Assembly: GCF_900188125.1 (NCBI RefSeq)
Contig: NZ_FZOW01000003.1
Location: 1-64,000 of the forward strand
Reading direction: 5' to 3'
Source of the DNA: Rhodococcoides kyotonense
Lineage (GTDB): Bacteria; Actinomycetota; Actinomycetes; Mycobacteriales; Mycobacteriaceae
Length of the DNA stretch: 64,000 nucleotides
Shown here in pieces: positions 1-64,000 of the stretch. The position numbers and the translations under genes are program-made. How positions within the stretch are numbered: the first letter of the stretch is position 1; every line of letters starts with the position of its first letter. Below the pieces are notes generated by a model, which saw nothing but the letters and a program-made list of their open reading frames with translations, had not been told where the DNA came from and did no database searches.

Positions 1-309
1 CAGAAGATGTCACACCCACACCCCAAAAGGCATGAGCACCAAAAACATTCGGCACTGACATTCATCGACACACTGTTGAGTTCTCAAAGAACACGCGCAC
101 ACCATCCACCCGCAGACTCACGCCTGCCAGCATCAAGGGCAACTGTTCCAGCCTATCCCAGCTTGGTCTCGGATGCAAGCTCCGACTCTTGGGGGACAAA
201 CCATGCCAGGCACTCCGTACAACCTCGTTGTCTCCGGCCTCTCGGCTGGAGTCGGTGTCCGTGTCGCTCTGACTCGGTAAAAGTTACGCGACGAGTTGCA
301 GAACTCCAA
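1..309 (-). promoter_or_regulatory. Leader and tandem promoters of an rRNA operon reading left
   Basis: On the minus strand two sigma70-like promoters are visible: TTGGAG (304-309) with a 17-bp spacer and TAACTT (281-286), then TTGCAT (173-178) with a 17-bp spacer and TAGGCT (150-155). Downstream, at 70-94, lies GTGTTCTTTGAGAACTCAAC and its continuation, the antitermination/processing motif found in actinobacterial rRNA leaders and spacers. The 16S gene should begin left of position 1. No protein gene is supported in 1-397. The motif also occurs in 16S-23S spacers, but the promoters in front favour a leader. Confidence 0.75.
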
Positions 310-397
310 ATCGCCTGGTCAGACGCCATAATCCTACGAATCAGCCTCATGAATCGGTCCATAGGTGCTCCGCGGCTTCTCGAGACATCCTGTCTTC

Positions 398-1150
398 ATG
401 CCTGAAACAGCCCAGTCCCTTCCGGCCGGCGTCGTGAAGAACGAGACGATCGTCCCCCTGTTGCCTTGCATGGATGCGGACGCGACATCGGAGTTCTGGA
501 CGTCGCTCGGTTTCACGACGTCGTGGAACCAACGGAAGCCGTACCTGTACCTCGCGTTCGCCTGGAGTGGCTTCGAGCTGCACTACGGCCGAGCGTCGGC
601 AAACATCGACCCGGCAGACGAGGTGACGGGCGGCTGCATAGTGATGGTCGACGATGTGGCGTCATACCACGCCTTTTTCCTGGCCGCGATGCGTGCGACT
701 CACGGCAAGGTGCTGTCGAAGGGCCGTCCGCGCATCACCCGCTACCGGCCGGGCGCCTCGCGGTTCTCGATCGTCGATCCGAACGGCAATACCGTCATCT
801 TCATTCAGCGCGACGAGCCGGCGGAACTCGAGTACGGCGGCTCCAAGGAGCTGTCGGGTCTCGCGAAGGCGATCGACAACGCTCGCATCCTGCGCGAGTT
901 CAAGACAGATGACCTGGCTGCGTCGCGCGCGCTGCGGTCAGGTCTGAAGCGGTACGGGGCGGAGGCGACGGTCGTCGAGCAAGCCGTCGCGCGGGCGGGT
1001 CTCGTCGAGCTCTTCACCGTTCTCGACGACGCGGATGCCGCACATGAGCATGGACAGGCACTCGCGTCGCTCCCCCACGACAACGCATCACGCGCCGCAG
1101 CGCGAGCGGCGGTGACCGACGCATCGCTCCTGAATCCGTATCTCGACTGA
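398..1150 (+). CDS. VOC/glyoxalase-fold protein with C-terminal extension
   Basis: 250 aa. Residues about 15-135 look like a single vicinal-oxygen-chelate (glyoxalase/bleomycin-resistance) module: an early PLLPCMDADATSEFWTSLGF-type opening and a closing F-S-I-V-D-P-N-G-N segment, where these folds usually carry the last metal-side strand. The C-terminal 110 residues are Ala-rich and helical and resemble nothing I recognise. The ATG at 398 was chosen over a GTG at 365 because the VOC fold begins shortly after it. The stop directly abuts the stop of the convergent next gene. Substrate unknown. Confidence 0.7.
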   Translation: MPETAQSLPAGVVKNETIVPLLPCMDADATSEFWTSLGFTTSWNQRKPYLYLAFAWSGFELHYGRASANIDPADEVTGGCIVMVDDVASYHAFFLAAMRATHGKVLSKGRPRITRYRPGASRFSIVDPNGNTVIFIQRDEPAELEYGGSKELSGLAKAIDNARILREFKTDDLAASRALRSGLKRYGAEATVVEQAVARAGLVELFTVLDDADAAHEHGQALASLPHDNASRAAARAAVTDASLLNPYLD

Positions 1151-2443
1151 TCAGCGCGGCTCGACCGAGGATCTGAGTGCGTCGCGCGCGAACCTACGGG
1201 CCCACACCGGCGCCTCGACGTCCGAGCGACCGAGGTAGTACATCGGTCCGTGAGCGCCGATGAGATCCAGGAACGCGACCGACCGCTGACCGGCGAGACG
1301 TGCATCCATCTCCCAGCCGAGCGCGGCCATGGTGTGGGCGGTCATGGCATCCCGCTGCTCAGCCGATGCCGACGCGGCGAGCGCGATCAGGAACAACGTG
1401 CCCGCATCCTTCTCGTAATTCTCCCTACCGATGGGCAATCGCGCGGCACAGTGATGCCACAGGCCGACATGGTCGTCGGCGAGCTGTGTGCCCGCCTTGG
1501 TTCTCACCACCTTGCCCTTCAGTACCCGGACCAGCCCGAGACTTTTCGCGGCTTCGCGTAGATCGGTGGCCTGATGATGATCGACCTCGCGGGTGCTGTC
1601 TCCGTGCCAGCCGATTCCCCAGTCCAACTCGTCGCGAATGGCCTCGACCGTGGACGACGGCAGATGACCGGTTGCCGTCAGCTCGATGCCCCTGGTCCCG
1701 ACGTGCTGGAGGAACCAGGCCGTTTTCTTCATCGCAACCTGGGCAACCGGCAGGTCGAACGAACTGTCGATCGTCAGCTCGCACCGCGGCAACAGTTCGA
1801 CGACCTGGGGTACCGAAGCGGGCCGAGCGCGACGAAGCAGCCGGGCCACCAGCGGGGACGCCGCAATGCTCTCGTTCTCGATGGATCGAACCAGGCCGGG
1901 GGCGCGTAGACGTCGATCCGTCTCGGCGCGATCGAACCCTGCCGGGTCCCAGTGGTCGTCAGGAACGAGAACCCGTCGAAAGACTCCAGCCGGGCATCCC
2001 CCTGCACCGTCGAGGCAGCGCGATCGAGAATCGTCGGAATCGGGGTCGATCTGCACGAGCTCGATGACGTGGACCCAGGGTTCGTCGAGGCCGTAGTCGA
2101 ACCGCAGCGTCTCTCCCTTGTGGGGCAGAAGATCGTCGACCCTGAAGTCCCGATCCAGATACTCCTCGATCGGGTAGCCCCTGCGCGCGAAGAAGCCGCT
2201 GGTCAGGCCGTCCTGCCATCCCATCGCGGTCACCAAGACGCCACGAAGCTCGGACAGCAGCAGGTCGGATCGGACGGTGATGCGTCGCCAGACGCTCGGC
2301 TCGACGTCCCGCAGCGTCACCAGCAACTCGAATTGCGGAGCATTCTCGAACGACTCGGGAACGCTCACGCCCGTCGCGGGATCGTCGGCAGGCAGGTCCG
2401 GCACCACCGTCAGGTGCCGCGCTCGTCCACTGCGATTCGGCAT
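1151..2443 (-). CDS. pRiA4b ORF-3 family protein
   Basis: 430 aa. The N-terminal third (about residues 30-150) matches the plasmid pRiA4b ORF-3 family: a VWRR core followed by L-x-x-L-R-G-V-L-V-T-A-M-G-W, then an F-D-Y-G-x-D-x-W strand. The family is widespread in plasmids and chromosomes and has no established biochemical role. The remaining 280 residues look like an uncharacterised helical region seen with this domain in actinomycetes. The ATG at 2443 is preferred because an AGGG lies about 10 nt upstream; the longer TTG start at 2473 has no better site. Confidence 0.7.
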   Translation of the reverse strand: MPNRSGRARHLTVVPDLPADDPATGVSVPESFENAPQFELLVTLRDVEPSVWRRITVRSDLLLSELRGVLVTAMGWQDGLTSGFFARRGYPIEEYLDRDFRVDDLLPHKGETLRFDYGLDEPWVHVIELVQIDPDSDDSRSRCLDGAGGCPAGVFRRVLVPDDHWDPAGFDRAETDRRLRAPGLVRSIENESIAASPLVARLLRRARPASVPQVVELLPRCELTIDSSFDLPVAQVAMKKTAWFLQHVGTRGIELTATGHLPSSTVEAIRDELDWGIGWHGDSTREVDHHQATDLREAAKSLGLVRVLKGKVVRTKAGTQLADDHVGLWHHCAARLPIGRENYEKDAGTLFLIALAASASAEQRDAMTAHTMAALGWEMDARLAGQRSVAFLDLIGAHGPMYYLGRSDVEAPVWARRFARDALRSSVEPR

Positions 2444-2482
2444 GACCACGACCCTATCGGCGGACGCCGACAAGTCGACTGC

Positions 2483-3022
2483 TTACGAGATGTAGAGACC
2501 GTCGTTGAGTGCGGCGATGTCGAAAGCAAGCTTGTCGGTCTGGTCCGCGAGGACCGTCACCGTCAACTGCACCAGGTACTGCTCGTCGACGCCGACGACG
2601 GCATATCGCGTCGTCACCGCGAGTTCGAGCTGTTCGGCGACGAACGTCCCGCTGACGAAACGCGCAGGCCACGGCCCCAGGTCGTCGGCACGTGCGTCGA
2701 CCTCTGTCCACCCGGGCATGAGACGGGCGTCGGTGAAGCTGCAGTCCAACAGCGCCTGCGGATCGACGGACTTCGAGAGCTTGCCGACGAGCAGGACCGC
2801 GTTGGGCGCGAATCCGTTCTCGACCAGGCCTGGCTCGACCAACACCTCGGTGGCGCCGGGAAACTGGCCTGCGTCAGCGACTTGCCAGCCTGCAGGCGGC
2901 GTCGCCGCGATACCGAGCGACGCTGCGTGCGCGCTGTCGGACGGCGTCACGTCGACTCCATTGACTGCCAGATACTGCGCGACGGTCGATCCGCCGGATC
3001 CGTTCGTTTCTACCTCGGCCAT
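2483..3022 (-). CDS. LpqN/LpqT-like protein lacking a signal peptide
   Basis: 179 aa. The order TPPAGW, a VLLVGKL strand and a closing YLVQLTVTVLADQ segment resembles the LpqN/LpqT domain of mycobacterial lipoproteins. No signal peptide or lipobox is present, so this copy should stay in the cytosol, unlike LpqN itself. It lies 39 bp upstream of the pRiA4b ORF-3 gene on the same strand and may be co-transcribed with it. The function of the domain is not established. Confidence 0.6.
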   Translation of the reverse strand: MAEVETNGSGGSTVAQYLAVNGVDVTPSDSAHAASLGIAATPPAGWQVADAGQFPGATEVLVEPGLVENGFAPNAVLLVGKLSKSVDPQALLDCSFTDARLMPGWTEVDARADDLGPWPARFVSGTFVAEQLELAVTTRYAVVGVDEQYLVQLTVTVLADQTDKLAFDIAALNDGLYIS

Positions 3023-3076
3023 GCAGGTGTCCCCTCATCGATCGCGAAAATGCTTGCAAGACAATTGTTTCGACAG

Positions 3077-3904
3077 TCAGTCACGTAGACGCACGAGCTC
3101 CTCCAGGTACGACGCGACGCCGTCGTCGTCGTTCGAACCGAGCACGCGGTGGGCGACGTCCTTGATCTCGGGCATCGCATTGGCCGTCGTCAGCGCAGTT
3201 CCGGCCCATTCGAGCATCGGAAGATCGTTGAAAGCATCGCCGACGGCAGCAACCGAGTCCTGTTCGACGCCCAACTCGCGGCACAATCGCGACAACGCGC
3301 TCGCCTTCGAGACGCCGGCTGCCGCCATCTCGATGTACGGCGCACCGGAGTGCGTCAGTTCCACGCCGGTCACCTGAGCACCCAGCACCGTGCGATACAG
3401 ATCGACACTAGACAGCTCCGGGTGACGCGCGACGATCTTGACCGTCGGCTCGTCCGCCAAAACCGTTGTCGAGACGACCATTTCGTGTGGATGACGATGG
3501 TGATCGGCGAACACGCACAGCGCGGCGTACTCGTGCTCGGCGACGAATGCCGTCGGACCTACCGTCGCGAACACGACGCCGGGAACGAGCTCGCGGACTC
3601 GGCTCATCGCCGCTTCGACGGCCTCGGCGTCGATGGCCGTCGTACCGGAGATGACCGGGGTGCCGTCGGCGAGATCGAGAACGACGGCACCGTTGGCGCC
3701 GATCGCCTTACCGGTGAATCCGCACGACGCGGCGAGTTCGTGAATGGAATGCCTCGCTCGGGCCGTCGCCCATACGACCTCGATTCCCGACGCCCGTGCC
3801 GCGGCCATGGCCTCTGCGGACCGCGTCGACACCGTCCGGTCGGAGGTGAGAAGCGTGCCGTCGAGATCGGTGGCCACGAGTTGCACAGTCACGCACCCGA
3901 TCAT
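3077..3904 (-). CDS. HAD-superfamily Cof-type phosphatase
   Basis: 275 aa. Motif I is DLDGTLL near residue 12, with the nucleophile Asp and the acid Asp two residues on. The closing motif is GDAFNDLPML, the GDxxND signature of Cof/YbiV-like sugar-phosphate phosphatases, and a large C2-type cap lies between. Such enzymes dephosphorylate small phosphosugars or cofactors in the cytosol; the substrate cannot be read from sequence. The start at 3904 is divergent from the aldo/keto reductase gene, with 26 bp between the two starts. Confidence 0.85.
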   Translation of the reverse strand: MIGCVTVQLVATDLDGTLLTSDRTVSTRSAEAMAAARASGIEVVWATARARHSIHELAASCGFTGKAIGANGAVVLDLADGTPVISGTTAIDAEAVEAAMSRVRELVPGVVFATVGPTAFVAEHEYAALCVFADHHRHPHEMVVSTTVLADEPTVKIVARHPELSSVDLYRTVLGAQVTGVELTHSGAPYIEMAAAGVSKASALSRLCRELGVEQDSVAAVGDAFNDLPMLEWAGTALTTANAMPEIKDVAHRVLGSNDDDGVASYLEELVRLRD

Positions 3905-3930
3905 GCCAAAGAGGATCTAGCCTGGACGAG

Positions 3931-4806
3931 GTGAGCACTCCGAACCTGACCCTGAATTCCGGAACCACGATCCCCCAACTGGGCCTGGGCGTATGGCAGG
4001 CCGCCGACGCGGAGACCGAACATGCCGTTCGGTACGCGTTGGACGATGCGGGCTATCGCCACATCGACACCGCCGCCGCGTACGGCAACGAGGAGGCGGT
4101 CGGGCGCGGAATCAGCTCGTCCTCCGTCGCCCGCGAGGACATCTTCGTCACCACCAAACTCTGGAACTCGGACCAGGGTTACGAACCCGCGTTGGCAGCA
4201 TTCGACGTCAGCCTCGGCAAGCTGGGACTCGACTACGTCGACCTCTACTTGATCCACTGGCCGCTGAAGAACGACGACCGACTGCTTCGGACCTGGGATG
4301 CGCTCGAGAAGATCGCAGAATCGGGACGCGCGAAGGCCGTCGGCGTCTGCAATTTCGAGCCTCGCCACCTGCAGCTGCTGATCGACCGCGGCGGACTGCT
4401 TCCGGCCGTCGACCAGGTCGAGTTGCATCCGCACCTCACGCAGCAGGCCATCCGCGACGTCGCGAGCGCACACGACATCGCCGTCGAATCCTGGAGCCCC
4501 CTCGGCGGAACCAGCAACTCGGGATGGGGCAAGTCCTCCAAGCCGAACACCCTCCTGACCGACGACGTCATCACACGTATCGGCGAGCGACACGGAAAGT
4601 CCGCCGCGCAGGTGCTCATTCGCTGGCACCTGCAGAACGGATTGATCGTCATCCCGAAATCCGTTCACGACGAGCGTATTTCGCAGAACATCGATGTCTT
4701 CGACTTCGCCTTGACCGAAGAGGACCTGAGCGAGATCGCGACCCTCGACGACGGTGTGCGCGTCGGCGCGCACCCCGACGAGCTGAACATCGGCTCGCCG
4801 GACTAA
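3931..4806 (+). CDS. Aldo/keto reductase
   Basis: 291 aa, normal for the family. The (beta/alpha)8 AKR signatures are visible: RHIDTAAAYGNE (catalytic Asp and Tyr near residues 47-52), TTKLW (catalytic Lys), LIHWP (catalytic His), and the C-terminal IPKSVHDERI NADPH-binding loop. It resembles 2,5-diketo-D-gluconate reductase-like enzymes of actinomycetes and should reduce aldehydes or ketones with NADPH. A GTG start at 3931 follows a GACGAG purine run. The stop overlaps the convergent AraC-regulator stop by four bases. Confidence 0.9.
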   Translation: MSTPNLTLNSGTTIPQLGLGVWQAADAETEHAVRYALDDAGYRHIDTAAAYGNEEAVGRGISSSSVAREDIFVTTKLWNSDQGYEPALAAFDVSLGKLGLDYVDLYLIHWPLKNDDRLLRTWDALEKIAESGRAKAVGVCNFEPRHLQLLIDRGGLLPAVDQVELHPHLTQQAIRDVASAHDIAVESWSPLGGTSNSGWGKSSKPNTLLTDDVITRIGERHGKSAAQVLIRWHLQNGLIVIPKSVHDERISQNIDVFDFALTEEDLSEIATLDDGVRVGAHPDELNIGSPD

Positions 4807-5564
4807 CGATCGACGACGACGATTCGCACGCCCCCAGCCAGCAAAGCTGCAGCCGACATCCCGAACAAGGTGTGAAACGAGTCGCTGAAATGCGACGGGG
4901 ATGCGAATCCGGCTTCGATCGACGCACCGGTCAGGTCGCTTCCATCGGACACTGCGACGCCCACGTGCAACATCCGAGCCCACAACCGGTACCGGCGAAA
5001 GCTGGTACCGGTCTCGGCGGAGAACAGATGCAGGAAGCGCGACGTCGACAGATTGACGGCGGCGGCCATATCGGGCGCGGCGATCATCGCGCCCGGCTTG
5101 TCCCGCAACCGCGCCATTGCGTCGACGATTCGTTCGTCTACACAACGCGATTCGAGCCCAGTCACCTGTGTGAGCATCGCCCGTGGATCGGGATCGCTCG
5201 AATTCGCGAGTTGCAGGAGCTCGGCTTCCGCGTCGTGCGTCAGACCGATGCCGCCGTGACGAGCAGTCATCCGATCGACGATCGTCGTTGCTCGTGAGGC
5301 TCCAGGGTCGAAGTAGCCGAACAACATTCGCTCACCGTGCGATTCGACCTTGTGCGTCGTCCTCGGCCCGATGGTTGCACTACGTACCGTCCAGCACCCG
5401 GATCGGTCGTCGCGCAACGTGAACGGCGCGTCGACGCCGACTGCGAAACACAGGACGGACCCGGCGTGGAAGTCGAGTTTCAACGACGGCCCGAGGTACA
5501 CGGCCTGGCCTGCCCACAGCCAGAGCGTCGGCGCAGGGTTGCCCGTGTCGGGAAGCATGCCCAC
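4803..5564 (-). CDS. AraC-family transcriptional regulator
   Basis: 253 aa. The last 100 residues form the double helix-turn-helix of AraC/XylS proteins, starting at AAAVNLSTSRFLHLFSAETG and containing the second-HTH signature GFASPSHFSDSFHTLFG. The N-terminal 140 residues are a cupin-like effector domain. GTG at 5564 or ATG at 5558 may be the start. Its 5' end touches a 37-bp site that recurs before the hydrolase gene at 6901, so it is the likely regulator of the membrane protein and hydrolase genes downstream and may control itself. Confidence 0.85.
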   Translation of the reverse strand: MGMLPDTGNPAPTLWLWAGQAVYLGPSLKLDFHAGSVLCFAVGVDAPFTLRDDRSGCWTVRSATIGPRTTHKVESHGERMLFGYFDPGASRATTIVDRMTARHGGIGLTHDAEAELLQLANSSDPDPRAMLTQVTGLESRCVDERIVDAMARLRDKPGAMIAAPDMAAAVNLSTSRFLHLFSAETGTSFRRYRLWARMLHVGVAVSDGSDLTGASIEAGFASPSHFSDSFHTLFGMSAAALLAGGVRIVVVDR

Positions 5565-5601
5565 AATGCTTGCACCCGACCCCCGTCATGGGAAGGCATT
5601 C
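5565..5601. promoter_or_regulatory. Operator-like repeat A (AATGCTTGCACC ... GGCATTC)
   Basis: AATGCTTGCACC, 18 bp, then GGCATTC; the outer AATGC/GCATT halves are inverted. An almost identical block (repeat B) occurs at 6852-6889. Repeat A sits between the divergent AraC regulator and the membrane protein gene. A binding site for that regulator is the simplest reading. Confidence 0.5.
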
Positions 5602-5694
5602 AGCCGTGCAACCCTCCGCAACCCTGACGCATCACGTGTGATTCAGCTCATAGTTACGGCGCCCATCACCGCGCTGCCCCCAGGAGAGCTGACC

Positions 5695-6807
5695 ATGACC
5701 ACAACCGCCGTCGAGCACGATGTACCGACCACGAGACCCCGGGACCCCCGGTGGATCACATTCGGGATTGCCAACCTCGTTGTCGTCGTGGCGATTTCAC
5801 TTGCGACGTGGTACCTACTGGCAGATCCGACGACAAGTCCGTGGAACTTCTATCCGTTGCCGTTCAACGCTGCACTGTTCTGGGCGATCCTGTTCATCGT
5901 GTTCATCGGCTTCGATTGTGAGTTCGCCGGTTTCGACAAGCTGGCCCAACCATGGCGAGGAGTAGCGATTCTGGCGTCGACCGGCGTTTTTGCAGTCGCG
6001 GTCACCTGGCTGCTCGGTAGCGGACTCGGTTCCTTGTTTCCCGACTTCGCGGGCTCACGCGAAGGCGGTCTCGGCTACTTCGCGGGAGCGTTGTTCGTGC
6101 TCTTCGGGTTCGCGACCTGGGTGATGGTGGTGCTGAACTGGCAACACTGGCCATGGACGGCACTGGGAATGAAGCAGCCGTTGATCGGACTGTGCGAGAT
6201 CGCATTCGTTGCGGTGCCGACGCTTGCCCTGTACTTCGTGTTCGGCCTGCCGTCCGTCTCGCTGACCGCAACCGACTCGCTGATGAGCGTGGATACCGTG
6301 CTCGGCTGGTTCTACTCGATGGTCGTAGCGGTGATCCTCACTGGTCAGACGCTCGACAACTGGCCGTGGAAGCTGTTCGGCGGAGGCGGACGGACTGCAC
6401 TCGCGGCAACGGTCGGGAATGTTGTTCTCGGCACTGCCATCTATTTCCTGATGGTGCCGCTGGCGAAGTTACTGATCGGATCCGATGCGACGGCCGAGCT
6501 CGGAAGCGTCGTGAATCAATTTCCGGCTCAGATCGGCGTGTGCTGGGCGTTCTGGATGATCTTCTGGGCCAACGGTTTCGGAAACCGATTCGCACCAATG
6601 GTCCGTGCTGCTCTCACGTTCGTACTGGCGCTCGGCACATTCGTCTTTTATTACCGATACGCAGCGGAGCACATCCTGCACGAACCCGAAGTCGCATCGG
6701 GACTGAACGGAAACGCCCTCGGTTTCGTCGACTGGCTCGTTCTCTGGACGCTGATCTACGTCGTCGGATTCCAATCCCTCGGCCTACGAAAGCTTTCTCC
6801 CGCTTAG
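5695..6807 (+). CDS. Polytopic membrane protein of unknown function
   Basis: 370 aa with about ten hydrophobic segments spread through the protein, for example LVVVVAISLATWYLLA near residue 30 and ALFWAILFIVFIGF near 70, and many Trp residues. No transporter signature is recognisable. The reading frame is open further upstream, but the ATG at 5695 has AGGAG 9 nt before it. It is divergent from the AraC regulator and followed by an alpha/beta hydrolase preceded by the same operator-like repeat, so the three probably belong to one response. It could be a transporter or a membrane-bound enzyme. Confidence 0.7.
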   Translation: MTTTAVEHDVPTTRPRDPRWITFGIANLVVVVAISLATWYLLADPTTSPWNFYPLPFNAALFWAILFIVFIGFDCEFAGFDKLAQPWRGVAILASTGVFAVAVTWLLGSGLGSLFPDFAGSREGGLGYFAGALFVLFGFATWVMVVLNWQHWPWTALGMKQPLIGLCEIAFVAVPTLALYFVFGLPSVSLTATDSLMSVDTVLGWFYSMVVAVILTGQTLDNWPWKLFGGGGRTALAATVGNVVLGTAIYFLMVPLAKLLIGSDATAELGSVVNQFPAQIGVCWAFWMIFWANGFGNRFAPMVRAALTFVLALGTFVFYYRYAAEHILHEPEVASGLNGNALGFVDWLVLWTLIYVVGFQSLGLRKLSPA

Positions 6808-6851
6808 TATTTCCAGCACGTTTTCGGAAGCGCCTCAGCCCCCATACCCGG

Positions 6852-6889
6852 AATGCTTGCACCAAGCCCCTGACGGGGGAAGGGCATTC
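6852..6889. promoter_or_regulatory. Operator-like repeat B (AATGCTTGCACC ... GGGCATTC)
   Basis: Second copy of the block found at 5565-5601: AATGCTTGCACC, 18 bp, GGGCATTC, one base longer. It ends 11 bp before the ATG at 6901 and overlaps the ribosome-binding region, which would suit repression. Confidence 0.5.
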
Positions 6890-6900
6890 GGGAGGAAATC

Positions 6901-7803
6901 ATGGACGTCTCCGAATTGGGTTCTTCGAGAACAGTGCCGGTCGACGGCGGTGCCGTGCGCGTCTACGAACGGGGCAGCGGCAAGCCCATCGTGTTCGTGC
7001 ACGGCCTGTTCACCAACGCGGCCGTGTGGCGGAAGGTGGTGCCGATTCTCGCCGAGAACTATCGATGCATCACGGCGGATTGGCCGTTCGGCAGCCATCG
7101 GATCGCGATGGACCAGGACGCAGATCTCACCGCGACGGGTCTCGCTGCCATCGTCGCCGAGGTGATCGACACACTCGACCTCCGCGACGTCACCATCGTC
7201 GGGAACGACGGCGGCGGAATGCTGACGCAACTGGTGATCACCCGTCATCCGGAGCGCATCGGCCGCGTCGTACTGACTCCGTGCGACGCGTACGAGAACT
7301 ATCCGCCGCGTATGTTCCTTTATCTCTGCTGGTTGGCGCGCGTGCCCGCGACATTCGAGGTGCTCGCCGTCATGATGCGTGTTCCGTTTCTACGTCGATT
7401 GCTGGGACGGTCGCCGATCGGCTACGGGTGGCTTACGCGTCTGCGATTGGACGACGAGGTGGTCGATCACTACTTCACACCGGTCTTGGACCGCAGCACC
7501 CGACGGGACGTGGTGAAGTTCCTGAAGACAGTGGACAAGCAGGACACGCTGGACGCCGCGCAGAAGTTCGGGAACGTCACGCTACCGGTCCTGGTGGCAT
7601 GGGCGTCGGCCGACAAGTTCTTTCCGGTACAGCATGCGGAACGTTTCGTTGCCGACTTCCCTGACAGCCGTCTGGAGATCATCGACGACTCACGCACCCT
7701 GACGGGCGAGGACCAGCCGGAGCAGCTGGCGTCGTCGATTCTTCGGTTCATCGGCGAAACCACCGCCCGCTCCGCCGAGAACGAAGTTGTGCATCGGAAA
7801 TGA
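6901..7803 (+). CDS. Alpha/beta hydrolase with Asp nucleophile, dehalogenase-like
   Basis: 300 aa. An oxyanion-loop motif VFVHGLF is near residue 35. The nucleophile elbow reads GNDGGG near residue 101, so the nucleophile is Asp, as in haloalkane and fluoroacetate dehalogenases and related hydrolases, not Ser. A WASADKFFP acid loop is near residue 238. At the usual catalytic His position (commonly GHF) the sequence reads S-R-T, so the canonical base is missing or displaced. Cytosolic, no signal peptide. GGGAGGAA lies just before the ATG. Confidence 0.8.
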   Translation: MDVSELGSSRTVPVDGGAVRVYERGSGKPIVFVHGLFTNAAVWRKVVPILAENYRCITADWPFGSHRIAMDQDADLTATGLAAIVAEVIDTLDLRDVTIVGNDGGGMLTQLVITRHPERIGRVVLTPCDAYENYPPRMFLYLCWLARVPATFEVLAVMMRVPFLRRLLGRSPIGYGWLTRLRLDDEVVDHYFTPVLDRSTRRDVVKFLKTVDKQDTLDAAQKFGNVTLPVLVAWASADKFFPVQHAERFVADFPDSRLEIIDDSRTLTGEDQPEQLASSILRFIGETTARSAENEVVHRK

Positions 7804-7835
7804 GCTGAATCGCGATGCAACCTCGATCTCGGGCA

Positions 7836-7865
7836 GGTTGCACGTGACCCGCGTCACGTGCAACC
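7836..7865. repeat. Perfect 13-bp inverted repeat between genes
   Basis: GGTTGCACGTGAC at 7836-7848 pairs with its exact complement at 7853-7865 across CCGC. It lies 33 bp after the hydrolase stop and 80 bp before the monooxygenase start. It lacks a T-run, so it may be an operator for the monooxygenase promoter or a terminator. Confidence 0.6.
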
Positions 7866-7898
7866 CACTGCAACTCTGGACCCACCCTGATCCGAGGA

Positions 7899-7925
7899 GT
7901 GTGCTGGATCACAGAACCAGCACAC
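7899..7925. promoter_or_regulatory. 9-bp inverted repeat upstream of the monooxygenase
   Basis: GTGTGCTGG (7899-7907) and CCAGCACAC (7917-7925) separated by 9 bp, ending 19 bp before the ATG at 7945. The position and symmetry suit a repressor site; the cognate regulator is not identifiable. Confidence 0.4.
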
Positions 7926-7944
7926 GACCTGCAAGGGAGTCCAG

Positions 7945-9762
7945 ATGACCCAGACCATCGAACAGCCAGTGCTCAACCGAACCCCGCAGGAACGCGTCGA
8001 CGCCTGGCTGGCGGACTTCGAGAGCGCGCTGGCTGCGCGCGACGTCGAGCGTGCGGCAGGCAAGTTCGCCGTCGACAGCTTCTGGCGCGACCTCGTCACG
8101 TTCACGTGGAACATCAAGACCGTCGAGGGCAGGGACGGCATCGAGGGCATGCTCGCGGCCCGCCTCGAAGACACGGACCCGTCGGGATTTCACACGACGG
8201 AGACCCCGGAGGAGGCCGATGGCGTCACGTCGGCGTGGATCGAGTTCGAGACGGCGACGAGCCGCGGCAAGGGCCACCTGCGCCTGAAAGGCGATGAGGG
8301 CTGGACCCTGCTGACGACGATGCAGGAACTCAAAGGGCACGAAGAACGACAGGGTGCGACGCGTATCAAGGGCGCCGTGCACGGCTCCAATGCCGATACC
8401 CAGAACTGGGCCGAGAAGAAGGAGATCGAGGAGAAGGAACTCGGCTACACGGTTCAGCCGTATGCGCTGATCGTCGGTGGCGGCCAGGGTGGCATCGCGT
8501 TGGGCGCTCGGTTCCGGCAGCTCGGGGTGCCTGCCATCGTCGTCGACCGCGGTGATCGGCCGGGAGATCAGTGGCGGGGTCGCTACAAGTCGCTGTGCCT
8601 GCACGACCCGGTCTGGTACGACCACCTCCCCTACCTGCCGTTCCCGGCGAACTGGCCGGTGTTCGCGCCGAAGGACAAGATCGGCGACTGGCTCGAGATG
8701 TACACGAAGGTCATGGAGGTTCCGTACTGGAGCCGGACCACGGCCAAGTCCGCGACGTACGACGAGAAGGCCGGCGAGTGGACCGTCGTCGTCGATCGTG
8801 ACGGTGAAGAAGTCGTCCTGAAGCCGAAGCAGCTCGTCATGGCGACCGGAATGTCTGGCAAGAAGAACGTGCCGAACTTCCCCGGAATGGACATCTTCGA
8901 AGGGGAACAACACCATTCGAGCGAACACCCGGGTCCCGACGCGTATGTCGGGAAGAAGGTCGTCGTCGTCGGCTCGAACAACTCGGCGCACGACATCTGT
9001 AAAGCGTTGTACGAGACGGGCGTCGACGTGACGATGCTGCAACGGTCGTCGACGCATATCGTGAAGTCCGATTCGTTGTGCGAAATCGCCTTGGGCGACC
9101 TGTATTCCGAGCGCGCGGTCGAGGCGGGAATGACGACCGGCAAGGCCGACCTGACGTTCGCGTCGCTTCCCTACCGGATCATGCACGAGTTTCAGATCCC
9201 CGTATACCAGAAGATCGCCGAGCAGGACAAGGACTTCTACGATCGACTGGAGAAGGCTGGGTTCCAGCACGACTTCGGCGACGACGGGTCGGGCCTGTTC
9301 ATGAAGTACCTGCGTCGCGGATCGGGCTACTACATCGACGTCGGCGCATCCGAGCTCGTCGCCGACGGGAAGATCAAATTGGTTGCGGGACAAGTCTCTC
9401 GGATCGGGAAGAACAGCGTCGTGCTGGAGGACGGCTCGGAACTGCCTGCCGATGTCATCGTCTACGCCACCGGCTACGGCTCGATGAACGGATGGGTCGC
9501 GGACCTGATCGACCAGGAGACCGCCGACAAGGTCGGCAAGTGCTGGGGCCTCGGCTCCGACACCACCAAGGACCCGGGTCCCTGGGAGGGCGAACAGCGC
9601 AACATGTGGAAGCCGACGCAGCAGGAGAACCTCTGGTTCCACGGCGGCAACCTACACCAGTCGCGGCACTACTCGCTGTACCTGGCGCTGCAGATCAAGG
9701 CGCGGTACGAGGGCATCGACACCCCGGTCTACGGGCTGCAGGAGGTGCATCACCTTCGGTAA
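7945..9762 (+). CDS. FAD-dependent monooxygenase with N-terminal NTF2-like domain
   Basis: 605 aa. Residues about 15-140 resemble an NTF2/SnoaL-like fold. From residue 173 a flavoprotein follows: IVGGGQGGIALG is the FAD-binding GxGxxG fold, VVVVGSNNSAHDI is the second, NADPH-binding Rossmann motif, and VYATGYGS is the ATG-type motif of flavin monooxygenases. This is the layout of group B flavin monooxygenases, which oxygenate ketones, amines or sulfur compounds. The fusion is common in actinomycete homologues. An AAGGGAG-type ribosome-binding site lies before the ATG. Substrate unknown. Confidence 0.85.
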   Translation: MTQTIEQPVLNRTPQERVDAWLADFESALAARDVERAAGKFAVDSFWRDLVTFTWNIKTVEGRDGIEGMLAARLEDTDPSGFHTTETPEEADGVTSAWIEFETATSRGKGHLRLKGDEGWTLLTTMQELKGHEERQGATRIKGAVHGSNADTQNWAEKKEIEEKELGYTVQPYALIVGGGQGGIALGARFRQLGVPAIVVDRGDRPGDQWRGRYKSLCLHDPVWYDHLPYLPFPANWPVFAPKDKIGDWLEMYTKVMEVPYWSRTTAKSATYDEKAGEWTVVVDRDGEEVVLKPKQLVMATGMSGKKNVPNFPGMDIFEGEQHHSSEHPGPDAYVGKKVVVVGSNNSAHDICKALYETGVDVTMLQRSSTHIVKSDSLCEIALGDLYSERAVEAGMTTGKADLTFASLPYRIMHEFQIPVYQKIAEQDKDFYDRLEKAGFQHDFGDDGSGLFMKYLRRGSGYYIDVGASELVADGKIKLVAGQVSRIGKNSVVLEDGSELPADVIVYATGYGSMNGWVADLIDQETADKVGKCWGLGSDTTKDPGPWEGEQRNMWKPTQQENLWFHGGNLHQSRHYSLYLALQIKARYEGIDTPVYGLQEVHHLR

Positions 9763-9822
9763 GTGCGGCTTCGCCGCACGTGCATAGAAATACATGTCGG
9801 GCTATGTATTTCTATGCACGTG
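9763..9822. terminator. Bidirectional terminator, overlapping hairpins
   Basis: GTGCGGC (9763-9769) pairs with GCCGCAC (9773-9779). A longer 19-bp perfect stem pairs 9777-9795 with 9804-9822 around an 8-nt loop. It fills the gap between the convergent monooxygenase and NDH-2 genes. Confidence 0.75.
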
Positions 9823-9824
9823 CG

Positions 9825-11186
9825 CTACGCGCCTTGGGCTTTCGCGATCAACGCATCCTCGGACCGCACCTGGTCCAGATTGACGACGCGGGTGGGCAAG
9901 ATGGACGAATACAACCAGTCCGTCGCGACCCTGACTCGTGCGGCCGCCGTCGGCAGCGCGTACAGGTGATAGCCCCTCGCCACGAACTTGGCCACCGGAC
10001 CTTTGAGTGGAACCCCCAAAGGCTTTGCGACGCCGTCGAATCCGCCCAGATCCGCAACGAGCCCCAGATCCTTGTGCACGTACGGCTTCGCTTCTCCGAC
10101 ACCGAGACTCGCAGCAAGATTGCGCGCAACCCGGACGCCCTGACGTTGCGCATGCTGGGCCGTCGGAGGAGTCGGAGTCGACGGGTCGGCAGCGAGATTG
10201 GGCACCGCGGCCGCGTCGCCGATCGCCCACACGCCAGGATGACCCGGCACCGACAGGTCCGGTGCCACCACGAGACGTCCCTTCTCGGTGGGCAATCCGA
10301 GCTTCGCGATCAGCGGACTCGGCGCAACACCGGCACCCCACACCAGAGTTCGCGCAGGCACGACGGTCCCGTCGGTCAGCGTCACCGATGTCGCCGTCGC
10401 CGATTCGACGGACACCTCGAGACGCACCTCGACGCCGCGCTCCTTCAGCACACCGAGGGCCTCCTTGCCCAACTGCTCGCCCAACTCGGGAAGCACCGCG
10501 GGGGCGACGTCGACGAGAAGCCATCGGACGTCGTCGGGATCGATGCTCGCCCAACGCGTCGCGATTCCCTTGAGCCAATTCTGCATCTGCGCAACGAATT
10601 CCGTACCGGTGTATCCGGCTCCGACGGCGACGACGGTCAGCCGTTCCACCCGCTCGGCGCGACCGGCAGAGGTATCCGGCAGCGAATCCGCCGCGTCGAG
10701 TTGTGCGAGAACGTGATTGCGGATGAACGTCGCTTCACTGAGCGTCTTGAGTCCGTGCGCGTTCTCGGCGACGCCCGGGATGTCGAACTGCCGCGTCACC
10801 GAACCCGGCGCGAGAATCAGCTTGTCCCAGTCCATTTCCGTGGCGCTCTCGCGACCCTCGACGCGGAGTTTTCGCTCACCGAAGTCGACGGACGTGACGT
10901 GGCCCAGCACGGTACGGGTGCGGCGAAGGGTCTGCCTGAGCGAGACCGCGATGTCGCGGGGGTCGAGCACACCCGTCGCCACCTCGGGGAGCAGCGGACT
11001 GTAGAGCAGGTAGTCGTTGGGTGCGACGAGCGTCAAAGATGCTCTCTCGGACTCCAGCAGCTTCTGCAGGGTACGGAGGGCGTAGAACCCGCCGAACCCT
11101 CCTCCCACGACGACGATCTTCGACGGGGCAAGCGGAAGCGGAGCCGATGTGCGAAATCGCTGTTCGAATCTGCGCATGCAGGTCAC
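9825..11186 (-). CDS. Type II NADH dehydrogenase
   Basis: 453 aa, typical for NDH-2. VVVGGGFGGFYALR near residue 25 binds FAD, VAVGAGYTGTEFVAQ near residue 190 binds NADH, and VWAIGDAA is the second FAD contact. The enzyme is a peripheral membrane protein that oxidises NADH and reduces menaquinone without pumping protons. The GTG at 11186 overlaps the GntR stop as GTGA; an ATG at 11177 preceded by AGGGTG is an alternative start. The overlap suggests co-expression with the GntR regulator. Confidence 0.85.
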   Translation of the reverse strand: MTCMRRFEQRFRTSAPLPLAPSKIVVVGGGFGGFYALRTLQKLLESERASLTLVAPNDYLLYSPLLPEVATGVLDPRDIAVSLRQTLRRTRTVLGHVTSVDFGERKLRVEGRESATEMDWDKLILAPGSVTRQFDIPGVAENAHGLKTLSEATFIRNHVLAQLDAADSLPDTSAGRAERVERLTVVAVGAGYTGTEFVAQMQNWLKGIATRWASIDPDDVRWLLVDVAPAVLPELGEQLGKEALGVLKERGVEVRLEVSVESATATSVTLTDGTVVPARTLVWGAGVAPSPLIAKLGLPTEKGRLVVAPDLSVPGHPGVWAIGDAAAVPNLAADPSTPTPPTAQHAQRQGVRVARNLAASLGVGEAKPYVHKDLGLVADLGGFDGVAKPLGVPLKGPVAKFVARGYHLYALPTAAARVRVATDWLYSSILPTRVVNLDQVRSEDALIAKAQGA

Positions 11187-11893
11187 CCTACTGCGCGCCC
11201 ACGTCTACGTCCCTTCGTCGCGGCAATCGGGTCGATTCCATCGTCGGACCAGGTCGCAGCCAATTTCAGACTCATGTCCCTGCCGGAGTGCACGTGTGAG
11301 AACGCCGACGCCGCAGCCCGTTCGGGGTCCCGATCCGCGATCGCTGCGTACAGGTGCTCGTGCTCGAGGCACTGCTGGCCCGGATCACGATCCTTGGTGA
11401 GGTGGAATAGCCACTGCACCCGCGCTTCCAGCGGTCGAAGCAGCGATTCGAGCAACGGGTTCGCGGACATCTCGACGATCATCGAGTGAAATTTCGCGTT
11501 GGCCGCCGCGATTGCAGGCTTGTCGTCGGCAGCCGTCGCAGCTCGGGCAGCGTCGAGTTGGGCGGCGAGGGCGGCCAACGCGTCAGGATCGGCTCGTTCG
11601 GCTGCCAGTCGCGCGGCGAGCACCTCGAGGCTCTCGCGAACATCGAACAGATCGCGAACGTCGTCGACGGTGAACGGCGACACGATCGCACCCTGACGCG
11701 GCACCAGAACCACGAGACCGTCCTGCTGCAGTTGCTGCATCGCTTCACGCAGCGGAATGCGCGACACCTCGAGCTCGGTGGCAAGGTCGCGCTCGACGAG
11801 TCTCGAACCCGGCGCGAGTGTGAGGTCGACGATCCGCGTGCGGATGGCGTCGTACGCTATCTCGCGCAACGACTTCCGCTCTTCCAGCTGCAC
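11183..11893 (-). CDS. GntR-family regulator, FCD type
   Basis: 236 aa. The N-terminal winged helix runs from SLREIAYDAIRTRIVDL through ELEVSRIPLREAMQQL, and an all-helical FCD ligand domain follows (about residues 80-215) with the Asp/His-rich metal or acid site including H-S and E-H-E-H. It is divergent from the BMP-type ABC operon at 12047, and the gap holds a TTAACGGTATACCACTAA palindrome like FadR-subfamily sites, so it probably senses a transported compound or its product and represses that operon. Confidence 0.85.
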   Translation of the reverse strand: MQLEERKSLREIAYDAIRTRIVDLTLAPGSRLVERDLATELEVSRIPLREAMQQLQQDGLVVLVPRQGAIVSPFTVDDVRDLFDVRESLEVLAARLAAERADPDALAALAAQLDAARAATAADDKPAIAAANAKFHSMIVEMSANPLLESLLRPLEARVQWLFHLTKDRDPGQQCLEHEHLYAAIADRDPERAAASAFSHVHSGRDMSLKLAATWSDDGIDPIAATKGRRRGRAVG

Positions 11894-12008
11894 CTGCTCG
11901 ACTCCTTCGATTCGCCTTGCGTCACACGAGCCTAGACGGCAGCAAGGACGTGAACACTCCCTTACGAGCCCGTAACACGGTCGAAATATGAACCCTTCAG
12001 GCTTCTAC

Positions 12009-12026
12009 TTAACGGTATACCACTAA
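12009..12026. promoter_or_regulatory. Candidate GntR operator
   Basis: TTAACGGTATACCACTAA contains a GGTATACC core and outer TTA/TAA symmetry, close to the TGGTNNACCA-type sites of FCD GntR regulators. It lies 20 bp upstream of the ATG at 12047 and faces the GntR gene. Confidence 0.5.
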
Positions 12027-12046
12027 CCAGTAGGAGCACCGAACAC

Positions 12047-13024
12047 ATGAAACGTCCCATCGCACTCACAGCAGTCGCCGCCGCGACCCTCGCCCTCGCC
12101 GCATGCAGCGGGTCCGACGCCGGCGCCTCCGACGGCACCTTGAAGGTCGGCGTCTTCTTCCCCGGTTCGATCTCCGACACAGGATTCATGGAGTCCGGGT
12201 ACCTCGGCTACCAGCGGGTTCTCGACTCGTACGGGGACAAGGTCGACGCAAGCTACGTCGAACAGGTCGCCGCTCCCGACTACCAGCAGGCACTGCAGCG
12301 CTTCGCCTCGGAGAACGATCTCGTCATCTCGGTCGGCGGCCAGACCGACTCAGACGTCCGCAAGGTCGCACCTCAATTTCCCGACGTGAAATTCGTGGAG
12401 ATCGGCGGGCCCGCCGACGCCGTACCGCTCGACAACCTGGCCTACTACGACCCGCAGCAAGCCGAGGCAGAGTTTCTGTCGGGCGCAGTCGCTGCCGCCG
12501 TGTCGACGACCGGGGCCGTCGCTTTCGTCGGCGGGGTCGAACTTCCCGCCATCGTGAACTCCGCGGCGTCGTTCGAGGCCGGCGCCACGTTCACTCGCCC
12601 GGACATTCGCGTCCTCGGCCCACAATACGTCGGCGACTTCAACGACCCTGCCAAGGCCAAGCAAGCTGCCGGCGCTCAATTCGCCGGTGGTGCAGATGTT
12701 CTCGGTCAGATCGTCAATCTCGGAAAGCAAGGGCTCCAGCAGTCTGCGCGCGAGTCCGGCGCCGCATTGAGCGGCGGCCCGATCCCCGGCGACTGTTCCG
12801 ACCCGACCTACATCGGCTACGTGCGGACCGACATAGGCACTGAGATCGAGTACGCCGTCTCCTCGGTCCTCGACGGATCCTGGGCCGCCGAGCAGGTGCC
12901 CTTCGGCCTCACCTCGGACAAGGGCGGAACCGACTACCTCCTGTGCAGCACCGATCCCGCCGCGGCGACCGCACTCGCGAACGCCAAGACCGCAGCGGCC
13001 GACGGCACCGCGGAATCGCGGTAG
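12047..13024 (+). CDS. BMP-family ABC substrate-binding lipoprotein
   Basis: 325 aa. The signal peptide ends in the lipobox LAAC (Cys 20), so the protein should be lipid-anchored outside the membrane. The body matches the BMP/PnrA family: KVGVFFPGSISDTGFMESGY near residue 32 and later VGGQTDSDVRKVAPQFPDVKF. Family members bind purine nucleosides. GTAGGAG precedes the ATG. It heads an operon of ATPase, two permeases, a cyclodeaminase homologue and a deaminase. Confidence 0.88.
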   Translation: MKRPIALTAVAAATLALAACSGSDAGASDGTLKVGVFFPGSISDTGFMESGYLGYQRVLDSYGDKVDASYVEQVAAPDYQQALQRFASENDLVISVGGQTDSDVRKVAPQFPDVKFVEIGGPADAVPLDNLAYYDPQQAEAEFLSGAVAAAVSTTGAVAFVGGVELPAIVNSAASFEAGATFTRPDIRVLGPQYVGDFNDPAKAKQAAGAQFAGGADVLGQIVNLGKQGLQQSARESGAALSGGPIPGDCSDPTYIGYVRTDIGTEIEYAVSSVLDGSWAAEQVPFGLTSDKGGTDYLLCSTDPAAATALANAKTAAADGTAESR

Positions 13025-13026
13025 GC

Positions 13027-14541
13027 ATGCTGTCCCTCGAACGAATCGGCAAGAGCTACGGTGACGTCGATGCCCTCACCGATGTGTCCATGACCGTCGA
13101 CCCGGGGAGCGTACATTGCATCCTCGGAGAGAACGGCGCGGGCAAATCCACGCTGTGCAACATAGTCTTCGGGACGACCGCACCATCCACCGGCACGATG
13201 ATGCTCGACGGCAAGCCGTACCGTCCGGCCGCGCCCGCCGATGCCATCGCGTCGGGAATCGCCATGGTGCATCAGCATTTCAGCCTGATCACCACGATGA
13301 CGGTCGGCGAAAATCTGCTCCTCGGCCATCGCGGATACCGACTCCCCAAGGATCGACTCCCCAAGGATCGACTCCAGACGGAACTGCGAGCGATCGAGGA
13401 CTCGTACGGACTGCGAGTCGACCTCGACGCACGTACGAGCGAACTGCCCGTCGGGGCGCGTCAGAAGGTGGAGATCGTCAAAGCGCTTCTGCGGCAACCA
13501 CGTCTGATTCTTCTCGACGAGCCGACCGCCGTCCTCGATCCCGGTGAGATCGATGCGCTCATCGAGACCTGTCGCGCGCTGGCCGAGAACGGCAAGTCCG
13601 TCGTCATGATCACGCACAAGCTCGGCGAGATCGCTCGTGTCGCCGACACCTCGACCGTCCTGCGCGGCGGCAAAGTCACCGGCGGCGGGCCCATGGCGCA
13701 GACGACCGTCGAACGTCTGCTCACCGATATGGTCGGAACCGAGACCGCCACAACACATTCCCGACGCGTCAGCGCCCCACGCGCTTCCAACGATGTCGCG
13801 CTCCGCGTGGAGAACATCTCGTGCACACGCCGGGACGGCAGCGATGCCCTCACCGACGTATCCGTCTCGGTCAGGCGCGGTGAGATCGTCGGAATCGCCG
13901 GAGTCGAGGGCAACGGGCAGTCCGAGCTGGCGTCGATTCTGTCCGGTTCCGACATCGAGTTCGACGGCCGAATCATTCTGAACGGCCGAGATATGACGCG
14001 CGTCTGCCCTGCAGGACGGACGGCGGCGGGATTGGGCGTCGTGCCGGAGGATCGACACGCAGAGGGCATCGTCGCGGACCTCTCCGTGACCGAGAACCTC
14101 TTGCTGGCACGCACTTCCGAGTATCGCCGATTCGGAATGCTGGATCGAGACAAGATGCGTGCGGACGCGACCGCGGCGATCTCCGACTACTCCATTCGCA
14201 CGTCGGGGCCGGATGCAGCCATCCGTTCACTGTCGGGTGGAAACCAGCAGAAGGTTGTCCTTGCACGAGAGTTGTCCCTGGCCGGACTCGGTGCCATCGT
14301 CGCCGCTCAACCGACGCGCGGACTCGACATCGGTTCCGTCGGATTCGTACTGGACCAACTCCGCGCGGCCGCCGACATCGGGGTCGGTGTGCTGATCATC
14401 TCCAGTGAGATGGACGAACTGATGGCGGTGTGCGATCGGATTCTCGTCGCCTACCGCGGTCGACTGCTCGGCCCGATCGACGCCGATTCGACCACGGCGC
14501 AGGACGAAATCACGGAGCTGATGATGGGGGTCGCAGTATGA
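13027..14541 (+). CDS. Nucleoside-type ABC transporter ATPase, two NBDs
   Basis: 504 aa with two nucleotide-binding domains. In the first, Walker A is GENGAGKST and Walker B is LILLDEPTAVLDP, with a weak ABC signature (LPVGARQKVEI). The second has a degenerate P-loop GVEGNGQSE and a good signature LSGGNQQKV, with AAQPTRGLD in the Walker B region. This asymmetry is normal for the RbsA/NupA/YufO class, which energises sugar and nucleoside import. The ATG at 13027 follows two bases after the binding-protein stop; the stop overlaps the next start as ATGA. Confidence 0.9.
   Translation: MLSLERIGKSYGDVDALTDVSMTVDPGSVHCILGENGAGKSTLCNIVFGTTAPSTGTMMLDGKPYRPAAPADAIASGIAMVHQHFSLITTMTVGENLLLGHRGYRLPKDRLPKDRLQTELRAIEDSYGLRVDLDARTSELPVGARQKVEIVKALLRQPRLILLDEPTAVLDPGEIDALIETCRALAENGKSVVMITHKLGEIARVADTSTVLRGGKVTGGGPMAQTTVERLLTDMVGTETATTHSRRVSAPRASNDVALRVENISCTRRDGSDALTDVSVSVRRGEIVGIAGVEGNGQSELASILSGSDIEFDGRIILNGRDMTRVCPAGRTAAGLGVVPEDRHAEGIVADLSVTENLLLARTSEYRRFGMLDRDKMRADATAAISDYSIRTSGPDAAIRSLSGGNQQKVVLARELSLAGLGAIVAAQPTRGLDIGSVGFVLDQLRAAADIGVGVLIISSEMDELMAVCDRILVAYRGRLLGPIDADSTTAQDEITELMMGVAV
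13340..13369 (+). repeat. In-frame 15-bp tandem duplication
   Basis: GACTCCCCAAGGATC occurs twice in tandem (13340-13354, 13355-13369), followed by a partial third unit. It encodes a repeated DRLPK stretch between Walker A and the signature of the first ATPase domain. Length changes here would stay in frame. Confidence 0.85.
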
Positions 14542-15599
14542 ACAGGCATCCTCTCGTCATCGGAGGCGCCGCACTGTCGGTCGCAGCAGTTGTCGGGCTG
14601 GCCCTGGCTGCCTTCGCAGGCGCCGGTCCCGTGGAGACCTCGGAGGCGTTGCTCGACGGTATGTTCGGGTCTCCGTTCGCGATCGGCACGTCGCTGAACA
14701 ATGCTGCGCTTCTCATGTTGATTGCGGCCGGCTTCACCATCGCATATCGCGCAGGATTGGTGAACGTCGGCGGCGAGGGTCAGATGTGTCTCGGCGGAAT
14801 CTGTGCGACGGCAACCGGAGTGTCTCTGCCCCAATCGCTTCCGTCTCAGGTGGGTGTCGCCGCCGTTCTGCTCGCCGCTGCTCTCGGGGGTGCGGCCTGG
14901 GCATCCATAGCCGCATATCTGAAGGTTCGCCGCGGTACCAGCGAGATCATCACCACGCTGCTTCTCAACTTCGTCGGTCTCGCTGCCGTCGTACTGGTGG
15001 TGCACGAGCCTGCACTGCTTCGCCAGCCGATGACGTCGTCGGAAACACTTCCGCAGTCGGAGCCGCTGCGTGAATCCGGGCAACTGGCGTTGCTCGGGCT
15101 CCACAAGTCCCCAGCCACGATCGCGCTCGTCGTAGCAGTCGTCGCCGTCGTTGCAGTCGGAATTCTCCTCGGGCGCACCGCAATCGGACTGAAGCTGCAG
15201 TCCGTCGGATTGTCTCCCACCGCGTCGCGTCGTCTCGGCATCCGCGTGGACGCGTACAGGTTCGGGAGTCTGACCGCTGCCGGAGCATTCTCGGGCGTCG
15301 CCGGTGGGTTGATCGTCGCGACTGCGCCGTTCGTGCTCGCCGAGGGATTCTCGTCCGGGTTCGGATTCACCGGTCTCGTCGTCGGGCTGCTTGCACGCGG
15401 TTCCATGACGGCCGTCGCAGCAGTATCTCTGCTGCTGGGCTTCCTGGTGTCCGGCGGTATCAATCTTCAACTGGCAGTGGGAGTTCCTGCGTCGACCGTC
15501 TCCGTGGTCGAGTCCGTCCTGATCATCTTGATCGCCGGTGCGTCGATCTGGACCACGACCACCGTTCGCGCTCGCACCAAGGAAGCGGTACTGGTATGA
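14538..15599 (+). CDS. ABC transporter permease, nucleoside type (first)
   Basis: 353 aa with about eight to nine hydrophobic segments and the BPD_transp_2 family features: AAGFTIAYRAGLVNVGGEGQ near residue 60 and a conserved EIITTLLLNFVGL motif that contacts the ATPase. It forms the membrane channel together with the next permease. Its ATG overlaps the ATPase stop (ATGA) and its stop overlaps the next start in the same way, which indicates translational coupling. Confidence 0.9.
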   Translation: MNRHPLVIGGAALSVAAVVGLALAAFAGAGPVETSEALLDGMFGSPFAIGTSLNNAALLMLIAAGFTIAYRAGLVNVGGEGQMCLGGICATATGVSLPQSLPSQVGVAAVLLAAALGGAAWASIAAYLKVRRGTSEIITTLLLNFVGLAAVVLVVHEPALLRQPMTSSETLPQSEPLRESGQLALLGLHKSPATIALVVAVVAVVAVGILLGRTAIGLKLQSVGLSPTASRRLGIRVDAYRFGSLTAAGAFSGVAGGLIVATAPFVLAEGFSSGFGFTGLVVGLLARGSMTAVAAVSLLLGFLVSGGINLQLAVGVPASTVSVVESVLIILIAGASIWTTTTVRARTKEAVLV

Positions 15600-16519
15600 G
15601 TACGGCAATCGTCACCGAAGTCGTCTCCAGTGGAGTAGGTTTCGCCATTCCTCTACTCGTGGCGGCCAGCGGTGAATCCGTCAGTGAACGAGCAGGCGTA
15701 CTGAACCTCAGCATGGAGGGCATGATGCTGACCGGAGCGTTCGCCAGTGTCCTCGCGACCGCCGACACCGGCTCCCCCGTCCTCGGCGTGCTGGCAGGCG
15801 TGCTCGCCGCCACGATGTTCGGTGTCGCACAAGCAGCACTGAGCGTCCGGTTCCGCGCAGATCAGATCGTCATCGGAATCGCAAGCAATGCACTGGCACT
15901 GGGCCTCACCACGTTCTTCTCCCGGATCCTGCTGTCCGACGGCAAGGGGCAGTCCGTGCCCGGTTTCCGTTCCGTCGATATCCCTCTGCTGAGCGATATC
16001 CCGGTCATCGGGCCTGCGCTGTTCGGCCAGAACGTGCTGGGCTACGTGTGCATCGCGATCGTGGTTGCCCTGGCCGTCACGCTGTCGAAGCGGAGCTCAC
16101 CAGGTCTGACGATCGATGGGGTCGGCGAGGATGCGATCTCCGCCGAGTGGACCGGGCTGCCTGTCCGACGGGTCCGCTACCTGTGCGTTCTGCTCGCAGC
16201 GGCGACCGGCGGCCTTGCGGGATCGCAGCTCGCGTTGTCCGAGGTTCATTCGTTCAGCGACAACATGACCGGCGGTCTCGGCTACCTTGCCGTCGTGGCG
16301 GTCATCGCAGGCAGATGGCGAATCCTCGGAATCGTCTACGCCTGCATCTTCTTCGGCATCGCCCAGGCTCTGCAGTTCGCACTGCCCGCACTCGGTGTCG
16401 ACGTCCCTTTCGCACTGCTCGTCATGCTGCCGTACGTCATCGCCATCGTCGCGATCACCGGTTTCGTCGGCGGACGCGGCGCACCCACCTGCCTCACTGT
16501 TCCCTACGCGGGACGATAA
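15596..16519 (+). CDS. ABC transporter permease, nucleoside type (second)
   Basis: 307 aa, the shorter partner permease of BMP-type importers, with about eight transmembrane segments. The family signature SERAGVLNLSMEGMMLTGAF is near residue 30 and VIVGIASNAL-like ATPase-facing residues follow. The start overlaps the preceding stop by four bases. Together with the binding protein, ATPase and first permease it completes an importer for nucleosides or related compounds. Confidence 0.9.
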   Translation: MSTAIVTEVVSSGVGFAIPLLVAASGESVSERAGVLNLSMEGMMLTGAFASVLATADTGSPVLGVLAGVLAATMFGVAQAALSVRFRADQIVIGIASNALALGLTTFFSRILLSDGKGQSVPGFRSVDIPLLSDIPVIGPALFGQNVLGYVCIAIVVALAVTLSKRSSPGLTIDGVGEDAISAEWTGLPVRRVRYLCVLLAAATGGLAGSQLALSEVHSFSDNMTGGLGYLAVVAVIAGRWRILGIVYACIFFGIAQALQFALPALGVDVPFALLVMLPYVIAIVAITGFVGGRGAPTCLTVPYAGR

Positions 16520-16530
16520 GGACGACTTCC

Positions 16531-17508
16531 ATGACTCTGATTCTCAGCCACTCGGACATAACGACACTCATCGATCGCGCAGAGATCCACGACGCCGTCG
16601 AACGAGCACACGCCGATCTTGCACTCGGAGCGGCCGACAACCCTGGGCCGATCTCGATGGCGCTTCCGAACGGGGGCAGCGCGATTCCGATGACTGCTGC
16701 CGGCAGCGGCCTCAGCTCGGTCAAACTGCTGTCCGACATGCCTGCCAATTCGGCGCGGGGGCTGCCGACCCAGCGCTCCACGATCGTCGTGAGCTCTGCG
16801 GAGACCGGCGAGTGCGAGGGGATTCTCGACGGTCGTGCGGTCACGGCGATCAGGACCGCAGCCGCCAGCGCCGTCGCAACCGCACATCTGTCCCGGACGA
16901 ACAGCACGGTCCTCGGTCTCGTCGGCGCAGGCACTCTCGCGATAGAACACACGCGCGCAATCTCGCGCATTCGCGGAATCGAGAAAGTCGTCGTTTGGTC
17001 CCGATCGGCGTCGACCGTCCAGAGGTACGCGGAGGCTGTTGCCGACCTGGGAGTAACCGTCGAACATGCGGGTTCGGTGCGGGACGTGATCGAAGTGGCC
17101 GACGTTCTCTGCACACTGACTCCGTCGAAAGATCCCATCGTGCAGGGTGTTTGGTTCCACCCTGGTCTGCACATCAATGCAGTCGGCGCGCCGCCGCGTC
17201 CGGACCATCGTGAAATCGACTCCACCGGAATGAAACTGGCGACGGTATTCGTGGATGCGACGTCGACGACCCTCGCCAAATCCGGCGATGCCATACTCGC
17301 TGTTGCCGATGGCGTGATCTCGGAATCGGATCTGGCCGTCGAACTCGGCCACGTCATCGTCGGATCCAAGCCGGGTCGGACGTCCGAAGACGAGGTGACC
17401 CTGTTCGATTCCGTCGGAATCGGCCTACAGGACTTGGTCTCCGCGCGCACACTGATCAGACGAGCACGACTATCGGGAGTGGGCACCGAAGTGGACCTGA
17501 CAGCATGA
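16531..17508 (+). CDS. Ornithine cyclodeaminase/mu-crystallin family protein
   Basis: 325 aa. The fold is indicated by SVKLLSDMPAN-like substrate residues, the NAD-binding motif VLGLVGAGTLAIEHTRA near residue 130, and HINAVGAPPRPDHREID near residue 220. Family members include ornithine cyclodeaminase, alanine dehydrogenase and ketimine reductase, all NAD(P)-dependent. Its place in a nucleoside-type import operon is unusual; reduction of a cyclic imine derived from the imported compound is one guess. The stop overlaps the deaminase start (ATGA). Confidence 0.85.
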   Translation: MTLILSHSDITTLIDRAEIHDAVERAHADLALGAADNPGPISMALPNGGSAIPMTAAGSGLSSVKLLSDMPANSARGLPTQRSTIVVSSAETGECEGILDGRAVTAIRTAAASAVATAHLSRTNSTVLGLVGAGTLAIEHTRAISRIRGIEKVVVWSRSASTVQRYAEAVADLGVTVEHAGSVRDVIEVADVLCTLTPSKDPIVQGVWFHPGLHINAVGAPPRPDHREIDSTGMKLATVFVDATSTTLAKSGDAILAVADGVISESDLAVELGHVIVGSKPGRTSEDEVTLFDSVGIGLQDLVSARTLIRRARLSGVGTEVDLTA

Positions 17509-17945
17509 GCGACACACACCTGCGCCGGGCGATCGCGTTGGCAGTCGAAGCGGGCGAGCGTGGCAACCGGCCTTTCGGAGCGGTCCTGGTCGGTGCCGAC
17601 GGAACGGTGCTCGCCGAAGGACGAAACGAGGTCGCATCAGCCGGCGATGTGACTGCACACGCAGAATTGGTGGCCATCCGAGCGGCCTCCACCGCCGAGG
17701 GCGCAACCATGTACGCCAGCGGCGAGCCCTGTCCGATGTGCAGTGCCGCGATGGTGTGGGCAGGGATCGCTCGCATCGTGTTCGGGGCGTCGGAACCGGA
17801 GTTCTCGAAGCTCCTCGAGGGCGGCCCTAGGTTCTCGCTGCGCTGTGCGGACGTCGTCGCCGCGGCCGATGTCTCCATCACGGTCGAGGGTCCGGTCGAC
17901 GAGAGCGAGGCTCTGGTGCCGTTCCGACCCGTGCGTGCAAAGTAA
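17505..17945 (+). CDS. Zinc-dependent nucleoside/nucleobase deaminase
   Basis: 146 aa. The cytidine-deaminase fold is clear: HAELVAI (zinc His and catalytic Glu) near residue 46 and PCPMCSAAM (two zinc Cys) near residue 76. NRPFGAVLV near the N terminus resembles guanine deaminase and TadA-like proteins. Given the transporter operon, a free nucleobase or nucleoside is the likely substrate, guanine being the best guess. It is the last gene of the operon; a hairpin overlaps its stop. Confidence 0.85.
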   Translation: MSDTHLRRAIALAVEAGERGNRPFGAVLVGADGTVLAEGRNEVASAGDVTAHAELVAIRAASTAEGATMYASGEPCPMCSAAMVWAGIARIVFGASEPEFSKLLEGGPRFSLRCADVVAAADVSITVEGPVDESEALVPFRPVRAK

Positions 17946-17973
17946 CAGCCGGATACAACTACGCACGCACGGG
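17928..17973 (+). terminator. Terminator-like 11-bp hairpin
   Basis: CCCGTGCGTGC (17928-17938) pairs perfectly with GCACGCACGGG (17963-17973). The stem starts inside the last codons of the deaminase gene and closes the six-gene operon. Confidence 0.6.
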
Positions 17974-18026
17974 CGCCGCAGGCGCACTGTTACCGTCGAG
18001 AGATCTCGTGACGAGGGAGAGCTTCT

Positions 18027-19583
18027 GTGGAACTGGTACGTGCGCAGATCGCTCAATCATGGCAACGCGCCCGACTGAGTGGTCTCGATCCGACGGGCAC
18101 GCTGGAGGACTTCAGCGTGTCCGAGGTCGATCGCCGATCCCGACTGCTCTCCGCCGCCGACCCGATTCTCGACCGCATGGAAAGCGTCCTGACGGGCAAC
18201 GGCTACTGCGTCATCCTCGCCGATCGCGACGCCAAACTCGTCGACATGCGGTTCGGCAACAAGGCAGCCCGCGAGCTGGTGACGGGGACGGGCGCGGTGG
18301 TCGGCCGACCGTTCACCGAGACGACGTCGGGAACCAATTCGATTGCGACGGTCTACGAGCTTCGCGCCCCCATCGCCGTACGCGGCGACGAGCACTACAT
18401 GGAGTCGATGAAGCAGTTCAGCTGCTACGGATATCCGATTCTCCACCCGATCACCCGACGCATCGAAGGTGTCCTCGACATCACTTTCCTTGCAGCTCAA
18501 GATAACCCACTGCTCGAACCGATGCTCGTGCATGCGGTCTCGGACATCCAGGGCCGCCTACTCGAGGAAACTCGGTGGAGCGAGCAACTCCTGTTCGGCG
18601 CATTTCAACGCGCCTCTGCACGCAGACGCGGCGCACCCGCAATAGCGATCGCCGACGAGATCCTGCTCGAGAACACCAGCGCGGGCAAACTGCTCGACGC
18701 CGTCGACCATGCGGCCCTCCGCGCGCTGGCCGACGACCCGGTGCACCGCCAAGGCGTCGTACGGTCGATGACGCTCAGTTCCGGGCTGCAGGCGACGGTC
18801 CGGTGGGATCGGCCGGCGTCGGGAGCGGGAATCGTCATCGAGATCGATCCGCAGGAGAAGCCGCCGAGGGCTTCCGTCACGTCGACCCGGGCACGAGCAA
18901 CCGTCTGCGTATCCGGCGAACCAGGCACAGGCCGAACTCGAACACTGTCCGATATTGCCGGCGCAGCAACATTTTTCGATTCCTGCGATCTCATGGATTC
19001 GGATCCTGCCGAGTGGCTCGCACGCGTCGGCGACGCTCTTGCCGATGCAGACGCTTCGGTCGTCGTCGAGAATGTTCATCTTCTGCCTGCCGCCGTCGCA
19101 CGTAGTCTCTACACGAAGCTGACGTCAGCCGATGCGTGGTTCGCACTGTCCACGACGCCCGACGCGACGGGTGAGCATCGCAGGTTGCTGACGGCATGCG
19201 CGTCGACGATCGATCTGTTGCCGTTGCGCTCTCGCAAGCACGAGATCCCCGATCTCGTGCGAGGCTTCCTGCCTGGTAACCGAAGGTTCACCCCGACCGC
19301 GATGGCCAAACTGATCAACTACGACTGGCCCGGCAACCTCGGCGAACTCCGGGCCGAGATCACCGAGGTCGCGGCGAAGCGGTCGGTCGGAGACATCACC
19401 GACCGGGATCTGATCCGCCCGAGGTCCGTGGACTCGTCGCTCAACGTTCTCGACGCGGCAACCAAGACGGCGATCGTCGCCGAACTCGCGCGCAACGGGG
19501 GCAACAAGCGCAGTACCGCCGACGCGTTGCACATGAGCCGCACGACGCTCTACAAGCGCATGAAGGAACTCGGCATCCACTGA
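18027..19583 (+). CDS. AcoR-like GAF/Fis activator with degenerate AAA+ domain
   Basis: 518 aa. The opening QSWQRARLSGLDP and the GAF region (about 50-200) match AcoR-type activators. The central domain keeps only a remnant P-loop, GEPGTGRTR, and shows no GAFTGA sigma54-contact loop. The Fis helix-turn-helix is at the C terminus (NGGNKRSTADALHMSRTTLYK). Such truncated versions are common in actinomycetes, which lack sigma54, and probably act with sigma70-type polymerase. The aldehyde and alcohol dehydrogenase genes just downstream are the likely targets. GTG start. Confidence 0.85.
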   Translation: MELVRAQIAQSWQRARLSGLDPTGTLEDFSVSEVDRRSRLLSAADPILDRMESVLTGNGYCVILADRDAKLVDMRFGNKAARELVTGTGAVVGRPFTETTSGTNSIATVYELRAPIAVRGDEHYMESMKQFSCYGYPILHPITRRIEGVLDITFLAAQDNPLLEPMLVHAVSDIQGRLLEETRWSEQLLFGAFQRASARRRGAPAIAIADEILLENTSAGKLLDAVDHAALRALADDPVHRQGVVRSMTLSSGLQATVRWDRPASGAGIVIEIDPQEKPPRASVTSTRARATVCVSGEPGTGRTRTLSDIAGAATFFDSCDLMDSDPAEWLARVGDALADADASVVVENVHLLPAAVARSLYTKLTSADAWFALSTTPDATGEHRRLLTACASTIDLLPLRSRKHEIPDLVRGFLPGNRRFTPTAMAKLINYDWPGNLGELRAEITEVAAKRSVGDITDRDLIRPRSVDSSLNVLDAATKTAIVAELARNGGNKRSTADALHMSRTTLYKRMKELGIH

Positions 19584-19636
19584 AATCGTCCAGAATCTGA
19601 ACACTCCGGCTTAGTGATGCAGGTCACTATGTATGC

Positions 19637-21094
19637 ATGGATACGGATACAGCAATACATGCGGAGTCGCTGTTCATCGGCGGTGAGTGGGTCCCACCGA
19701 GTTCGTCGGCACGGATCGACGTGCGGTCGGCCAGTACCGAGCAGGTCATCGGTTCGGTACCCGAGGCGCAGGAGGCGGACGTCGACGCAGCGGTCACCGC
19801 GGCCCGTCGCGCATTCGCCGATCCCGACGGCTGGAGCCAGTGGGAACCGTCGCGCCGCGCCGACGCACTCGACCGCCTTGCCGACGAGCTGGAAGCCCGC
19901 GGAGACGAGATCGCCACGATCGTCTCCGCTCAGAACGGCATGCCGATCTCGATCGCGCTGCAGCTCGAAGCCGGCTTCCCCGTCGCCGTGGTGCGGTACT
20001 ACGCCGCCCTCGCGCGCACGGCGACGTTCGAGGAATCGCATCCGCACCTGATCGGCGGAACAACGACGGTACGACGCGAACCGATCGGCGTCGTCGGCGC
20101 CATCGCTCCGTGGAATTTCCCGCAGACCCTCGCGGCGTTCAAGCACGCACCAGCCCTCGCTGCCGGATGCACGATCGTCATCAAGCCCTCCCCCGAGACC
20201 GTGCTCGACTCCATCCCGTTCGTGGAAGCCGTTATGGCAGCGGGAATTCCGGCAGGCGTGATCAACATCGTACCCGGCGGACGCGAGATCGGCGCGTATC
20301 TCGTTTCGCACCCGGGCGTCGACAAGGTCGCGTTCACCGGGTCCACCGCAGCGGGCCGATCCATCGCCGAAACCTGTGGGCGCCTGCTGCGTCCGGTGAC
20401 GTTGGAGCTCGGCGGCAAGTCCGCAGCCATCGTGCTCGACGACGCCGATCTGGACCTGTCGAAGATCGGCGAAGATCTGTTCGGCGCAACGTTCTTGAAC
20501 AACGGGCAGACGTGCTTCCTCGGCACCCGAGTACTCGCGCCGCGCAGCCGATACGACGAGGTGGTCGGTGTGTTCGAGGCGTTCGCGAATTCGCTGTCCG
20601 TCGGTGACGCGCTCGATCCCGCGACGCAGATCGGCCCCATGGCCAGTGAGCGCCAACGAGATCGAGTCGAGGGCTACATCGCCAAGGGCAGTGGCGACGG
20701 CGCCCGGCTCGTCGCAGGCGGTGGCAGGCCCGCCGATCTCGATCGCGGATGGTTCGTGCAGCCGACCGTGTTCGCCGACGTCGACAACAATCAGGCCATC
20801 GCGCAGGAGGAGATTTTCGGCCCGGTCCTGTCGGTCATCCCGTACGGCGACGAAGCCGAGGCCGTACGCATCGCCAACGACACCGACTTCGGGCTCGGCG
20901 GCACCGTCTGGACCTCGGACGAGGAACGCGGATACGGCGTCGCGAAGCAGATTCGCACCGGAACCATCGGTATCAACCGTTACATGGTCGATCCCGGCTC
21001 ACCGTTCGGCGGCGTGAAGGACAGCGGAATCGGCCGCGAGCTCGGTCCCGACGCCCTGCGCAACTTCCAATCAGTCAAGTCCATCTACCGGTAG
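19637..21094 (+). CDS. NAD(P)-dependent aldehyde dehydrogenase
   Basis: 485 aa, standard ALDH length. Visible signatures: GVVGAIAPWNFPQ (cofactor pocket) near residue 152, FTGSTAAGRSI, catalytic Glu in TLELGGKSA near residue 257, catalytic Cys in NNGQTCFLGTRV near residue 290, and EEIFGPVLSVIPY. It oxidises an aldehyde to the acid. Paired with the alcohol dehydrogenase 13 bp downstream, it suggests stepwise oxidation of an alcohol. Confidence 0.93.
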   Translation: MDTDTAIHAESLFIGGEWVPPSSSARIDVRSASTEQVIGSVPEAQEADVDAAVTAARRAFADPDGWSQWEPSRRADALDRLADELEARGDEIATIVSAQNGMPISIALQLEAGFPVAVVRYYAALARTATFEESHPHLIGGTTTVRREPIGVVGAIAPWNFPQTLAAFKHAPALAAGCTIVIKPSPETVLDSIPFVEAVMAAGIPAGVINIVPGGREIGAYLVSHPGVDKVAFTGSTAAGRSIAETCGRLLRPVTLELGGKSAAIVLDDADLDLSKIGEDLFGATFLNNGQTCFLGTRVLAPRSRYDEVVGVFEAFANSLSVGDALDPATQIGPMASERQRDRVEGYIAKGSGDGARLVAGGGRPADLDRGWFVQPTVFADVDNNQAIAQEEIFGPVLSVIPYGDEAEAVRIANDTDFGLGGTVWTSDEERGYGVAKQIRTGTIGINRYMVDPGSPFGGVKDSGIGRELGPDALRNFQSVKSIYR

Positions 21095-21107
21095 AGGAGC
21101 GTTTCAC

Positions 21108-22217
21108 ATGAAGACCAAAGCCGCAGTACTGTTCGAGCCCCACAAGCCCTTCGAGATCCTCGAGCTCGAACTCGACGGACCGGGGCCCGGCGAAGTCCTC
21201 ATCAAGTACACAGCCGCCGGGCTGTGTCATTCCGACCTGCATCTGCTCGACGGCGATCTGCCACCGCGCTTTCCGATCGTCGGCGGCCACGAAGGCTCGG
21301 GCATCATCGAGGAAATCGGACCCGGCGTCACCAAGGTCAAGCCGGGCGATCACGTCGTGTGCTCGTTCATCCCCAACTGCGGTACGTGTCGATACTGTTC
21401 GACGGGCCGACAGAACCTGTGCGACATGGGCGCAACGATTCTCGAAGGCTGCATGCCCGACGGCACCTTCCGTCGTCGCGACAGCAAGGGAACCGAATTC
21501 GGCGCGATGTGCATGCTGGGAACTTTCGCCGAGCGTGCGACAATCTCGCAGCACTCCGTAGTGAAGGTCGACGACTGGTTGCCCTTGGAGACAGCGGTTC
21601 TCGTCGGCTGCGGTGTGCCGTCGGGCTGGGGCACGGCCGTCTACGCGGGCGGTGTGCGCGCCGGTGACTCGGTGATCATCTACGGCATCGGCGGTCTCGG
21701 CATCAATGCCGTCCAAGGCGCGGTGCATGCCGGTGCCAAGCATGTACTCGTCGTCGACCCGCTGGAGTTCAAGCGCAACCAGGCGCTGAAATTCGGTGCG
21801 ACGCATGCCTTTGCGGATGCCGCGTCGGCGCAGGAGAAGCTCACCGAACTGACATGGGGACAGGGCGCGGATCAGGCGCTGATTCTCGTCGGCACCGTCG
21901 ACGAAGAAGTCGTACAGGCGGCGACGGCCGCAATCGGCAAGGGCGGAACCGTCGTCATCACCGGTCTCGCAGACCCGGCCGCGCTGACCGTGCACGTCTC
22001 CGGCACCGATCTGACACTGAACCAGAAGACGATCAAGGGCACGCTGTTCGGTTCCGCGAACCCGCAGTACGACATCGTGCGACTACTGCGCCTATGGGAT
22101 GCAGGGCAGCTGAAGCTCGACGAGCTGATCACCAACACCTACACATTGGATCAGGTCAACGAGGGGTACCAGGACCTGCGCGACGGGAAAAATATGCGTG
22201 GGGTGATTCACCTCTGA
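21108..22217 (+). CDS. NDMA-dependent zinc alcohol dehydrogenase
   Basis: 369 aa, MDR superfamily. Zinc ligands: LCHSDLH (catalytic Cys), GGHEGSG (His/Glu), and the structural four-Cys loop [15 protein letters not shown] near residue 95. NAD-fold glycines: [12 protein letters not shown] near residue 193. The long insertion after the structural loop ([10 protein letters not shown]) and overall similarity fit the NDMA-dependent, mycofactocin-associated alcohol dehydrogenases of actinobacteria, which keep a tightly bound nicotinamide cofactor. Forms an operon with the aldehyde dehydrogenase. Confidence 0.85.
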
Positions 22218-22223
22218 AACGGC

Positions 22224-22269
22224 CTCGTGAGTGAAAATGTATAGCCCCCTATACATTTTCACTCACGAG
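22224..22269. terminator. Bidirectional terminator, 21-bp perfect palindrome
   Basis: The stem 22224-22244 pairs with 22249-22269 around CCCC; its core GTGAGTGAAAATGTATAG is repeated exactly at 26505-26548. It lies between the convergent dehydrogenase and binding-protein genes and reaches into the end of the latter. Confidence 0.8.
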
Positions 22270-23234
22270 CCGAGGGCTTCGAGCTGCGGACGAATCCGGT
22301 CGAGCGAGTATTCGATCGACGCCTTGGACGGCAGATTGAATCCAACGACGGTGGCGTAGTCCTGCACCGCCAGTCCCCCACCTGCCACGGCCGGCAGCGA
22401 GTTGAATCCGGGAAGCGCCTCGAGGTCGGCCGCGGTACCGCCATTGGGAAGCATGACGACTAGGTCGGCCGTCAGGTCGCTGATGCGCTCAGGACTGAAA
22501 GTGATCCGGCCGCCCATGACGTCGGGAGAGGCCGCGAGGTCGGCCGGGACGCTCATTCCGATGCTGCCGAAGACCTGCGCGGCACCGTCATCGGGATTGA
22601 CGACGGCGACGGCTTGCTGCGTGGCGACAATGTATTGGGCTAGAACAGCAGTTTTGCCGTCGAGGCCCGGATACTCGGCGACTATCCCGTCGGTGAAGGC
22701 CTCACCCTCGGCGATGATCGCAGCGGCGTCGTCCTGACGGTCCAGGATGTTGCCGAGCGTTTCGATCTGCCACTGCCAGCTGTCGACGGTTGCGGCCTCG
22801 GGGAAGACCGTCGGCGCAATGTCGTTCAGCCCCTTCAGCGGATCCGCGGACGCCACCCCGGAGACCAGGATCAGATCGGGGTTCAGCGCGGCGATCTCCT
22901 CGACCGGCGGCGTGGCGTTCATCGAATCGACCGACGTCGAATCGAGCATCTGCGAGTCCTCGGCAAGCCCCGACTGCCATGGGAACAACTTGCGGTCGTC
23001 ACCCTGCGCACCTGCCGCGATGTAACCGACGGGTGTGACGTCGAATTCCGCCAACGCGTCGACCCACTGCTGCCCGAGCGCGACGATGCGCTCCGGGGTG
23101 CCCTCGATGGTCGTCGAGCCGGCGACATGCTCGATGGTGACGGTCCGCGTATCGGCCGACGCCTCCTCCTCGCCCTCGCTGCTGCAGGCGACGAGACCGG
23201 CGACGACCAGGGCGGCAACGACGATTCGTTTCAT
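22263..23234 (-). CDS. Siderophore-type ABC substrate-binding lipoprotein
   Basis: 323 aa. The signal peptide has the lipobox LVAC (Cys 17). The periplasmic-binding-protein class III fold follows: TPERIVALGQQWVDALAEFDV near residue 45, LNPDLILVSG near residue 120, and a long connecting helix. Such proteins deliver iron-siderophores to an ABC importer; no permease or ATPase is adjacent. A DtxR/IdeR-like box lies upstream. The ATG at 23234 was chosen because the signal peptide begins there. Confidence 0.88.
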   Translation of the reverse strand: MKRIVVAALVVAGLVACSSEGEEEASADTRTVTIEHVAGSTTIEGTPERIVALGQQWVDALAEFDVTPVGYIAAGAQGDDRKLFPWQSGLAEDSQMLDSTSVDSMNATPPVEEIAALNPDLILVSGVASADPLKGLNDIAPTVFPEAATVDSWQWQIETLGNILDRQDDAAAIIAEGEAFTDGIVAEYPGLDGKTAVLAQYIVATQQAVAVVNPDDGAAQVFGSIGMSVPADLAASPDVMGGRITFSPERISDLTADLVVMLPNGGTAADLEALPGFNSLPAVAGGGLAVQDYATVVGFNLPSKASIEYSLDRIRPQLEALGS

Positions 23235-23244
23235 GCCGAGGAAG

Positions 23245-23263
23245 TTAGCACAGCCTAGCCTTT
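23245..23263. promoter_or_regulatory. Weak DtxR/IdeR-like iron box
   Basis: TTAGCACAGCCTAGCCTTT matches the actinobacterial iron box TTAGGTTAGGCTAACCTAA at 12 of 19 positions by my count. It is 11 bp upstream of the binding-protein ATG, so iron-bound IdeR could repress it. It also overlaps the end of the upstream acyl-CoA dehydrogenase gene. Confidence 0.4.
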
Positions 23264-24466
23264 GAGATACTTCCTTAGTTCCATTTTCGCGATGGCGCGC
23301 TTGTGCACCTCGTCGGGGCCATCCGCCAAGCGCAGCGTCCGCACATGGGCATACATCATCGCCAGCGGGAAGTCGTTGGACACGCCACCACCACCGTGAA
23401 CCTGAATGGCCCTGTCGATGATCTTCAGCGCCATCTCCGGAGCCGCGACCTTGATCGCCGCGATCTCGGTCCGCGCCTCCTTGTTGCCGACGGTGTCCAT
23501 CAGGTGCGCGGCTTTCAGCGTCAGCAACCGCGTCATCTCGATGTCGATGCGCGCTTCGGCGATCCAGTCCTGGATGTTCGCCCGCGCCGCGACGGGTTTG
23601 CCGAACGTGATGCGCGACGACGCCCTGCGGCACAGTGCTTCCAGCGCGCGCTCGGCGACGCCGATGGTCCGCATCGCATGGTGGATGCGTCCAGGCCCGA
23701 GGCGTGCCTGGCTGATCGCGAATCCCTCACCCGGACCTTTCAATACGTCCTTCGTCGGCACCCGCACGTCCTCGAACAGGATCTCGGCATGCCCTTCGCG
23801 GTCGATGTACCCGAAGACAGGGAGATTGCGGACGACGGTCACGCCCGGCGCATCGATGGGTACGACGAGCATCGACTGCTGCCGGTGCGTCGCGGCGTCG
23901 GGATCGGTCTTGCCCATGACGATCAGGACCCGACAGTTCTTGTGCATCGCGTTGGACGCGAACCACTTTCGGCCGTTCAACACATAGTCGTCACCGTCGA
24001 GAACCATGCTCATCTCGATGTTGGTGGCGTCGGAGCTCGCGACGTCGGGTTCGGTCATCGCGAACGCCGAGCGAATTGTGCCGTCCAGCAACGGCTTCAG
24101 ATACTTTTCCTTGTGCTCGTCGGTGCCGAACAGCGTGAAGACTTCCATGTTGCCGGTGTCGGGAGCGTTGCAGTTACATGCTTCCGGAGCCAGCAGGCTG
24201 CGGCCCATGATCTCGGCGAGCGGCGCGTACTCGAGGTTGGTCAGGCCAGGACCCCACTCGGGATGTGGATGGAAAAGATTCCACAGGCCCCGGCGTCGTG
24301 CCTCGGTCTTGAGGTCTTCGAGTACTTGCGGTTGCGCATGCGGATCACCCGCGTCACGCATCTGTTCGTCGTAGATCGCCTCGGCGGGATAGATGTGCGA
24401 GTCCATGAATTCGAGCAGGTCGGACTCGTATTTCTGTGCGCGATCGGTTCTTTCGAAGAACGACAC
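23255..24466 (-). CDS. Acyl-CoA dehydrogenase family protein
   Basis: 403 aa. Family signatures: [18 protein letters not shown] near residue 135 (FAD contact), GRKWFASNA, and [18 protein letters not shown] near residue 360, the C-terminal FAD/substrate region. It resembles the ACAD10/11-like or FadE groups that handle branched or hydroxylated acyl-CoAs. It is followed 11 bp upstream by an SDR gene on the same strand, so the two probably form an operon for degradation of a lipid or terpenoid. Confidence 0.9.
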
Positions 24467-24477
24467 GTGAGATCCCC

Positions 24478-25302
24478 TCAGTTGGTCTGGCCCAGCAATG
24501 TGTTCTGGTAGCGGCGCATTCCGCGCAGCCAGCGGTCGTAGTCGGCGCCCTTGTTTCGATACATGTCGAGCACGGTGGCATGCGGAAGTATCAAGAACTG
24601 TTCGGCGTCCATCGCTGCGAGGACGATCTCGGCGACGTCGGACGCCTCGAGCACCTCGCCCGCGGACAACACCGCCTTGGTCGCAGCGATCCCCAAAGCG
24701 TCACCCGAATCCTGGCCTTCGTACAGCAGTTTCGTGTTGACGCCCATCGGGCACAGGCAGCTGACTCGGATTCCGCGGTCTCCGTACGTCACGTTGAGCC
24801 ATTCGGCGAATCCCACGGCAGCATGTTTGGTGGTCGAGTATGTGGCAGAACCGATTTGGGTCAGAAGTCCTGCCGCGGACGCGGTGCTGACGAAGTAGCC
24901 CTCGCCGCGCTCGAGCCACTTCGGGACGAGCAGCTGAGCCGCTCTGATGTGTGCACGAACGTTGACATCGAAGGACAGATCCCAGTCGGTTTCGGTGGCG
25001 TCGAGCCCGGGTGCGCCGCTGATGCCCGCATTCGCGAAATACAGGTCGACGGGCCCGAAGGTGTCCTCTGCCAACGCGACGAGAGCTGTGATGTCCTCGG
25101 TCTTGGACGCATCGCCGCCGAGCGAGACCGCGGCACCGGGGCTGGTCCGGTCGATTCTCGCGACGACCTCGGAGGCCGTCGTCGGATTCAGATCGGATAC
25201 GACGACACGCGCCCCTTCCGCGGCCAGCCGTTCGGCGAGGGCTCCCCCGATTCCGCCGCCTCCACCGGTGACGACAGCAACCTTGCCTGTAACCTTCATC
25301 AC
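24478..25302 (-). CDS. SDR-family oxidoreductase
   Basis: 274 aa, classical short-chain dehydrogenase. [15 protein letters not shown] is the TGxxxGxG cofactor motif at residues 12-19; the NAG motif appears as [11 protein letters not shown] near residue 90; the catalytic YSTTKHA (Tyr/Lys) is near residue 157 and the Ser precedes it. It should reduce or oxidise an alcohol/ketone with NAD(P). First gene of the operon with the acyl-CoA dehydrogenase, divergent from the OYE-type gene. Confidence 0.9.
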
Positions 25303-25368
25303 CCAGGTATATCACCCTGGTCCCATGCCCGAGGAATAGCAGGCACCGGTCGCCGGTTCGCACATGAG

Positions 25369-26499
25369 GTGACCGAAACCGCCGTAACCACGTCAGATCT
25401 TTTCTCGCCGCTCGAGGTCAAATCCTTGAAGCTGCGCAACCGATTCGCGATGGCGCCGATGACACGCGCGTTCTCACCTGGCGGTATTCCCGGTGAGAAC
25501 GTGGCCGAGTACTACCGCAAGCGCGCCGCCGGTGGCACGAGCCTGATCATCACCGAGGGCACGCTCATCCCCGACCCGGCAGCAGGCCCGGACACCCGCG
25601 TCCCCCACATCTACGGCACCGACAGTCTCGACGGCTGGAAGAGCGTCGTCGACGCGGTGCACAGCGAGGGCAGCGCGATCATTCCGCAGCTGTGGCACCT
25701 GGGCGTGCAGCGTGGCTCCGCGCCGCGCCTGAATCCCGACGCGGAAACCGTCAGCCCCTCGGGTCTCGCGCTCGACGGCACTGCCGTCGGACAGGCACTT
25801 CTTCCCGGCGATCTCGAGAAGCTTCTCCAGTACTGGGTCGATGCGGCCGTCAACGCTCAGCGTGTCGGTTTCGACGGCGTCGAACTCCACGGTGCACACG
25901 GATATCTTCTCGACGAATTCTTCTGGGAGACAACCAATGTTCGCGCCGATATCTATGGCGGTTCATTGGAAGCTCGCACACGCTTCCCCGCGGAGGTCGT
26001 CGCGGCCATCCGCGCTGCCGTCGGCGAGGATTTCGCGATCGTCTACCGCTACTCGCAGTGGAAGGCCGATCACTACGACGCCCGGATCGCGCAGACCCCG
26101 CAGGAACTCGAACGCGTCCTCGCACCGCTCGTGAACGCAGGAGTCGACGTGCTGCACCCGTCGACCCGGCGGCACTGGGAGCCGGCGTTCCCCGAGCTCG
26201 CCGGCGTGGAAGGTGAACGCGGACTTGCGGGTTGGACCAAGACGATCACCGGGCTGCCGACGATCACCGTCGGATCGGTCGGCCTGGACAAGGTGTTCGA
26301 CGGCGCATGGGGCGACGACGCCGCGTCGGCGACCACAGGTCTGGAGCCTCTGCTGAAGCAGTTCGAGCGTGAGGAATTCGACGTCGTGGCCGTCGGGCGT
26401 GCGCTCCTCGCCGATCCCGAGTGGGTGAACAAGGTCGAGGCGGGCCGCCTCGACGAGCGGGTCGCGTTCTCGCGGGATCACATCACGTCGTTGAACTAA
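25369..26499 (+). CDS. Old-yellow-enzyme-type NADH:flavin oxidoreductase
   Basis: 376 aa. The FMN-binding TIM barrel is clear: RFAMAPMTRAF near residue 27, QLWHLGVQR near residue 107, and GFDGVELHGAHGYLLDEF near residue 165, where the H-A-H pattern corresponds to the substrate-binding His pair. Enzymes of this family reduce alpha,beta-unsaturated carbonyls, nitro esters or enoates. GTG at 25369 preceded by a GAGG was chosen; the frame is open far upstream in a shadow of the SDR gene. A palindromic terminator follows. Confidence 0.9.
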   Translation: MTETAVTTSDLFSPLEVKSLKLRNRFAMAPMTRAFSPGGIPGENVAEYYRKRAAGGTSLIITEGTLIPDPAAGPDTRVPHIYGTDSLDGWKSVVDAVHSEGSAIIPQLWHLGVQRGSAPRLNPDAETVSPSGLALDGTAVGQALLPGDLEKLLQYWVDAAVNAQRVGFDGVELHGAHGYLLDEFFWETTNVRADIYGGSLEARTRFPAEVVAAIRAAVGEDFAIVYRYSQWKADHYDARIAQTPQELERVLAPLVNAGVDVLHPSTRRHWEPAFPELAGVEGERGLAGWTKTITGLPTITVGSVGLDKVFDGAWGDDAASATTGLEPLLKQFEREEFDVVAVGRALLADPEWVNKVEAGRLDERVAFSRDHITSLN

Positions 26500-26504
26500 T
26501 CCCT

Positions 26505-26548
26505 TCGTGAGTGAAAATGTATAGCCCTCTATACATTTTCACTCACGA
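26505..26548. terminator. Bidirectional terminator, copy of the 22224 palindrome
   Basis: A 20-bp perfect stem (26505-26524 with 26529-26548) around CCCT. The arms are identical to those at 22224-22269 except at the outermost base. It separates the convergent OYE-type and LysR genes, and the second arm overlaps the LysR stop. Confidence 0.8.
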
Positions 26549-27401
26549 GGCGCGTCAGCGCCCTCACCGCGGCGCTCGGATTCGGCGACCACACGAGCGC
26601 GAGAACCGCGTCCACTGCGACGTCCGAGATGGGCACCGCCTCGAGACGATCCGAGAAATCTGCGCTCATCGACCGGCTCAGCACCCCGACCCCCATGCCC
26701 CGCGCGGCGAGGTCCGCGACCGCCGCCGGGGCGCTGGCAGCAAGCGCTATGTGCGCGTCCACCCCAGCCCGAGAACAGGTTTCGTCGAACACCGCCCTGA
26801 TCCCCGTGCCCACCGGCAGACACACGACGGGGTGCTCGCATACCTCCGCCACCGTCACTTCACGCCGCGATGCAAGTGGATGGCCAGGTGGCACACATAC
26901 CGCCAACCCCTCCCGGATCAGCACGAACGATTCGAGCTCCGCGGGCGGATCGGACGCGGTACCCACCAGTGCGACGTCCAGCGTTCCGGCAAGCACTCGC
27001 TGGATCAGCACATCCGAATTACCCTCGGCCAGAGACACTTCCACGCCTGGATGCGCATGATGGAAGGCGGCCAACGCGTCGAACAGCGGGGTGACGGTGC
27101 ACGCGGTGACCATGCCGACATCGAGTCGTCCGCGTACCAAGAGGTTGACCTCGTCGACGCTACGTTGCACCGACTCCGCCGACGCAAGAGCTGCCCGTGC
27201 ATGCTCGAGCGCAGCCTTTCCGGCGACCGTCAGGCTCGCCACTCGCGAGCTGCGGTCGATCAAGGATGCACCGACCTCCCGCTCGAGCGCCCGGATCTGC
27301 GCACTGATCCCCGACTGACTGATCCTGACCCGTTCCGCCGCGCGCGTGAAGTTCGCTTCCTCGGCGACCGCGACGAAGTACTCCAATTGCCGAAGTTCCA
27401 T
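26529..27401 (-). CDS. LysR-family transcriptional regulator
   Basis: 290 aa. The first 60 residues form the LysR winged helix: MELRQLEYFVAVAEEANFTR and then RISQSGISAQIRALE. A two-lobed effector domain follows. The ATG at 27401 gives the standard N terminus although the frame stays open upstream. It is divergent from the NTF2-like gene at 27472, which it likely regulates. The C terminus ends inside the palindromic terminator. Confidence 0.9.
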   Translation of the reverse strand: MELRQLEYFVAVAEEANFTRAAERVRISQSGISAQIRALEREVGASLIDRSSRVASLTVAGKAALEHARAALASAESVQRSVDEVNLLVRGRLDVGMVTACTVTPLFDALAAFHHAHPGVEVSLAEGNSDVLIQRVLAGTLDVALVGTASDPPAELESFVLIREGLAVCVPPGHPLASRREVTVAEVCEHPVVCLPVGTGIRAVFDETCSRAGVDAHIALAASAPAAVADLAARGMGVGVLSRSMSADFSDRLEAVPISDVAVDAVLALVWSPNPSAAVRALTRLVSENV

Positions 27402-27471
27402 AACCAGGGATTCTAGTTTCCATCGGAACAATGCGTTGGACTTCTGAATACCAGCCCAGCACAGTGGAGAC

Positions 27472-27828
27472 ATGACGAAGAAAGCAATGACCCCGGAAGA
27501 CATCACGCGACTGTTCGTCGAACGTTCCAACGCAGGAGATGCCGACGGCGTCGCCGCTCTGTACGCCGAGAACGCCGTCATGGCGTATCCCGCAGGTCGG
27601 ACGACCGTCGGGCGGGCCGCGATCCGCGAGCTGTGGGCGTCGGTTCTGGCCCACGGCCCGCACTTCGAACTGGAAGAAGGCTTGCCGACGCTCGTCAACG
27701 GCGACATCGCGCTGACGTCGACGGCTCCCAAGGACGGTGCAGGCGCCCGCGCCCAGGTGGTCCAGCGTCAGCCGGACGGTTCGTGGCTGCGCATCATCGA
27801 CCAGCCGGAGTTCACGTCGACGTCCTGA
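27472..27828 (+). CDS. NTF2/SnoaL-like small protein
   Basis: 118 aa. The cone-shaped NTF2-like fold is indicated by the long first helix (EDITRLFVERSNAGDADGVA), ALYAENAVMAYP and the closing beta strands ending WLRIIDQPEF. Proteins of this type are polyketide cyclases, isomerases or plain binding proteins; no catalytic residues can be assigned. Divergent from the LysR regulator with 70 bp between the starts. Confidence 0.75.
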   Translation: MTKKAMTPEDITRLFVERSNAGDADGVAALYAENAVMAYPAGRTTVGRAAIRELWASVLAHGPHFELEEGLPTLVNGDIALTSTAPKDGAGARAQVVQRQPDGSWLRIIDQPEFTSTS

Positions 27829-27833
27829 CCTCC

Positions 27834-27895
27834 CGCCGAGATCGAGGTTGTGTACGGAAATTCCGCGAAAACGCGACACAACCTCGATCTCGGCG
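27834..27895 (+). terminator. Terminator-like hairpin, 20-bp perfect stem
   Basis: CGCCGAGATCGAGGTTGTGT at 27834-27853 pairs perfectly with 27876-27895. The 22-nt loop holds a further small palindrome, CGGAAATTCCG. It lies just after the NTF2-like gene and ahead of the phospholipase gene. A fragment of the same stem sequence, ACCTCGATCTCGG, also occurs at about 7820. Confidence 0.65.
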
Positions 27896-27948
27896 ATATG
27901 GGAGGCTCATAAAGCGCTGCTCTACGACCTCTGACAGTATTCCTCTCC

Positions 27949-29619
27949 GTGATACCGCAGCGGCTGACCAGGACCATCGACGCAGTCGCCCGACGGCTCG
28001 GCCGCAGCAGCGCCGCACTGAACGAACAGGTGCAGCAGTTCGAGTCGTCGCACCCGTGGTTCCTCAGCGCCGACGAGCGCGGCAACCCCGACACCCGCAT
28101 CGCGGCCTGGACCGTCGGCAACCGCGTCACGACGCTCGTACACGGCAAGCCGTACTTCGCCGCCCTCGCCGACGCATTGGCGAGGGCAGGCGACGGTGAC
28201 CTGGTGGCATTCACCGACTGGCGCGGCGACCCGGAGCAGCAACTCACCGACGACGTGACCGTCGAGGACGCGCTGGCCGACGTCGCCCAGCGCGGTGGCG
28301 TCGTCAAGGGCATGGTGTGGCGCTCGCACATCGAGACGCTCGGTTTCACCGGCCCGAAGAACCGCAAGCTCGCTCTCCGACTCGAAGAGGCGGGCGGCGA
28401 GGTGATCCTCGATCAGCGGGTGCTCGCGCTCGGCAGTCACCACCAGAAGTTCGTCGTCATTCGATATCAGGACGCTGATTGCACCGACCTCGCGTTCGTC
28501 GGTGGCATCGATCTCGCCCGTGCGCGACGCGACGACGCCGATCATTTCGGCGACCCGGTCAGCAGGCCGTTCCCGCCCGAGTACGGCGAGATCCCGGCGT
28601 GGCACGACATGCAGGTCCAGATCGAGGGCCCCGCCGTTCGGGACGTCGAAGACGTCTTTCGCGAGCGCTGGGAGGATCCGGCCGCGTTGTCCCGGTTGCC
28701 GTGGCACGCGATTCCCGACACCCTCCGCGGCGCGACGCGTGAGCCGTCGGAACTTCCAGAACAGCGTCCTGCGCCGGACTCTCAGGGCTCGTGCTCGATC
28801 CAGCTGTTGCGCACGTATCCGCGTCGACGACCGGCCTACCCCTTCGCGACGCGAGGCGAACGCAGCACTGCACGGGCCTATGCCAAGGCGCTGCGACGTG
28901 CGCGGCAACTGATCTACGTCGAGGACCAGTACCTGTGGTCGGTCGACGTCGCCACGGTGTTCGCGGCTGCGCTGCGACGTTCGCCCGAACTGCGGTTGAT
29001 CATCGTCGTACCGAAACATCTCGACGACGACAGTGCCATCACCATTCCTTCTGCGCTGCTGGGCCATTCGGCTGCACTCGACGTCATTCGCGAGGCCGGC
29101 GCCGACCGTGTTCTCGTCCTCGATCTCGAAAACGACCGTGGCATACCGGTATACGTGCATTCGAAGGTGTGCATCGTCGACGACGTGTGGGCGGCAGTGG
29201 GTTCCGACAACTTCAATCGTCGCTCCTGGACACACGACTCGGAATTGACCGCTGCGATCGTCGACGAGGAGAAGGACCGACGCGAGCCTCGAGATCCCGC
29301 AGGACTCGGTGACGGTGCACGCGTCTACGCCCGTGAGTTACGTCTGGAACTGATGCGCGAACACCTCGGACGTGACGACGGGGACGACGACGACCTGATC
29401 GATCCGTCGTCGTGCTTCGAGACCGTCGCCGCGCACGCGGACCGCCTGGACGAGTGGCACAAGGCGCCGTCGAACAGTCCTCGTCCTGCCGGGCGGCTCA
29501 GGCGTCACGACATCGACGTACCGCCCGTGTGGCAGCAGCGGCTCGCGTCGGTGGCGTACCGGCTGTTCGTCGACCCCGACGGCCGCCCCATCGGGATGCG
29601 GTTCCGCAAGAAGTTCTAG
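27949..29619 (+). CDS. Phospholipase D-family protein
   Basis: 556 aa with two HKD-type motifs: HHQKFVVI with a GG five residues later (near residue 165) and HSKVCIVDDVWAAVGSDNFN (near residue 405). Both are needed for the two-His active site of PLD enzymes, which act through a phosphohistidine intermediate on phospholipids or other phosphodiesters. No signal peptide, so it is probably cytosolic. GTG start at 27949. An Asp-rich stretch (DDGDDDD) near residue 475 is a linker. Confidence 0.88.
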   Translation: MIPQRLTRTIDAVARRLGRSSAALNEQVQQFESSHPWFLSADERGNPDTRIAAWTVGNRVTTLVHGKPYFAALADALARAGDGDLVAFTDWRGDPEQQLTDDVTVEDALADVAQRGGVVKGMVWRSHIETLGFTGPKNRKLALRLEEAGGEVILDQRVLALGSHHQKFVVIRYQDADCTDLAFVGGIDLARARRDDADHFGDPVSRPFPPEYGEIPAWHDMQVQIEGPAVRDVEDVFRERWEDPAALSRLPWHAIPDTLRGATREPSELPEQRPAPDSQGSCSIQLLRTYPRRRPAYPFATRGERSTARAYAKALRRARQLIYVEDQYLWSVDVATVFAAALRRSPELRLIIVVPKHLDDDSAITIPSALLGHSAALDVIREAGADRVLVLDLENDRGIPVYVHSKVCIVDDVWAAVGSDNFNRRSWTHDSELTAAIVDEEKDRREPRDPAGLGDGARVYARELRLELMREHLGRDDGDDDDLIDPSSCFETVAAHADRLDEWHKAPSNSPRPAGRLRRHDIDVPPVWQQRLASVAYRLFVDPDGRPIGMRFRKKF

Positions 29620-29628
29620 TGTGGCTTC

Positions 29629-29682
29629 GCCACCTGTGCGTGCATAGTTGGTCCAGGCACAAACTATGCACGCACGGGTGGC
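29629..29682. terminator. Bidirectional terminator, 21-bp stem with one mismatch
   Basis: 29629-29649 pairs with 29662-29682 (core GTGCGTGCATAGTT / AACTATGCACGCAC). It separates the phospholipase and DJ-1/PfpI genes, which converge, and the right arm overlaps the latter's stop. The GTGCGTGC core is shared with the hairpin at 17928. Confidence 0.75.
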
Positions 29683-30377
29683 AACGCCGCCACAACCCTG
29701 TCTGCCAGCGGTTTCGTCGACGACGGGTTCTGCCCGGTGTAGAGGTTCCGGTCCACGATGATGTGGGGCTGCCATGCCTCACCACCCGAGAAGCGTGCCC
29801 CCGACTCTCGCAACTTGCTCTCGAGCAGCCACGGCGCCTTGTCGGCCAAGCCTGCCTGGGTTTCTTCTTCGTCGGTGAAGCTGGTGAGCTCGTACCCGTC
29901 GAACGCCCAGGTGCCGTCCGCGCGCGTCGCAGGCAACAGCGCTGCCGGTGCGTGACAGACCGCCGAGACCACCTTGCCCGCGTCGAGCAGGTCCTTCACG
30001 AGCGCCCCGAACTCCGCCGACACAGCTAGATCTTCCATCGGCCCGTGCCCGCCGGGGACGAAGACTGCGTCGTAGTCTGCAGCGTGCTGATCTTCGAGCA
30101 CCGCAGGCTTCTTCAGGACCGAATCGATCGTCTCGAGGTACTTCTTCAGATCCTCCACCTTGGCTTCGTCACCGCCGTTGGCGTCGACAGCAAGAGACCC
30201 CTCGTCGACGACGGAAGGCTTCCCACCGGGCGACGCGACCGTCACGTCCCAGCCCGCATCGACGAACGTGCGGTGCGACGCGACCAGTTCCTCGGCCCAG
30301 AAGCCCGTCGGATGCTTCGTTCCGTCCTTCAAGGTCCACTTGTCGGCGGCTGTGACTGCGAAAAGCAACTTTGTCAT
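29664..30377 (-). CDS. DJ-1/PfpI family protein (Hsp31-like)
   Basis: 237 aa. VFVPGGHGPMEDLA supplies the conserved oxyanion region and Glu-side loop, and VSAVCHAPAALL contains the nucleophilic Cys in the C-H dyad near residue 138. The FWAEELVASHRTF opening is typical of the Hsp31/YhbO-like branch, linked to glyoxal detoxification (glyoxalase III) and chaperone activity. The ATG at 30377 was preferred over 30389 because the fold begins at MTKLLFAV. Confidence 0.88.
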   Translation of the reverse strand: MTKLLFAVTAADKWTLKDGTKHPTGFWAEELVASHRTFVDAGWDVTVASPGGKPSVVDEGSLAVDANGGDEAKVEDLKKYLETIDSVLKKPAVLEDQHAADYDAVFVPGGHGPMEDLAVSAEFGALVKDLLDAGKVVSAVCHAPAALLPATRADGTWAFDGYELTSFTDEEETQAGLADKAPWLLESKLRESGARFSGGEAWQPHIIVDRNLYTGQNPSSTKPLADRVVAALPPVRA

Positions 30378-30456
30378 GAACGGTTGCATGCCCGAAGACG
30401 TCGGGGATCAATCTTCTCTTTCCCACGCCTGCGTGAGACCCCGGCCCACGGGGGCG

Positions 30457-32385
30457 TCACTTGCCGGATGAACTCAGGTACGTCATGACTCGCGTCGTCA
30501 GGTAACCGCTGTTGTATGCGCCGAGTGCGTTGAACTGTTCGATGGGAGTTCCCGCCCGGCGCACACTCGCGCTCTCGAACTGCCCGACCGTGATGACCGG
30601 TTGCGTACCGCCAGCCTGCAGTTCCGCGATGTCCGACGACAGTTGCGCTCGTGCAAGATCGAAGGCGTTGGACAGTGCGTTCTCGTACAGGAATCCGGTG
30701 ACGGCGAGGTTCTCGTCGGTGATTGCGTTGTTGTAGTACTTCTCGACCAATTGCTGGTTCCGCACGTAATTGCTGACGCCGTATCCGAGGGTCGCGTAGA
30801 ACCCGCTCGGTGTCCCTTCGCCGAGGTATTTCTCGATGGCAGGCTGCGCATTCTTCTGGTGAACGGCCGCTGCGACGTCGATGTCCATGTACGACAGGCG
30901 GCTGATGACGGAATCGATGGACCGGCCACCACGCTCGGCCACCTGCGCAGGAAAGCCCGTCCTGAACGCTGCGAGATTCGCGTCGGCGCCGCGTCGGAAG
31001 AAGTCACCGACCTGCTGCAGATCGACCGCGGAATCGATAGTGGCACCGGGGTTGTCGCGCCCGACCTCCCACACCACCTTGGTTCCCGCCAACTGCGATT
31101 TCGCCGCTTCGAGATAGATCAGAGGAACGGAGAGTGCGCTGACGAACTCTTCGAGCTCGATTCGCTGATCCATCCGGTCCTGCATGGCCTCGAGTTCGTT
31201 GACCGCGAAATCCAGGATCGTCAGCGCGTCGAATGTGCCTGCGTATGCGTTGACGATCGCTTCGACGTCGGTGAGCGTCTTCGGCTCGAAGGTCGCAAGC
31301 GAATCGAGGAACGAGAAGAATGCCGCTTCGGCCGGTCCGGTGTTGGTGGCCTGAGTGACGAAGGCGGACAACCCATCCGGCCCCTGAGTCAGCAACGGCG
31401 TCACGGAATTCCCGACGGCGTAGGCCGCCTCCATCACGGCGGCGGCCTCCAGTGCCGTGACCAGAGCGCCTGCGGCGAGCCCTTGGCGTTGCAGATCACG
31501 TGCCCTCTCGGCGCTCTTCGCGGCCGAATCCGGCAGGCCGGTGCTCGTCATCGTGCGCGCGATGGCGACGTTCAGCGAATTCAGTTGGACCAGGGCCGCG
31601 TCGTACCGTCCCATGGCCGCAGTGAACTGGGCGTCGATCTTGTCGTATGCGCGGTTGTCCAGCCGAGTGTCGGCATTCAGCCGTGGCTGCTCCAGGTCCG
31701 AGCCGGTGAGCAGACCGTATGCCTCGAAGATGTCACCGACTTCCACGACGTTCACGCCTGCTCGCTCACCGACTCGCACGACGTCGACGCTGTCCCCGTT
31801 GCGGTCCACACTGTTTCGCTGCCCGAGCGGAATCAGAACGGTGTCGAAGCCGTCGGCGCCCGCGGCCGCCACTTTCTCCGGAATGCCGCCGACCGGCCCG
31901 ATCGTGCCCGTCGCGTTGATGGTTCCGGTCATCGTCGCCGTCGACGAGATCTGCTCACCACGCTGCAGCGCGACGAGTGCGACGGTCTTCAAGGCTCCGG
32001 CGCTCGGCCCGTCGATCGACCCGGTGATCTCGAACTCGAACCGGCCGTTCAGCGGTTGCGACATGAGCAGCGTCGACACGATAGCGGCATTCCACGACGC
32101 CGCACGTGATGCGTCGCCCAGGCCCGAGACCTCGTCCTCGGAGAAGTCGACACGGAACGACGAGTCCGACGTATCCGACCTGCTGACCACTTCCTCACCG
32201 ACCCCACCCTCCCCGTTCCCCCTGGTGAAGAGCGGCGAGATGGTGATCGAGCGGACGTCCGACGAGACCGCGCTCATCCCCTCGGACATCGCCGTTCCGG
32301 TCGTCGTCGACGCACATCCTGCGGTCAGCATCACTGCCGCCGCGAGTGCTACCGCCCGTTTCTTCCGCACTTCCCGACGCTGCAT
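30457..32385 (-). CDS. Lipoprotein with Lon-like (S16) protease domain
   Basis: 642 aa. The signal peptide ends in the lipobox LTAGC (Cys 24). Residues about 105-205 resemble the Lon proteolytic domain: GSIDGPSAGALKTVAL carries the candidate nucleophile Ser in GPSAG, and TIGPVGGIPEKVAAA carries the candidate Lys, the S16 Ser-Lys dyad. The remaining 430 residues are mostly helical and unrecognised. Lon itself is cytosolic; an exported lipid-anchored S16 domain suggests cell-surface proteolysis. No ATPase domain is present. Confidence 0.75.
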   Translation of the reverse strand: MQRREVRKKRAVALAAAVMLTAGCASTTTGTAMSEGMSAVSSDVRSITISPLFTRGNGEGGVGEEVVSRSDTSDSSFRVDFSEDEVSGLGDASRAASWNAAIVSTLLMSQPLNGRFEFEITGSIDGPSAGALKTVALVALQRGEQISSTATMTGTINATGTIGPVGGIPEKVAAAGADGFDTVLIPLGQRNSVDRNGDSVDVVRVGERAGVNVVEVGDIFEAYGLLTGSDLEQPRLNADTRLDNRAYDKIDAQFTAAMGRYDAALVQLNSLNVAIARTMTSTGLPDSAAKSAERARDLQRQGLAAGALVTALEAAAVMEAAYAVGNSVTPLLTQGPDGLSAFVTQATNTGPAEAAFFSFLDSLATFEPKTLTDVEAIVNAYAGTFDALTILDFAVNELEAMQDRMDQRIELEEFVSALSVPLIYLEAAKSQLAGTKVVWEVGRDNPGATIDSAVDLQQVGDFFRRGADANLAAFRTGFPAQVAERGGRSIDSVISRLSYMDIDVAAAVHQKNAQPAIEKYLGEGTPSGFYATLGYGVSNYVRNQQLVEKYYNNAITDENLAVTGFLYENALSNAFDLARAQLSSDIAELQAGGTQPVITVGQFESASVRRAGTPIEQFNALGAYNSGYLTTRVMTYLSSSGK

Positions 32386-32489
32386 CGAAGCCCTCCCACC
32401 ACACCGAAACGGACAAATCGGTTATCAATCTAGGAGATGGAGCGGCTCCGAGTACATGAGTAGATCCACTCGAGCTAGGGGGCGCGGGC

Positions 32490-33500
32490 TCAACCGAGCC
32501 GCGGGCCGGCGGTCGTGTGCCGACGCACCAGCGTCGGGGCAAGGACGACGTCGCGGACCGGTTCGCCCGCGATGCGCGCCAACGCACTGTCGACGGCCGC
32601 GTCGGCGAGGGCGACGACGTCCTGCGAGATCGATGTCAACTGAATGTGGGCGATACGCGCGAGCCTCGAATCGTCGTATCCGACAACGGAAATGTCACCT
32701 GGTACGCCGATTCCGCGTCGTACCAGATGATCCAGGACCCCGGTTGCCGAGTTGTCGTTGAACGCTACGACGGCTGTCGGCGCCTCACCGTCGGCGAGGA
32801 GTATCCGCATCCCCTCTGCTCCTTCGGTTTCCGTGACACCGCCAGCTACGACGCGAGCGCCGGATTCCAGTCCGCGCCGTCGTATTGCATCGACGAATCC
32901 TCGACGTCGATCTTCCGCACCCGCCGATCGTCCACCGTCGATATGCGCGATGCGGGTGTGGCCGAGATCCGCGAGATGCTCGACCGCCGAGGCGATTCCG
33001 GCCACGTCGTCGCTGCGCACCGATCCGATGCCGTCCACCCCGCTCGCTCGCAGCAACGTGACGGCAGGGACTCGCGCGTCGATTCCTGCGAGTTCCGTTG
33101 CATCCACACCGGATCCGAGCAGAAGGGCTGCTTCGCACCGCTCACGTACCAGCGCTTGAACGGCACTGCCTTCGTCCCGCGTCGGCGCCACGGCACTGAG
33201 CATGACGTCGTACCCGTGCCGACCGGCGGCCGCATAGACATGTTCGACGAGGTCGCCGTGGAACGGCTGCTGCAGATCGAACGTGACGCCGAGGAGGCGC
33301 GAGCTCGTCTGCCGCAGCTTCTGCGCACGGCGGTCGGGAACGTACCCGATGTCGTCGGCGATGGATGTGATTCGTTTTCTCGTCTCGTCGCTCGCGCCGG
33401 GGACACCCCGCATGACGATGGACACCAGCGCCGGCGAGACGCCCGCGATACGTGCGACGTCGGCCATCGTGGGTCGGGCACCGTCGATCTCCTCGGTCAC
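32490..33500 (-). CDS. LacI-family repressor
   Basis: 336 aa. The N-terminal HTH with hinge helix is TMADVARIAGVSPALVSIVM, followed by a periplasmic-binding-like sugar-sensing domain (RLLGVTFDLQQPFHGDLVEH near residue 66, DISVVGYDDSRLA near residue 280). It is divergent from an inositol-dehydrogenase-like gene, and the gap holds a LacI-type palindrome, so it most likely represses the downstream sugar or cyclitol genes and itself until an inducer binds. Confidence 0.92.
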   Translation of the reverse strand: MTEEIDGARPTMADVARIAGVSPALVSIVMRGVPGASDETRKRITSIADDIGYVPDRRAQKLRQTSSRLLGVTFDLQQPFHGDLVEHVYAAAGRHGYDVMLSAVAPTRDEGSAVQALVRERCEAALLLGSGVDATELAGIDARVPAVTLLRASGVDGIGSVRSDDVAGIASAVEHLADLGHTRIAHIDGGRSAGAEDRRRGFVDAIRRRGLESGARVVAGGVTETEGAEGMRILLADGEAPTAVVAFNDNSATGVLDHLVRRGIGVPGDISVVGYDDSRLARIAHIQLTSISQDVVALADAAVDSALARIAGEPVRDVVLAPTLVRRHTTAGPRLG

Positions 33501-33568
33501 CGTGTTCCTTCCTTCTCGATCCGAGAAAACGGTAGTTGACCAAACCGCCTCGCACCTCTACCGTCTTC

Positions 33569-33588
33569 GAACTAGAACGTACTAGTTC
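33569..33588. promoter_or_regulatory. Candidate LacI operator
   Basis: GAACTAGAACGTACTAGTTC has 7-bp perfect arms around AACGTA and lies 33 bp before the ATG at 33622, in the divergent gap with the LacI gene. Confidence 0.6.
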
Positions 33589-33621
33589 ATCCCGAGCAGC
33601 GCATTCCCTCCTGGAGAAAAC

Positions 33622-34644
33622 ATGTCATCCTCAGCCGCAACCGTGCGTGTGGCCCTGATCGGCGCAGGTCGCATCGGCAAGAACCATGCCGAGATCGTTG
33701 CCCGACGCGTCCCCGGTGCCGCACTCGTCGCCGTCGTCGATCCCGTCCCCGGCGCGGCGCAGGCCCTGGCCGACAGCCTCGACGCACCCACGGCGTACAC
33801 CGACGTCGCCGACGCTCTTGCCGACCCCGACATCGACGCCGTCGTCATCTCGGCGCCCGCGCGCAGTCACACCGAGCTCGTCGTAGCAGCGACCGCGGCC
33901 GGCAAACACGCCTTCGTCGAGAAGCCGATGGCCGTCACCCTGGAGGACACCGACCGTGCGATCGCGGCTGCCGACGCCGCGGGCGTCGTACTGCAGGTGG
34001 GCTTCAATCGCCGTTTCGCACCGGGATTCGCGGCAGCACGAACAGCGATCGACGACGGAAAGATCGGAACCCCACAGCTTCTGCGCTCGCTGACGCGTGA
34101 CCCAGGCCCGTTCGGCGCCGACCCGTCGCGCATCCCGCAGTGGACCATCTTCTTCGAGACGCTCATTCACGACTTCGACACGCTGTTCTTCTTGAACCCG
34201 GGTGCGCGCGCGGTCCGCGTCACTGCCGTCGCCGACGCGTTGGTGCGTCCCGACGCGCGCGACAGCGGTCACCTCGACACCGCCGTCGTGACGATCCAAT
34301 TCGACAACGGCGCCATCGCGACCGCCGAAGCGAATTTCAGTGCACTGTATGGCTACGACGTGCGCGGTGAGGTGTTCGGCTCGGAGGGAATGGTGACGGC
34401 AGGCGACGGCCGCAGCACCGACATGACGCTGTACGGCGCGTCGGGATTGCACGTCGACACCGCACGAAGCGACACCGATCTGCTGCGCTCGGCGTACATC
34501 GGCGAGTTCACCGCGTTCGTCGACGCCGTTCGCTTCGGTACCCCGTCGCTCGTCACGGGCCAGGATGCGCGACGCGCCCTCGAGATCGCCCTCGCCTGCA
34601 TCCGCAGCGTCGAGACCGGTGCTGCCGTCACGCTGGAGGCCTGA
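33622..34644 (+). CDS. Inositol 2-dehydrogenase-like oxidoreductase (Gfo/Idh/MocA)
   Basis: 340 aa. GAGRIGKNHAE near residue 14 binds NAD(P); the EKPMA motif (catalytic Lys) is near residue 98 and a D-x-x-x-H type stretch (ETLIHDFDTL) near residue 180 completes the active site. It resembles IolG enzymes that oxidise myo-inositol or scyllo-inositol to the ketose. The next gene, a hydroxypyruvate-isomerase-like TIM barrel, starts one base after its stop, and a LacI regulator faces it. Confidence 0.88.
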   Translation: MSSSAATVRVALIGAGRIGKNHAEIVARRVPGAALVAVVDPVPGAAQALADSLDAPTAYTDVADALADPDIDAVVISAPARSHTELVVAATAAGKHAFVEKPMAVTLEDTDRAIAAADAAGVVLQVGFNRRFAPGFAAARTAIDDGKIGTPQLLRSLTRDPGPFGADPSRIPQWTIFFETLIHDFDTLFFLNPGARAVRVTAVADALVRPDARDSGHLDTAVVTIQFDNGAIATAEANFSALYGYDVRGEVFGSEGMVTAGDGRSTDMTLYGASGLHVDTARSDTDLLRSAYIGEFTAFVDAVRFGTPSLVTGQDARRALEIALACIRSVETGAAVTLEA

Positions 34645-34645
34645 C

Positions 34646-35413
34646 ATGATCCTCGCTGCCAGCGCCGAAATGCTGTACCTCGACCTGCCGTTTCTCGATC
34701 GCGTCGAGCGCATCGCCGATCGCGGACTGCAGGTCGAGATCTGGAACTGGGCCACCAAGGATGTCGACGCCCTCGCCGCCAGTGGTGCGACGTTCTCGTC
34801 GATGACCGGCTACCTCGACGGCAACCTCACCGAGCCCGACGGCATCGACCGGCTGATCGACACTGCGCGCGAATCTCTCGCCGTCGCAGCCACTTTGGAC
34901 TGCCCTCGACTCAACCTGCACGGAACCGGGCTCGACGGCAACGGATTACCGGTACGCCCGGTCGATGTCGTCACTCCGTCTATGTGGCTGACGGCAGTCG
35001 ACACGCTGAAAAGGATTGCCGCACTGGGCCAGGAGGCCGGACGTGTCTTCACACTGGAGAACCTCAACCTGGCCGTCGACCATCCGCGGACACCGTTCGC
35101 CAAGGCTGCCGACACACTGGCGCTCGTGCGCGCAGTCGACAGCCCTCACCTGAAGATGAACCTCGATCTGTACCACGCGCAGATCGGCGAAGGAAACCTG
35201 ATCGCGCTCATCGAGGAGTCGCTACCGCACATCGGTGAAATCCAGGTCGCCGACGTCCCCGGCCGCTGTGAACCAGGAACAGGCGAGATCAACTACCCGG
35301 CGATCGCCGCTGCTCTACGACGCGTCGGCTACGACGGCGTGATCGGGCTGGAGGGCTGGGCGTCGAGTGATCCCGACGCGGCGCTCGACGCGTTCGAGGC
35401 AGCGTTCGCCTGA
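34646..35413 (+). CDS. Hydroxypyruvate isomerase-like TIM-barrel protein
   Basis: 255 aa. It belongs to the xylose-isomerase-like TIM barrels: LENLN carries a metal-binding Glu, LKMNLDLYHAQ the Asp/His pair, and IGEIQVADVPGRCEPGTGEINY the classic Hyi signature. It should interconvert hydroxypyruvate and tartronate semialdehyde or isomerise a related 2-keto sugar. Start ATG at 34646, with the preceding TGA overlapping the gap; co-transcribed with the dehydrogenase. Confidence 0.88.
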   Translation: MILAASAEMLYLDLPFLDRVERIADRGLQVEIWNWATKDVDALAASGATFSSMTGYLDGNLTEPDGIDRLIDTARESLAVAATLDCPRLNLHGTGLDGNGLPVRPVDVVTPSMWLTAVDTLKRIAALGQEAGRVFTLENLNLAVDHPRTPFAKAADTLALVRAVDSPHLKMNLDLYHAQIGEGNLIALIEESLPHIGEIQVADVPGRCEPGTGEINYPAIAAALRRVGYDGVIGLEGWASSDPDAALDAFEAAFA

Positions 35414-35436
35414 TTCGAACATATGCACTAACAGGT

Positions 35437-35590
35437 TGTGGATAGATCTGTGGAAATCTCGAGGACCATGGATCGATACCTGTGGATGGGCTGGGGATGA
35501 AACCCAGCCCATCCTCTGTTTCCCCAGCTCGGTGGCTGTGCACAGGAATTACAAGCCTGTGAGTACTTGTCTCGACACGCATGTGGACAA
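35437..35590. repeat. Cluster of DnaA-box-like nonamers
   Basis: TGTGGATAG (35437-35445), TGTGGAAAT (35449-35457), TGTGGATGG (35481-35489), TGTGCACAG (35537-35545) and TGTGGACAA (35582-35590). The last is a perfect complement of the actinobacterial DnaA box TTGTCCACA; the others have one to three mismatches. All but the near-palindromic one face the same way. The 290-bp stretch 35414-35702 holds these, a hairpin and an SDR relic. Confidence 0.4.
35485..35513 (+). terminator. Terminator after the hydroxypyruvate isomerase gene
   Basis: GATGGGCTGGG (35485-35495) pairs perfectly with CCCAGCCCATC (35503-35513) around a 7-nt loop, followed by CTCTGTTT. A plausible intrinsic terminator for the operon at 33622-35413. 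Confidence 0.6.
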
Positions 35591-35591
35591 A

Positions 35592-35699
35592 CCCTCGAGT
35601 GGGACCATGACATCGCCGCTGCCGTCGCGTTCCTGGCCGGACCGCGCGGGCGCTGGATCAACGGTCAGATCATTCGCGCCAACTGCGGACTCGTCTGAC
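35592..35699 (+). pseudogene. C-terminal relic of an SDR gene
   Basis: The frame ending in TGA at 35697-35699 encodes HDIAAAVAFLAGP and GRWINGQIIRANCGLV, the usual C terminus of FabG-like short-chain dehydrogenases. No cofactor motif, catalytic Tyr or start is present upstream, where the sequence changes to DnaA-box-like repeats. It is the tail of a gene lost by deletion or rearrangement. Confidence 0.75.
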
Positions 35700-35702
35700 G
35701 AG

Positions 35703-36290
35703 TCACTCGGAGGCGCGCCACGTCACCGCCTCGTCGGGGAGCCGTCGCTCCCCGCGCACGATCGCGATCGCGTCGTCCAGATCGAGGACGATCTCCGCGT
35801 CGGGAGAGTCGATTTCGTTGTCGTGATGCTCGACGCCGTCGCCCACGACGACATGGAACGTCGGCTCACTACCGATGCGCACGTTGGCCGATCCCTTGCC
35901 GATTCGTTCTGCGATGGCGCCGCCGATTGGAAACGCCATCCAATGCGCTCGGACAGCGTCCTTGTCTCCGCGCTCGCCGAGCCGTGCGGAGCCCCACTCG
36001 GACAGCGCCTTCAGAGTGGGCCTCAACCCCTCGCCCTCCTCGGTCAGCACGTAGACCGACACGTTGGCCGGTGGCCCTATCTGTCGACGACCGATCACGC
36101 CGTCGGCTTCCAGATCCCGGAGCCGGGCAGCGAGCACATCGGTACTGATTCCCGGCAGGTCCGCGAACAGATCGCTGTATCGGCGCGGGCCGCCGCACAG
36201 TTCCCGTACGACGAGCAGATTCCACCGATCGCCGACGACGTCGAGTGCTCGACCGATGGCGCAGTACTGCTGATAACTCCGACGTGGCAT
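35703..36290 (-). CDS. HxlR-family transcriptional regulator
   Basis: 195 aa. The HxlR winged helix is typical: YQQYCAIGRALDVVGDRWNLLVVREL, then RYSDLFADLPGISTDVLAARLRDLE. A C-terminal domain of about 90 residues may bind a ligand. The ATG at 36290 fits better than 36299. Two palindromes built on CTTGG/CCAAG lie just upstream of its start, between it and the divergent aminotransferase gene. Confidence 0.88.
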   Translation of the reverse strand: MPRRSYQQYCAIGRALDVVGDRWNLLVVRELCGGPRRYSDLFADLPGISTDVLAARLRDLEADGVIGRRQIGPPANVSVYVLTEEGEGLRPTLKALSEWGSARLGERGDKDAVRAHWMAFPIGGAIAERIGKGSANVRIGSEPTFHVVVGDGVEHHDNEIDSPDAEIVLDLDDAIAIVRGERRLPDEAVTWRASE

Positions 36291-36311
36291 GCTTGCCATG
36301 ATAAGCCGTCA

Positions 36312-36348
36312 CTTGGAAATTCCAAGCACGAACTTGGGTTGACCAAGT
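36312..36348. promoter_or_regulatory. Two candidate HxlR operators
   Basis: CTTGGAAATTCCAAG (36312-36326) is a perfect palindrome, and ACTTGG-GTTGA-CCAAGT (36332-36348) repeats the same half-sites two turns away. They lie between the divergent HxlR and aminotransferase genes. Confidence 0.65.
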
Positions 36349-36383
36349 AGGTTGGGTGACTCCAGCACCGAAAGGAACTCCTC

Positions 36384-37595
36384 ATGCAGGTCAGGCAGTC
36401 GAGCAAGCTCTCCGGCGTCTCGTACGAGATTCGTGGACCCGTGGCCGAGCACGCCGCGCGCCTCGAAGCCGAGGGGCACCACGTGGTGAAGCTGAACACG
36501 GGCAACCCCCTCGAGTTCGGTCTCGACGCGCCACAGGAGATCCTGTCGGACATCGTGCGGACACTGCCGACGTCGTCGGGATACTCGACGTCCAAAGGCC
36601 TTCTGCACGCCCGCCGCGCCGTCGTCCAGTACTACGAGACCCGTGGCGTCGAGGACGTCGATGTCGAGAACGTCTTCCTCGGAAACGGCGTCTCCGAACT
36701 GGTGATGATGTCGATGACGGCGCTACTCGAAACCGGTGATGAGGTACTGATCCCGGCGCCCGACTTCCCACTGTGGACAGCCGCGACGACGCTCAACGGC
36801 GGGCGAGCCGTTCACTACGTGTGCGACGAGCAGTCCGAGTGGTTCCCCGACGTCGACGACATCGCGTCGAAGATCACCGACCGGACCCGCGCGATCGTGC
36901 TGATCAACCCGAACAACCCCACCGGCGCCGTCTACCCGGACGAAATACTGTTGCAGATACTGGAATTGGCGCGACAGCACGAACTCGTCGTCTTCTCCGA
37001 CGAGATCTACGACAAAATCCTGTACGACGGCGCGAGCCACACCAGCACCGCAGCATTGGCGTCGGACGTGCTGTGTGTGACGTTCTCCGGCCTGTCCAAG
37101 GTGTATCGAAGCGCAGGCCTGCGCGCTGGATGGATGGTGCTGACCGGCGCGTCCGTCGACGCATCGAGTTACATCGAGGGGCTCACCATGCTGGCCGGTC
37201 TACGACTATGCCCGAACGTGCCCGGGCAGCAAGCGATTTCGGTGGCCATCGGTGGTCGTCAGAGCATCTTCGAACTCACCGCGCCGGGCGGGCGTCTGTA
37301 CGAACAGAGCACTCAGGCATGGAAGTCGCTCAACGACATCCCCGGAATCTCCTGCGTGAAGCCCAAGGGGGCGCTCTACGTGTTCCCCCGAATCGACCTG
37401 GATTACTACAAGATCCACGACGACGAGAAGTTCGTGCTCGACCTGCTCCTGCAGGAGAAGCTCCACATCGTCCAGGGGACGGGGTTCAACTGGCCGCGGC
37501 CCGATCACTTCCGCATCGTCACCCTCCCCCACGCCGACGACCTCGAAGCGATCATCGGGCGGATAGGGAAGTTCCTGGCGAACTACAGCCAATGA
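36384..37595 (+). CDS. PLP-dependent aminotransferase (AlaA-like)
   Basis: 403 aa, fold-type I class. Visible residues: the GNGVSELVMM cofactor loop near residue 97, NPNNPTGAVY (Asn binding the pyridine ring region) near residue 172, SDEIYDKI (Asp/Tyr) near residue 210, and the Schiff-base Lys in SGLSKVYRSAGLRAGW near residue 237. It is most like the AspC/AlaA group converting glutamate plus pyruvate to alanine. AAAGGAA precedes the ATG. Confidence 0.9.
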   Translation: MQVRQSSKLSGVSYEIRGPVAEHAARLEAEGHHVVKLNTGNPLEFGLDAPQEILSDIVRTLPTSSGYSTSKGLLHARRAVVQYYETRGVEDVDVENVFLGNGVSELVMMSMTALLETGDEVLIPAPDFPLWTAATTLNGGRAVHYVCDEQSEWFPDVDDIASKITDRTRAIVLINPNNPTGAVYPDEILLQILELARQHELVVFSDEIYDKILYDGASHTSTAALASDVLCVTFSGLSKVYRSAGLRAGWMVLTGASVDASSYIEGLTMLAGLRLCPNVPGQQAISVAIGGRQSIFELTAPGGRLYEQSTQAWKSLNDIPGISCVKPKGALYVFPRIDLDYYKIHDDEKFVLDLLLQEKLHIVQGTGFNWPRPDHFRIVTLPHADDLEAIIGRIGKFLANYSQ

Positions 37596-37635
37596 GTGGT
37601 CTCGCCGGGCTCGGATTCGCGAGCCCGGCATACGA

Positions 37636-37668
37636 CGAAGTCCCCGTCACATGGTGACGGGGACTTCG
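37636..37668. terminator. Bidirectional terminator, 15-bp perfect stem
   Basis: CGAAGTCCCCGTCAC (37636-37650) pairs with 37654-37668 around ATG. It lies between the aminotransferase gene and the oppositely oriented tRNA and is followed by TTT on the + side. Confidence 0.85.
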
Positions 37669-37674
37669 TTTCGG

Positions 37675-37747
37675 AGCCGCCTAAGAGAATCGAACTCTTG
37701 ACCTTTTCATTACGAGTGAAATGCTCTACCGACTGAGCTAAGGCGGC
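37675..37747 (-). tRNA. tRNA-Thr (anticodon CGT)
   Basis: On the minus strand the 73-nt cloverleaf folds fully: acceptor GCCGCCT/AGGCGGC, D-arm GCTC-AGTCGGTA-GAGC, anticodon arm TTTCA-CTCGTAA-TGAAA with anticodon CGT, and T-arm AAGAG-TTCGATT-CTCTT. CCA is not encoded. Confidence 0.97.
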
Positions 37748-37803
37748 GTGCCTTTCGGCGTTCGTGAGTCTAACGGAGCACCCTGCCGAAAATAAAATCG
37801 CCT

Positions 37804-38499
37804 CTAGCCGCTGATCGCGAGACCCTCGACCGGACCGGCGAGCACGGACTTGAAGTACCTGGTCACGTCGTCGGCAAGCACCTCGGTTTCGTCCGATTCG
37901 ACGGCGTCGACGATGGCCTTCGCCACATCCTTCGGGTCGTTCTTCGCCACATCCAGATCGGCGATCATGTCGGTGTCGGTGTACCCCAGGTGCACCCCGG
38001 TGACGAGGGTCCCCTGCGGTGCGAGCTCCAGGCGCAACGAATTCGTCGCCGACCACAGCGCCGCCTTGGACGCCCCGTACGAGCCGGCGCCGCCGACCCA
38101 TGACAACACCGAATGGATGTCGACGAGCGCTCCCCCGCCGTTGCGCGCGAGCGTCGGCGCGAAGGCCTTCGCCACCCGAAGCGCACCGAAGAAGTTGGTC
38201 TCGAAGACCTCCCGGACCGCGTCGAGCGCGGACGTCGTGAACGGCCCGGACCCGGTGGTACCTGCATTGTTGACGACGATCGTGACGTCGGTGAGCGACG
38301 CTGCCAGCGCGGCAACCGAATCATCGTCGGTGACGTCGAGCTCCGCTGCGACCACGCGCGAATCTTCGGACGGCTTCTGCGTGCGTGCGGTGGCGTAGAC
38401 CTTCGCGGCTCCTCGTTCGAGAAGCTCGTCGACGATCGCCTTTCCCAGCCCGCGTCGGCCACCCGTCACGAGCACGACCGCGCCATCGATTGCCACCAT
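37804..38499 (-). CDS. SDR-family oxidoreductase
   Basis: 231 aa. TGGRRGLGKAI is the TGxxxGxG cofactor motif near residue 12, VNNAGTTG the NAG motif near residue 75, and YGASKAAL the catalytic Tyr/Lys near residue 142. Arg residues in the first motif favour NADPH. The ATG at 38499 with AAGGGTGAG upstream was chosen over a GTG at 38508. Divergent from the CGNR regulator, which probably controls it. Confidence 0.88.
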   Translation of the reverse strand: MVAIDGAVVLVTGGRRGLGKAIVDELLERGAAKVYATARTQKPSEDSRVVAAELDVTDDDSVAALAASLTDVTIVVNNAGTTGSGPFTTSALDAVREVFETNFFGALRVAKAFAPTLARNGGGALVDIHSVLSWVGGAGSYGASKAALWSATNSLRLELAPQGTLVTGVHLGYTDTDMIADLDVAKNDPKDVAKAIVDAVESDETEVLADDVTRYFKSVLAGPVEGLAISG

Positions 38500-38531
38500 G
38501 GGACTCACCCTTCAGACATAACTGAATTACT

Positions 38532-38574
38532 TTTGACTCTGTCAGTACTACTTGCTTCGGTCGACAGAGTCAAA
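38532..38574. promoter_or_regulatory. 12-bp inverted repeat between SDR and CGNR genes
   Basis: TTTGACTCTGTC (38532-38543) and its exact complement GACAGAGTCAAA (38563-38574), 19 bp apart (31 bp repeat to repeat). It ends 12 bp before the CGNR ATG, so it is a good candidate for autoregulation and SDR control. Confidence 0.6.
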
Positions 38575-38586
38575 TACCTTTGGCTT

Positions 38587-39117
38587 ATGTCACCTACCGG
38601 ACGCTTCGGCCTGAGCCCGGCCCCCGACGGGCTCGACGTCGTCCAGGATTTCCTCAACACGCGTGCGATTTCGGTCAAGGGCTTTCCCGACCTCCTGGCC
38701 GACGGCGCATCAGCCGGCAGCACGCTCGGCGTCGAACTCACCGACAGCGATGCCACGCATCTACGTCGTCTCAGATCCGTACTCGAAGATCTGATCGCGG
38801 GCAGACCACTTGCCGAGGCAACGCAGGTTCCCGCATCGATCCGCGTCGACGAGTCCGGTTCGGTGCGCTTGGCGTCCGCGGGACACGGATGGCAGGCAGT
38901 GGCGTCGTCGATCTGGGCAGAAGTATTCATCGCTCAGCACACCGATATCTGGCGACGCCTCAAGCGGTGCCGTAACGAGCTCTGCGGCTCGGCCTTCTAC
39001 GACAGGTCTCGCAACAACAGTGGCGTCTGGCACGACGTCAAGACGTGCGGCAACAGCGCGAATCTACGGGCGTCGCGAGCGCGGAGGAGGCCCGAAAGGC
39101 CAACTCCCCCTGCTTGA
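38587..39117 (+). CDS. CGNR zinc-finger transcriptional regulator
   Basis: 176 aa. The N-terminal ABATE-like domain starts DVVQDFLNTRA near residue 18. The C-terminal zinc finger reads C-x4-C-G-S-x-F-Y-D-x-S-x-N-x-S-G-V-W-H with TCGNSANLRASRAR, where the CGNR motif appears as CGNS. Proteins of this type are stress-linked DNA-binding regulators in actinomycetes. It is divergent from the SDR gene with a strong inverted repeat between them. A palindromic repeat overlaps its last codons. Confidence 0.82.
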   Translation: MSPTGRFGLSPAPDGLDVVQDFLNTRAISVKGFPDLLADGASAGSTLGVELTDSDATHLRRLRSVLEDLIAGRPLAEATQVPASIRVDESGSVRLASAGHGWQAVASSIWAEVFIAQHTDIWRRLKRCRNELCGSAFYDRSRNNSGVWHDVKTCGNSANLRASRARRRPERPTPPA

Positions 39118-39162
39118 ATGGACCATCCACGCTATCTGATCGTATGAAAGAACCATTCAAGC
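39112..39162. repeat. GCTTGAATGG palindromic repeat, copy 1
   Basis: GCTTGAATGG (39112-39121) pairs with CCATTCAAGC (39153-39162). The same 10-mer recurs at 40961 and in the 57-bp palindrome at 41033. Here it separates the convergent CGNR and holB genes, so it probably terminates both. Confidence 0.7.
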
Positions 39163-39167
39163 GATCA

Positions 39168-40355
39168 CTAGCGCAGCGCCGCACCCAGCTGAGCCACCAT
39201 GGCGTACACCGCGAACTTGGGCTTGGAATTGAGCGCGAGAGCCTCACGACATTCGAGGATCGCCTCGATGCTCTTCAGCAGCGCCTCCGGCGACGCTCCG
39301 CGTGCCATCCGCTCGATCTGCTCGGACATGTCAGGGTGATTGAGCGTCGCAGTCGATCCGTAGGACCTCGCCAGCGCATCGCGGTACAAGCCCGCGAGAT
39401 CGATCAACGCACGGTCGAACGAGTCACGCAGATTACGCGTGCGCCTCGACTTCTGCCGCGCCTCCAACTCCTTGATGACGCCGGCCGAGCCGCGCAGCGC
39501 GCCCGCAGCACCCTTGCCTGTGCCACCTGCACCGAGCGCAGTACGTAGCTCTTCCATCTCGACGCCGTCGAGTGCATCGCTGATCTCGGCCGCTTCGAGC
39601 TCGGCCGCCTTCACCATCTCCTCGGCGGCGAGGTACGCCTGATTGGGTCGGGCGGCAGCCGACGCCAGACCCAGGGCCCGCTTGCGCCTGGCGCGGGCGT
39701 CCTCGTCCTTCGCGAGCCGACGAGCCCGCCCGACGTGGCCACCGCTGATCGACGCCGCCCACTGCGCGGTCTCCTCGTCGAGCTTGTCGCGAGTCTGCAG
39801 CACCTGCGCGATGGCCGACGACGTAGGTGTCACGAGATGGACGTGTCGGCATCTGGACCGAAGCGTCACCGACATGTCTTCGGGATCGGTCGACGGCGCA
39901 CACAACAGCATCACCGTCCGCTCCGGCGGCTCCTCCACGACCTTGAGCAATGCGTTCGCGGCGGCCTCGCTGAGCCGGTCTGCATCCTCGATGACGACGA
40001 TCTGCCATCGGCCCGTACTAGGACGCCGCGCAGCGATCTGCACGATGTCCCGCATCTCCTTGACGCTGATGCTCAAGCCCTGCGGGATGATGCGTCGAAC
40101 ATCGCCGTGGGTGCCTGCCATCGTCGTCGTACATGCGTGGCACTCACCGCAGCCGGGTGACCCTTCTCCGGTGCACTGCAGCGCCGCGGCGAAACAGAGC
40201 GCTGCGATGGATCGGCCGGAACCCGGAGGGCCGGTGAACAGCCAGGCGTGTGTCATCGCCGATCCGGGATCACCGGTACGAGCGCCGACGGCCGCGCCCG
40301 TCAATTCGGTCTCGACATCCTCTTGGCCGATCAGTCGATCGAATACTCCCGCCAT
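39168..40355 (-). CDS. holB: DNA polymerase III subunit delta'
   Basis: 395 aa clamp-loader subunit. The AAA+ fold shows GPPGSGRS (P-loop with Arg in place of Lys), four zinc Cys in CTGEGSPGCGECHAC near residue 62, the sensor loop DADRLSEAAANALLKVVEEPP near residue 125 and SRCRHV. Delta' opens and loads the beta clamp with delta and tau/gamma. The position next to topA matches mycobacterial Rv3644c. Confidence 0.92.
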   Translation of the reverse strand: MAGVFDRLIGQEDVETELTGAAVGARTGDPGSAMTHAWLFTGPPGSGRSIAALCFAAALQCTGEGSPGCGECHACTTTMAGTHGDVRRIIPQGLSISVKEMRDIVQIAARRPSTGRWQIVVIEDADRLSEAAANALLKVVEEPPERTVMLLCAPSTDPEDMSVTLRSRCRHVHLVTPTSSAIAQVLQTRDKLDEETAQWAASISGGHVGRARRLAKDEDARARRKRALGLASAAARPNQAYLAAEEMVKAAELEAAEISDALDGVEMEELRTALGAGGTGKGAAGALRGSAGVIKELEARQKSRRTRNLRDSFDRALIDLAGLYRDALARSYGSTATLNHPDMSEQIERMARGASPEALLKSIEAILECREALALNSKPKFAVYAMVAQLGAALR

Positions 40356-40387
40356 GGGTGGCAGCCTAGTCGTCGACTCCGACGTCC

Positions 40388-40897
40388 CTACGGCTCACTC
40401 ATGAGCACCGCGACCGCAAGTCGCAACTTCGCACAGTACGGGCTGCGCACATCTTCGACCATGGTGAACTGAATCGTCTGCGGGCCGATCTCGGCGCGCG
40501 CAAAGCACGCATCCCCTTCGAACTCGAACACCCGAACCGCACGACCCTCTACATCCATCTCGGTCAACTCGGTGATGCCCGGCGTGGCGCTCACCGCCTC
40601 CGCAGGCGACGTCGCGACAGCCATCGACGCGAACCCGATGTCCTCGCCGCTCCACGCACACCCATCCGGCACCTCGATCTTGCTCGACGGATCGACACCC
40701 ACCACGATCGACAACTCGGACTCGCTCCACCCGCACGGATCGAACGATGCTGGCGTACTTGCACTTTCGGTAACAGTCGACGTCGCCGGGACTCCCTGCC
40801 CGTCCGACGCATCATCGCCGACGGCTGTGCCCGTCACCGTCTGCGCACATGCCGTCAGGACCAACGCACAGAATGCAATTGCCAGTTTCTTTCCCAC
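40388..40897 (-). CDS. DUF3558-like lipoprotein
   Basis: 169 aa. Signal peptide with lipobox LTAC (Cys 17), then a Thr/Ser-rich spacer, and from residue 53 FDPCGWSE and DGCAW, with later Cys residues, as in DUF3558 lipoproteins of mycobacteria and rhodococci. Cell-envelope location is expected; the function is unknown. It lies between holB and topA on the same strand, with 32 bp to holB downstream. Confidence 0.75.
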   Translation of the reverse strand: MGKKLAIAFCALVLTACAQTVTGTAVGDDASDGQGVPATSTVTESASTPASFDPCGWSESELSIVVGVDPSSKIEVPDGCAWSGEDIGFASMAVATSPAEAVSATPGITELTEMDVEGRAVRVFEFEGDACFARAEIGPQTIQFTMVEDVRSPYCAKLRLAVAVLMSEP

Positions 40898-40960
40898 ACA
40901 GACTTGGACGCAGAAGGTGCGTCAACCGTTCCGCCGCAGATCATTTCGCCCGCCCGGATC

Positions 40961-41013
40961 GCTTGAATGGTCCATTCATACGACCAGATAGCTACAAGGG
41001 TTCATCCAAGCGG
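40961..41013. repeat. GCTTGAATGG palindromic repeat, imperfect copy 2
   Basis: GCTTGAATGGTCCATTCAT at 40961-40979 faces TTCATCCAAGCGG at 41001-41013, an imperfect inverted copy. Same family as the repeats at 39112 and 41033. It lies upstream of the DUF3558 gene. Confidence 0.6.
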
Positions 41014-41032
41014 AGGGGGCCCGGGGGCACCA

Positions 41033-41089
41033 ACCGCTTGAATGGTTCATTCATGTTGTCAGACAACATGAATGAACCATTCAAGCGGT
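41033..41089. terminator. 57-bp near-perfect palindrome after topA
   Basis: A 28-bp arm (41033-41060, starting ACCGCTTGAATGG) pairs with 41062-41089 around a single A. It lies 11 bp beyond the topA stop and would form a very stable hairpin. It carries the GCTTGAATGG core of this repeat family. Confidence 0.8.
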
Positions 41090-41099
41090 GTGGGCAGAC

Positions 41100-44090
41100 C
41101 TACTCGGCCGGCGGCGTCTTCTTCGCAGCTGCCTTCTTCGCCGGAGCCTTCTTGGCTGCGGTCTTCTTGGCTGCCGTCTTCTTCGCAGCAGCCTTCTTGG
41201 CAGGCGTCTTCTTCGCGGCCGTCTTGGTCGCAGTCGCCTTCTTGGTGGCGGCCTTCTTCGTGGCCTTCTTCTTCACCGGGCCGCGAGCGCGCCTGTTGGC
41301 CAACAGTTCCGACGCACGACCGTCGTCGATGGTGGCGACGTCGTCGTCCTTCTGCAGGCTCGCGTTCGTCTCACCGTCGGTCACGTACGGGCCGAACCGG
41401 CCGTCCTTGATGACCATCGGCTTCTCGCTGACGGGGTCGACCCCGAGCTCGCGCAGCGGCGGCTTGGCTTCACCCTGACGCCCACGGCGCTTCGGCTCGG
41501 CATAGATCTTCAACGCCTCGTCGAGGGTGACGCTGAACAGCTGATCCTCGTCGGTGAGCGAACGAGAGTCGGTGCCCTTCTTCAGATACGGTCCGTAACG
41601 GCCGTTCTGGGCGGTGATCTCTTCCTTCGACTCCGGATCGACGCCGACGATGCGAGGCAACGACAGCAGCTTGAGCGCATCCTCGAGCGTGATGGTCGCA
41701 AGGTCCATCGACTTGAAGAGCGAACCTGTCCGAGGCTTGGGTCCGGTTGCCTTCTTCGCTGCCTTCTTGGCGGGAGCCTTCTTCGCGGCAGTCTTCGTCG
41801 CGGTCTTGGTACCGCCACCACCGTCGTTGTCGGTGGGAATCGGCACGATGTCCGGCTCAGGCGGCGTCGGCTCCGACGGAGGCTCGGGCAAGATCTCGGT
41901 GACGTACGGGCCGAAACGCCCTTCCTTGGCCACGATCTCGTTGCCCGTCAGCGGATCCGCCCCGAGCTTGCGCCCTTCCTGCGGCGTCGAGAACAGCTTC
42001 TCCGCGAGGTCGATCGTGAGCTCGTCGGGTGGCAGGTCGTCGGGCAGGTTGGCGCGCTGCGAGATCGGATCCCCGTCGGGATCGTCGTCGTTCTTCACCA
42101 TCCGTTCGAGATACGGACCGTAACGACCGACTCGCACATGGATTTCGCGCCCTTGGTCGTCGTCGAACAGCCTGATCGAGTTGATCTCGCGGGCGTCGAT
42201 GTCTTCGAGATTGGTGCCGACCATCTTCTTCAGACCGCCGGAACGCGCGACCGAGCCCTCGGCGCCGGTGTCGCCGCCGAAGTAGAAGCTCGTCAGCCAG
42301 TTCCCGCGACGCTCACGGCCACCGGCGATGGCGTCGAGATCGTCTTCCATGCCTGCCGTGAAGTCGAAGTCCACGAGACGACCGAAGTGCGCCTCGAGCA
42401 GGCCGATGACCGAGAACGCGACCCACGACGGCACGAGCGCGCTGCCGCGTTTGTAGACGTATCCACGGTCGAGGATGGTCTTGATGATCGACGAGTAGGT
42501 CGACGGACGACCGATCCCGAGCTCTTCGAGCGTCTTGATGAGCGACGCCTCGGTGTACCGCGCGGGTGGGTTGGTGGTGTGGCCGTCGGGATCGAGCTTG
42601 GTTGCCGTGACGGCATGGCCTGCCTTCAGAGCAGGCAGACGCGACTCGGCGTCGTCCGACTGGCCGCCTGCTTCGTCGTCGACACTCTCGACGTACGCCT
42701 TGAGGAAGCCCGCGAACGTGATGGTGCGACCCGAGGCCGAGAACGTGCACTCTTCGCCGGTACTGGCGGTTCCCGTGATGCGCAGGGTCAGCGTGGTACC
42801 GCGCAGATCGGCCATCTGCGACGCGACGGTCCGCTGCCAGATGAGCTCGTACAACCGGTACTCGTCGGTCTGAAGCGCGGAGTGCAGCTGGCCCGGAGTC
42901 TGGAAGACGTCGCCGGCAGGCCTGATCGCCTCGTGAGCTTCCTGGGCGTTCTTGACCTTGCGTGTGTACTGCCTCGGCGACGGATGGACGTACTCGGCGC
43001 CGTACAGCTCGGTTGCCTGCGCCCGTGCGGCCGAGATGGCCGATTCCGACAGCGTCGTCGAGTCGGTACGCATGTAGGTGATGTAGCCGTTCTCGTACAG
43101 ACGCTGCGCGACGCGCATGGTCCGCTCCGAGCTGAACCGCAGCTTGCGGCCGGCTTCCTGCTGCAGCGTCGACGTCATGAACGGTGGGTACGGCTTACGG
43201 GTGTAGGGCTTGTCCTCGGCCGACGCGACCGTCAGGTCGACGCCTTCGAGGGCCTCGGCCAGGCGTCGAGCGCGAGGCTCGTCCAGCACGGTGACGGCGT
43301 CGGACTTCAGCTTGCCGTCCGCTCCGAAGTCACGGCCTGCAGCGACCCGGGAGCCGTCGACGTTGACCAGACGGGCACCGAAACTGCGCGGCGACTGGTC
43401 GGCACCGGCGTCGAGTGTCGCGGAGATGTCCCAGTACTCGGCGGTGCGAAACGCCATACGGTCGCGCTCACGCTGGACGATGATCCTGGTCGCGACGGAC
43501 TGCACCCGGCCCGCCGACAGCTTCGGCATGACCTTCTTCCACAGCACCGGACTGACCTCGTAGCCGTAGAGACGGTCGAGGATACGACGGGTCTCCTGGG
43601 CGTCGACCAGGTCCTGGTCCAGCTCACGCGTGTCCGCCGCGGCCGCCAGGATCGCCGGCTTGGTGATCTCGTGGAAGACCATGCGTCGAACAGGGATCTT
43701 GGGGTTCAGGGTCTCGAGGAGATGCCAGGCGATGGCCTCACCCTCGCGGTCGGGGTCAGTGGCGAGGAAAAGCTCGTCGGCGTCCTTCAACAGGCTCTTG
43801 AGCTCGGCGACCTTGCCCTTCTTCTCGGGCGACACGACGTAGAGCGCCTCGAAATCGTGGTCGACGTCCACACCGAGGCGGGCCCAGGACTCGCCCTTGT
43901 ATTTGGCCGGTACGTCTGCAGCGCCGCGCGGCAGGTCGCGGATATGCCCGACCGACGCCTCGACCACGTAGTTCTTGCCCAGATACGGGGCGATCTTCTT
44001 CGCCTTGGTCGGAGACTCGACGATGACAAGGCGGCGCGGCTCCGCAGAGCCGGTGGTGGTGTCCCCCGAGCCGTTATTCCGTGCTGCCAC
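41100..44090 (-). CDS. topA: DNA topoisomerase I
   Basis: 996 aa, type IA topoisomerase that relaxes negative supercoils. The TOPRIM domain has VIVESPTKAKKI near residue 22 and DPDREGE at 112-118 (metal site). The catalytic Tyr is in GYITYMRTDST, Tyr 339 by codon count. Several small repeated C-terminal domains (G-R-F/Y-G-P-Y motifs) follow, and the last 100 residues are a Lys/Ala tail that binds DNA or polymerase in mycobacteria. Synteny matches Rv3646c. Confidence 0.97.
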   Translation of the reverse strand: MAARNNGSGDTTTGSAEPRRLVIVESPTKAKKIAPYLGKNYVVEASVGHIRDLPRGAADVPAKYKGESWARLGVDVDHDFEALYVVSPEKKGKVAELKSLLKDADELFLATDPDREGEAIAWHLLETLNPKIPVRRMVFHEITKPAILAAAADTRELDQDLVDAQETRRILDRLYGYEVSPVLWKKVMPKLSAGRVQSVATRIIVQRERDRMAFRTAEYWDISATLDAGADQSPRSFGARLVNVDGSRVAAGRDFGADGKLKSDAVTVLDEPRARRLAEALEGVDLTVASAEDKPYTRKPYPPFMTSTLQQEAGRKLRFSSERTMRVAQRLYENGYITYMRTDSTTLSESAISAARAQATELYGAEYVHPSPRQYTRKVKNAQEAHEAIRPAGDVFQTPGQLHSALQTDEYRLYELIWQRTVASQMADLRGTTLTLRITGTASTGEECTFSASGRTITFAGFLKAYVESVDDEAGGQSDDAESRLPALKAGHAVTATKLDPDGHTTNPPARYTEASLIKTLEELGIGRPSTYSSIIKTILDRGYVYKRGSALVPSWVAFSVIGLLEAHFGRLVDFDFTAGMEDDLDAIAGGRERRGNWLTSFYFGGDTGAEGSVARSGGLKKMVGTNLEDIDAREINSIRLFDDDQGREIHVRVGRYGPYLERMVKNDDDPDGDPISQRANLPDDLPPDELTIDLAEKLFSTPQEGRKLGADPLTGNEIVAKEGRFGPYVTEILPEPPSEPTPPEPDIVPIPTDNDGGGGTKTATKTAAKKAPAKKAAKKATGPKPRTGSLFKSMDLATITLEDALKLLSLPRIVGVDPESKEEITAQNGRYGPYLKKGTDSRSLTDEDQLFSVTLDEALKIYAEPKRRGRQGEAKPPLRELGVDPVSEKPMVIKDGRFGPYVTDGETNASLQKDDDVATIDDGRASELLANRRARGPVKKKATKKAATKKATATKTAAKKTPAKKAAAKKTAAKKTAAKKAPAKKAAAKKTPPAE

Positions 44091-44235
44091 CTTGCTGCCG
44101 AACCTTTCTTCGTCCCATCCCCGTCAGTCACTCTGCAGGAATTGTCTACCTGACCGATCCGACATTTTTGCCGGTGCGTCTGGTAACAGAGTGGCATACG
44201 CCGTCAAAACACTCTCAGATCAGCTGCACATTCGG

Positions 44236-44823
44236 CTACTCGGAGCGCGGCCAGCAGGCCCGAGCGGCCTCGTTCCGCGGCGGCATGCCGACGTTCTCGA
44301 CCAACCTGGACAACCGTCGTCGACCGGTGACGCGCAAACCGGGCATCGACCCACGCGTGCCTATCAGCGTCGGAGCGATCCCGGCCCGCATCAACGCTTG
44401 AGCGAGAGAGGCGTGGGTTTCCGGCGCGTGAGGATCGAGGCCCAGTACATAGCGCTCGCCATCGGCCTCTGGCCGCCCTGCAGCCAGAACCCATGCCCTG
44501 AGTTCACGCGCTCCCGGTACCCAACCGGGTGGCATCGACTTGACTGCGCCCTTGGTCCACTGGGACGCGAGCGCAGAGAGTTCGGCGACCGCGCCAGTAC
44601 GTACGAGTGGACGGTCTTCCTCCGACCGACCTATCTCGGCGACCAGACCGCACTCGGCCATCAGATCCGAAATGGCTTCGGCACGCCATGCGTCATCGAC
44701 GACGACGGAAATGCGGGCGCCCGTACTCGACGACGCGACATGACCGGTCGACGCCAGCAACCCGCTCAAGTCCGTCACCGAAGGCGGCAACGACTCGGCC
44801 GAGAAGAAGGACAACTGGTTCAC
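44236..44823 (-). CDS. Conserved hypothetical protein between topA and cspA
   Basis: 195 aa. Position and length match the Rv3647c-type gene conserved between topA and cspA in mycolic-acid bacteria. No signal peptide, transmembrane segment or known motif; the sequence is mixed helix/strand with SVVVDDAWRAEAISDLMAEC near residue 38 and an Arg-rich C terminus. The function is unknown. The 136 bp to topA should hold the topA promoter. Confidence 0.8.
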   Translation of the reverse strand: MNQLSFFSAESLPPSVTDLSGLLASTGHVASSSTGARISVVVDDAWRAEAISDLMAECGLVAEIGRSEEDRPLVRTGAVAELSALASQWTKGAVKSMPPGWVPGARELRAWVLAAGRPEADGERYVLGLDPHAPETHASLAQALMRAGIAPTLIGTRGSMPGLRVTGRRRLSRLVENVGMPPRNEAARACWPRSE

Positions 44824-45008
44824 AATGTGGACAGTAAGTCATCAGCCCGACCGGCGACGCCTGTTGCGCACGTGTCCAACCGACGAAAACAAGCCCCCGA
44901 AAAACAAGCCCCCCGAAACGACTCATCCCCCTCCGCGCCCGGCAAGCCGAGTCACGAGAGGGGGACGAGCTGTCGATACGACTCGCCATCCGGCGAGTGG
45001 ATTCGAAA

Positions 45009-45212
45009 TCAGACCGCGCGAACTCCGGTCGCCTGGGGCCCCTTGGTTCCCTGGCCGACCTCGAACTCGACGCGCTGGTTCTCCTCGAGGGTGCGGAAGC
45101 CGCTGCCCTGAATTTCGGAGTAGTGAACGAAAACGTCAGCGGAGCCGTCTTCTGGTGCGATGAATCCAAAGCCCTTTTCGGCGTTGAACCACTTCACAGT
45201 TCCCTGTGCCAT
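45009..45212 (-). CDS. cspA: Cold-shock protein
   Basis: 67 aa, standard CspA size. The OB fold carries RNP1 (KGFGFI) and RNP2 (VFVHY), which bind single-stranded RNA/DNA. The ATG at 45212 has GAAGGA upstream and yields the canonical [10 protein letters not shown] start; longer forms are excluded. The long leader upstream probably mediates cold induction. Matches Rv3648c by position. Confidence 0.95.
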
Positions 45213-45641
45213 GCTTTTCCTTCTCTTTCTAACACCGGATGCGGTGGGCAGCACTTACAGTCCACCGGGCCGGTTCCGACCGTTGTACTTCCTGATTTTC
45301 CCCCTCAGCAGAACCCCTGTCAGACAGGAACCCCCTCAGGAAACGCTCAAAAGCACAGCGCTCGCAACATCGATCCTGCGAGCGTGAAAACGAACACAGA
45401 AGCTGCGACCACGTCAAGTCAACCATGACTTGGGCTTTTCCAACAGTCGAAAAGAGCAGTTTTCGCACTTTTTGTTGATCTTGAGGACCGTGACAATGCT
45501 CGTTGCATCGATTCGAGCCTCTCACCTGCGGCGATACCCGGCCGCTGCACGTCGCGAACGAGGTGAGCGATAGCATGAAAACCGCAGGTCGCAGGCCTGG
45601 TCGACGCGGCAGGCAGTTTCGAGTGAGCATGGAGAGCACCA
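45213..45641. other. Divergent intergenic region: cspA leader and helicase promoter
   Basis: 429 bp without a supported gene. On the minus strand TTGACT near 45425 may be the cspA -35 element, leaving a long 5' UTR. Within it CCTGTC/GACAGG near 45316 forms a small hairpin and CTGAGGGGG occurs twice, a possible structured cold-responsive leader. The helicase promoter on the + side is not distinct. Confidence 0.5.
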
Positions 45642-48029
45642 GTGACCCAACCGGATCCGACGAAAAGAGGTCATTCGAACGAATGTCTTCCCAGTACGCC
45701 GGCGAGTTACGGCCGTACGCTTCTCGATCGAGTCCTTGCCGGAACACCGTCGGGCGAACAACCACTGACACACGTCGCGGAGCTGCCGGGTCGCGCAGCC
45801 CAATTCGCCGACTGGCCAACATGGTTGAAGCCGGAAGTATCCGCGACACTGCGCGACCGCGGAATTCCGAAACCGTGGAGCCATCAGGTCCGAGCCGCGT
45901 CGCTCGCCAACGACGGTCATCACGTTGTCCTGTCAACAGGTACGGCGTCGGGAAAGTCTCTGGCGTACCAGATGCCGATTCTGACGACCCTCCTCGACGA
46001 CCCCCGTACGACGGCTCTCTACCTCGCTCCGACCAAGGCTCTGGGCGCAGATCAACTTCGCAACACCATATCGATCACGGACGAGTTGCGCGGTGATGCA
46101 CCGGAACTGGTCGAAGTGTTCCCGAGCGCATACGACGGCGACACTCCGATCGAGATCAGGCAATGGGCGCGGGCAAATGCGAGGTGGATTTTCACCAACC
46201 CCGACATGGTGCACATCGGCATCCTCGGCGCACACGAACGATGGGCCCGATTTCTCCGCAACCTCCGATACGTCGTCGTCGACGAGTGTCATTACTACCG
46301 TGGGGTCTTCGGCTCGAACGTGGCGTTGATTCTGCGACGGCTGCGCCGTGTGTGTGCCCGCTACGGAGCGTCGCCGACGTTCGTTCTCGCGAGCGCGACG
46401 ACGTCCGATCCCGGCGCCGCGGCGTCGCGACTCGTCGGCGCGCCGTGCGAGGAAGTGACCGAGGACGGATCCCCACACGGACCGCGAACCGTCGCACTGT
46501 GGGAACCACCGCTACTGAAGGAGATCACCGGTGAGAACGGTGCCCCGATTCGCCGATCGGCGGGGGCCGAGGCGTCGCGCATCATGGCCGATCTCGTCGT
46601 GGAAGGCGCTCGCACACTGACTTTCGTGCGATCGCGACGCGGCGCCGAGGTGACGGCACTCGGAGCGCAACGGTTCCTCGCCGACGTCGATCGTGATCTG
46701 CCCGGCCGTGTCGCCGCCTACCGAGCCGGCTACCTCGCCGAGGACAGGCGTCAGCTCGAATCGAATCTGTCCGACGGCACGCTCCTCGGTGTCGCGACGA
46801 CGAATGCACTCGAATTGGGCGTCGACATAGCGGGTCTCGACGCGGTCGTCGTCGCCGGCTTCCCCGGTACCGTCGCGTCGTTCTGGCAACAAGCAGGCCG
46901 GTCGGGTCGACGCGGCGAAGGATCACTCGTCGCCCTCGTCGCACGTGACGATCCGCTCGACACATACCTCGTACACCACCCGAATGCATTGCTGGACAAG
47001 CCGATCGAAGCAACCGTCACCGATCCGACCAATCCGTACCTACTGGGCCCCCAACTGCTCTGCGCAGCAGCGGAATTGCCGATCACGGCGGACGAAGCCG
47101 CAGAACTCGACGCCGAGCCCGTGCTCGAAGCGCTCGCTGCCGACGGCCTGGTGCGTAAACGACCGCACGGCTGGTTCATCACTCCCGACGGACAGAAATA
47201 CGCGCCGCACGCCTCGGTGAACATCCGCGGCGGCAGCGGCACCGAGGTCGCCATCGTGGACGGGGTAACCGGGCGCATGCTGGGGACCGTCGACGCCGGA
47301 AGAGCCCCTGCCACAGTGCATCCCGGTGCCGTACACATCCACCAGGGTGAGTCGTTCGTCGTCGACGATCTGAATCTGGAAGACGGACTTGCACTTGTCC
47401 ATCCGGAACAGCCCGACTGGAACACGTCCGCGCGGGAGACGACCGACATATCGGTCACGGCCGTACATTCCCAGGCGATGCTCGGCGACGTCACCCTCGC
47501 GCTGGTCCAGGTGAACGTGACGCATCAAGTCGTCGGATATCTGCGCCGTCTGCACTCGGGAGAAGTACTCGACTCCGTCGAACTCGACATGCCCGAGCAG
47601 ACCTTGGACACCCGCGCCGTCATGTACACGATCACGCCGGAACTGCTGATCGAACGCGGGCTGACCGCCGAGCGCTTCCCTGGCTCGCTGCATGCGGCCG
47701 AACATGCCGCGATCGGTCTACTGCCGCTCGTCGCGACATGTGATCGCTGGGACATCGGCGGTGTCTCGACGGCACTGCACCCGGACACGGGGCTGCCGAC
47801 GGTCTTCGTCTACGACGGTTACGACGGCGGCGCGGGATTCGCCGAACGTGGCCACCGCGCCTTCCGGAGTTGGCTGGAAGCGACGAAGGACGCCATCGAC
47901 TCGTGTGAATGCCCGACCGGTTGCCCCTCGTGCGTGCAGTCTCCGAAGTGCGGCAACGGCAACGACCCCCTCGACAAAGCGGGGGCCCTCGTGGTGCTGC
48001 AGGCGGTGCTCGACGCCCTGCCGAGTTGA
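45642..48029 (+). CDS. Hrq1/MrfA-type DEAD/DEAH helicase
   Basis: 795 aa. Helicase motifs in order: STGTASGKS (I), APTKALGADQ (Ia), VVDECHYY (II, DECH), LASATTSD (III), and QQAGRSGRRG (VI). The C-terminal DUF1998 zinc site is CECPTGCPSCVQSPKCG near residue 755. This matches the MrfA/Hrq1 family, 3'-5' helicases that help repair mitomycin crosslinks in Bacillus. It corresponds to Rv3649. GTG start at 45642, divergent from cspA. Confidence 0.92.
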   Translation: MTQPDPTKRGHSNECLPSTPASYGRTLLDRVLAGTPSGEQPLTHVAELPGRAAQFADWPTWLKPEVSATLRDRGIPKPWSHQVRAASLANDGHHVVLSTGTASGKSLAYQMPILTTLLDDPRTTALYLAPTKALGADQLRNTISITDELRGDAPELVEVFPSAYDGDTPIEIRQWARANARWIFTNPDMVHIGILGAHERWARFLRNLRYVVVDECHYYRGVFGSNVALILRRLRRVCARYGASPTFVLASATTSDPGAAASRLVGAPCEEVTEDGSPHGPRTVALWEPPLLKEITGENGAPIRRSAGAEASRIMADLVVEGARTLTFVRSRRGAEVTALGAQRFLADVDRDLPGRVAAYRAGYLAEDRRQLESNLSDGTLLGVATTNALELGVDIAGLDAVVVAGFPGTVASFWQQAGRSGRRGEGSLVALVARDDPLDTYLVHHPNALLDKPIEATVTDPTNPYLLGPQLLCAAAELPITADEAAELDAEPVLEALAADGLVRKRPHGWFITPDGQKYAPHASVNIRGGSGTEVAIVDGVTGRMLGTVDAGRAPATVHPGAVHIHQGESFVVDDLNLEDGLALVHPEQPDWNTSARETTDISVTAVHSQAMLGDVTLALVQVNVTHQVVGYLRRLHSGEVLDSVELDMPEQTLDTRAVMYTITPELLIERGLTAERFPGSLHAAEHAAIGLLPLVATCDRWDIGGVSTALHPDTGLPTVFVYDGYDGGAGFAERGHRAFRSWLEATKDAIDSCECPTGCPSCVQSPKCGNGNDPLDKAGALVVLQAVLDALPS

Positions 48030-48150
48030 TGACCGACCACACGACACAGTGGCGCGTCGTTGGGACTCCGTTCAGAGATTCCTCGCTTCCTCACCGGAAT
48101 GACTCGAAGCTGATGGACTTGTAGACTCGACGAATCGAAAGGCCCTACAC

Positions 48151-48687
48151 GTGTCGACGATCTCCATGAGCCCCTCTGCCGCAGGTCGAACCATTCACGA
48201 CATGGTCGGAACTCACCACGTCGTCAGCCTCACCTATGAAATCGGCAGGGAAAAGATCAAGGAATTCGCCCGCGCCGTCCAGGACGACCACCTCACGCAT
48301 TTCGACGACGACGCTGGTCGCCGGCTCGGCTACGACGGGATCATCGCTCCCGTGACATTCATCAGTGTCATCGGTACCGCAGTGCTGCCGGAGCTGTTCG
48401 CCAATCTGCTCATCGGATACGGCATCGGCGACATCCTGCACACGGATCAGCAGATCAGCCTGCACCGCCCTCTCCTCGCCGGCGACGTTCTCGCGAGCAA
48501 TCTCTGCCTCGAATCGTTCCGCCAGTCGGCGGGCAGCGACATCATGGTCACCGCGAACGACATCACCGACAGGTGCGGTGCACTCGTCGCCACGACGAAG
48601 ACCACGTTCGTCGCCCGGACCGGTGGTAATCCGGAGGGCGAGAACTTCCTCGGCATGCTCGACGGGATCATGCGCAGGGGTGGATAG
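48151..48687 (+). CDS. MaoC-like dehydratase, N-terminal type (HadA/HadC-like)
   Basis: 178 aa hot-dog fold. It resembles FAS1-type/HadA-HadC dehydratase subunits: YEIGREKIKEFARAVQDDHLTHFDD near residue 29 and GIIAPVTFISVIG near residue 62, typical of the non-catalytic partner (MaoC_dehydrat_N). Such subunits pair with HadB to dehydrate 3-hydroxyacyl-ACP in mycolic or fatty acid elongation. No HadB gene is adjacent. GTG at 48151 or ATG at 48166 may be the start. Confidence 0.78.
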   Translation: MSTISMSPSAAGRTIHDMVGTHHVVSLTYEIGREKIKEFARAVQDDHLTHFDDDAGRRLGYDGIIAPVTFISVIGTAVLPELFANLLIGYGIGDILHTDQQISLHRPLLAGDVLASNLCLESFRQSAGSDIMVTANDITDRCGALVATTKTTFVARTGGNPEGENFLGMLDGIMRRGG

Positions 48688-48711
48688 CACGCCTGGGTAA
48701 CACGCCTCCCA

Positions 48712-48766
48712 AGTGACCGAATGACGCCCTCGCTCACTCTGAGTGACCGAATGACGCCCTCGCTCA
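48712..48766. repeat. 25-bp direct tandem repeat
   Basis: AGTGACCGAATGACGCCCTC plus GCTCA occurs at 48712-48736 and again at 48742-48766, separated by CTCTG. It lies between the convergent MaoC-like and Tad-cluster genes. Possible transcription end or regulatory repeat. Confidence 0.85.
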
Positions 48767-48781
48767 TCACTAAACTAGCCC

Positions 48782-49123
48782 TCACACCGGCCCGGCCCGT
48801 GCCGCAGCCATCGCGTCGCGCACCCCGAATCGACCGAGCGGCAACGTGATCGACACTTCGACGACCACGTCCCACCCGTCGACGGTGCAGTCGACCAACG
48901 TCGCCTCCGCCCGGGCGACGACGTCCCTGGCCGCCGCACACGCGTCGGCGACACCACGATCGAGAGCCGACGCCGCCGCGAGTGCCGACAGATCGGCGGC
49001 CGACTGAGCGCGATGCCGACCGCTCACCGCCGATCCGACGTGCATGATCGCGATCACCACGACCAACAGCGCCGCCACAGCCAACGCAGCGAGCACGGTG
49101 ACGCCGCCGTCGTCCCTCCTCAT
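48782..49123 (-). CDS. TadE/TadG-like pseudopilin-associated protein (Rv3654c type)
   Basis: 113 aa. DDGGVTVLAALAVAALLVVVIAIMHVGSA near the N terminus is a class III prepilin-like stalk with a hydrophobic helix, followed by a helicase/secretion-neighbourhood TadE-like domain. It is the most downstream gene of the Tad cluster (Rv3654c position). Its start overlaps the TadE stop by four bases, indicating coupling. Confidence 0.8.
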   Translation of the reverse strand: MRRDDGGVTVLAALAVAALLVVVIAIMHVGSAVSGRHRAQSAADLSALAAASALDRGVADACAAARDVVARAEATLVDCTVDGWDVVVEVSITLPLGRFGVRDAMAAARAGPV

Positions 49124-49413
49124 GGTTCAGCGCTCGTTTCCAGTGCCGCAACAGCTTCCGCGCTCACGGTCAGACGAGGAAGCATGGTGTCCGCCTCGAC
49201 CCGCACCGTCACGAAACCGTCCTTCTCCTCGACGGTCACTCGTGCCCCGTCAGGAGCGAGATCGACCGTCGACACCGTGTCTCCGCGAGCGGTCAGGCGC
49301 GCAGTTTCACGTGCAGCGTCGACGCACCGAACATGCAGCGACACAGCCAGAATCGCACCGATACATGTCACGACGACCGCGACGATGGACGCGACGGCAA
49401 TCGCTGCTTCCAC
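49120..49413 (-). CDS. TadE-like minor pilin (Rv3655c type), start uncertain
   Basis: About 97 aa from GTG at 49413. ADDGGATVEAAIAVASIVAVVVTCIGAI is a type IV prepilin-like segment (Gly before ATVE) reading upstream of that GTG, so the true N terminus should include it. No ATG, GTG or TTG is available in frame just before it; the preceding sequence overlaps the Flp pilin end. A non-standard start or a sequencing change is possible. The C-terminal ~70 residues form the soluble domain. Confidence 0.7.
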   Translation of the reverse strand: MEAAIAVASIVAVVVTCIGAILAVSLHVRCVDAARETARLTARGDTVSTVDLAPDGARVTVEEKDGFVTVRVEADTMLPRLTVSAEAVAALETSAEP

Positions 49414-49433
49414 CGTCGCGCCGCCGTCATCGG

Positions 49434-49637
49434 CTACACAGACGTGTTGAGCGCCCGGTCGATGATCCCCGTCAGAGTTCCGACGATGGAATCGCCTGTC
49501 ACCACCGTGTACAGAATCGCTCCGAATGCGGCGGCGGCGATGGTGCCGATCGCGTATTCGGCGGTGGACATTCCATCGTCGGCCACTGCTGCGACGACGA
49601 TGCGTGCCCTGGTCTCCCGAATCCAATTGCCCAACAT
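49434..49637 (-). CDS. Flp-type pilin, DUF4244 family
   Basis: 67 aa. VADDGMSTAEYAIGTIAAAAFGAILYTVV is a class IVb prepilin: Gly cleavage site, a Glu at position five and a single hydrophobic helix. It matches the DUF4244 pilins of the actinobacterial Tad locus (Rv3656c). It would be processed by a prepilin peptidase and assembled by TadB/TadC/TadA, of which TadA is disrupted here. Confidence 0.9.
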   Translation of the reverse strand: MLGNWIRETRARIVVAAVADDGMSTAEYAIGTIAAAAFGAILYTVVTGDSIVGTLTGIIDRALNTSV

Positions 49638-49700
49638 ACTCTTTCCCCTCCTCGTCCTCCGAGACGGCGGCCCCGCCCCGGAACTCCACTACGCTCGTGG

Positions 49701-50273
49701 TCACAGAAGATCTCCACCGAGCACATTTCGAGCAAGACCCACGACCACCGGAACGATGCCGAGGCACACGAACGCCGGCAGGAAGCACAGCCCGAGCGGG
49801 CCGCTGATCAGAACGCCTGCGCGTTCTGCAGCTGCCGCTGCGTCGTCCTCGGACCGAGCGCGCCGGTCCAGCGCCAGCTCCTCGATGCCGTCGGCCAGAG
49901 AGGCACCCGATCGAGCGGATCGTCGCGCCATACGTGCGAGCGAGTCGATGTCGGGTTCGGCATCGACCGGAGCCCACGCAGCCTCGGCATCCGCTCCGAG
50001 AACCAGGAGATCCGCCGTCGTGCGCAACGCTCCGCCCAGTGGTTCCGGCGCCGTGGAGGCGACTGCTGCCGCTGCGGTTCCGACGGGTAGCCCACCCCGA
50101 AGACACGCGGCCATGAGGTCGAAAGCCGCTGCGACCGAATGCGAATCGAGGCTCGACCGCAGGTCTGCCTCGTCCTGCACTCGTTCGGACTTTCGCAGAC
50201 GAGCAATAGGCGACGACGCAGCAGGCACCACGACCAGTGCAGCTGCGGCGCACACCATCGCCATCCACATCAT
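49701..50273 (-). CDS. TadC-like inner-membrane platform protein (Rv3657c type)
   Basis: 190 aa. Type II secretion system F domain (about residues 45-150) between hydrophobic termini: an N-terminal membrane segment (MAMVCAAAALVVVPAA) and a C-terminal pair (ISGPLGLCFLPAFVCLGIVPVVVG). It assembles the pilin on the membrane with TadB. ATG at 50273 overlaps the TadB stop (ATGA). Confidence 0.85.
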   Translation of the reverse strand: MMWMAMVCAAAALVVVPAASSPIARLRKSERVQDEADLRSSLDSHSVAAAFDLMAACLRGGLPVGTAAAAVASTAPEPLGGALRTTADLLVLGADAEAAWAPVDAEPDIDSLARMARRSARSGASLADGIEELALDRRARSEDDAAAAAERAGVLISGPLGLCFLPAFVCLGIVPVVVGLARNVLGGDLL

Positions 50274-51058
50274 CGAACGACCTTGCCTGTGATTGCGTCG
50301 GACCACAGCAGTCCTGCACAGACCAACGCCGCGCCGACGGCCAGGAGTACTCCCCCGAGACCGCCGCCCAACAGCACGTCGAGCGGTTCTGCGCCCATCA
50401 ACTGTCCAAGTAGAACTCCGATCGCGGGCAGGCACGCGAGGACTGTCGCCGTCGCCCTGGCACCTGCGAGCGAGGATGCGACGCGGTCCCGAAACCGTTT
50501 GCGTGCCAGTATGTCCGACCGCGCCGCCGACAGGAGCCCGGCGAGTCCGAGACCGTACTGGTCGGCAACTCGCCACACCGCCGCCAATCGGGTGAGTTCC
50601 GTTGCCACCGGCGAATTGTTCAGAATCAACCCAGCATGGGCGTGACCACCGAGGCGCGCCCGTCCCGACGCCTGCCCGAACGCAACGGCCGCACTTCCCC
50701 GGCCCTCCGTTGCCGCCGCCGCGCACGCGAGCGCTGGATGAGACCCGACGCCGAGTTCTCCGATGACGGTGTCGAGACCTGCTGCGAGCGAATCGATTTC
50801 ATCGCCTCGTGCACGATCTTGCATGCCCCGGCGGCGCCGCACCACGACGGTCACCGCGATCACGCTCGCCGCACACACGGCACCGACACCCCCGAGCACA
50901 TGGATCGGAATCAGTAGAGCGAACGACGCCGCGAACACGGGCGCCCTCCCCGGGTGGCGTCTCACGGATTTCGGTCTGTGACACAGCACCTTTCGTCGTC
51001 GCGCGCCGGGCAGCATCACCACCGCGACGGCGCACAGTGCGAACGCGAGAGCAGTCAT
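50270..51058 (-). CDS. TadB-like inner-membrane platform protein (Rv3658c type)
   Basis: 262 aa. Hydrophobic segments near residues 3-20 and 43-70, a cytosolic region and two C-terminal segments (VLACLPAIGVLLGQLMG and LAVGAALVCAGLLW), as in TadB. It overlaps the TadC start and the TadA fragment stop by four bases each, so it depends on tadA transcription, which the element insertion has interrupted. Confidence 0.85.
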   Translation of the reverse strand: MTALAFALCAVAVVMLPGARRRKVLCHRPKSVRRHPGRAPVFAASFALLIPIHVLGGVGAVCAASVIAVTVVVRRRRGMQDRARGDEIDSLAAGLDTVIGELGVGSHPALACAAAATEGRGSAAVAFGQASGRARLGGHAHAGLILNNSPVATELTRLAAVWRVADQYGLGLAGLLSAARSDILARKRFRDRVASSLAGARATATVLACLPAIGVLLGQLMGAEPLDVLLGGGLGGVLLAVGAALVCAGLLWSDAITGKVVR

Positions 51059-51396
51059 GCGGTCCTCCGCTCGATCAGTGCGTCGAGCATCTCTCGTCCG
51101 CGATCGACAGGACCGGAAGAACTCCACGCGGGCACGATCGTCACCCTGCCGTCGACGTCGGGAACCACGATGGCGATTTCTCGTAGCCTCCGCGTGCCGT
51201 CGTGCGATCGGTGTACGTGCAGTACCACCTGAACGGCAGCACCGAGCTGACTGTGCAGGGCGACACGATCCATACCACCCAGTGCGGCAAGCGCTTCCAA
51301 GCGCGGTGGCACTTCGGCGGGCGAATTGGCGTGAATGGTGCCTGCGCCACCGTCGTGACCGGTGTTGAGCGCAGTGAGCAGTACAAAGGTACCCAT
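51055..51396 (-). pseudogene. 3' fragment of the Tad/CpaF ATPase gene
   Basis: The last 110 residues of a TadA/CpaF-type secretion ATPase: LLTALNTGHDGGAGTIHANSP is the hallmark region containing the His box, followed by the C-terminal helices (AALGGMDRVALHSQLGAAVQVVLH). The Walker A and B motifs and the N-terminal 270 or so residues are missing. Upstream of LLTALNT the frame continues into element DNA. The 5' part should lie beyond the right window edge at attR. Confidence 0.88.
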
Positions 51397-51400
51397 TCCA
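51376..51400. other. Left junction (attL) of the integrative element
   Basis: Homology to CpaF begins at the codons for LLTALNTGHDGG (51381 leftwards); the preceding codons (F-V, 51387-51382) no longer fit the family, where an acidic residue is usual. The crossover of the serine integrase probably lies here. The exact core cannot be set without attR or an empty site. Confidence 0.6.
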
Positions 51401-51433
51401 AACAGCGCGATTTCGCTGGTCAGACGCCAAAAC

Positions 51434-51470
51434 GCCCCCGGAGTCAGGGTACGACCGACTGCACGGGGGC
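51434..51470. repeat. Inverted repeat near attL
   Basis: GCCCCCG (51434-51440) and CGGGGGC (51464-51470) about 23 bp apart, just inside the element. It may be part of the attachment region or a second terminator. Confidence 0.4.
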
Positions 51471-51476
51471 GAGAGG

Positions 51477-51502
51477 CGCGCGCTGGTTCGAATCAGCGCG
51501 CG
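51477..51502 (-). terminator. Terminator of the capsid gene
   Basis: CGCGCGCTG (51477-51485) pairs perfectly with CAGCGCGCG (51494-51502) around GTTCGAAT, four bases beyond the capsid stop codon. Confidence 0.75.
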
Positions 51503-51505
51503 GGA

Positions 51506-52606
51506 TCAGAAGATCGTCGGGCTCGTGTACTCGTCCGCAGGGGTGATCTGGAGGACAGCAGCAGCGCCGCGATGACGAACACCGACGCCGAACGCGCGAA
51601 CGTAATAGCTGTTCTGCAACGGGTAGGAGTTGTTGTCGCCGGGGATCAGCTGCAACCCGCGCAAGTTCGGCGTCTTGTGTTCGCGGAACGCGAGCGGAGC
51701 GTGAGCGCCTCCGCTTGCGACTGCTGTCACGTACCCGACAGGGACCCAGCTCGACTGCACGATGAACGCTTCGCCGTACGAGCCGACGACCTTCAATCCT
51801 TCGTAGGACGCAGGCGCTCGATCACCGATGATCGCCTGGTCCGACAGGAACGCAGGGGCATTCGCCGCCGGGATGAAGTCGTTCGCTGCCTTCCCACCGT
51901 CTGCTGACTCCTGGCCGGCGCGGAACGTCGTGATGATGTCCGCGTCGTCGGGATGGACGAGAATGACGATCTGCGAACCGAAGTCGGATCCGTAGCCGTG
52001 CTCGGTCACGTTGCGAATCAGGTAATCCAGATCCGTTGCCTCGAACTGACCGTTGGTCGTCACGTAGTGGTCGTGGCCAGGCGCGAACGACTTACCCGCG
52101 TAGCTCGGCGGCGTCGCGTCGTCTTCGCCGTCCCAGAGGGAGTAGACCGATACGTTGTTCTCGTTGATGTTGCGAGTGAGAGTGGTCGTCTTGGTCAGCA
52201 GCGCACCGAGGACGTGGCGGAAGATCAAACGGTTGTCAGCTTCGAGGACCGCCGAGTGGATCGCTTCGAGCTGGCCTGACTCGACCTCCGCTAGGAACTT
52301 CCAGGTGAAGCCCTTGCGTGCGTCCCACCACCTGAACGGGTATCCGATTTGCAGGACAGTAGGACTGACACGAACTGACTTGGGAACGCCGAACTCGGAT
52401 GCTTCCTCGAACTCTGTGTCACCTACTGACTGCTCGATCCAATCGGACGAGTTCGTTGTGTTCGCCGTGAACAGTCGCGCGACCGCTGTGCGCTGCGTGT
52501 TGAGGAGTTCGAGAGTGGTCTGAAACTCCGACCAGATCGCCGACCAGTCTTTGCCGTCGACCGTCTGGTGGAGATCCCCGACTGTGCTGTACCCGTTTGC
52601 TGCCAT
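51506..52606 (-). CDS. Phage major-capsid-like protein
   Basis: 366 aa, a normal HK97-type capsid size. The C-terminal half looks like actinophage capsid proteins: an EHKTPNLRGLQLIPG segment near residue 315, then a conserved YYVRAFGVGVRHRGAA strand. IVILVHPDDADIITTF and PVGYVTAVASGG are further strand pairs. No scaffold or protease gene is adjacent. The ATG at 52606 has GGAAGG upstream; the open frame beyond is not coding. Gene orientation is opposite to the next two genes. Identification rests on pattern recognition and should be confirmed by structure prediction. Confidence 0.7.
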   Translation of the reverse strand: MAANGYSTVGDLHQTVDGKDWSAIWSEFQTTLELLNTQRTAVARLFTANTTNSSDWIEQSVGDTEFEEASEFGVPKSVRVSPTVLQIGYPFRWWDARKGFTWKFLAEVESGQLEAIHSAVLEADNRLIFRHVLGALLTKTTTLTRNINENNVSVYSLWDGEDDATPPSYAGKSFAPGHDHYVTTNGQFEATDLDYLIRNVTEHGYGSDFGSQIVILVHPDDADIITTFRAGQESADGGKAANDFIPAANAPAFLSDQAIIGDRAPASYEGLKVVGSYGEAFIVQSSWVPVGYVTAVASGGAHAPLAFREHKTPNLRGLQLIPGDNNSYPLQNSYYVRAFGVGVRHRGAAAVLQITPADEYTSPTIF

Positions 52607-52660
52607 GACAATTCGCCTTCCGATGATATATAGGACTGCGTTCAGAATACGCGAATGTCG

Positions 52661-52707
52661 TTGCAGGCGAACAACATTGATTCTACCTAGCGATAGACTG
52701 AAGGTAG
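52661..52707 (+). promoter_or_regulatory. Promoter with overlapping inverted repeat
   Basis: TTGCAG (52661-52666), 17-bp spacer and TACCTA (52684-52689) form a plausible promoter for the two + strand genes. CTACCT (52683-52688) and AGGTAG (52702-52707) make an inverted repeat over the -10 box, a possible operator. GGGAGA precedes the ATG at 52732. Confidence 0.4.
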
Positions 52708-52731
52708 GGACAACACCAAGGGAGACAACAC

Positions 52732-53169
52732 ATGTACGCAGACGAGATCCTCGCGAATATCGAACAGTCCGAGAAGGTTTGGCCGCACAACGCGCACTTG
52801 CTGAACCATTTCCGCATCGAGGACTACGTGCGCCTCGCGCTGCGCGACCGAGACGACGCGATGATCGACGGTCAAGCGTTGATCCCGCCGATGGGTGTCG
52901 CCGCCGATCTGCACCACGACTTCGTGTCGTACCCGTTCGAGGACCCCGCGTCGATGCTCGCCAGTATGGACCTCTGCAAGGTGCGAGGTCGCGAATGCGG
53001 AGCTGCTGCGTTCGTCTGCGCGACGTGCTCGCGCTCGATCCCAGGACCACGCAAGCCGAACGACTTCGAGATCGTCTGGGTGTCCGCTCCGCCGAGCGTC
53101 GTCGGCGTCGCACTCTGCGCGACGTGCGCGCCGACTGTGATTGCCGCCTACGCGCCAGTGAGGATCTGA
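52732..53169 (+). CDS. Zinc-ribbon-like protein of the element, unknown function
   Basis: 145 aa. Two CxxC pairs, FVCATCSR near residue 95 and ALCATCAP near residue 131, suggest a zinc ribbon in the C-terminal third. The rest is acidic and unrecognised. Divergent from the capsid gene, and its stop lies two bases before the start of the HGG protein gene, so the two form an operon. It could act in packaging or regulation. Confidence 0.6.
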   Translation: MYADEILANIEQSEKVWPHNAHLLNHFRIEDYVRLALRDRDDAMIDGQALIPPMGVAADLHHDFVSYPFEDPASMLASMDLCKVRGRECGAAAFVCATCSRSIPGPRKPNDFEIVWVSAPPSVVGVALCATCAPTVIAAYAPVRI

Positions 53170-53171
53170 CG

Positions 53172-53855
53172 ATGCCCCAATGTGTCGCGACTACTGCGCA
53201 CGACAATCGTGGCAGGGGTGGCCAGCAGTGCGGACGCTACGCAGTGCGAGGGTCCGAGTTCTGCTTCGCACATGGCGGCGTCTCGAAGTCCGTCACTCCC
53301 AGCCTGATCGACACGCGGGTCGAGAACCCTGGCGTGTCGTGCACAGCGAGACGAACCGACGGACAACCCTGCGGCAACTACGCAGTCAAGGGCTCGGTCG
53401 TCTGCAAGAACCACGGAGGATTCGCGCCGCATACTCGTCTCGCTGCGTCCCAACGCATGATCGAGATGCGACTGAAAGCAATCGGAGTCGTGGACGGCAT
53501 GCTCGATGACCCTGCACTCGACCCGGCAATTCGACTCCGCGCTGCACAGATTGTTCTCGACCGATCAGGCATGGGACCAACGTCGAAGATCGAGCACGAG
53601 GTCGAGGTCAAGCCGTACGAGCAACTGCTGAAGGAAGGGACCGTCGTGCGTGACGTAGCTCTGCCTCCTGGCGAGAGCGACGCACAGCACGAGATCATCG
53701 ACGCAGAGGTCGAGGACGAGCCTGCTCCTGCTGCGCCAGCGGGTAAACCAGCCTTCGATCCCAGCAAGGTCTGGACGCACACCGAGGACGAGCAACCGCG
53801 CGAGCAGCACAACGTGGTGGCCTTCCCTCATCGACCAAATGGCACGCGTAACTGA
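53172..53855 (+). CDS. Double HGG zinc-finger protein, small-terminase-like
   Basis: 227 aa. Two copies of a C-x-C-G-x-Y-A-V-x-G-S-x-x-C-x-x-H-G-G finger are near residues 4-36 and 57-90 (YAVRGSEFCFAHGG and YAVKGSVVCKNHGG). A helical segment with DPALDPAIRLRAAQIVLDRSG follows, then an acidic, Ala/Pro-rich tail. HGG fingers with this helix pattern are found in proteins annotated as small terminase subunits in actinophages, which recognise packaging sites. The ATG at 53172 sits 2 bp after the previous stop. Confidence 0.6.
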   Translation: MPQCVATTAHDNRGRGGQQCGRYAVRGSEFCFAHGGVSKSVTPSLIDTRVENPGVSCTARRTDGQPCGNYAVKGSVVCKNHGGFAPHTRLAASQRMIEMRLKAIGVVDGMLDDPALDPAIRLRAAQIVLDRSGMGPTSKIEHEVEVKPYEQLLKEGTVVRDVALPPGESDAQHEIIDAEVEDEPAPAAPAGKPAFDPSKVWTHTEDEQPREQHNVVAFPHRPNGTRN

Positions 53856-53898
53856 CCAAAGGAGTTGCGCAGTTGCGCGTAACTTGTATGCTGTGGTT

Positions 53899-53946
53899 GA
53901 CCGGGAGGGGTTCTTCGGCCCCGCGAGTCAATCGTGACCCCCGGTC
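53899..53946 (+). ncRNA. Candidate structured RNA, three-way junction
   Basis: GACCGGG (53899-53905) pairs with CCCGGTC (53940-53946). Inside are two hairpins: GGGGTT/GGCCCC around CTTC (53907-53922) and GTCA/TGAC around ATCG (53927-53938). A promoter TTGCGC (53865-53870), 16 bp, TATGCT (53887-53892) would start transcription at about 53899. It lies between convergent genes, so a double terminator is the alternative. Confidence 0.4.
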
Positions 53947-53964
53947 TCCAAACTTCTTTCAGAT

Positions 53965-54834
53965 TCACACCACCACGGGTTCTCCCGAAGGCATCCACAT
54001 CACGCTCTGGCCTTGAGCCCCGCATTCGTACTCGTAGACTTTCCGATCAGCTGGTGGCCATGGGACAGGCTGTGCAGTCATCTCGGGGCAGTGGCCTCGC
54101 GGGAAGAGCTTGATCCCGTAGCCGTGCACCAACCCTCCTGCGCTCCGACGCAGATGCGGCCACAGCAATCGTGCGTAACCAGGATCCGAAGTGTTCATAT
54201 AACGCCCGAACGCACCAGCGACGAGATCCGCCATCTGCACTCCGACACTCTCGTCGGACGGCATGAACGATATGGACTCGATGATTCGATCGAACGGCAT
54301 ATAGAAGGAGCCCAGTCGCGTCGCCTGCCTGAGCGCTTTGTCGTCCGCCTGTTCCTCGTCAAAGAACACGAGCCCTTGGGTGCTGTGATCACCACAGTCG
54401 TGATTGATCCGCTCGAACAATGGCTTTACCGCGTGCATGATCGGCGAGGACGATCCCCATGTCTTGGACTGGTCGACCGCGATCACGATCACCTTGACCG
54501 ACGGGATCGACACCAAAGCGCGAAGGCACGAGTAGACGAGCGCACGTCGACGCGCGGCTTCGGTCAACCCAGCTCGAATCATCCAATGCGGCTTGTTGGG
54601 CTTGTTGTCCTTGCTGCGGCCAACCTGGCTGAACTTCAGCTCACTTGGGTACGACAACGGAAAGCCGTACGACACCGCGGCGTTCCTGACGACCTGCTGC
54701 ATCTTGGGCAAGTCATCTGCATCGATGCCGAATCCGCCCATGACGAAGTATGGCTTTGTCGGATCGTTGGCCCTGTCTCCAGAGTCATCGAAGTAGTACA
54801 GCCGCACGCGCCCACCTTCACCGTTACAGACCAT
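53965..54834 (-). CDS. DUF3800 protein
   Basis: 289 aa. LYYFDDSGD near the N terminus, an IAVDQSK strand with conserved Asp, FFDEEQADDKALR and the closing QMADLVAGAFGRY are the DUF3800 signatures, a family predicted to have an RNase-H-like fold with acidic active-site residues. DUF3800 genes are frequent in mobile elements and defence islands; the activity is unproven. The ATG at 54834 puts the motif near the N terminus; a GTG at 54864 is possible. Confidence 0.85.
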   Translation of the reverse strand: MVCNGEGGRVRLYYFDDSGDRANDPTKPYFVMGGFGIDADDLPKMQQVVRNAAVSYGFPLSYPSELKFSQVGRSKDNKPNKPHWMIRAGLTEAARRRALVYSCLRALVSIPSVKVIVIAVDQSKTWGSSSPIMHAVKPLFERINHDCGDHSTQGLVFFDEEQADDKALRQATRLGSFYMPFDRIIESISFMPSDESVGVQMADLVAGAFGRYMNTSDPGYARLLWPHLRRSAGGLVHGYGIKLFPRGHCPEMTAQPVPWPPADRKVYEYECGAQGQSVMWMPSGEPVVV

Positions 54835-54884
54835 TCGTTCCGGTGAAATTTCTACCACGCGCACTCGACAACAACCGTATGTCC

Positions 54885-54905
54885 TGTGGATAAACCTGTG
54901 GATAG
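54885..54905. repeat. Pair of DnaA-box-like sequences
   Basis: TGTGGATAA (54885-54893) and TGTGGATAG (54897-54905), directly repeated 12 bp apart between the DUF3800 gene and the membrane protein gene. Possible DnaA binding near the element's regulatory region. Confidence 0.4.
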
Positions 54906-54993
54906 TCCATGCGGACAGAGCACATCCGGTGCATAGTCTCCGGTGCTGTACCGGCCGATTGCGGGCAATCCAACCGTCAGGTATGACTTCTGC

Positions 54994-55404
54994 GTGGACA
55001 TACTGACAATCATTGGCACTGGGATAGTTGCATTCATTGGCAGCAGCGCTGCGACGGCATTAGTTCAGTCTTCGATCTCGAAGCGCGAACGCGAGACCAG
55101 GAGGAAGCAGGACCGCATCGCGAATTGGCAACGCGGCATTGAGGGACTGCGAGACTTCAACATCAACGACGAACACGAGCCGTACGAGGGACCCGATGCT
55201 GAACGCCACGAACTCGTGTGGAAGGACGCCCTCGACCTAGAAACAAAGGCGTGGTATCTCGACTACCAGTATGAGGCTCTGGAAGACGTCCGAAACCTGG
55301 TAGAAAATTCGCCGAGCGTATGGAAGAACAACGACCGTGCACGGGATCTGGTCAAAGCAATCATGCCGGACATCGCGCGGATACGCGAGGAATGGAAGGT
55401 CTGA
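54994..55404 (+). CDS. Small membrane-anchored protein, unknown
   Basis: About 136 aa from GTG at 54994. VDILTIIGTGIVAFIGSSAATALVQ is an N-terminal membrane segment, followed by a charged helical domain (SKRERETRRKQDR) that may be a coiled coil. A GTG at 54943 gives a longer form. Homology is not recognised. It is convergent with the methyltransferase gene, 30 bp away. Confidence 0.6.
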   Translation: MDILTIIGTGIVAFIGSSAATALVQSSISKRERETRRKQDRIANWQRGIEGLRDFNINDEHEPYEGPDAERHELVWKDALDLETKAWYLDYQYEALEDVRNLVENSPSVWKNNDRARDLVKAIMPDIARIREEWKV

Positions 55405-55434
55405 ACGCCGCGGCCGGACAGACCTTCCAGCAAC

Positions 55435-56721
55435 CTAGCTGACCTTCGAGCGCTGGGTCGCTATGTAGTCGTGGCGCAAGTGATCTTCCTGTCCGACAAA
55501 GCCTTTGAACTGGCCGAGCCGGTAAGCAACTGAGCCTTTGACATCGCCAACCTCGACCTCGAAGTCGCGTGCAAGGTGTGCAATTCGACGTTCGAGCAGA
55601 AGCGCGTCGAGACCGTGTTCGGCCAGCGACAGGATGCGTCCGGCTGTCACGAAGTCGTCAGCGTCCCGCAGAATTCGGTACACGTCATCGTGGACGTTTG
55701 CAGCAGCGAGTTCGGGCAGTTCCCGTTGCGCTGCTTGGCGATTGAACGCAGCAAGGATCGACTCGCCCACAGCCTGCGCGACTGGCGGCGGGAAGGCATT
55801 GCCGATCTGGCGGTACTTCGCAGTTTTGCCTCCTGAGAACTCCCACTCCCCCTCGGCCCAGCCCTGCAGCCGTGCGACCATCTCGATGGTCAGCTTCGGC
55901 GGGACGTTCTTCGGATGGAGCGCGCGACGAGCTGGCGCGTCGTCAGCGATCCCAAGTCCGTTCACGCCAAGCTCTGCCCACGCGCGCTTCGCACGAGTTG
56001 GACCCAGGTCAGCGCCGCCGTGTTTCTTACTGCCGCCGACCAAGGTTGGCCCAATGTCATTCGCGAGCGCGACCCACGCATCGAGGTACTGCCAGCCGTG
56101 CTCGCCCATCAGGTCGCGTAGCGCCTCGCCGACGGTGAGATCCGACTCGACAGGCTCGGGCCAGTGGAAGTATTCGGCGTCTGCCTCTTGCAGCGCAACG
56201 AGAACGAACCTGGGGCGCAGCTGCGGGACACCGAAGTCTGAGGCTTGCAGCAGTCGCCACTCAGCGACATAGCCCAGCTCCGCAAGCCGATCCAAGACGC
56301 GCTGGCGGTAAGCGGCGAAACGCGGCGTCGACAGACCTCGCACGTTCTCCAACATCAGCGCACGCGGCTTGATCTGACCAGCCAGCTCGACACCCCATGC
56401 GAACAGGTCGCGCTCGTCGGACGCGCCGAGCTGCTTACCTGCAATCGAGAACGGAGGGCAAGGTACACCTCCGGCCAGAAGGGCAACACCCTCGTAAGAC
56501 GACGGGTCCCAGACGTTGCGGTCGACTACGTCCCCCTCAGCGACCTTCCAGTCACGATTGTCGCGGAGAGTCTGGCACGCGTGACGATCCAGCTCGACAG
56601 CGAGCGCATGAGCGAATCCGGCCTTCTCAAGGCCCAACGCTTGCCCACCCGCACCTGCGCAGACTTCCACAACTTCGTACGTCGTTGCGGGTGCCTTGCG
56701 CGTCTTGCTCTTGCCGACCAT
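55435..56721 (-). CDS. DNA (cytosine-5) methyltransferase
   Basis: 428 aa. C5-methyltransferase motifs in order: EVCAGAGGQALGLEKAG (I, residues 19-35, SAM binding), GGVPCPPFS (IV, catalytic Cys 88), ENVRGL (VI, residues 125-130), QLRPRF (VIII), and KYRQIGNAFPPPVAQAVGESI (IX/X). The target-recognition region (about 190-260) differs among family members, so the methylated site is unknown. A 110-residue C-terminal extension is unusual. It is divergent from an HNH nuclease, which suggests a type II restriction-modification pair. Confidence 0.93.
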   Translation of the reverse strand: MVGKSKTRKAPATTYEVVEVCAGAGGQALGLEKAGFAHALAVELDRHACQTLRDNRDWKVAEGDVVDRNVWDPSSYEGVALLAGGVPCPPFSIAGKQLGASDERDLFAWGVELAGQIKPRALMLENVRGLSTPRFAAYRQRVLDRLAELGYVAEWRLLQASDFGVPQLRPRFVLVALQEADAEYFHWPEPVESDLTVGEALRDLMGEHGWQYLDAWVALANDIGPTLVGGSKKHGGADLGPTRAKRAWAELGVNGLGIADDAPARRALHPKNVPPKLTIEMVARLQGWAEGEWEFSGGKTAKYRQIGNAFPPPVAQAVGESILAAFNRQAAQRELPELAAANVHDDVYRILRDADDFVTAGRILSLAEHGLDALLLERRIAHLARDFEVEVGDVKGSVAYRLGQFKGFVGQEDHLRHDYIATQRSKVS

Positions 56722-56912
56722 AAGACCATCCTCCTACATCGCAGTCGTTCAGCACACCATTGGTCCGCCGATATGTTCGAGTCGCCTCGAACGGTCAACA
56801 GTAGTTGCCGCACGATTGCCGAACGATGCGCCGGTCCTTGACAGGCCGTTGCCGAACGGGCATCCTGTGATGACCGTCCGGTTTCGCATCGACTCGTTAG
56901 GACCCAAATAAC

Positions 56913-57623
56913 GTGACAGACAACGCATCCAAAGCCCCGTCCTCCGGCGCTCGTGTCGCCGCCTTCATCGCGCAGGTCGGCCTCGGAAACAAGTTCAGCA
57001 AGATGGACATGCTCGAAGCAGTCCCAGGCGTCTCGCAGGCTGATCGCCGTATGCGCGACCTGCGAGAAATGGGCTGGGTGATCGACAACTACAAGGTGAA
57101 CCCCAGCCTCAAGCCTTCCGAGTACCTACTACGCGAGATTGGGATTCGCATCGACCAGGGCGAGGCCCGCCCGAAGACGATGCGGAAGAACATCACCGGT
57201 CCGAAGCGGCGACGGATCTTCGAGCGCGACGGTCACACCTGCCAGGTCTGCGGCATTCCCGCAGGGATGGAGTACCCGAACGAGCCGGGCCGGACTGCTG
57301 TGCTGACGATTGGGCACATCATCCCGAACAACGACGGCGGATCAACTGACGACGACAACCTGCGCGCGGAGTGCACCCGCTGCGGAGACCAGGCGCGAGA
57401 CATTACGGTCGACCCGCCCAGCGCGCACTCGGTGTTCGTTCGGGCTCAGCACGTCGGCAGCCTGAAGGAGAAGAAGCGCCTCTACGGCTGGATGGCAGCA
57501 GGGCGTCGCACGTTGAATGACACCGAGCAGGTGTTCAACGATTGGGCGCGTCTGCCTCACGCACAACGTCTCGACGTCATGAACAAACTGGGGCAACAGG
57601 TCATCACGGAGATCGGAGATTAG
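56913..57623 (+). CDS. HNH endonuclease with N-terminal winged-helix-like region
   Basis: 236 aa. The HNH core is at 110-160: CxxC (110, 113), IGHIIPNNDGGSTDDDNL with His 135 and the N at 149, and CTRCGDQARD with the second CxxC (154, 157). Residues 12-75 resemble a winged helix (FSKMDMLEAVPGVSQADRRMRDLREMGW), suggesting DNA recognition. The neighbouring cytosine methyltransferase makes it the candidate restriction enzyme. GTG start at 56913 after TTAGGACC; TTGACA at about 56837 may be its -35 box. Confidence 0.88.
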   Translation: MTDNASKAPSSGARVAAFIAQVGLGNKFSKMDMLEAVPGVSQADRRMRDLREMGWVIDNYKVNPSLKPSEYLLREIGIRIDQGEARPKTMRKNITGPKRRRIFERDGHTCQVCGIPAGMEYPNEPGRTAVLTIGHIIPNNDGGSTDDDNLRAECTRCGDQARDITVDPPSAHSVFVRAQHVGSLKEKKRLYGWMAAGRRTLNDTEQVFNDWARLPHAQRLDVMNKLGQQVITEIGD

Positions 57624-58045
57624 TCCGTGTCGATGACGCCGCCCATCCATTGCAACACTTCAGCGTGTTCGCGAATAGCTTTCGCGTAGTTGCGGTTTGC
57701 GATTTCAGGCCATTCAGCCTCGGGAGGTGGGTCGAGGATCTCAGTTTGCCAAAGAAGCACGTACACGAGGTCAAACACAGAACGCTCGACCACCCCCGGC
57801 CTGTTCACGCGACACATCGTACTGACAATCTTGGTCACGTCGTTGACATTGGATCCCCGCGCTATGTACGTGGCATCGAAGAGCAGAACCCGACCAGACA
57901 CACACACGTTACGAATCTTCATCGTGGGCCGCCGCTGCGAATTGGTTCCATAATTCGATTGCAGCCAAGGTGCGCACTTTTGGGCCAAATCGTCTGTGGC
58001 GCAAGTAATCCAAAACCGCCAGTACATAGACTTTAGAGCCTTCAC
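57620..58045 (-). CDS. Hypothetical protein of the element
   Basis: 141 aa from GTG at 58045, chosen because GGAAGGAAGG lies 8 nt upstream. The C-terminal half (VSGRVLLFDATYIARG and SVFDLVYVLLWQTEILDPPPEAEW) reads like a folded domain; the N-terminal half is Trp/Cys-rich and less certain. No homology is recognised. The stop overlaps the HNH stop by four bases, so they are convergent. Confidence 0.5.
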   Translation of the reverse strand: MKALKSMYWRFWITCATDDLAQKCAPWLQSNYGTNSQRRPTMKIRNVCVSGRVLLFDATYIARGSNVNDVTKIVSTMCRVNRPGVVERSVFDLVYVLLWQTEILDPPPEAEWPEIANRNYAKAIREHAEVLQWMGGVIDTD

Positions 58046-58392
58046 GGCGGACGTGCCTTCCTTCCGAGGTCGTCGCCACGGCCCCAGAAAGAACACACGC
58101 CACCAACGACGTATGCCCTGCCTAGGACTTCGTTCGTTCGTGGCGCGGTCGCTGTCGAGCGACCACAGACAACATGGCACAGGCATCCGCTCGCCGTCAA
58201 GGACCGTAGAGCGGGGTCGTTGCGTTCCCTAGCGCTACGTGTCTAATGTTATTGGCAGTCGATCATTCGACTCCAACGCGAGCCGGTTCTCGGACCGGGG
58301 CATAGCGGATCACCACGGGCTCACAAACGTGGATTGAGATGGCCTCGCGACCTGGAAGTGAGCTTTCTGAACACCATTCAGGGAGCACCTCC
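58046..58392. other. Divergent regulatory region before the XRE operon
   Basis: 347 bp without a supported gene. It holds GAGCCGGTTCTCGGACCGG near 58285 (CCGGT/ACCGG hairpin), which may be the XRE operator, and a good ribosome-binding site (GGGAGC) before 58393. No clear promoter boxes could be fixed. Confidence 0.4.
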
Positions 58393-58656
58393 ATGTCCGA
58401 AAGTCGTTACGGCGTACAACCTCTCGCCCAAGTCCTTCAAGATCAGCGGTGGTCTTACACGCTGCTCGCAGACAAGCTCGGTGTCAGCCACCGCCAGGTA
58501 GGCAACGCAGCAAAAGGGTGGTCACGCCCGATTCCTGTTCTGCGCGAACAGTTGCCGACGATTCTTGGTGTACCGCTCGAAGAGCTGTTCACACCGGGAG
58601 CGCTCGAACCATTCGCCGCGCAGCCTGAGCACCGCCGCAAGCGTGTCAACGCATGA
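58393..58656 (+). CDS. XRE-family small DNA-binding protein
   Basis: 87 aa. A helix-turn-helix runs LAQVLQDQRWSYTLLADKLGVSHRQVGNAAKG, near residues 10-42, in the Cro/CI style. The start at 58393 has GGGAGCACC upstream. It leads the replication operon: its stop overlaps the next start as ATGA. It probably controls replication-operon copy number or lysogeny, or acts as an accessory replication factor. Confidence 0.78.
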   Translation: MSESRYGVQPLAQVLQDQRWSYTLLADKLGVSHRQVGNAAKGWSRPIPVLREQLPTILGVPLEELFTPGALEPFAAQPEHRRKRVNA

Positions 58657-58796
58657 CCGCCGACGAGTTCTCCGAACGCGCTCGCCAGTCTGCACGCAAA
58701 AGCGCTGTCGAGCAGGGAGTTCCAGAGACCGTCACGGACCCGACCGCGCTGCGACTGCTGCGCGCCTTGCTGCGAGGTGCTAATGCCAACACATGA
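58653..58796 (+). CDS. Small protein of the replication operon (47 aa)
   Basis: 47 aa, highly charged and helical (DEFSERARQSARKSAVEQG), no homology recognised. Its ATG overlaps the XRE stop (ATGA) and its end overlaps the next ORF start by 14 bases, an arrangement typical of translated, coupled genes. Confidence 0.6.
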   Translation: MTADEFSERARQSARKSAVEQGVPETVTDPTALRLLRALLRGANANT

Positions 58797-58938
58797 GAAG
58801 GGTCCCGCCAGCGGCAGCTTGGACGGGACCAATCCCAGGGGTTACAACACAGTTGATCGGCTGACCGAGCCTCTCGCAGTCGATTCTATCGGGCGTAATG
58901 CGTTGGCTGCCAGCGATGTACGGGAGTGGTCGCGATGA
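58783..58938 (+). CDS. Small protein of the replication operon (51 aa)
   Basis: 51 aa starting MPTHEKGPASGSLDG and ending VREWSR; no homology recognised. It overlaps the previous gene by 14 bases and the primase-polymerase start by four (ATGA), so its stop codon would couple translation of the large replication protein. It may be a coupling ORF and not a stable protein. Confidence 0.45.
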   Translation: MPTHEKGPASGSLDGTNPRGYNTVDRLTEPLAVDSIGRNALAASDVREWSR

Positions 58939-60962
58939 GCGCGGTTCTGGAGGAATACCTCGAACGCGGCTGGTCGATCTTCCCCTGCCACTCAATCGTT
59001 CATGGCAAGTGCTCGTGCAACAAACCCGATTGCGCCAGCCCTGGCAAACACCCACGGACGACTCACGGCGTGAAGGATGCGAGCACGGACCCCGCGCAGA
59101 TCGCCGCGTGGCATCGCGCCTATCCCAGTGCGAACTGGGCAGTGGCATGCGGTCCCATATCGAATCTGTTCGTCGTGGACGTGGACCGTAAGTCTGGCGG
59201 ATACGACTCGTGGAGTGCATGGACGCGGGATCACCCAGTACCGGACACGTTGACCGCGCTCACAGGAGGTGGAGGTAGGCACTTCTATTTCGCCCACCCC
59301 AGAGATCTCGAAGTCGGCAACAAGGTCGGATGGCTGACGGGAGTCGACGTTCGCGGAACGGGTGGGTACGTCATGCTGCCGCCGTCGAATCATCTCTCGG
59401 GAGGAACATACAGCTGGCGTAATCCCGACGAGAAGCCCGCAGTAACGCCGCTGACGCTCACGCAGAGCATCGCGCAGAACGAACGCGACGACTCGTCTGC
59501 TGAGCGCGTTGGTGGACTTCTGGAGGGCATAGCTGAGGGTGGTCGCAACGACGAGATTCATCGGCGCGCCGTCAAGGCGTTCGGCCAGCTCGGACCCGAC
59601 CAGTTCGACGCGGTGCTGCTACTGATGCAGCAGGCAGCCCGCAACAGTCCAGGCTCGACCCCGTTGACGGATCGGGAGATTCGCACAACCGTGGCGAGCG
59701 CTCAACGGTACGTCGCCTCGACGGGCGACTACATGCAGCAGTGGATGCGCGAATGGGGCAGCGGACATGTTTCGCCTGAAAGGGACGAGCTGGTCGAACG
59801 GCTCCTACGTGAGATGCGCGCCAGGGACAGGGCTAAACAGCTTTACGCAGAGGAGGTGTCGCACGCTGCGCGGTCGGAGGTCCCCGGCGTGGTGCCGCTC
59901 AGCGCGTCGGAGTTGCTGATCCTCGATGACGCTGTCGAGTACGAGTGGGTCATCCCTGGGCGTCTTCCGAAGGGCATTCGCCTGATCCTGACGGCGGACG
60001 AGGGAGCAGGCAAGAGCACGCTGCTGCGGTGGATCGCCGGTTCCGTTGCAGCGGGTCTCGACCCGTTCGATTGGGTCAACCGCCGTAGCTTCGAGCCACA
60101 GCGGGTGCTGCTCGTGGACGTCGAGAACCCGTATGACCTGTTCCAGAACAGGTTACGCGAGATGACCGAAGCATGGGAGGCCAACGGCGGTGATCGCGAC
60201 GTGATGCTCGGCAACCTGTTTTTCTTGCCGCGTTCAGACTTCGGACAGCCTCTCGCACTGGAAGATCCGCACGACGCTGAGCGGGTCCGAAAGTGGGTTG
60301 CAGAGGTCAAACCCGATCTGGTCGTTATCGGTCCGATCTACAAGCTGAGCGACCACAACGAACGTGAGGAGCCGTTCTTTCAGGCGATCACGCAACTCGT
60401 GGACGAGCTTCGAGACGAACACGGAGTGACCGTCATCATGGAAGCGCACACCCCGCACGACGCGGACACGAAGCGTCCTATCGGTTCGAGCGGTTGGAAG
60501 CGGTGGCCCGAGATGGGCTTCCATCTTGCGCGCACAGGCAGGCTGACCGAGTGGCGCGGCAACAGGTTTGGGACAGACGTGTCGTGGCCGTCGTCGTTGC
60601 GTCGCGCACCAGAAGGCAACGCTGCGTTCGACCTTGCGGTCACAGTGTCGGACAGCTCCGATCTAGGAGATGCGGCACGCGAGCACGATGACAAGGATAG
60701 GGCGCTCTTGGTGCGGTTACTCGATCTACTGTCGGAGATCGAGAACGACGGCGAGCGCACGATTGGCAAGCTGCGCACCAAGCTACGGGTCGGTGATCCC
60801 GCGTTCAAGGCTGCGCTCAGGCTCGGCGTCGAGCAGGGCGTTCTCGATGTGCGCGCGGACGGAATACGCGGAGCCAAGCGCGTTTTCGCCGATTTGAGCC
60901 GTTCTGAGGGTTCAGAACGGCTGGACGAGACGAGCCGTTCTGACGAGTCCAGAACGGCTTAG
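58935..60962 (+). CDS. Primase-polymerase/RepA-like helicase replication protein
   Basis: 675 aa. The N-terminal AEP prim-pol domain (about residues 1-175) shows FVVDVDRKSGG (metal Asp pair, 82-84), the GGGGRHFYF strand with His 116 and VDVRGTGGYVMLPPS. A linker follows; then a RepA-like hexameric helicase with Walker A TADEGAGKST (Lys 360), Walker B LLVDVEN and VVIGPIY. The C-terminal 80 residues may be a winged helix. Such fusions replicate plasmids and satellites independently of the host primase. Its end enters the AGCCGTTCTG array. Confidence 0.88.
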   Translation: MSAVLEEYLERGWSIFPCHSIVHGKCSCNKPDCASPGKHPRTTHGVKDASTDPAQIAAWHRAYPSANWAVACGPISNLFVVDVDRKSGGYDSWSAWTRDHPVPDTLTALTGGGGRHFYFAHPRDLEVGNKVGWLTGVDVRGTGGYVMLPPSNHLSGGTYSWRNPDEKPAVTPLTLTQSIAQNERDDSSAERVGGLLEGIAEGGRNDEIHRRAVKAFGQLGPDQFDAVLLLMQQAARNSPGSTPLTDREIRTTVASAQRYVASTGDYMQQWMREWGSGHVSPERDELVERLLREMRARDRAKQLYAEEVSHAARSEVPGVVPLSASELLILDDAVEYEWVIPGRLPKGIRLILTADEGAGKSTLLRWIAGSVAAGLDPFDWVNRRSFEPQRVLLVDVENPYDLFQNRLREMTEAWEANGGDRDVMLGNLFFLPRSDFGQPLALEDPHDAERVRKWVAEVKPDLVVIGPIYKLSDHNEREEPFFQAITQLVDELRDEHGVTVIMEAHTPHDADTKRPIGSSGWKRWPEMGFHLARTGRLTEWRGNRFGTDVSWPSSLRRAPEGNAAFDLAVTVSDSSDLGDAAREHDDKDRALLVRLLDLLSEIENDGERTIGKLRTKLRVGDPAFKAALRLGVEQGVLDVRADGIRGAKRVFADLSRSEGSERLDETSRSDESRTA

Positions 60963-61093
60963 GACGAAAAGCTCGTTTGCGCTGGTAGAGCCGTTCTGGA
61001 ACGGCTCGGAACGGCTGTCAGAACGGCTCACGTCGAGCCGTTCCGTTGAGCCGTTCTGGTCTGGTCTCTAGAGACCAGAACGGCAAAACGGCT
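60897..61093. repeat. AGCCGTTCTG repeat array, candidate replication origin
   Basis: The 10-mer AGCCGTTCTG occurs forward at 60897, 60933, 60989, 61049 and, shorter, 61036; its complement CAGAACGGCT occurs at 60913, 60950, 61019 and, shorter, 60999, 61009, 61076, 61087. Eleven or twelve sites in about 200 bp, in both orientations, overlap the end of the replication-protein gene. This is how iteron-type origins look. Several adjacent pairs form small hairpins. Confidence 0.7.
61060..61079. repeat. 20-bp perfect palindrome within the array
   Basis: TCTGGTCTCTAGAGACCAGA is perfectly palindromic, at the right side of the repeat array. It could be a nick or protein-binding site at the origin. Confidence 0.7.
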
Positions 61094-61104
61094 GGGACGA
61101 GAAC

Positions 61105-61221
61105 ATGAAAGACATGAGGCCAGGACCCTTGTACCTAGTTGAGGTAACCGCGATTGACGACGCCATTTCGCGACGAGAAGTCCGTCTCAAGCTCGCCCGC
61201 CCATACCGAACACCCACATAG
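61105..61221 (+). CDS. Small ORF after the repeat array (38 aa)
   Basis: 38 aa: it begins MKDMRPGP, then LYLVEVTAIDDAISRREVRL. GGGACGAG precedes the ATG. The length is short and no family is recognised, but codon use is like the neighbours. It follows the origin-like array and precedes the zinc-ribbon gene. Confidence 0.4.
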   Translation: MKDMRPGPLYLVEVTAIDDAISRREVRLKLARPYRTPT

Positions 61222-61256
61222 CCGGCCAGGTAGCCCAAACCCGAAGAGAGACAACG

Positions 61257-61466
61257 ATGATTACCTGCTTCCTCTGCAATCGGCAGTGGCCCAAGTCGAA
61301 GGCCGTTCACGTCGAGCGCAACCACTGGGCCTGTGGCGAACCGCGCCACTGCCACGAGTACACACAGTCAGTCGCAGCGCAACGGATCCTCCGCGAGGGC
61401 AGAGGTCCGCTGTACCTGACGGACCCTGCTGCGTACCGAGCTGAGCAAGCAGCGCGCAGGCTCTGA
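61257..61466 (+). CDS. Small zinc-ribbon protein (69 aa)
   Basis: 69 aa. CFLCNRQWPKSKAVHVERNHWACGEPRHC holds CxxC (residues 4 and 7) and a later Cys pair, the outline of a small zinc ribbon. GAGAGAC lies just before the ATG. Function unknown. Confidence 0.55.
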   Translation: MITCFLCNRQWPKSKAVHVERNHWACGEPRHCHEYTQSVAAQRILREGRGPLYLTDPAAYRAEQAARRL

Positions 61467-61678
61467 GTCCCGCTGTCGCAGTCGATCTCGCCCCGCGTGA
61501 AAACCAGCAACGGGCACTGTCAGATTTCGCCCACGGCGAGCTGGCCTGATCCTGTTGTGAGACACGCCATTAACGGTGGGCACACCTGATCTTGCTGCCG
61601 CGCAACGTGATCCAGTGCGCGCAACAGCCTGTGTTTGGTTTAGTACCTATGGTCTGGTCGACGGGTAGGATCTCGCCC

Positions 61679-61891
61679 ATGCCAGTTCCGTACCCAGAGC
61701 CACACCAGCTGCCCGTCGTCATGTGCGAGATCAGCGGCTGCCCTTACCGTCGGCGCTGTCCGCGTGGCGAGTACGCGCACGTCTGCCAGCAGCACCAGCG
61801 GATGTACGACATGTTCGGCGACTTCGACCGACCGCTCAACAAGAAGTCCGTCGAGCTGAGGTACACGCTGCACGGTTACCCTGCCGTCTAG
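61679..61891 (+). CDS. Small Cys/His-rich protein (70 aa)
   Basis: 70 aa from ATG at 61679, with GTAGGATC upstream; the open frame further left is not coding. CEISGCPYRRRC, then C and H (HVCQQHQ) may bind zinc. Its stop overlaps the stop of the next gene, which is on the minus strand. Function unknown. Confidence 0.55.
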   Translation: MPVPYPEPHQLPVVMCEISGCPYRRRCPRGEYAHVCQQHQRMYDMFGDFDRPLNKKSVELRYTLHGYPAV

Positions 61892-62112
61892 GCATCACCT
61901 CGGGGCGCATTGTCCGACGGCGGATCAGGCTTGCCCTTCCACGACTCGACCAGCCGCGTTGCATCAAAGGCTTTGAGTCCGTTGAACACTCGCAGGAACT
62001 TGTCTGCATCGACCCTGCAGCCGGGGCTGGCAAGCCATGCCGCGACAGCGACGCGCGTGACCTGCAGGAGAGCCGCGACGATCAGTGCGGCGATGAGATA
62101 CGAAACAGGCAC
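61888..62112 (-). CDS. Small membrane protein (74 aa)
   Basis: 74 aa. The N-terminal YLIAALIVAALLQVTRVAVAAWLA is one strong transmembrane segment; the rest is charged. No homology recognised. Convergent with the previous gene. Confidence 0.6.
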   Translation of the reverse strand: MPVSYLIAALIVAALLQVTRVAVAAWLASPGCRVDADKFLRVFNGLKAFDATRLVESWKGKPDPPSDNAPRGDA

Positions 62113-62504
62113 GGCAAGCTCCTAGGCACGGCAACCTCTCGCCTCCGGGCAACGAGTGCTGCGGACTAGTTGGGCTTATCCGGCACTGCGCGAGGGACCA
62201 TGCAGGTCCCCCATTCCAGCTTGAAACATCGCAGGCTTACGCCCCATCGATCCCGGTCAGCCAATCCAGCGCCTGAGTGTGACCAGCGCACTGCACGACT
62301 ACTACAGCCTCCCCACGGTCAGCACCGGGCGAAAAGACTGCAAGATCACAGGTCCGAAAATTTGTTCCCGGAGCGGTTCACACCGGACCCTGATCTCAGG
62401 CTCCGCGCAACGACGTTCGTGTATCCGTCACTGCGCGGAGGTTTCTTGCTGTCACCCAGGATAGCGGTCGGTCCAGAACTACGCCAGTGGCATTCGCACA
62501 TCTC
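62113..62504. other. Non-coding interval before the integrase gene end
   Basis: 392 bp with no supported gene. Near its right end, CTCCGCGCA (62401-62409) pairs perfectly with TGCGCGGAG (62432-62440), then GTTTCTT, a plausible + strand terminator. It lies beyond the 3' end of the integrase gene. No tRNA could be folded here. Confidence 0.5.
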
Positions 62505-64000
62505 CTACGCGCGCCACTTCACCTTGACGCGCGCCTCCAAGACTGCGAGCTGATGCGCGCGCTTGCGGCCGTCGAACTCGTCTGCCGTCTCGGTCTTGCG
62601 CCGCGTCAAGTTGGTCGTGACGCCCTTCGGATGGGGCTTGACCTTGACGGTCTCGATCACAGAGCTGAGCACCTGACGCTTCCACACTGCATCCTTGGTC
62701 TGCCACAGCTCGCGCAGTCGCTCGCCACGCGGGATGTTCGCGCTGACGTGCTGCGCTGCAAGCTCTGTCAGCTTCTCCTCGGCGGCTGCGCTCGCCTTCT
62801 CGATCCGCGCTTGCTCGACCTTGACGTCACGCGCCGACAGGATGCCCTCGACGTAACCTTCCTTCACCCGCGCGAGCTGCTGACCGAGCTTGTCCAACTC
62901 AGCGTGCAGCGCCTTCTCCGCGACCTGCGCGCTGTCGTCTGCGGGAGGATCCAACCGCGGCGTGTCCAGACGAGCGAATACCTGCTCACGTAGGTAGTCC
63001 TCCAACGGCTGATGCGAGATACGAACCTTGCCGCAACCGTTGTAAGGAATCTTCGAGCACACGAACGAATGGCCGCGCAGACGAGACGCCGTCATGCTGG
63101 TCAGCGTCGAACCGCAAAGCGCGCAAGACAACACGCCTGACAGCGGGTACTTACGAGCAGTGCCGAAGTTCTTGCCGCGCTCCTTACGGGCGGGATCGTT
63201 CAGCAGCGCGACGACACGCTCCCAGTCGCGAGGGTCCACAATCCCTTGCCACGCAGCGTCATACAGCGCGCCTTGATGTGAGCGCTTGCCGACCAGAGCG
63301 GGATTGGTCAGCGCGCCGCGCAGCGTCTTCGGAGTCCAGATCGAACCGCCTTCGTTGTTCTTGCGAGCGCGCGTGCGTCGACCCTGGTCGTTCCAGGACG
63401 TACAGATGCCGTACAGCGTCTCGCCTGCGAGCAGACGATCTATCGCTTCAACTAGCCAGTCTGCGTGCTCTGCGTGCCTCTTGAGGTCAGCAACCTTGCC
63501 AGTAGCAGGGTCCTTGACTGGCTCGAAACCAAACGGGCCAATGTTCCCGTGGAACTGCCCGCCTTGCGCTCGCTGCAACGCCGCACGCGAGACGCGCTCA
63601 GAGATGACGTCGGACTCCATCTCGTCGTTCGTCGCCAGGATCTGCGCGACCTGCCGCCCTGCTGCAGTGTTCAGATCGAAGCTCGGCGACATGACGTAGT
63701 GGAACTGCACGCCGTGGTCGCGAGCGAGCGCGACCAGCTCGACGGTCTGTGCCATTCGACGGGTCAGACGCGAGGTCGTATACGCGATGATCGCGTCGAA
63801 TTCCCCTGCGCGAGCTGCACGTAGAAGCTCGTCATACTGCGGACGCGGCTTCGGACGGCTACGAGTCGACGCACCAACATCGTTGTCCGAGTAGACATTC
63901 GCCACGTCGTAGCCTAGGCGCTCAGCAAGCGCACGACTATCCTCGAGCTGACGCTGCACGCCGAGCTCTTTACCTTCGCTGTCGCGGCTGATCCGGGTGT
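62505..64000 (-). CDS. Large serine integrase (N terminus cut by window edge)
   Basis: At least 497 aa; only a few residues are missing. T-R-I-S-R-D-S-E-G carries the catalytic Ser (codon 63987-63989). The resolvase domain (to about residue 145) ends in the recombinase region. A zinc ribbon follows with CALCGSTL near residue 290 and CGKVRI, then a long coiled coil (EKALHAELDKLGQQLARVKEG) as in phage large serine integrases. The zinc ribbon and coiled coil control directionality. It probably recombined attP with a site in tadA. No recombination directionality factor was identified. Confidence 0.95.
   Translation of the reverse strand, partial: TRISRDSEGKELGVQRQLEDSRALAERLGYDVANVYSDNDVGASTRSRPKPRPQYDELLRAARAGEFDAIIAYTTSRLTRRMAQTVELVALARDHGVQFHYVMSPSFDLNTAAGRQVAQILATNDEMESDVISERVSRAALQRAQGGQFHGNIGPFGFEPVKDPATGKVADLKRHAEHADWLVEAIDRLLAGETLYGICTSWNDQGRRTRARKNNEGGSIWTPKTLRGALTNPALVGKRSHQGALYDAAWQGIVDPRDWERVVALLNDPARKERGKNFGTARKYPLSGVLSCALCGSTLTSMTASRLRGHSFVCSKIPYNGCGKVRISHQPLEDYLREQVFARLDTPRLDPPADDSAQVAEKALHAELDKLGQQLARVKEGYVEGILSARDVKVEQARIEKASAAAEEKLTELAAQHVSANIPRGERLRELWQTKDAVWKRQVLSSVIETVKVKPHPKGVTTNLTRRKTETADEFDGRKRAHQLAVLEARVKVKWRA

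Follow-up and report, generated by a model that had tools for sequence, protein, structure and literature searches.

A putative integrative phage satellite in Rhodococcoides kyotonense with its own major capsid protein and a TerS-like small terminase

The satellites P4, SaPI and PLE re-size the capsids of their helper phages, and cf-PICIs build a whole head. Besides capsid and TerS the latter encode portal, TerL, protease and connectors and take their tails from the helper, as described in the accessible part of PMC10690885. The same part of that paper covers the Streptomyces satellites MulchRoom and MiniFlayer, which have both terminases, portal, major capsid protein (MCP), scaffold and adapter but no primase, and depend on virulent helpers; in MulchRoom an integrase gene accompanies these, together with an HTH gene. 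In Mycobacteriaceae, "candidate PICIs" were defined by the presence of an integrase and an MCP in one region, a set that includes phiRv1 and phiRv2 (PMC10654092, accessible part). Where a size is given in the accessible text of PMC3986857, such mycobacterial elements measure about 9–12 kb; they have a tyrosine or serine integrase and replication genes, and phiBN44_1 and phiMCAN_1 carry portal and terminase genes, phiBN42_1 a prohead protease next to its capsid gene.

Here we analysed an element of Rhodococcoides kyotonense within a window of 64,000 nt (contig NZ_FZOW01000003.1, positions 1 to 64,000). A sequence-only reading had placed its left end at 51385 and expected that a few genes might be missing beyond the window edge. 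The contig continues past the window, and both ends were located by flank comparison. The element is complete and about 12,697 bp long, its left end lying not at 51385 but at 51380/51381 and its right end at 64077/64078, 78 bp outside the window. The left att core (51380..51381) reads AG on the plus strand and CT in the orientation of tadA. The host gene interrupted here codes for a tadA-type (pilus-type) ATPase. Its C-terminal part was recognised by the Pfam T2SSE profile at 51055..51379 on the minus strand and covers profile positions 228–273; positions 2–228 belong to the other half (L004 1914-2927), which restarts directly behind the integrase gene. The integrase is thus the terminal gene, as had been assumed, the expectation of missing genes has to be dropped, and the proposed extension to the right end brought up no portal, TerL or tail gene. 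In 28 of the 30 loci compared from the genus tadA is unbroken at this point, the exceptions being this genome and that of Rhodococcus sp. G-MC3 (G047). The insertion is the work of a large serine integrase of 512 aa, counted from the longest start, encoded on the minus strand at 62505..64000 within the window with its start codon outside (64034 or 64043). It matches Resolvase (5.7e-25), Recombinase (2e-10) and Zn ribbon (1e-5) domains in Pfam and an integrase family in PHROGs (7.3e-99), in line with its first annotation. A small serine recombinase, present in 38 of 50 capsid loci, was not found in the window.

The gene next to the left end (51506..52606, minus strand) encodes an MCP of 366 aa. 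It belongs to PHROG 3990, major head protein (1.5e-100), and Foldseek relates it to the solved capsids 8giu (8.8e-31) and 8saj (1.0e-29), as does a profile search (8saj 2.1e-129, 8giu 9.6e-124). By fold and profile its nearest relatives are the phages Patience and Adjutor, with 36% identity to Patience (8.8e-31, Foldseek), and it aligns with phage MCPs over its full length. By sequence and fold the protein is therefore a member of the Patience-like MCP family. Assignment to another fold had been named beforehand as an argument against the capsid interpretation; what was found is the HK97 fold of phage MCPs. In the phage collection searched the MCP matched 153 records, the best of those listed at 42%, with no close capsid and no phage named after Rhodococcus among the matches listed. 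A search of viral contigs with the single window MCP gave ten pattern matches, none of them confirmed, plasmids gave a single distant match (21%), and the DNA of the element had no match to phages at the DNA level.

Further to the right, at 53172..53855 on the plus strand, lies the gene for a TerS-like small terminase of 227 aa with an HGG zinc motif. Its PHROG match to terminase small subunits (1.3e-10) covers part of the protein only. The family profile resembles the solved small terminases 6w7t (6.2e-10) and 7joq (1.1e-9), followed by CsoR as third match (0.0011); in Foldseek 7joq is again the top match, at an E value of only 0.56. The earlier assignment as TerS is borne out by these profile matches. 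Homologues are gene 1 of phage Rope (2e-13), located upstream of TerL, and gene 92 of phage Terapin (3.4e-7), near the genome end, both phages having the same MCP type as the element. With the TerS profile no match was obtained at 1e-10 in 68 viral phage loci (from the best 80 of 155 viral loci) nor in the covered parts of Kurnik, P3.1, RikSengupta and Wollypog, so that the link between TerS and a helper depends on Rope and Terapin. Used alone as query, the TerS of the element returned 22 weak matches in phages; in the one examined, Margaery, the annotated capsid gene is far longer (620 codons). In 15 of 50 capsid loci TerS was not detected. Between MCP and TerS genes, adjoining the former, an ORF at 52732..53169 (plus strand) encodes a 145-aa protein with two CxxC pairs. 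It has no match in PHROGs, NCBIfam or Pfam, and homologues occur in 4 of 50 loci, the window counted.

Replication is represented by a PrimPol-AAA protein of 675 aa (58935..60962, plus strand; PF09250 1.4e-42, AAA_25 PF13481 1.9e-26). At its 3' end a repeat search found an array of GAGCCGTTCT iterons in both orientations (60896..61091), a putative replication origin. Allowing at most one mismatch, this sequence has 19 matches in the 64-kb window versus 6.3 expected, a number reached in none of 100 shuffles, and 9 of the 19 cluster in 60896–61057. The claim of an own replication protein with an origin-like array hence stands. Some relatives have repeats of different sequence at the same site: by raw counts, 9-mers repeated at least four times occur at the PrimPol 3' end in 7 of 11 loci (window, L060, L061, L090, L097, L072, L074), and no 9-mer repeated at least three times in the other four (L063, L066, L075, L103). 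Upstream of the replicase a small HTH protein is encoded (58393..58656, plus strand), with weak matches to Pfam HTH_3 (0.031) and a PHROG transcriptional regulator (3.2e-4) and homologues in 6 of 50 loci. The cargo comprises a DUF3800 protein (53965..54834, minus strand; PF12686 3.9e-17, scanned from the longer start at 54864), a small ORF (54943..55404, plus strand) and an R-M-like pair. The latter consists of a C5 cytosine DNA methyltransferase (55435..56721, minus strand; PF00145 9.6e-60, PADLOC DruM2 2.3e-200 and MTase_II 1e-177) and, divergent from it, an HNH endonuclease (56913..57623, plus strand; PF01844 1.4e-7, PADLOC REase_II 1.1e-13) as possible restriction partner; both genes had been named in the sequence-only reading. 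According to PADLOC, three of five relatives carry other methylase or candidate defence genes. Three further small ORFs (61257–61466 and 61592–61891, plus strand; 61888–62112, minus strand), like the one in the cargo, have no Pfam or PHROG match.

When the predicted proteins of the element were scanned against Pfam and PHROGs, none matched a family of portal, TerL, protease or tail proteins, which for portal, TerL and tail agrees with the sequence-only reading. A GTDB scan with the capsid returned 49 loci in many genera, although its seeds, eight satellite and two phage capsids, may favour satellites. In a tblastn search with structural queries at 1e-5 the MCP was found in 49 of 49 and any other structural query in none; 13 of these loci are shorter than 20 kb and have short flanks. 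The arrangement that was to be looked for in other genomes thus recurs without recognised TerL, portal or major tail protein (MTP). As a control, TerL, portal and MTP were found in 30 of 30 cross-phage pairs, and the same test found the TerL, portal or MTP set in 68 of 79 viral-contig loci (from the best 80 of 155). The absence of TerL and portal is hence well controlled, that of protease and connectors in the 49 related loci only weakly. Since similarity detects scaffold (3 of 30 cross-phage pairs) and protease (8 of 30) poorly, some gene of the element may encode a scaffold; a scaffold or protease is annotated in four of six phage records examined.

Half of the loci (25 of 50, including several contig fragments) combine MCP, TerS, PrimPol and integrase, and the core spans 5.7–12.4 kb (median 9.7, n = 36 loci). 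The locus comparison leaves out L170 and L104, in which no capsid ORF was recognised, and comprises 79 viral loci, drawn from the best 80 of 155, and 48 GTDB loci, 9 of which were assigned neither to phage nor to satellite. In a first capsid tree of 10 phage and 37 satellite sequences a single branch divides the two (support 100/99). In a larger tree 38 of 39 satellite rows together with the unclassified L193 stand behind one branch (100% SH-aLRT), apart from 64 phage capsids, made up of six named phages and those 58 of the 68 viral phage rows that have fewer than 450 aa. L096 was flagged as long-branched in this tree. The E-loop (residues 39–69) has 31–33 residues in 37 of 37 satellites versus 30 in 10 of 10 phages of the first set; as a satellite mark it was rejected, the satellite length also occurring in 23 of 68 viral phage loci (best 80 of 155). 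In this wider viral set the segment 243–261 (window numbering) holds up better: 37 of the 39 satellite loci from GTDB and both viral satellite loci have 19 residues here, the remaining two GTDB loci 18 and 20; among the 68 phage loci, again from the best 80 of 155, 19 residues occur in one and 20 in six. The satellite-typical length may be partly due to common ancestry.

From the gene content we infer excision, replication and mobilisation of the element, its helper, mixed particles, the size of the shell and the function of the cargo in the following way. At rest the element would be integrated in tadA. On infection by a suitable helper the integrase would excise it, and PrimPol and the iteron origin would replicate it. 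Its Patience-like MCP would build the shell and its TerS would steer a borrowed packaging motor to satellite DNA, with the helper providing portal, TerL, protease, minor capsid proteins, connectors, tail and probably the scaffold. The R-M pair may defend the carrier. A search of the host genome for a resident helper gave no match to PF04860, PF05133 or PF03354 (two portal families and one TerL family), and therefore the helper is probably an infecting phage. A search of 37 genomes of the genus for a P3.1-type TerL, run without positive control, returned none. We predict as helper a siphovirus from the group with Patience-like capsids, one that infects without lysogenising and is perhaps virulent. 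Genomes of such phages measure 56–71 kb in six records. No integrase is annotated in Terapin, where one gene is called "resolvase", nor in bases 6999–56311 of Kurnik.

With an integrase and replication genes and without a full virion set, the element has the make-up of a satellite, and we consider it probable that it is an integrative one that supplies its own MCP and TerS and takes the remaining particle parts from a helper. The single recognisable shell part together with the defence-like cargo found by PADLOC would also fit an interference island, whose lone MCP would act chiefly as a dominant-negative poison of helper capsid assembly and, with the R-M pair, shield the host; such an island would spread by some other route or inside helper heads of ordinary size. 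A block of virion assembly is a known defence (PMC10884400, accessible part). However, many loci retain TerS, replicase and integrase next to the MCP, genes for which an island serving defence alone would have no use, and the MCP aligns with phage MCPs along its whole length, so that this explanation appears unlikely. Quite unlikely, too, is the packaging of several satellite copies into helper-size heads with co-assembled satellite MCP and no small shell. The numbers would suit it, Patience-like capsids being T=7 (accessible part of PMC10635136), with the genome sizes given above, and five copies of 12.7 kb making 63.5 kb; yet the satellite would in that case have no need of an MCP of its own, at odds with the 38 of 39 satellite capsids behind one branch.

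We regard a decayed prophage that kept one capsid gene by chance as very unlikely. Small size and the absence of most head genes are what it would leave, but overlapping gene sets occur in dozens of genomes and many genera with differing integrases, TerL or portal in none of the 49 GTDB loci, and the borders are intact. Moreover, the MCP is under purifying selection in the window and its three nearest relatives (dN/dS 0.09–0.29 in six of six pairs among these four elements). A satellite is preferred over a remnant because of the recurring gene content, this selection and the clean insertion point. That the capsid-like protein forms an encapsulin or other compartment and no virion part is scarcely credible: encapsulins share the HK97 fold, and 8wol and 6x8m appear in the same Foldseek list, but at about 5e-8 and 13–14% identity versus the far closer match to phage Patience.

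The satellite interpretation points to Patience-like phages as the helper group and, if true, would give a function to small capsid-bearing Actinomycetota elements otherwise read as prophage remnants. Should the swapped MCP alone, with portal and scaffold of the helper, set shell size or specificity, it would provide a clean test case for the control of HK97-fold assembly, and solved capsids of this MCP family exist (8giu, 8saj).

In its outline the satellite proposal of the sequence-only reading holds, by gene content, the HK97-fold MCP and the lack of portal, TerL and tail genes; it overstated the likeness to cf-PICIs and overlooked comparable elements. The element shares own MCP and TerS with cf-PICIs, and helper tails as far as genes alone tell, whereas the portal, TerL, protease and connectors that cf-PICIs also bring (PMC10690885, accessible part) were not recognised in it. 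The capsid of the cf-PICI EcCI2 (9gyi) is distant (11% identity, 1.2e-8, Foldseek). With MulchRoom and MiniFlayer it has in common the phylum Actinomycetota, an own capsid and, as predicted, a perhaps virulent helper, and with MulchRoom also an integrase along with an HTH gene; unlike both it possesses a primase, and neither portal nor TerL was recognised in it. Patience, Adjutor, Rope, Terapin, Nocardia phage P3.1 and Micrococcus phage Kurnik share its MCP family and, unlike the element, carry recognisable TerL, portal and tails. A serine integrase is also found in phiRv1-like elements; in phiRv1 a prohead protease presumably adjoins the capsid gene, and in our element no protease match was found (Pfam, PHROG).

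With integrase and MCP in one region the element falls under the candidate-PICI definition, though its host is of the Rhodococcus group, and Mycobacterium loci of the same capsid family (e.g. L070, L072, L074) are probably included as well. Comparable elements are in print (accessible part of PMC10654092), whereas the sequence-only reading knew of no well-described actinobacterial element with exactly this set; of a capsid-plus-TerS family beyond Mycobacterium no description was found in the open-licence literature. Candidate PICIs are a mixed mycobacterial set with any capsid, whereas the family described here has one MCP type and often TerS, shows neither portal nor TerL as far as recognised, and extends beyond Mycobacterium. 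It is a tentative proposal, at somewhat less than even chances, that these elements form a phylum-wide class of Actinomycetota satellites which swap just two helper parts, shell protein and packaging selector, and whose capsids are an old satellite lineage parasitising virulent Patience-like phages across genera. This would be a third strategy beside the re-sizing of helper capsids by P4, SaPI and PLE and the building of whole heads by cf-PICIs.

The element inserted into the 427,587 bp contig, whose bases 1-64000 form the window, reaches from 51380/51381 to 64077/64078, its right end being 78 bp beyond the window. Its core-to-core size is 12,697 bp and AG (+ strand) is common to both ends. 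The insertion splits a tadA-type ATPase gene: positions 228-273 of the Pfam T2SSE profile lie to the left (51055-51379) and positions 2-228 to the right (2079-2927 of L004, the locus with the other half). This gene is intact in 28 out of 30 genus loci examined and is broken, at the same codon, only in the window genome and in genome G047, assigned to the same genus. The two end sequences contain facing arms, CGCTGTTTGG and CCAAACAGCG, as is expected for the attP of large serine integrases. G+C is 61.3% in the element part 51381-64000 versus 64.6% in 31000-51379. The split gene sits in a Tad/type II secretion-like locus, with T2SSE plus two T2SSF genes close by. Excision would mend it, hence a pilus switch is conceivable and phage adsorption would possibly be affected.

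From left to right, the element carries genes for the major capsid protein (MCP, -), a 145-aa unknown (+), the small terminase (TerS, +), DUF3800 (-), a small unknown (+), a C5 methylase (-) and an HNH endonuclease (+), a doubtful ORF (57620-58186, -), a small HTH gene (+), a PrimPol-AAA gene (+), an iteron array, small ORFs and a serine integrase (-). The region with methylase and HNH genes, 53965-57623, is cargo. The sequence-only reading had proposed a satellite which supplies its own capsid and TerS and takes packaging and tail from a helper phage. Its core idea stands, narrowed to capsid plus TerS only, and the lack of visible portal, large terminase (TerL) and tail genes noted there extends to the whole element: Pfam and PHROG scans of the predicted proteins gave no match to portal, TerL, protease or tail families.

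Judged by predicted fold and sequence profile, the element's capsid is a phage capsid. A structure model (37 sequences, pLDDT 84.5, pTM 0.80) matched the solved MCPs of mycobacteriophages Patience (8.8e-31) and Adjutor (1.0e-29), and the family profile found these two and nothing else among solved sequences at E 0.001. Relatives occur in 153 phage records, in every one at an identity below 60%; six inspected near the capsid all have TerL (or 'terminase') and portal annotated, four of them also a scaffold or maturation protease. dN/dS was 0.09-0.29 in all six pairs among the window, G047, genome G014 and R. zopfii. The loop at window residues 243-261 has 19 residues in 39/41 satellite loci and is longer in 67/68 viral phage loci, a difference that may matter for shell geometry or just reflect descent.

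The TerS protein has an HGG zinc motif. Its fold search by itself gave a match below significance; a 32-member profile matched two solved small terminases (6.2e-10 and 1.1e-9), its third match (0.0011) being unrelated. In phages, the 35-member cluster profile matches Rope gene 1, which lies upstream of TerL; Terapin gene 92, close to the end of a genome in which TerL comes first; and one gene in Margaery, whose capsid is of a different kind. At 1e-10 it found nothing in 68 viral phage loci, which counts against a helper-type TerS link. The HNH gene also has a PHROG 'terminase small subunit' match, but this is weak (1.5e-5) and beaten by many HNH families.

When structural proteins of six Patience-like phages, which share the MCP family, were compared by tblastn (cut-off 1e-5) to 49 GTDB capsid loci, the MCP was recovered in 49/49 and other structural genes in none within the flanks examined; the lone marginal match was a tail terminator at locus L095 (0.006). 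Between phages, the same search found TerL, portal and major tail protein (MTP) in 30/30 pairs, TMP in 12/30, protease in 8/30 and scaffold in 3/30. Because recovery differs in this way, the absence of TerL, portal and MTP from these flanks can be regarded as firm, that of scaffold and protease as weak. On viral contigs (from the best 80 of 155), 68/79 capsid loci have TerL, portal or MTP as neighbours; a further 8 adjoin other structural genes, 2 belong to satellites and 1 was left unclassified. By the same procedure 0/48 GTDB loci have TerL, portal or MTP as neighbours, 39 have satellite recombinases and 9 were left unclassified. On viral contig locus L193, a satellite-type capsid (3526-4650) has neither satellite recombinases nor TerL or portal in the part examined. 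A tree of 10 phage and 37 satellite capsids gave two groups split at 100/99, and with 64 phage rows 38/39 satellites plus one unclassified row fell behind one 100% branch; both trees are unrooted, so this separation is not proof of a single satellite clade.

Searches of the host genome with two portal families and one TerL family from Pfam gave no matches, and neither Terapin nor the examined part of Kurnik has an annotated integrase. Since a Patience-like MCP stands beside TerL in none of the 48 GTDB loci, phages with this capsid seem to lysogenise rarely, which suggests a virulent helper. For Patience-like shells, PMC10635136 gives T=7. If shell volume grows as T^1.5, a 66-kb load at T=7 corresponds to capacities of about 28 kb for T=4 and 18 kb for T=3. 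Because 12.7 kb is smaller than either, a small shell, an under-filled shell or several copies per shell are each possible.

The capsid is present in 7 of 37 genus genomes, the window genome counted. The 49 GTDB loci bear record titles of genera including Rhodococcus, Tsukamurella, Mycobacterium and relatives, Nocardia, Gordonia, Williamsia, Dietzia, Demequina, Agromyces, Microbacterium, Rathayibacter, Micromonospora and Pseudonocardia, plus a short MAG contig labelled Rhodanobacter (L106). Protein clustering of these and the window (50 loci, several of them contig fragments, so that counts are lower bounds) found MCP in at least 46, a small serine recombinase in at least 38, a PrimPol-like protein in at least 36, TerS in at least 35, a tyrosine integrase in at least 28 and a large serine integrase in at least 8. 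The core spans 5.7-12.4 kb (median 9.7, 36 loci). Repeats at the PrimPol 3' end, with sequences unlike one another, were seen in 7/11 loci examined, a raw count without chance control. In many of its 38 loci the small serine recombinase (~219 aa; for instance, L074 3830-4489 and L065 18180-18809) is near the integrase, often next to a tyrosine integrase; the window has none. Directly behind the capsid, some relatives carry small genes of ~128 aa (14/50 loci) and ~74 aa (11/50), as in L066 11092-11750 and similar. Their representatives had no Pfam or PHROG matches, and they are candidates for scaffold or accessory proteins.

Cargo of relatives includes differing methylase or candidate defence genes (L014 4945-7449, L053 12154-13341, L054 13372-14583). 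PADLOC matched three of five proteins: an 834-aa methylase-like protein of G047 (MTase_II, 2e-269), a methylase of G007 (1.2e-89) and the candidate defence gene PDC-M02B of G013 (7.6e-119). The other two proteins, of 304 aa (G014) and 474 aa (G047), had no matches. As these genes differ among relatives, the family may ferry defence cargo. The 474-aa protein (L051 5080-6504) is a P4-family primase (2.9e-81; D5_N), and no PrimPol was seen in the examined parts of the G047 element, which shares 95% identity with the window's element in the capsid and 91% in the integrase. The G047 element thus appears to have a swapped replication module, with this primase in place of PrimPol. As a whole, the element does not represent a new category, because there is prior art in Mycobacterium.
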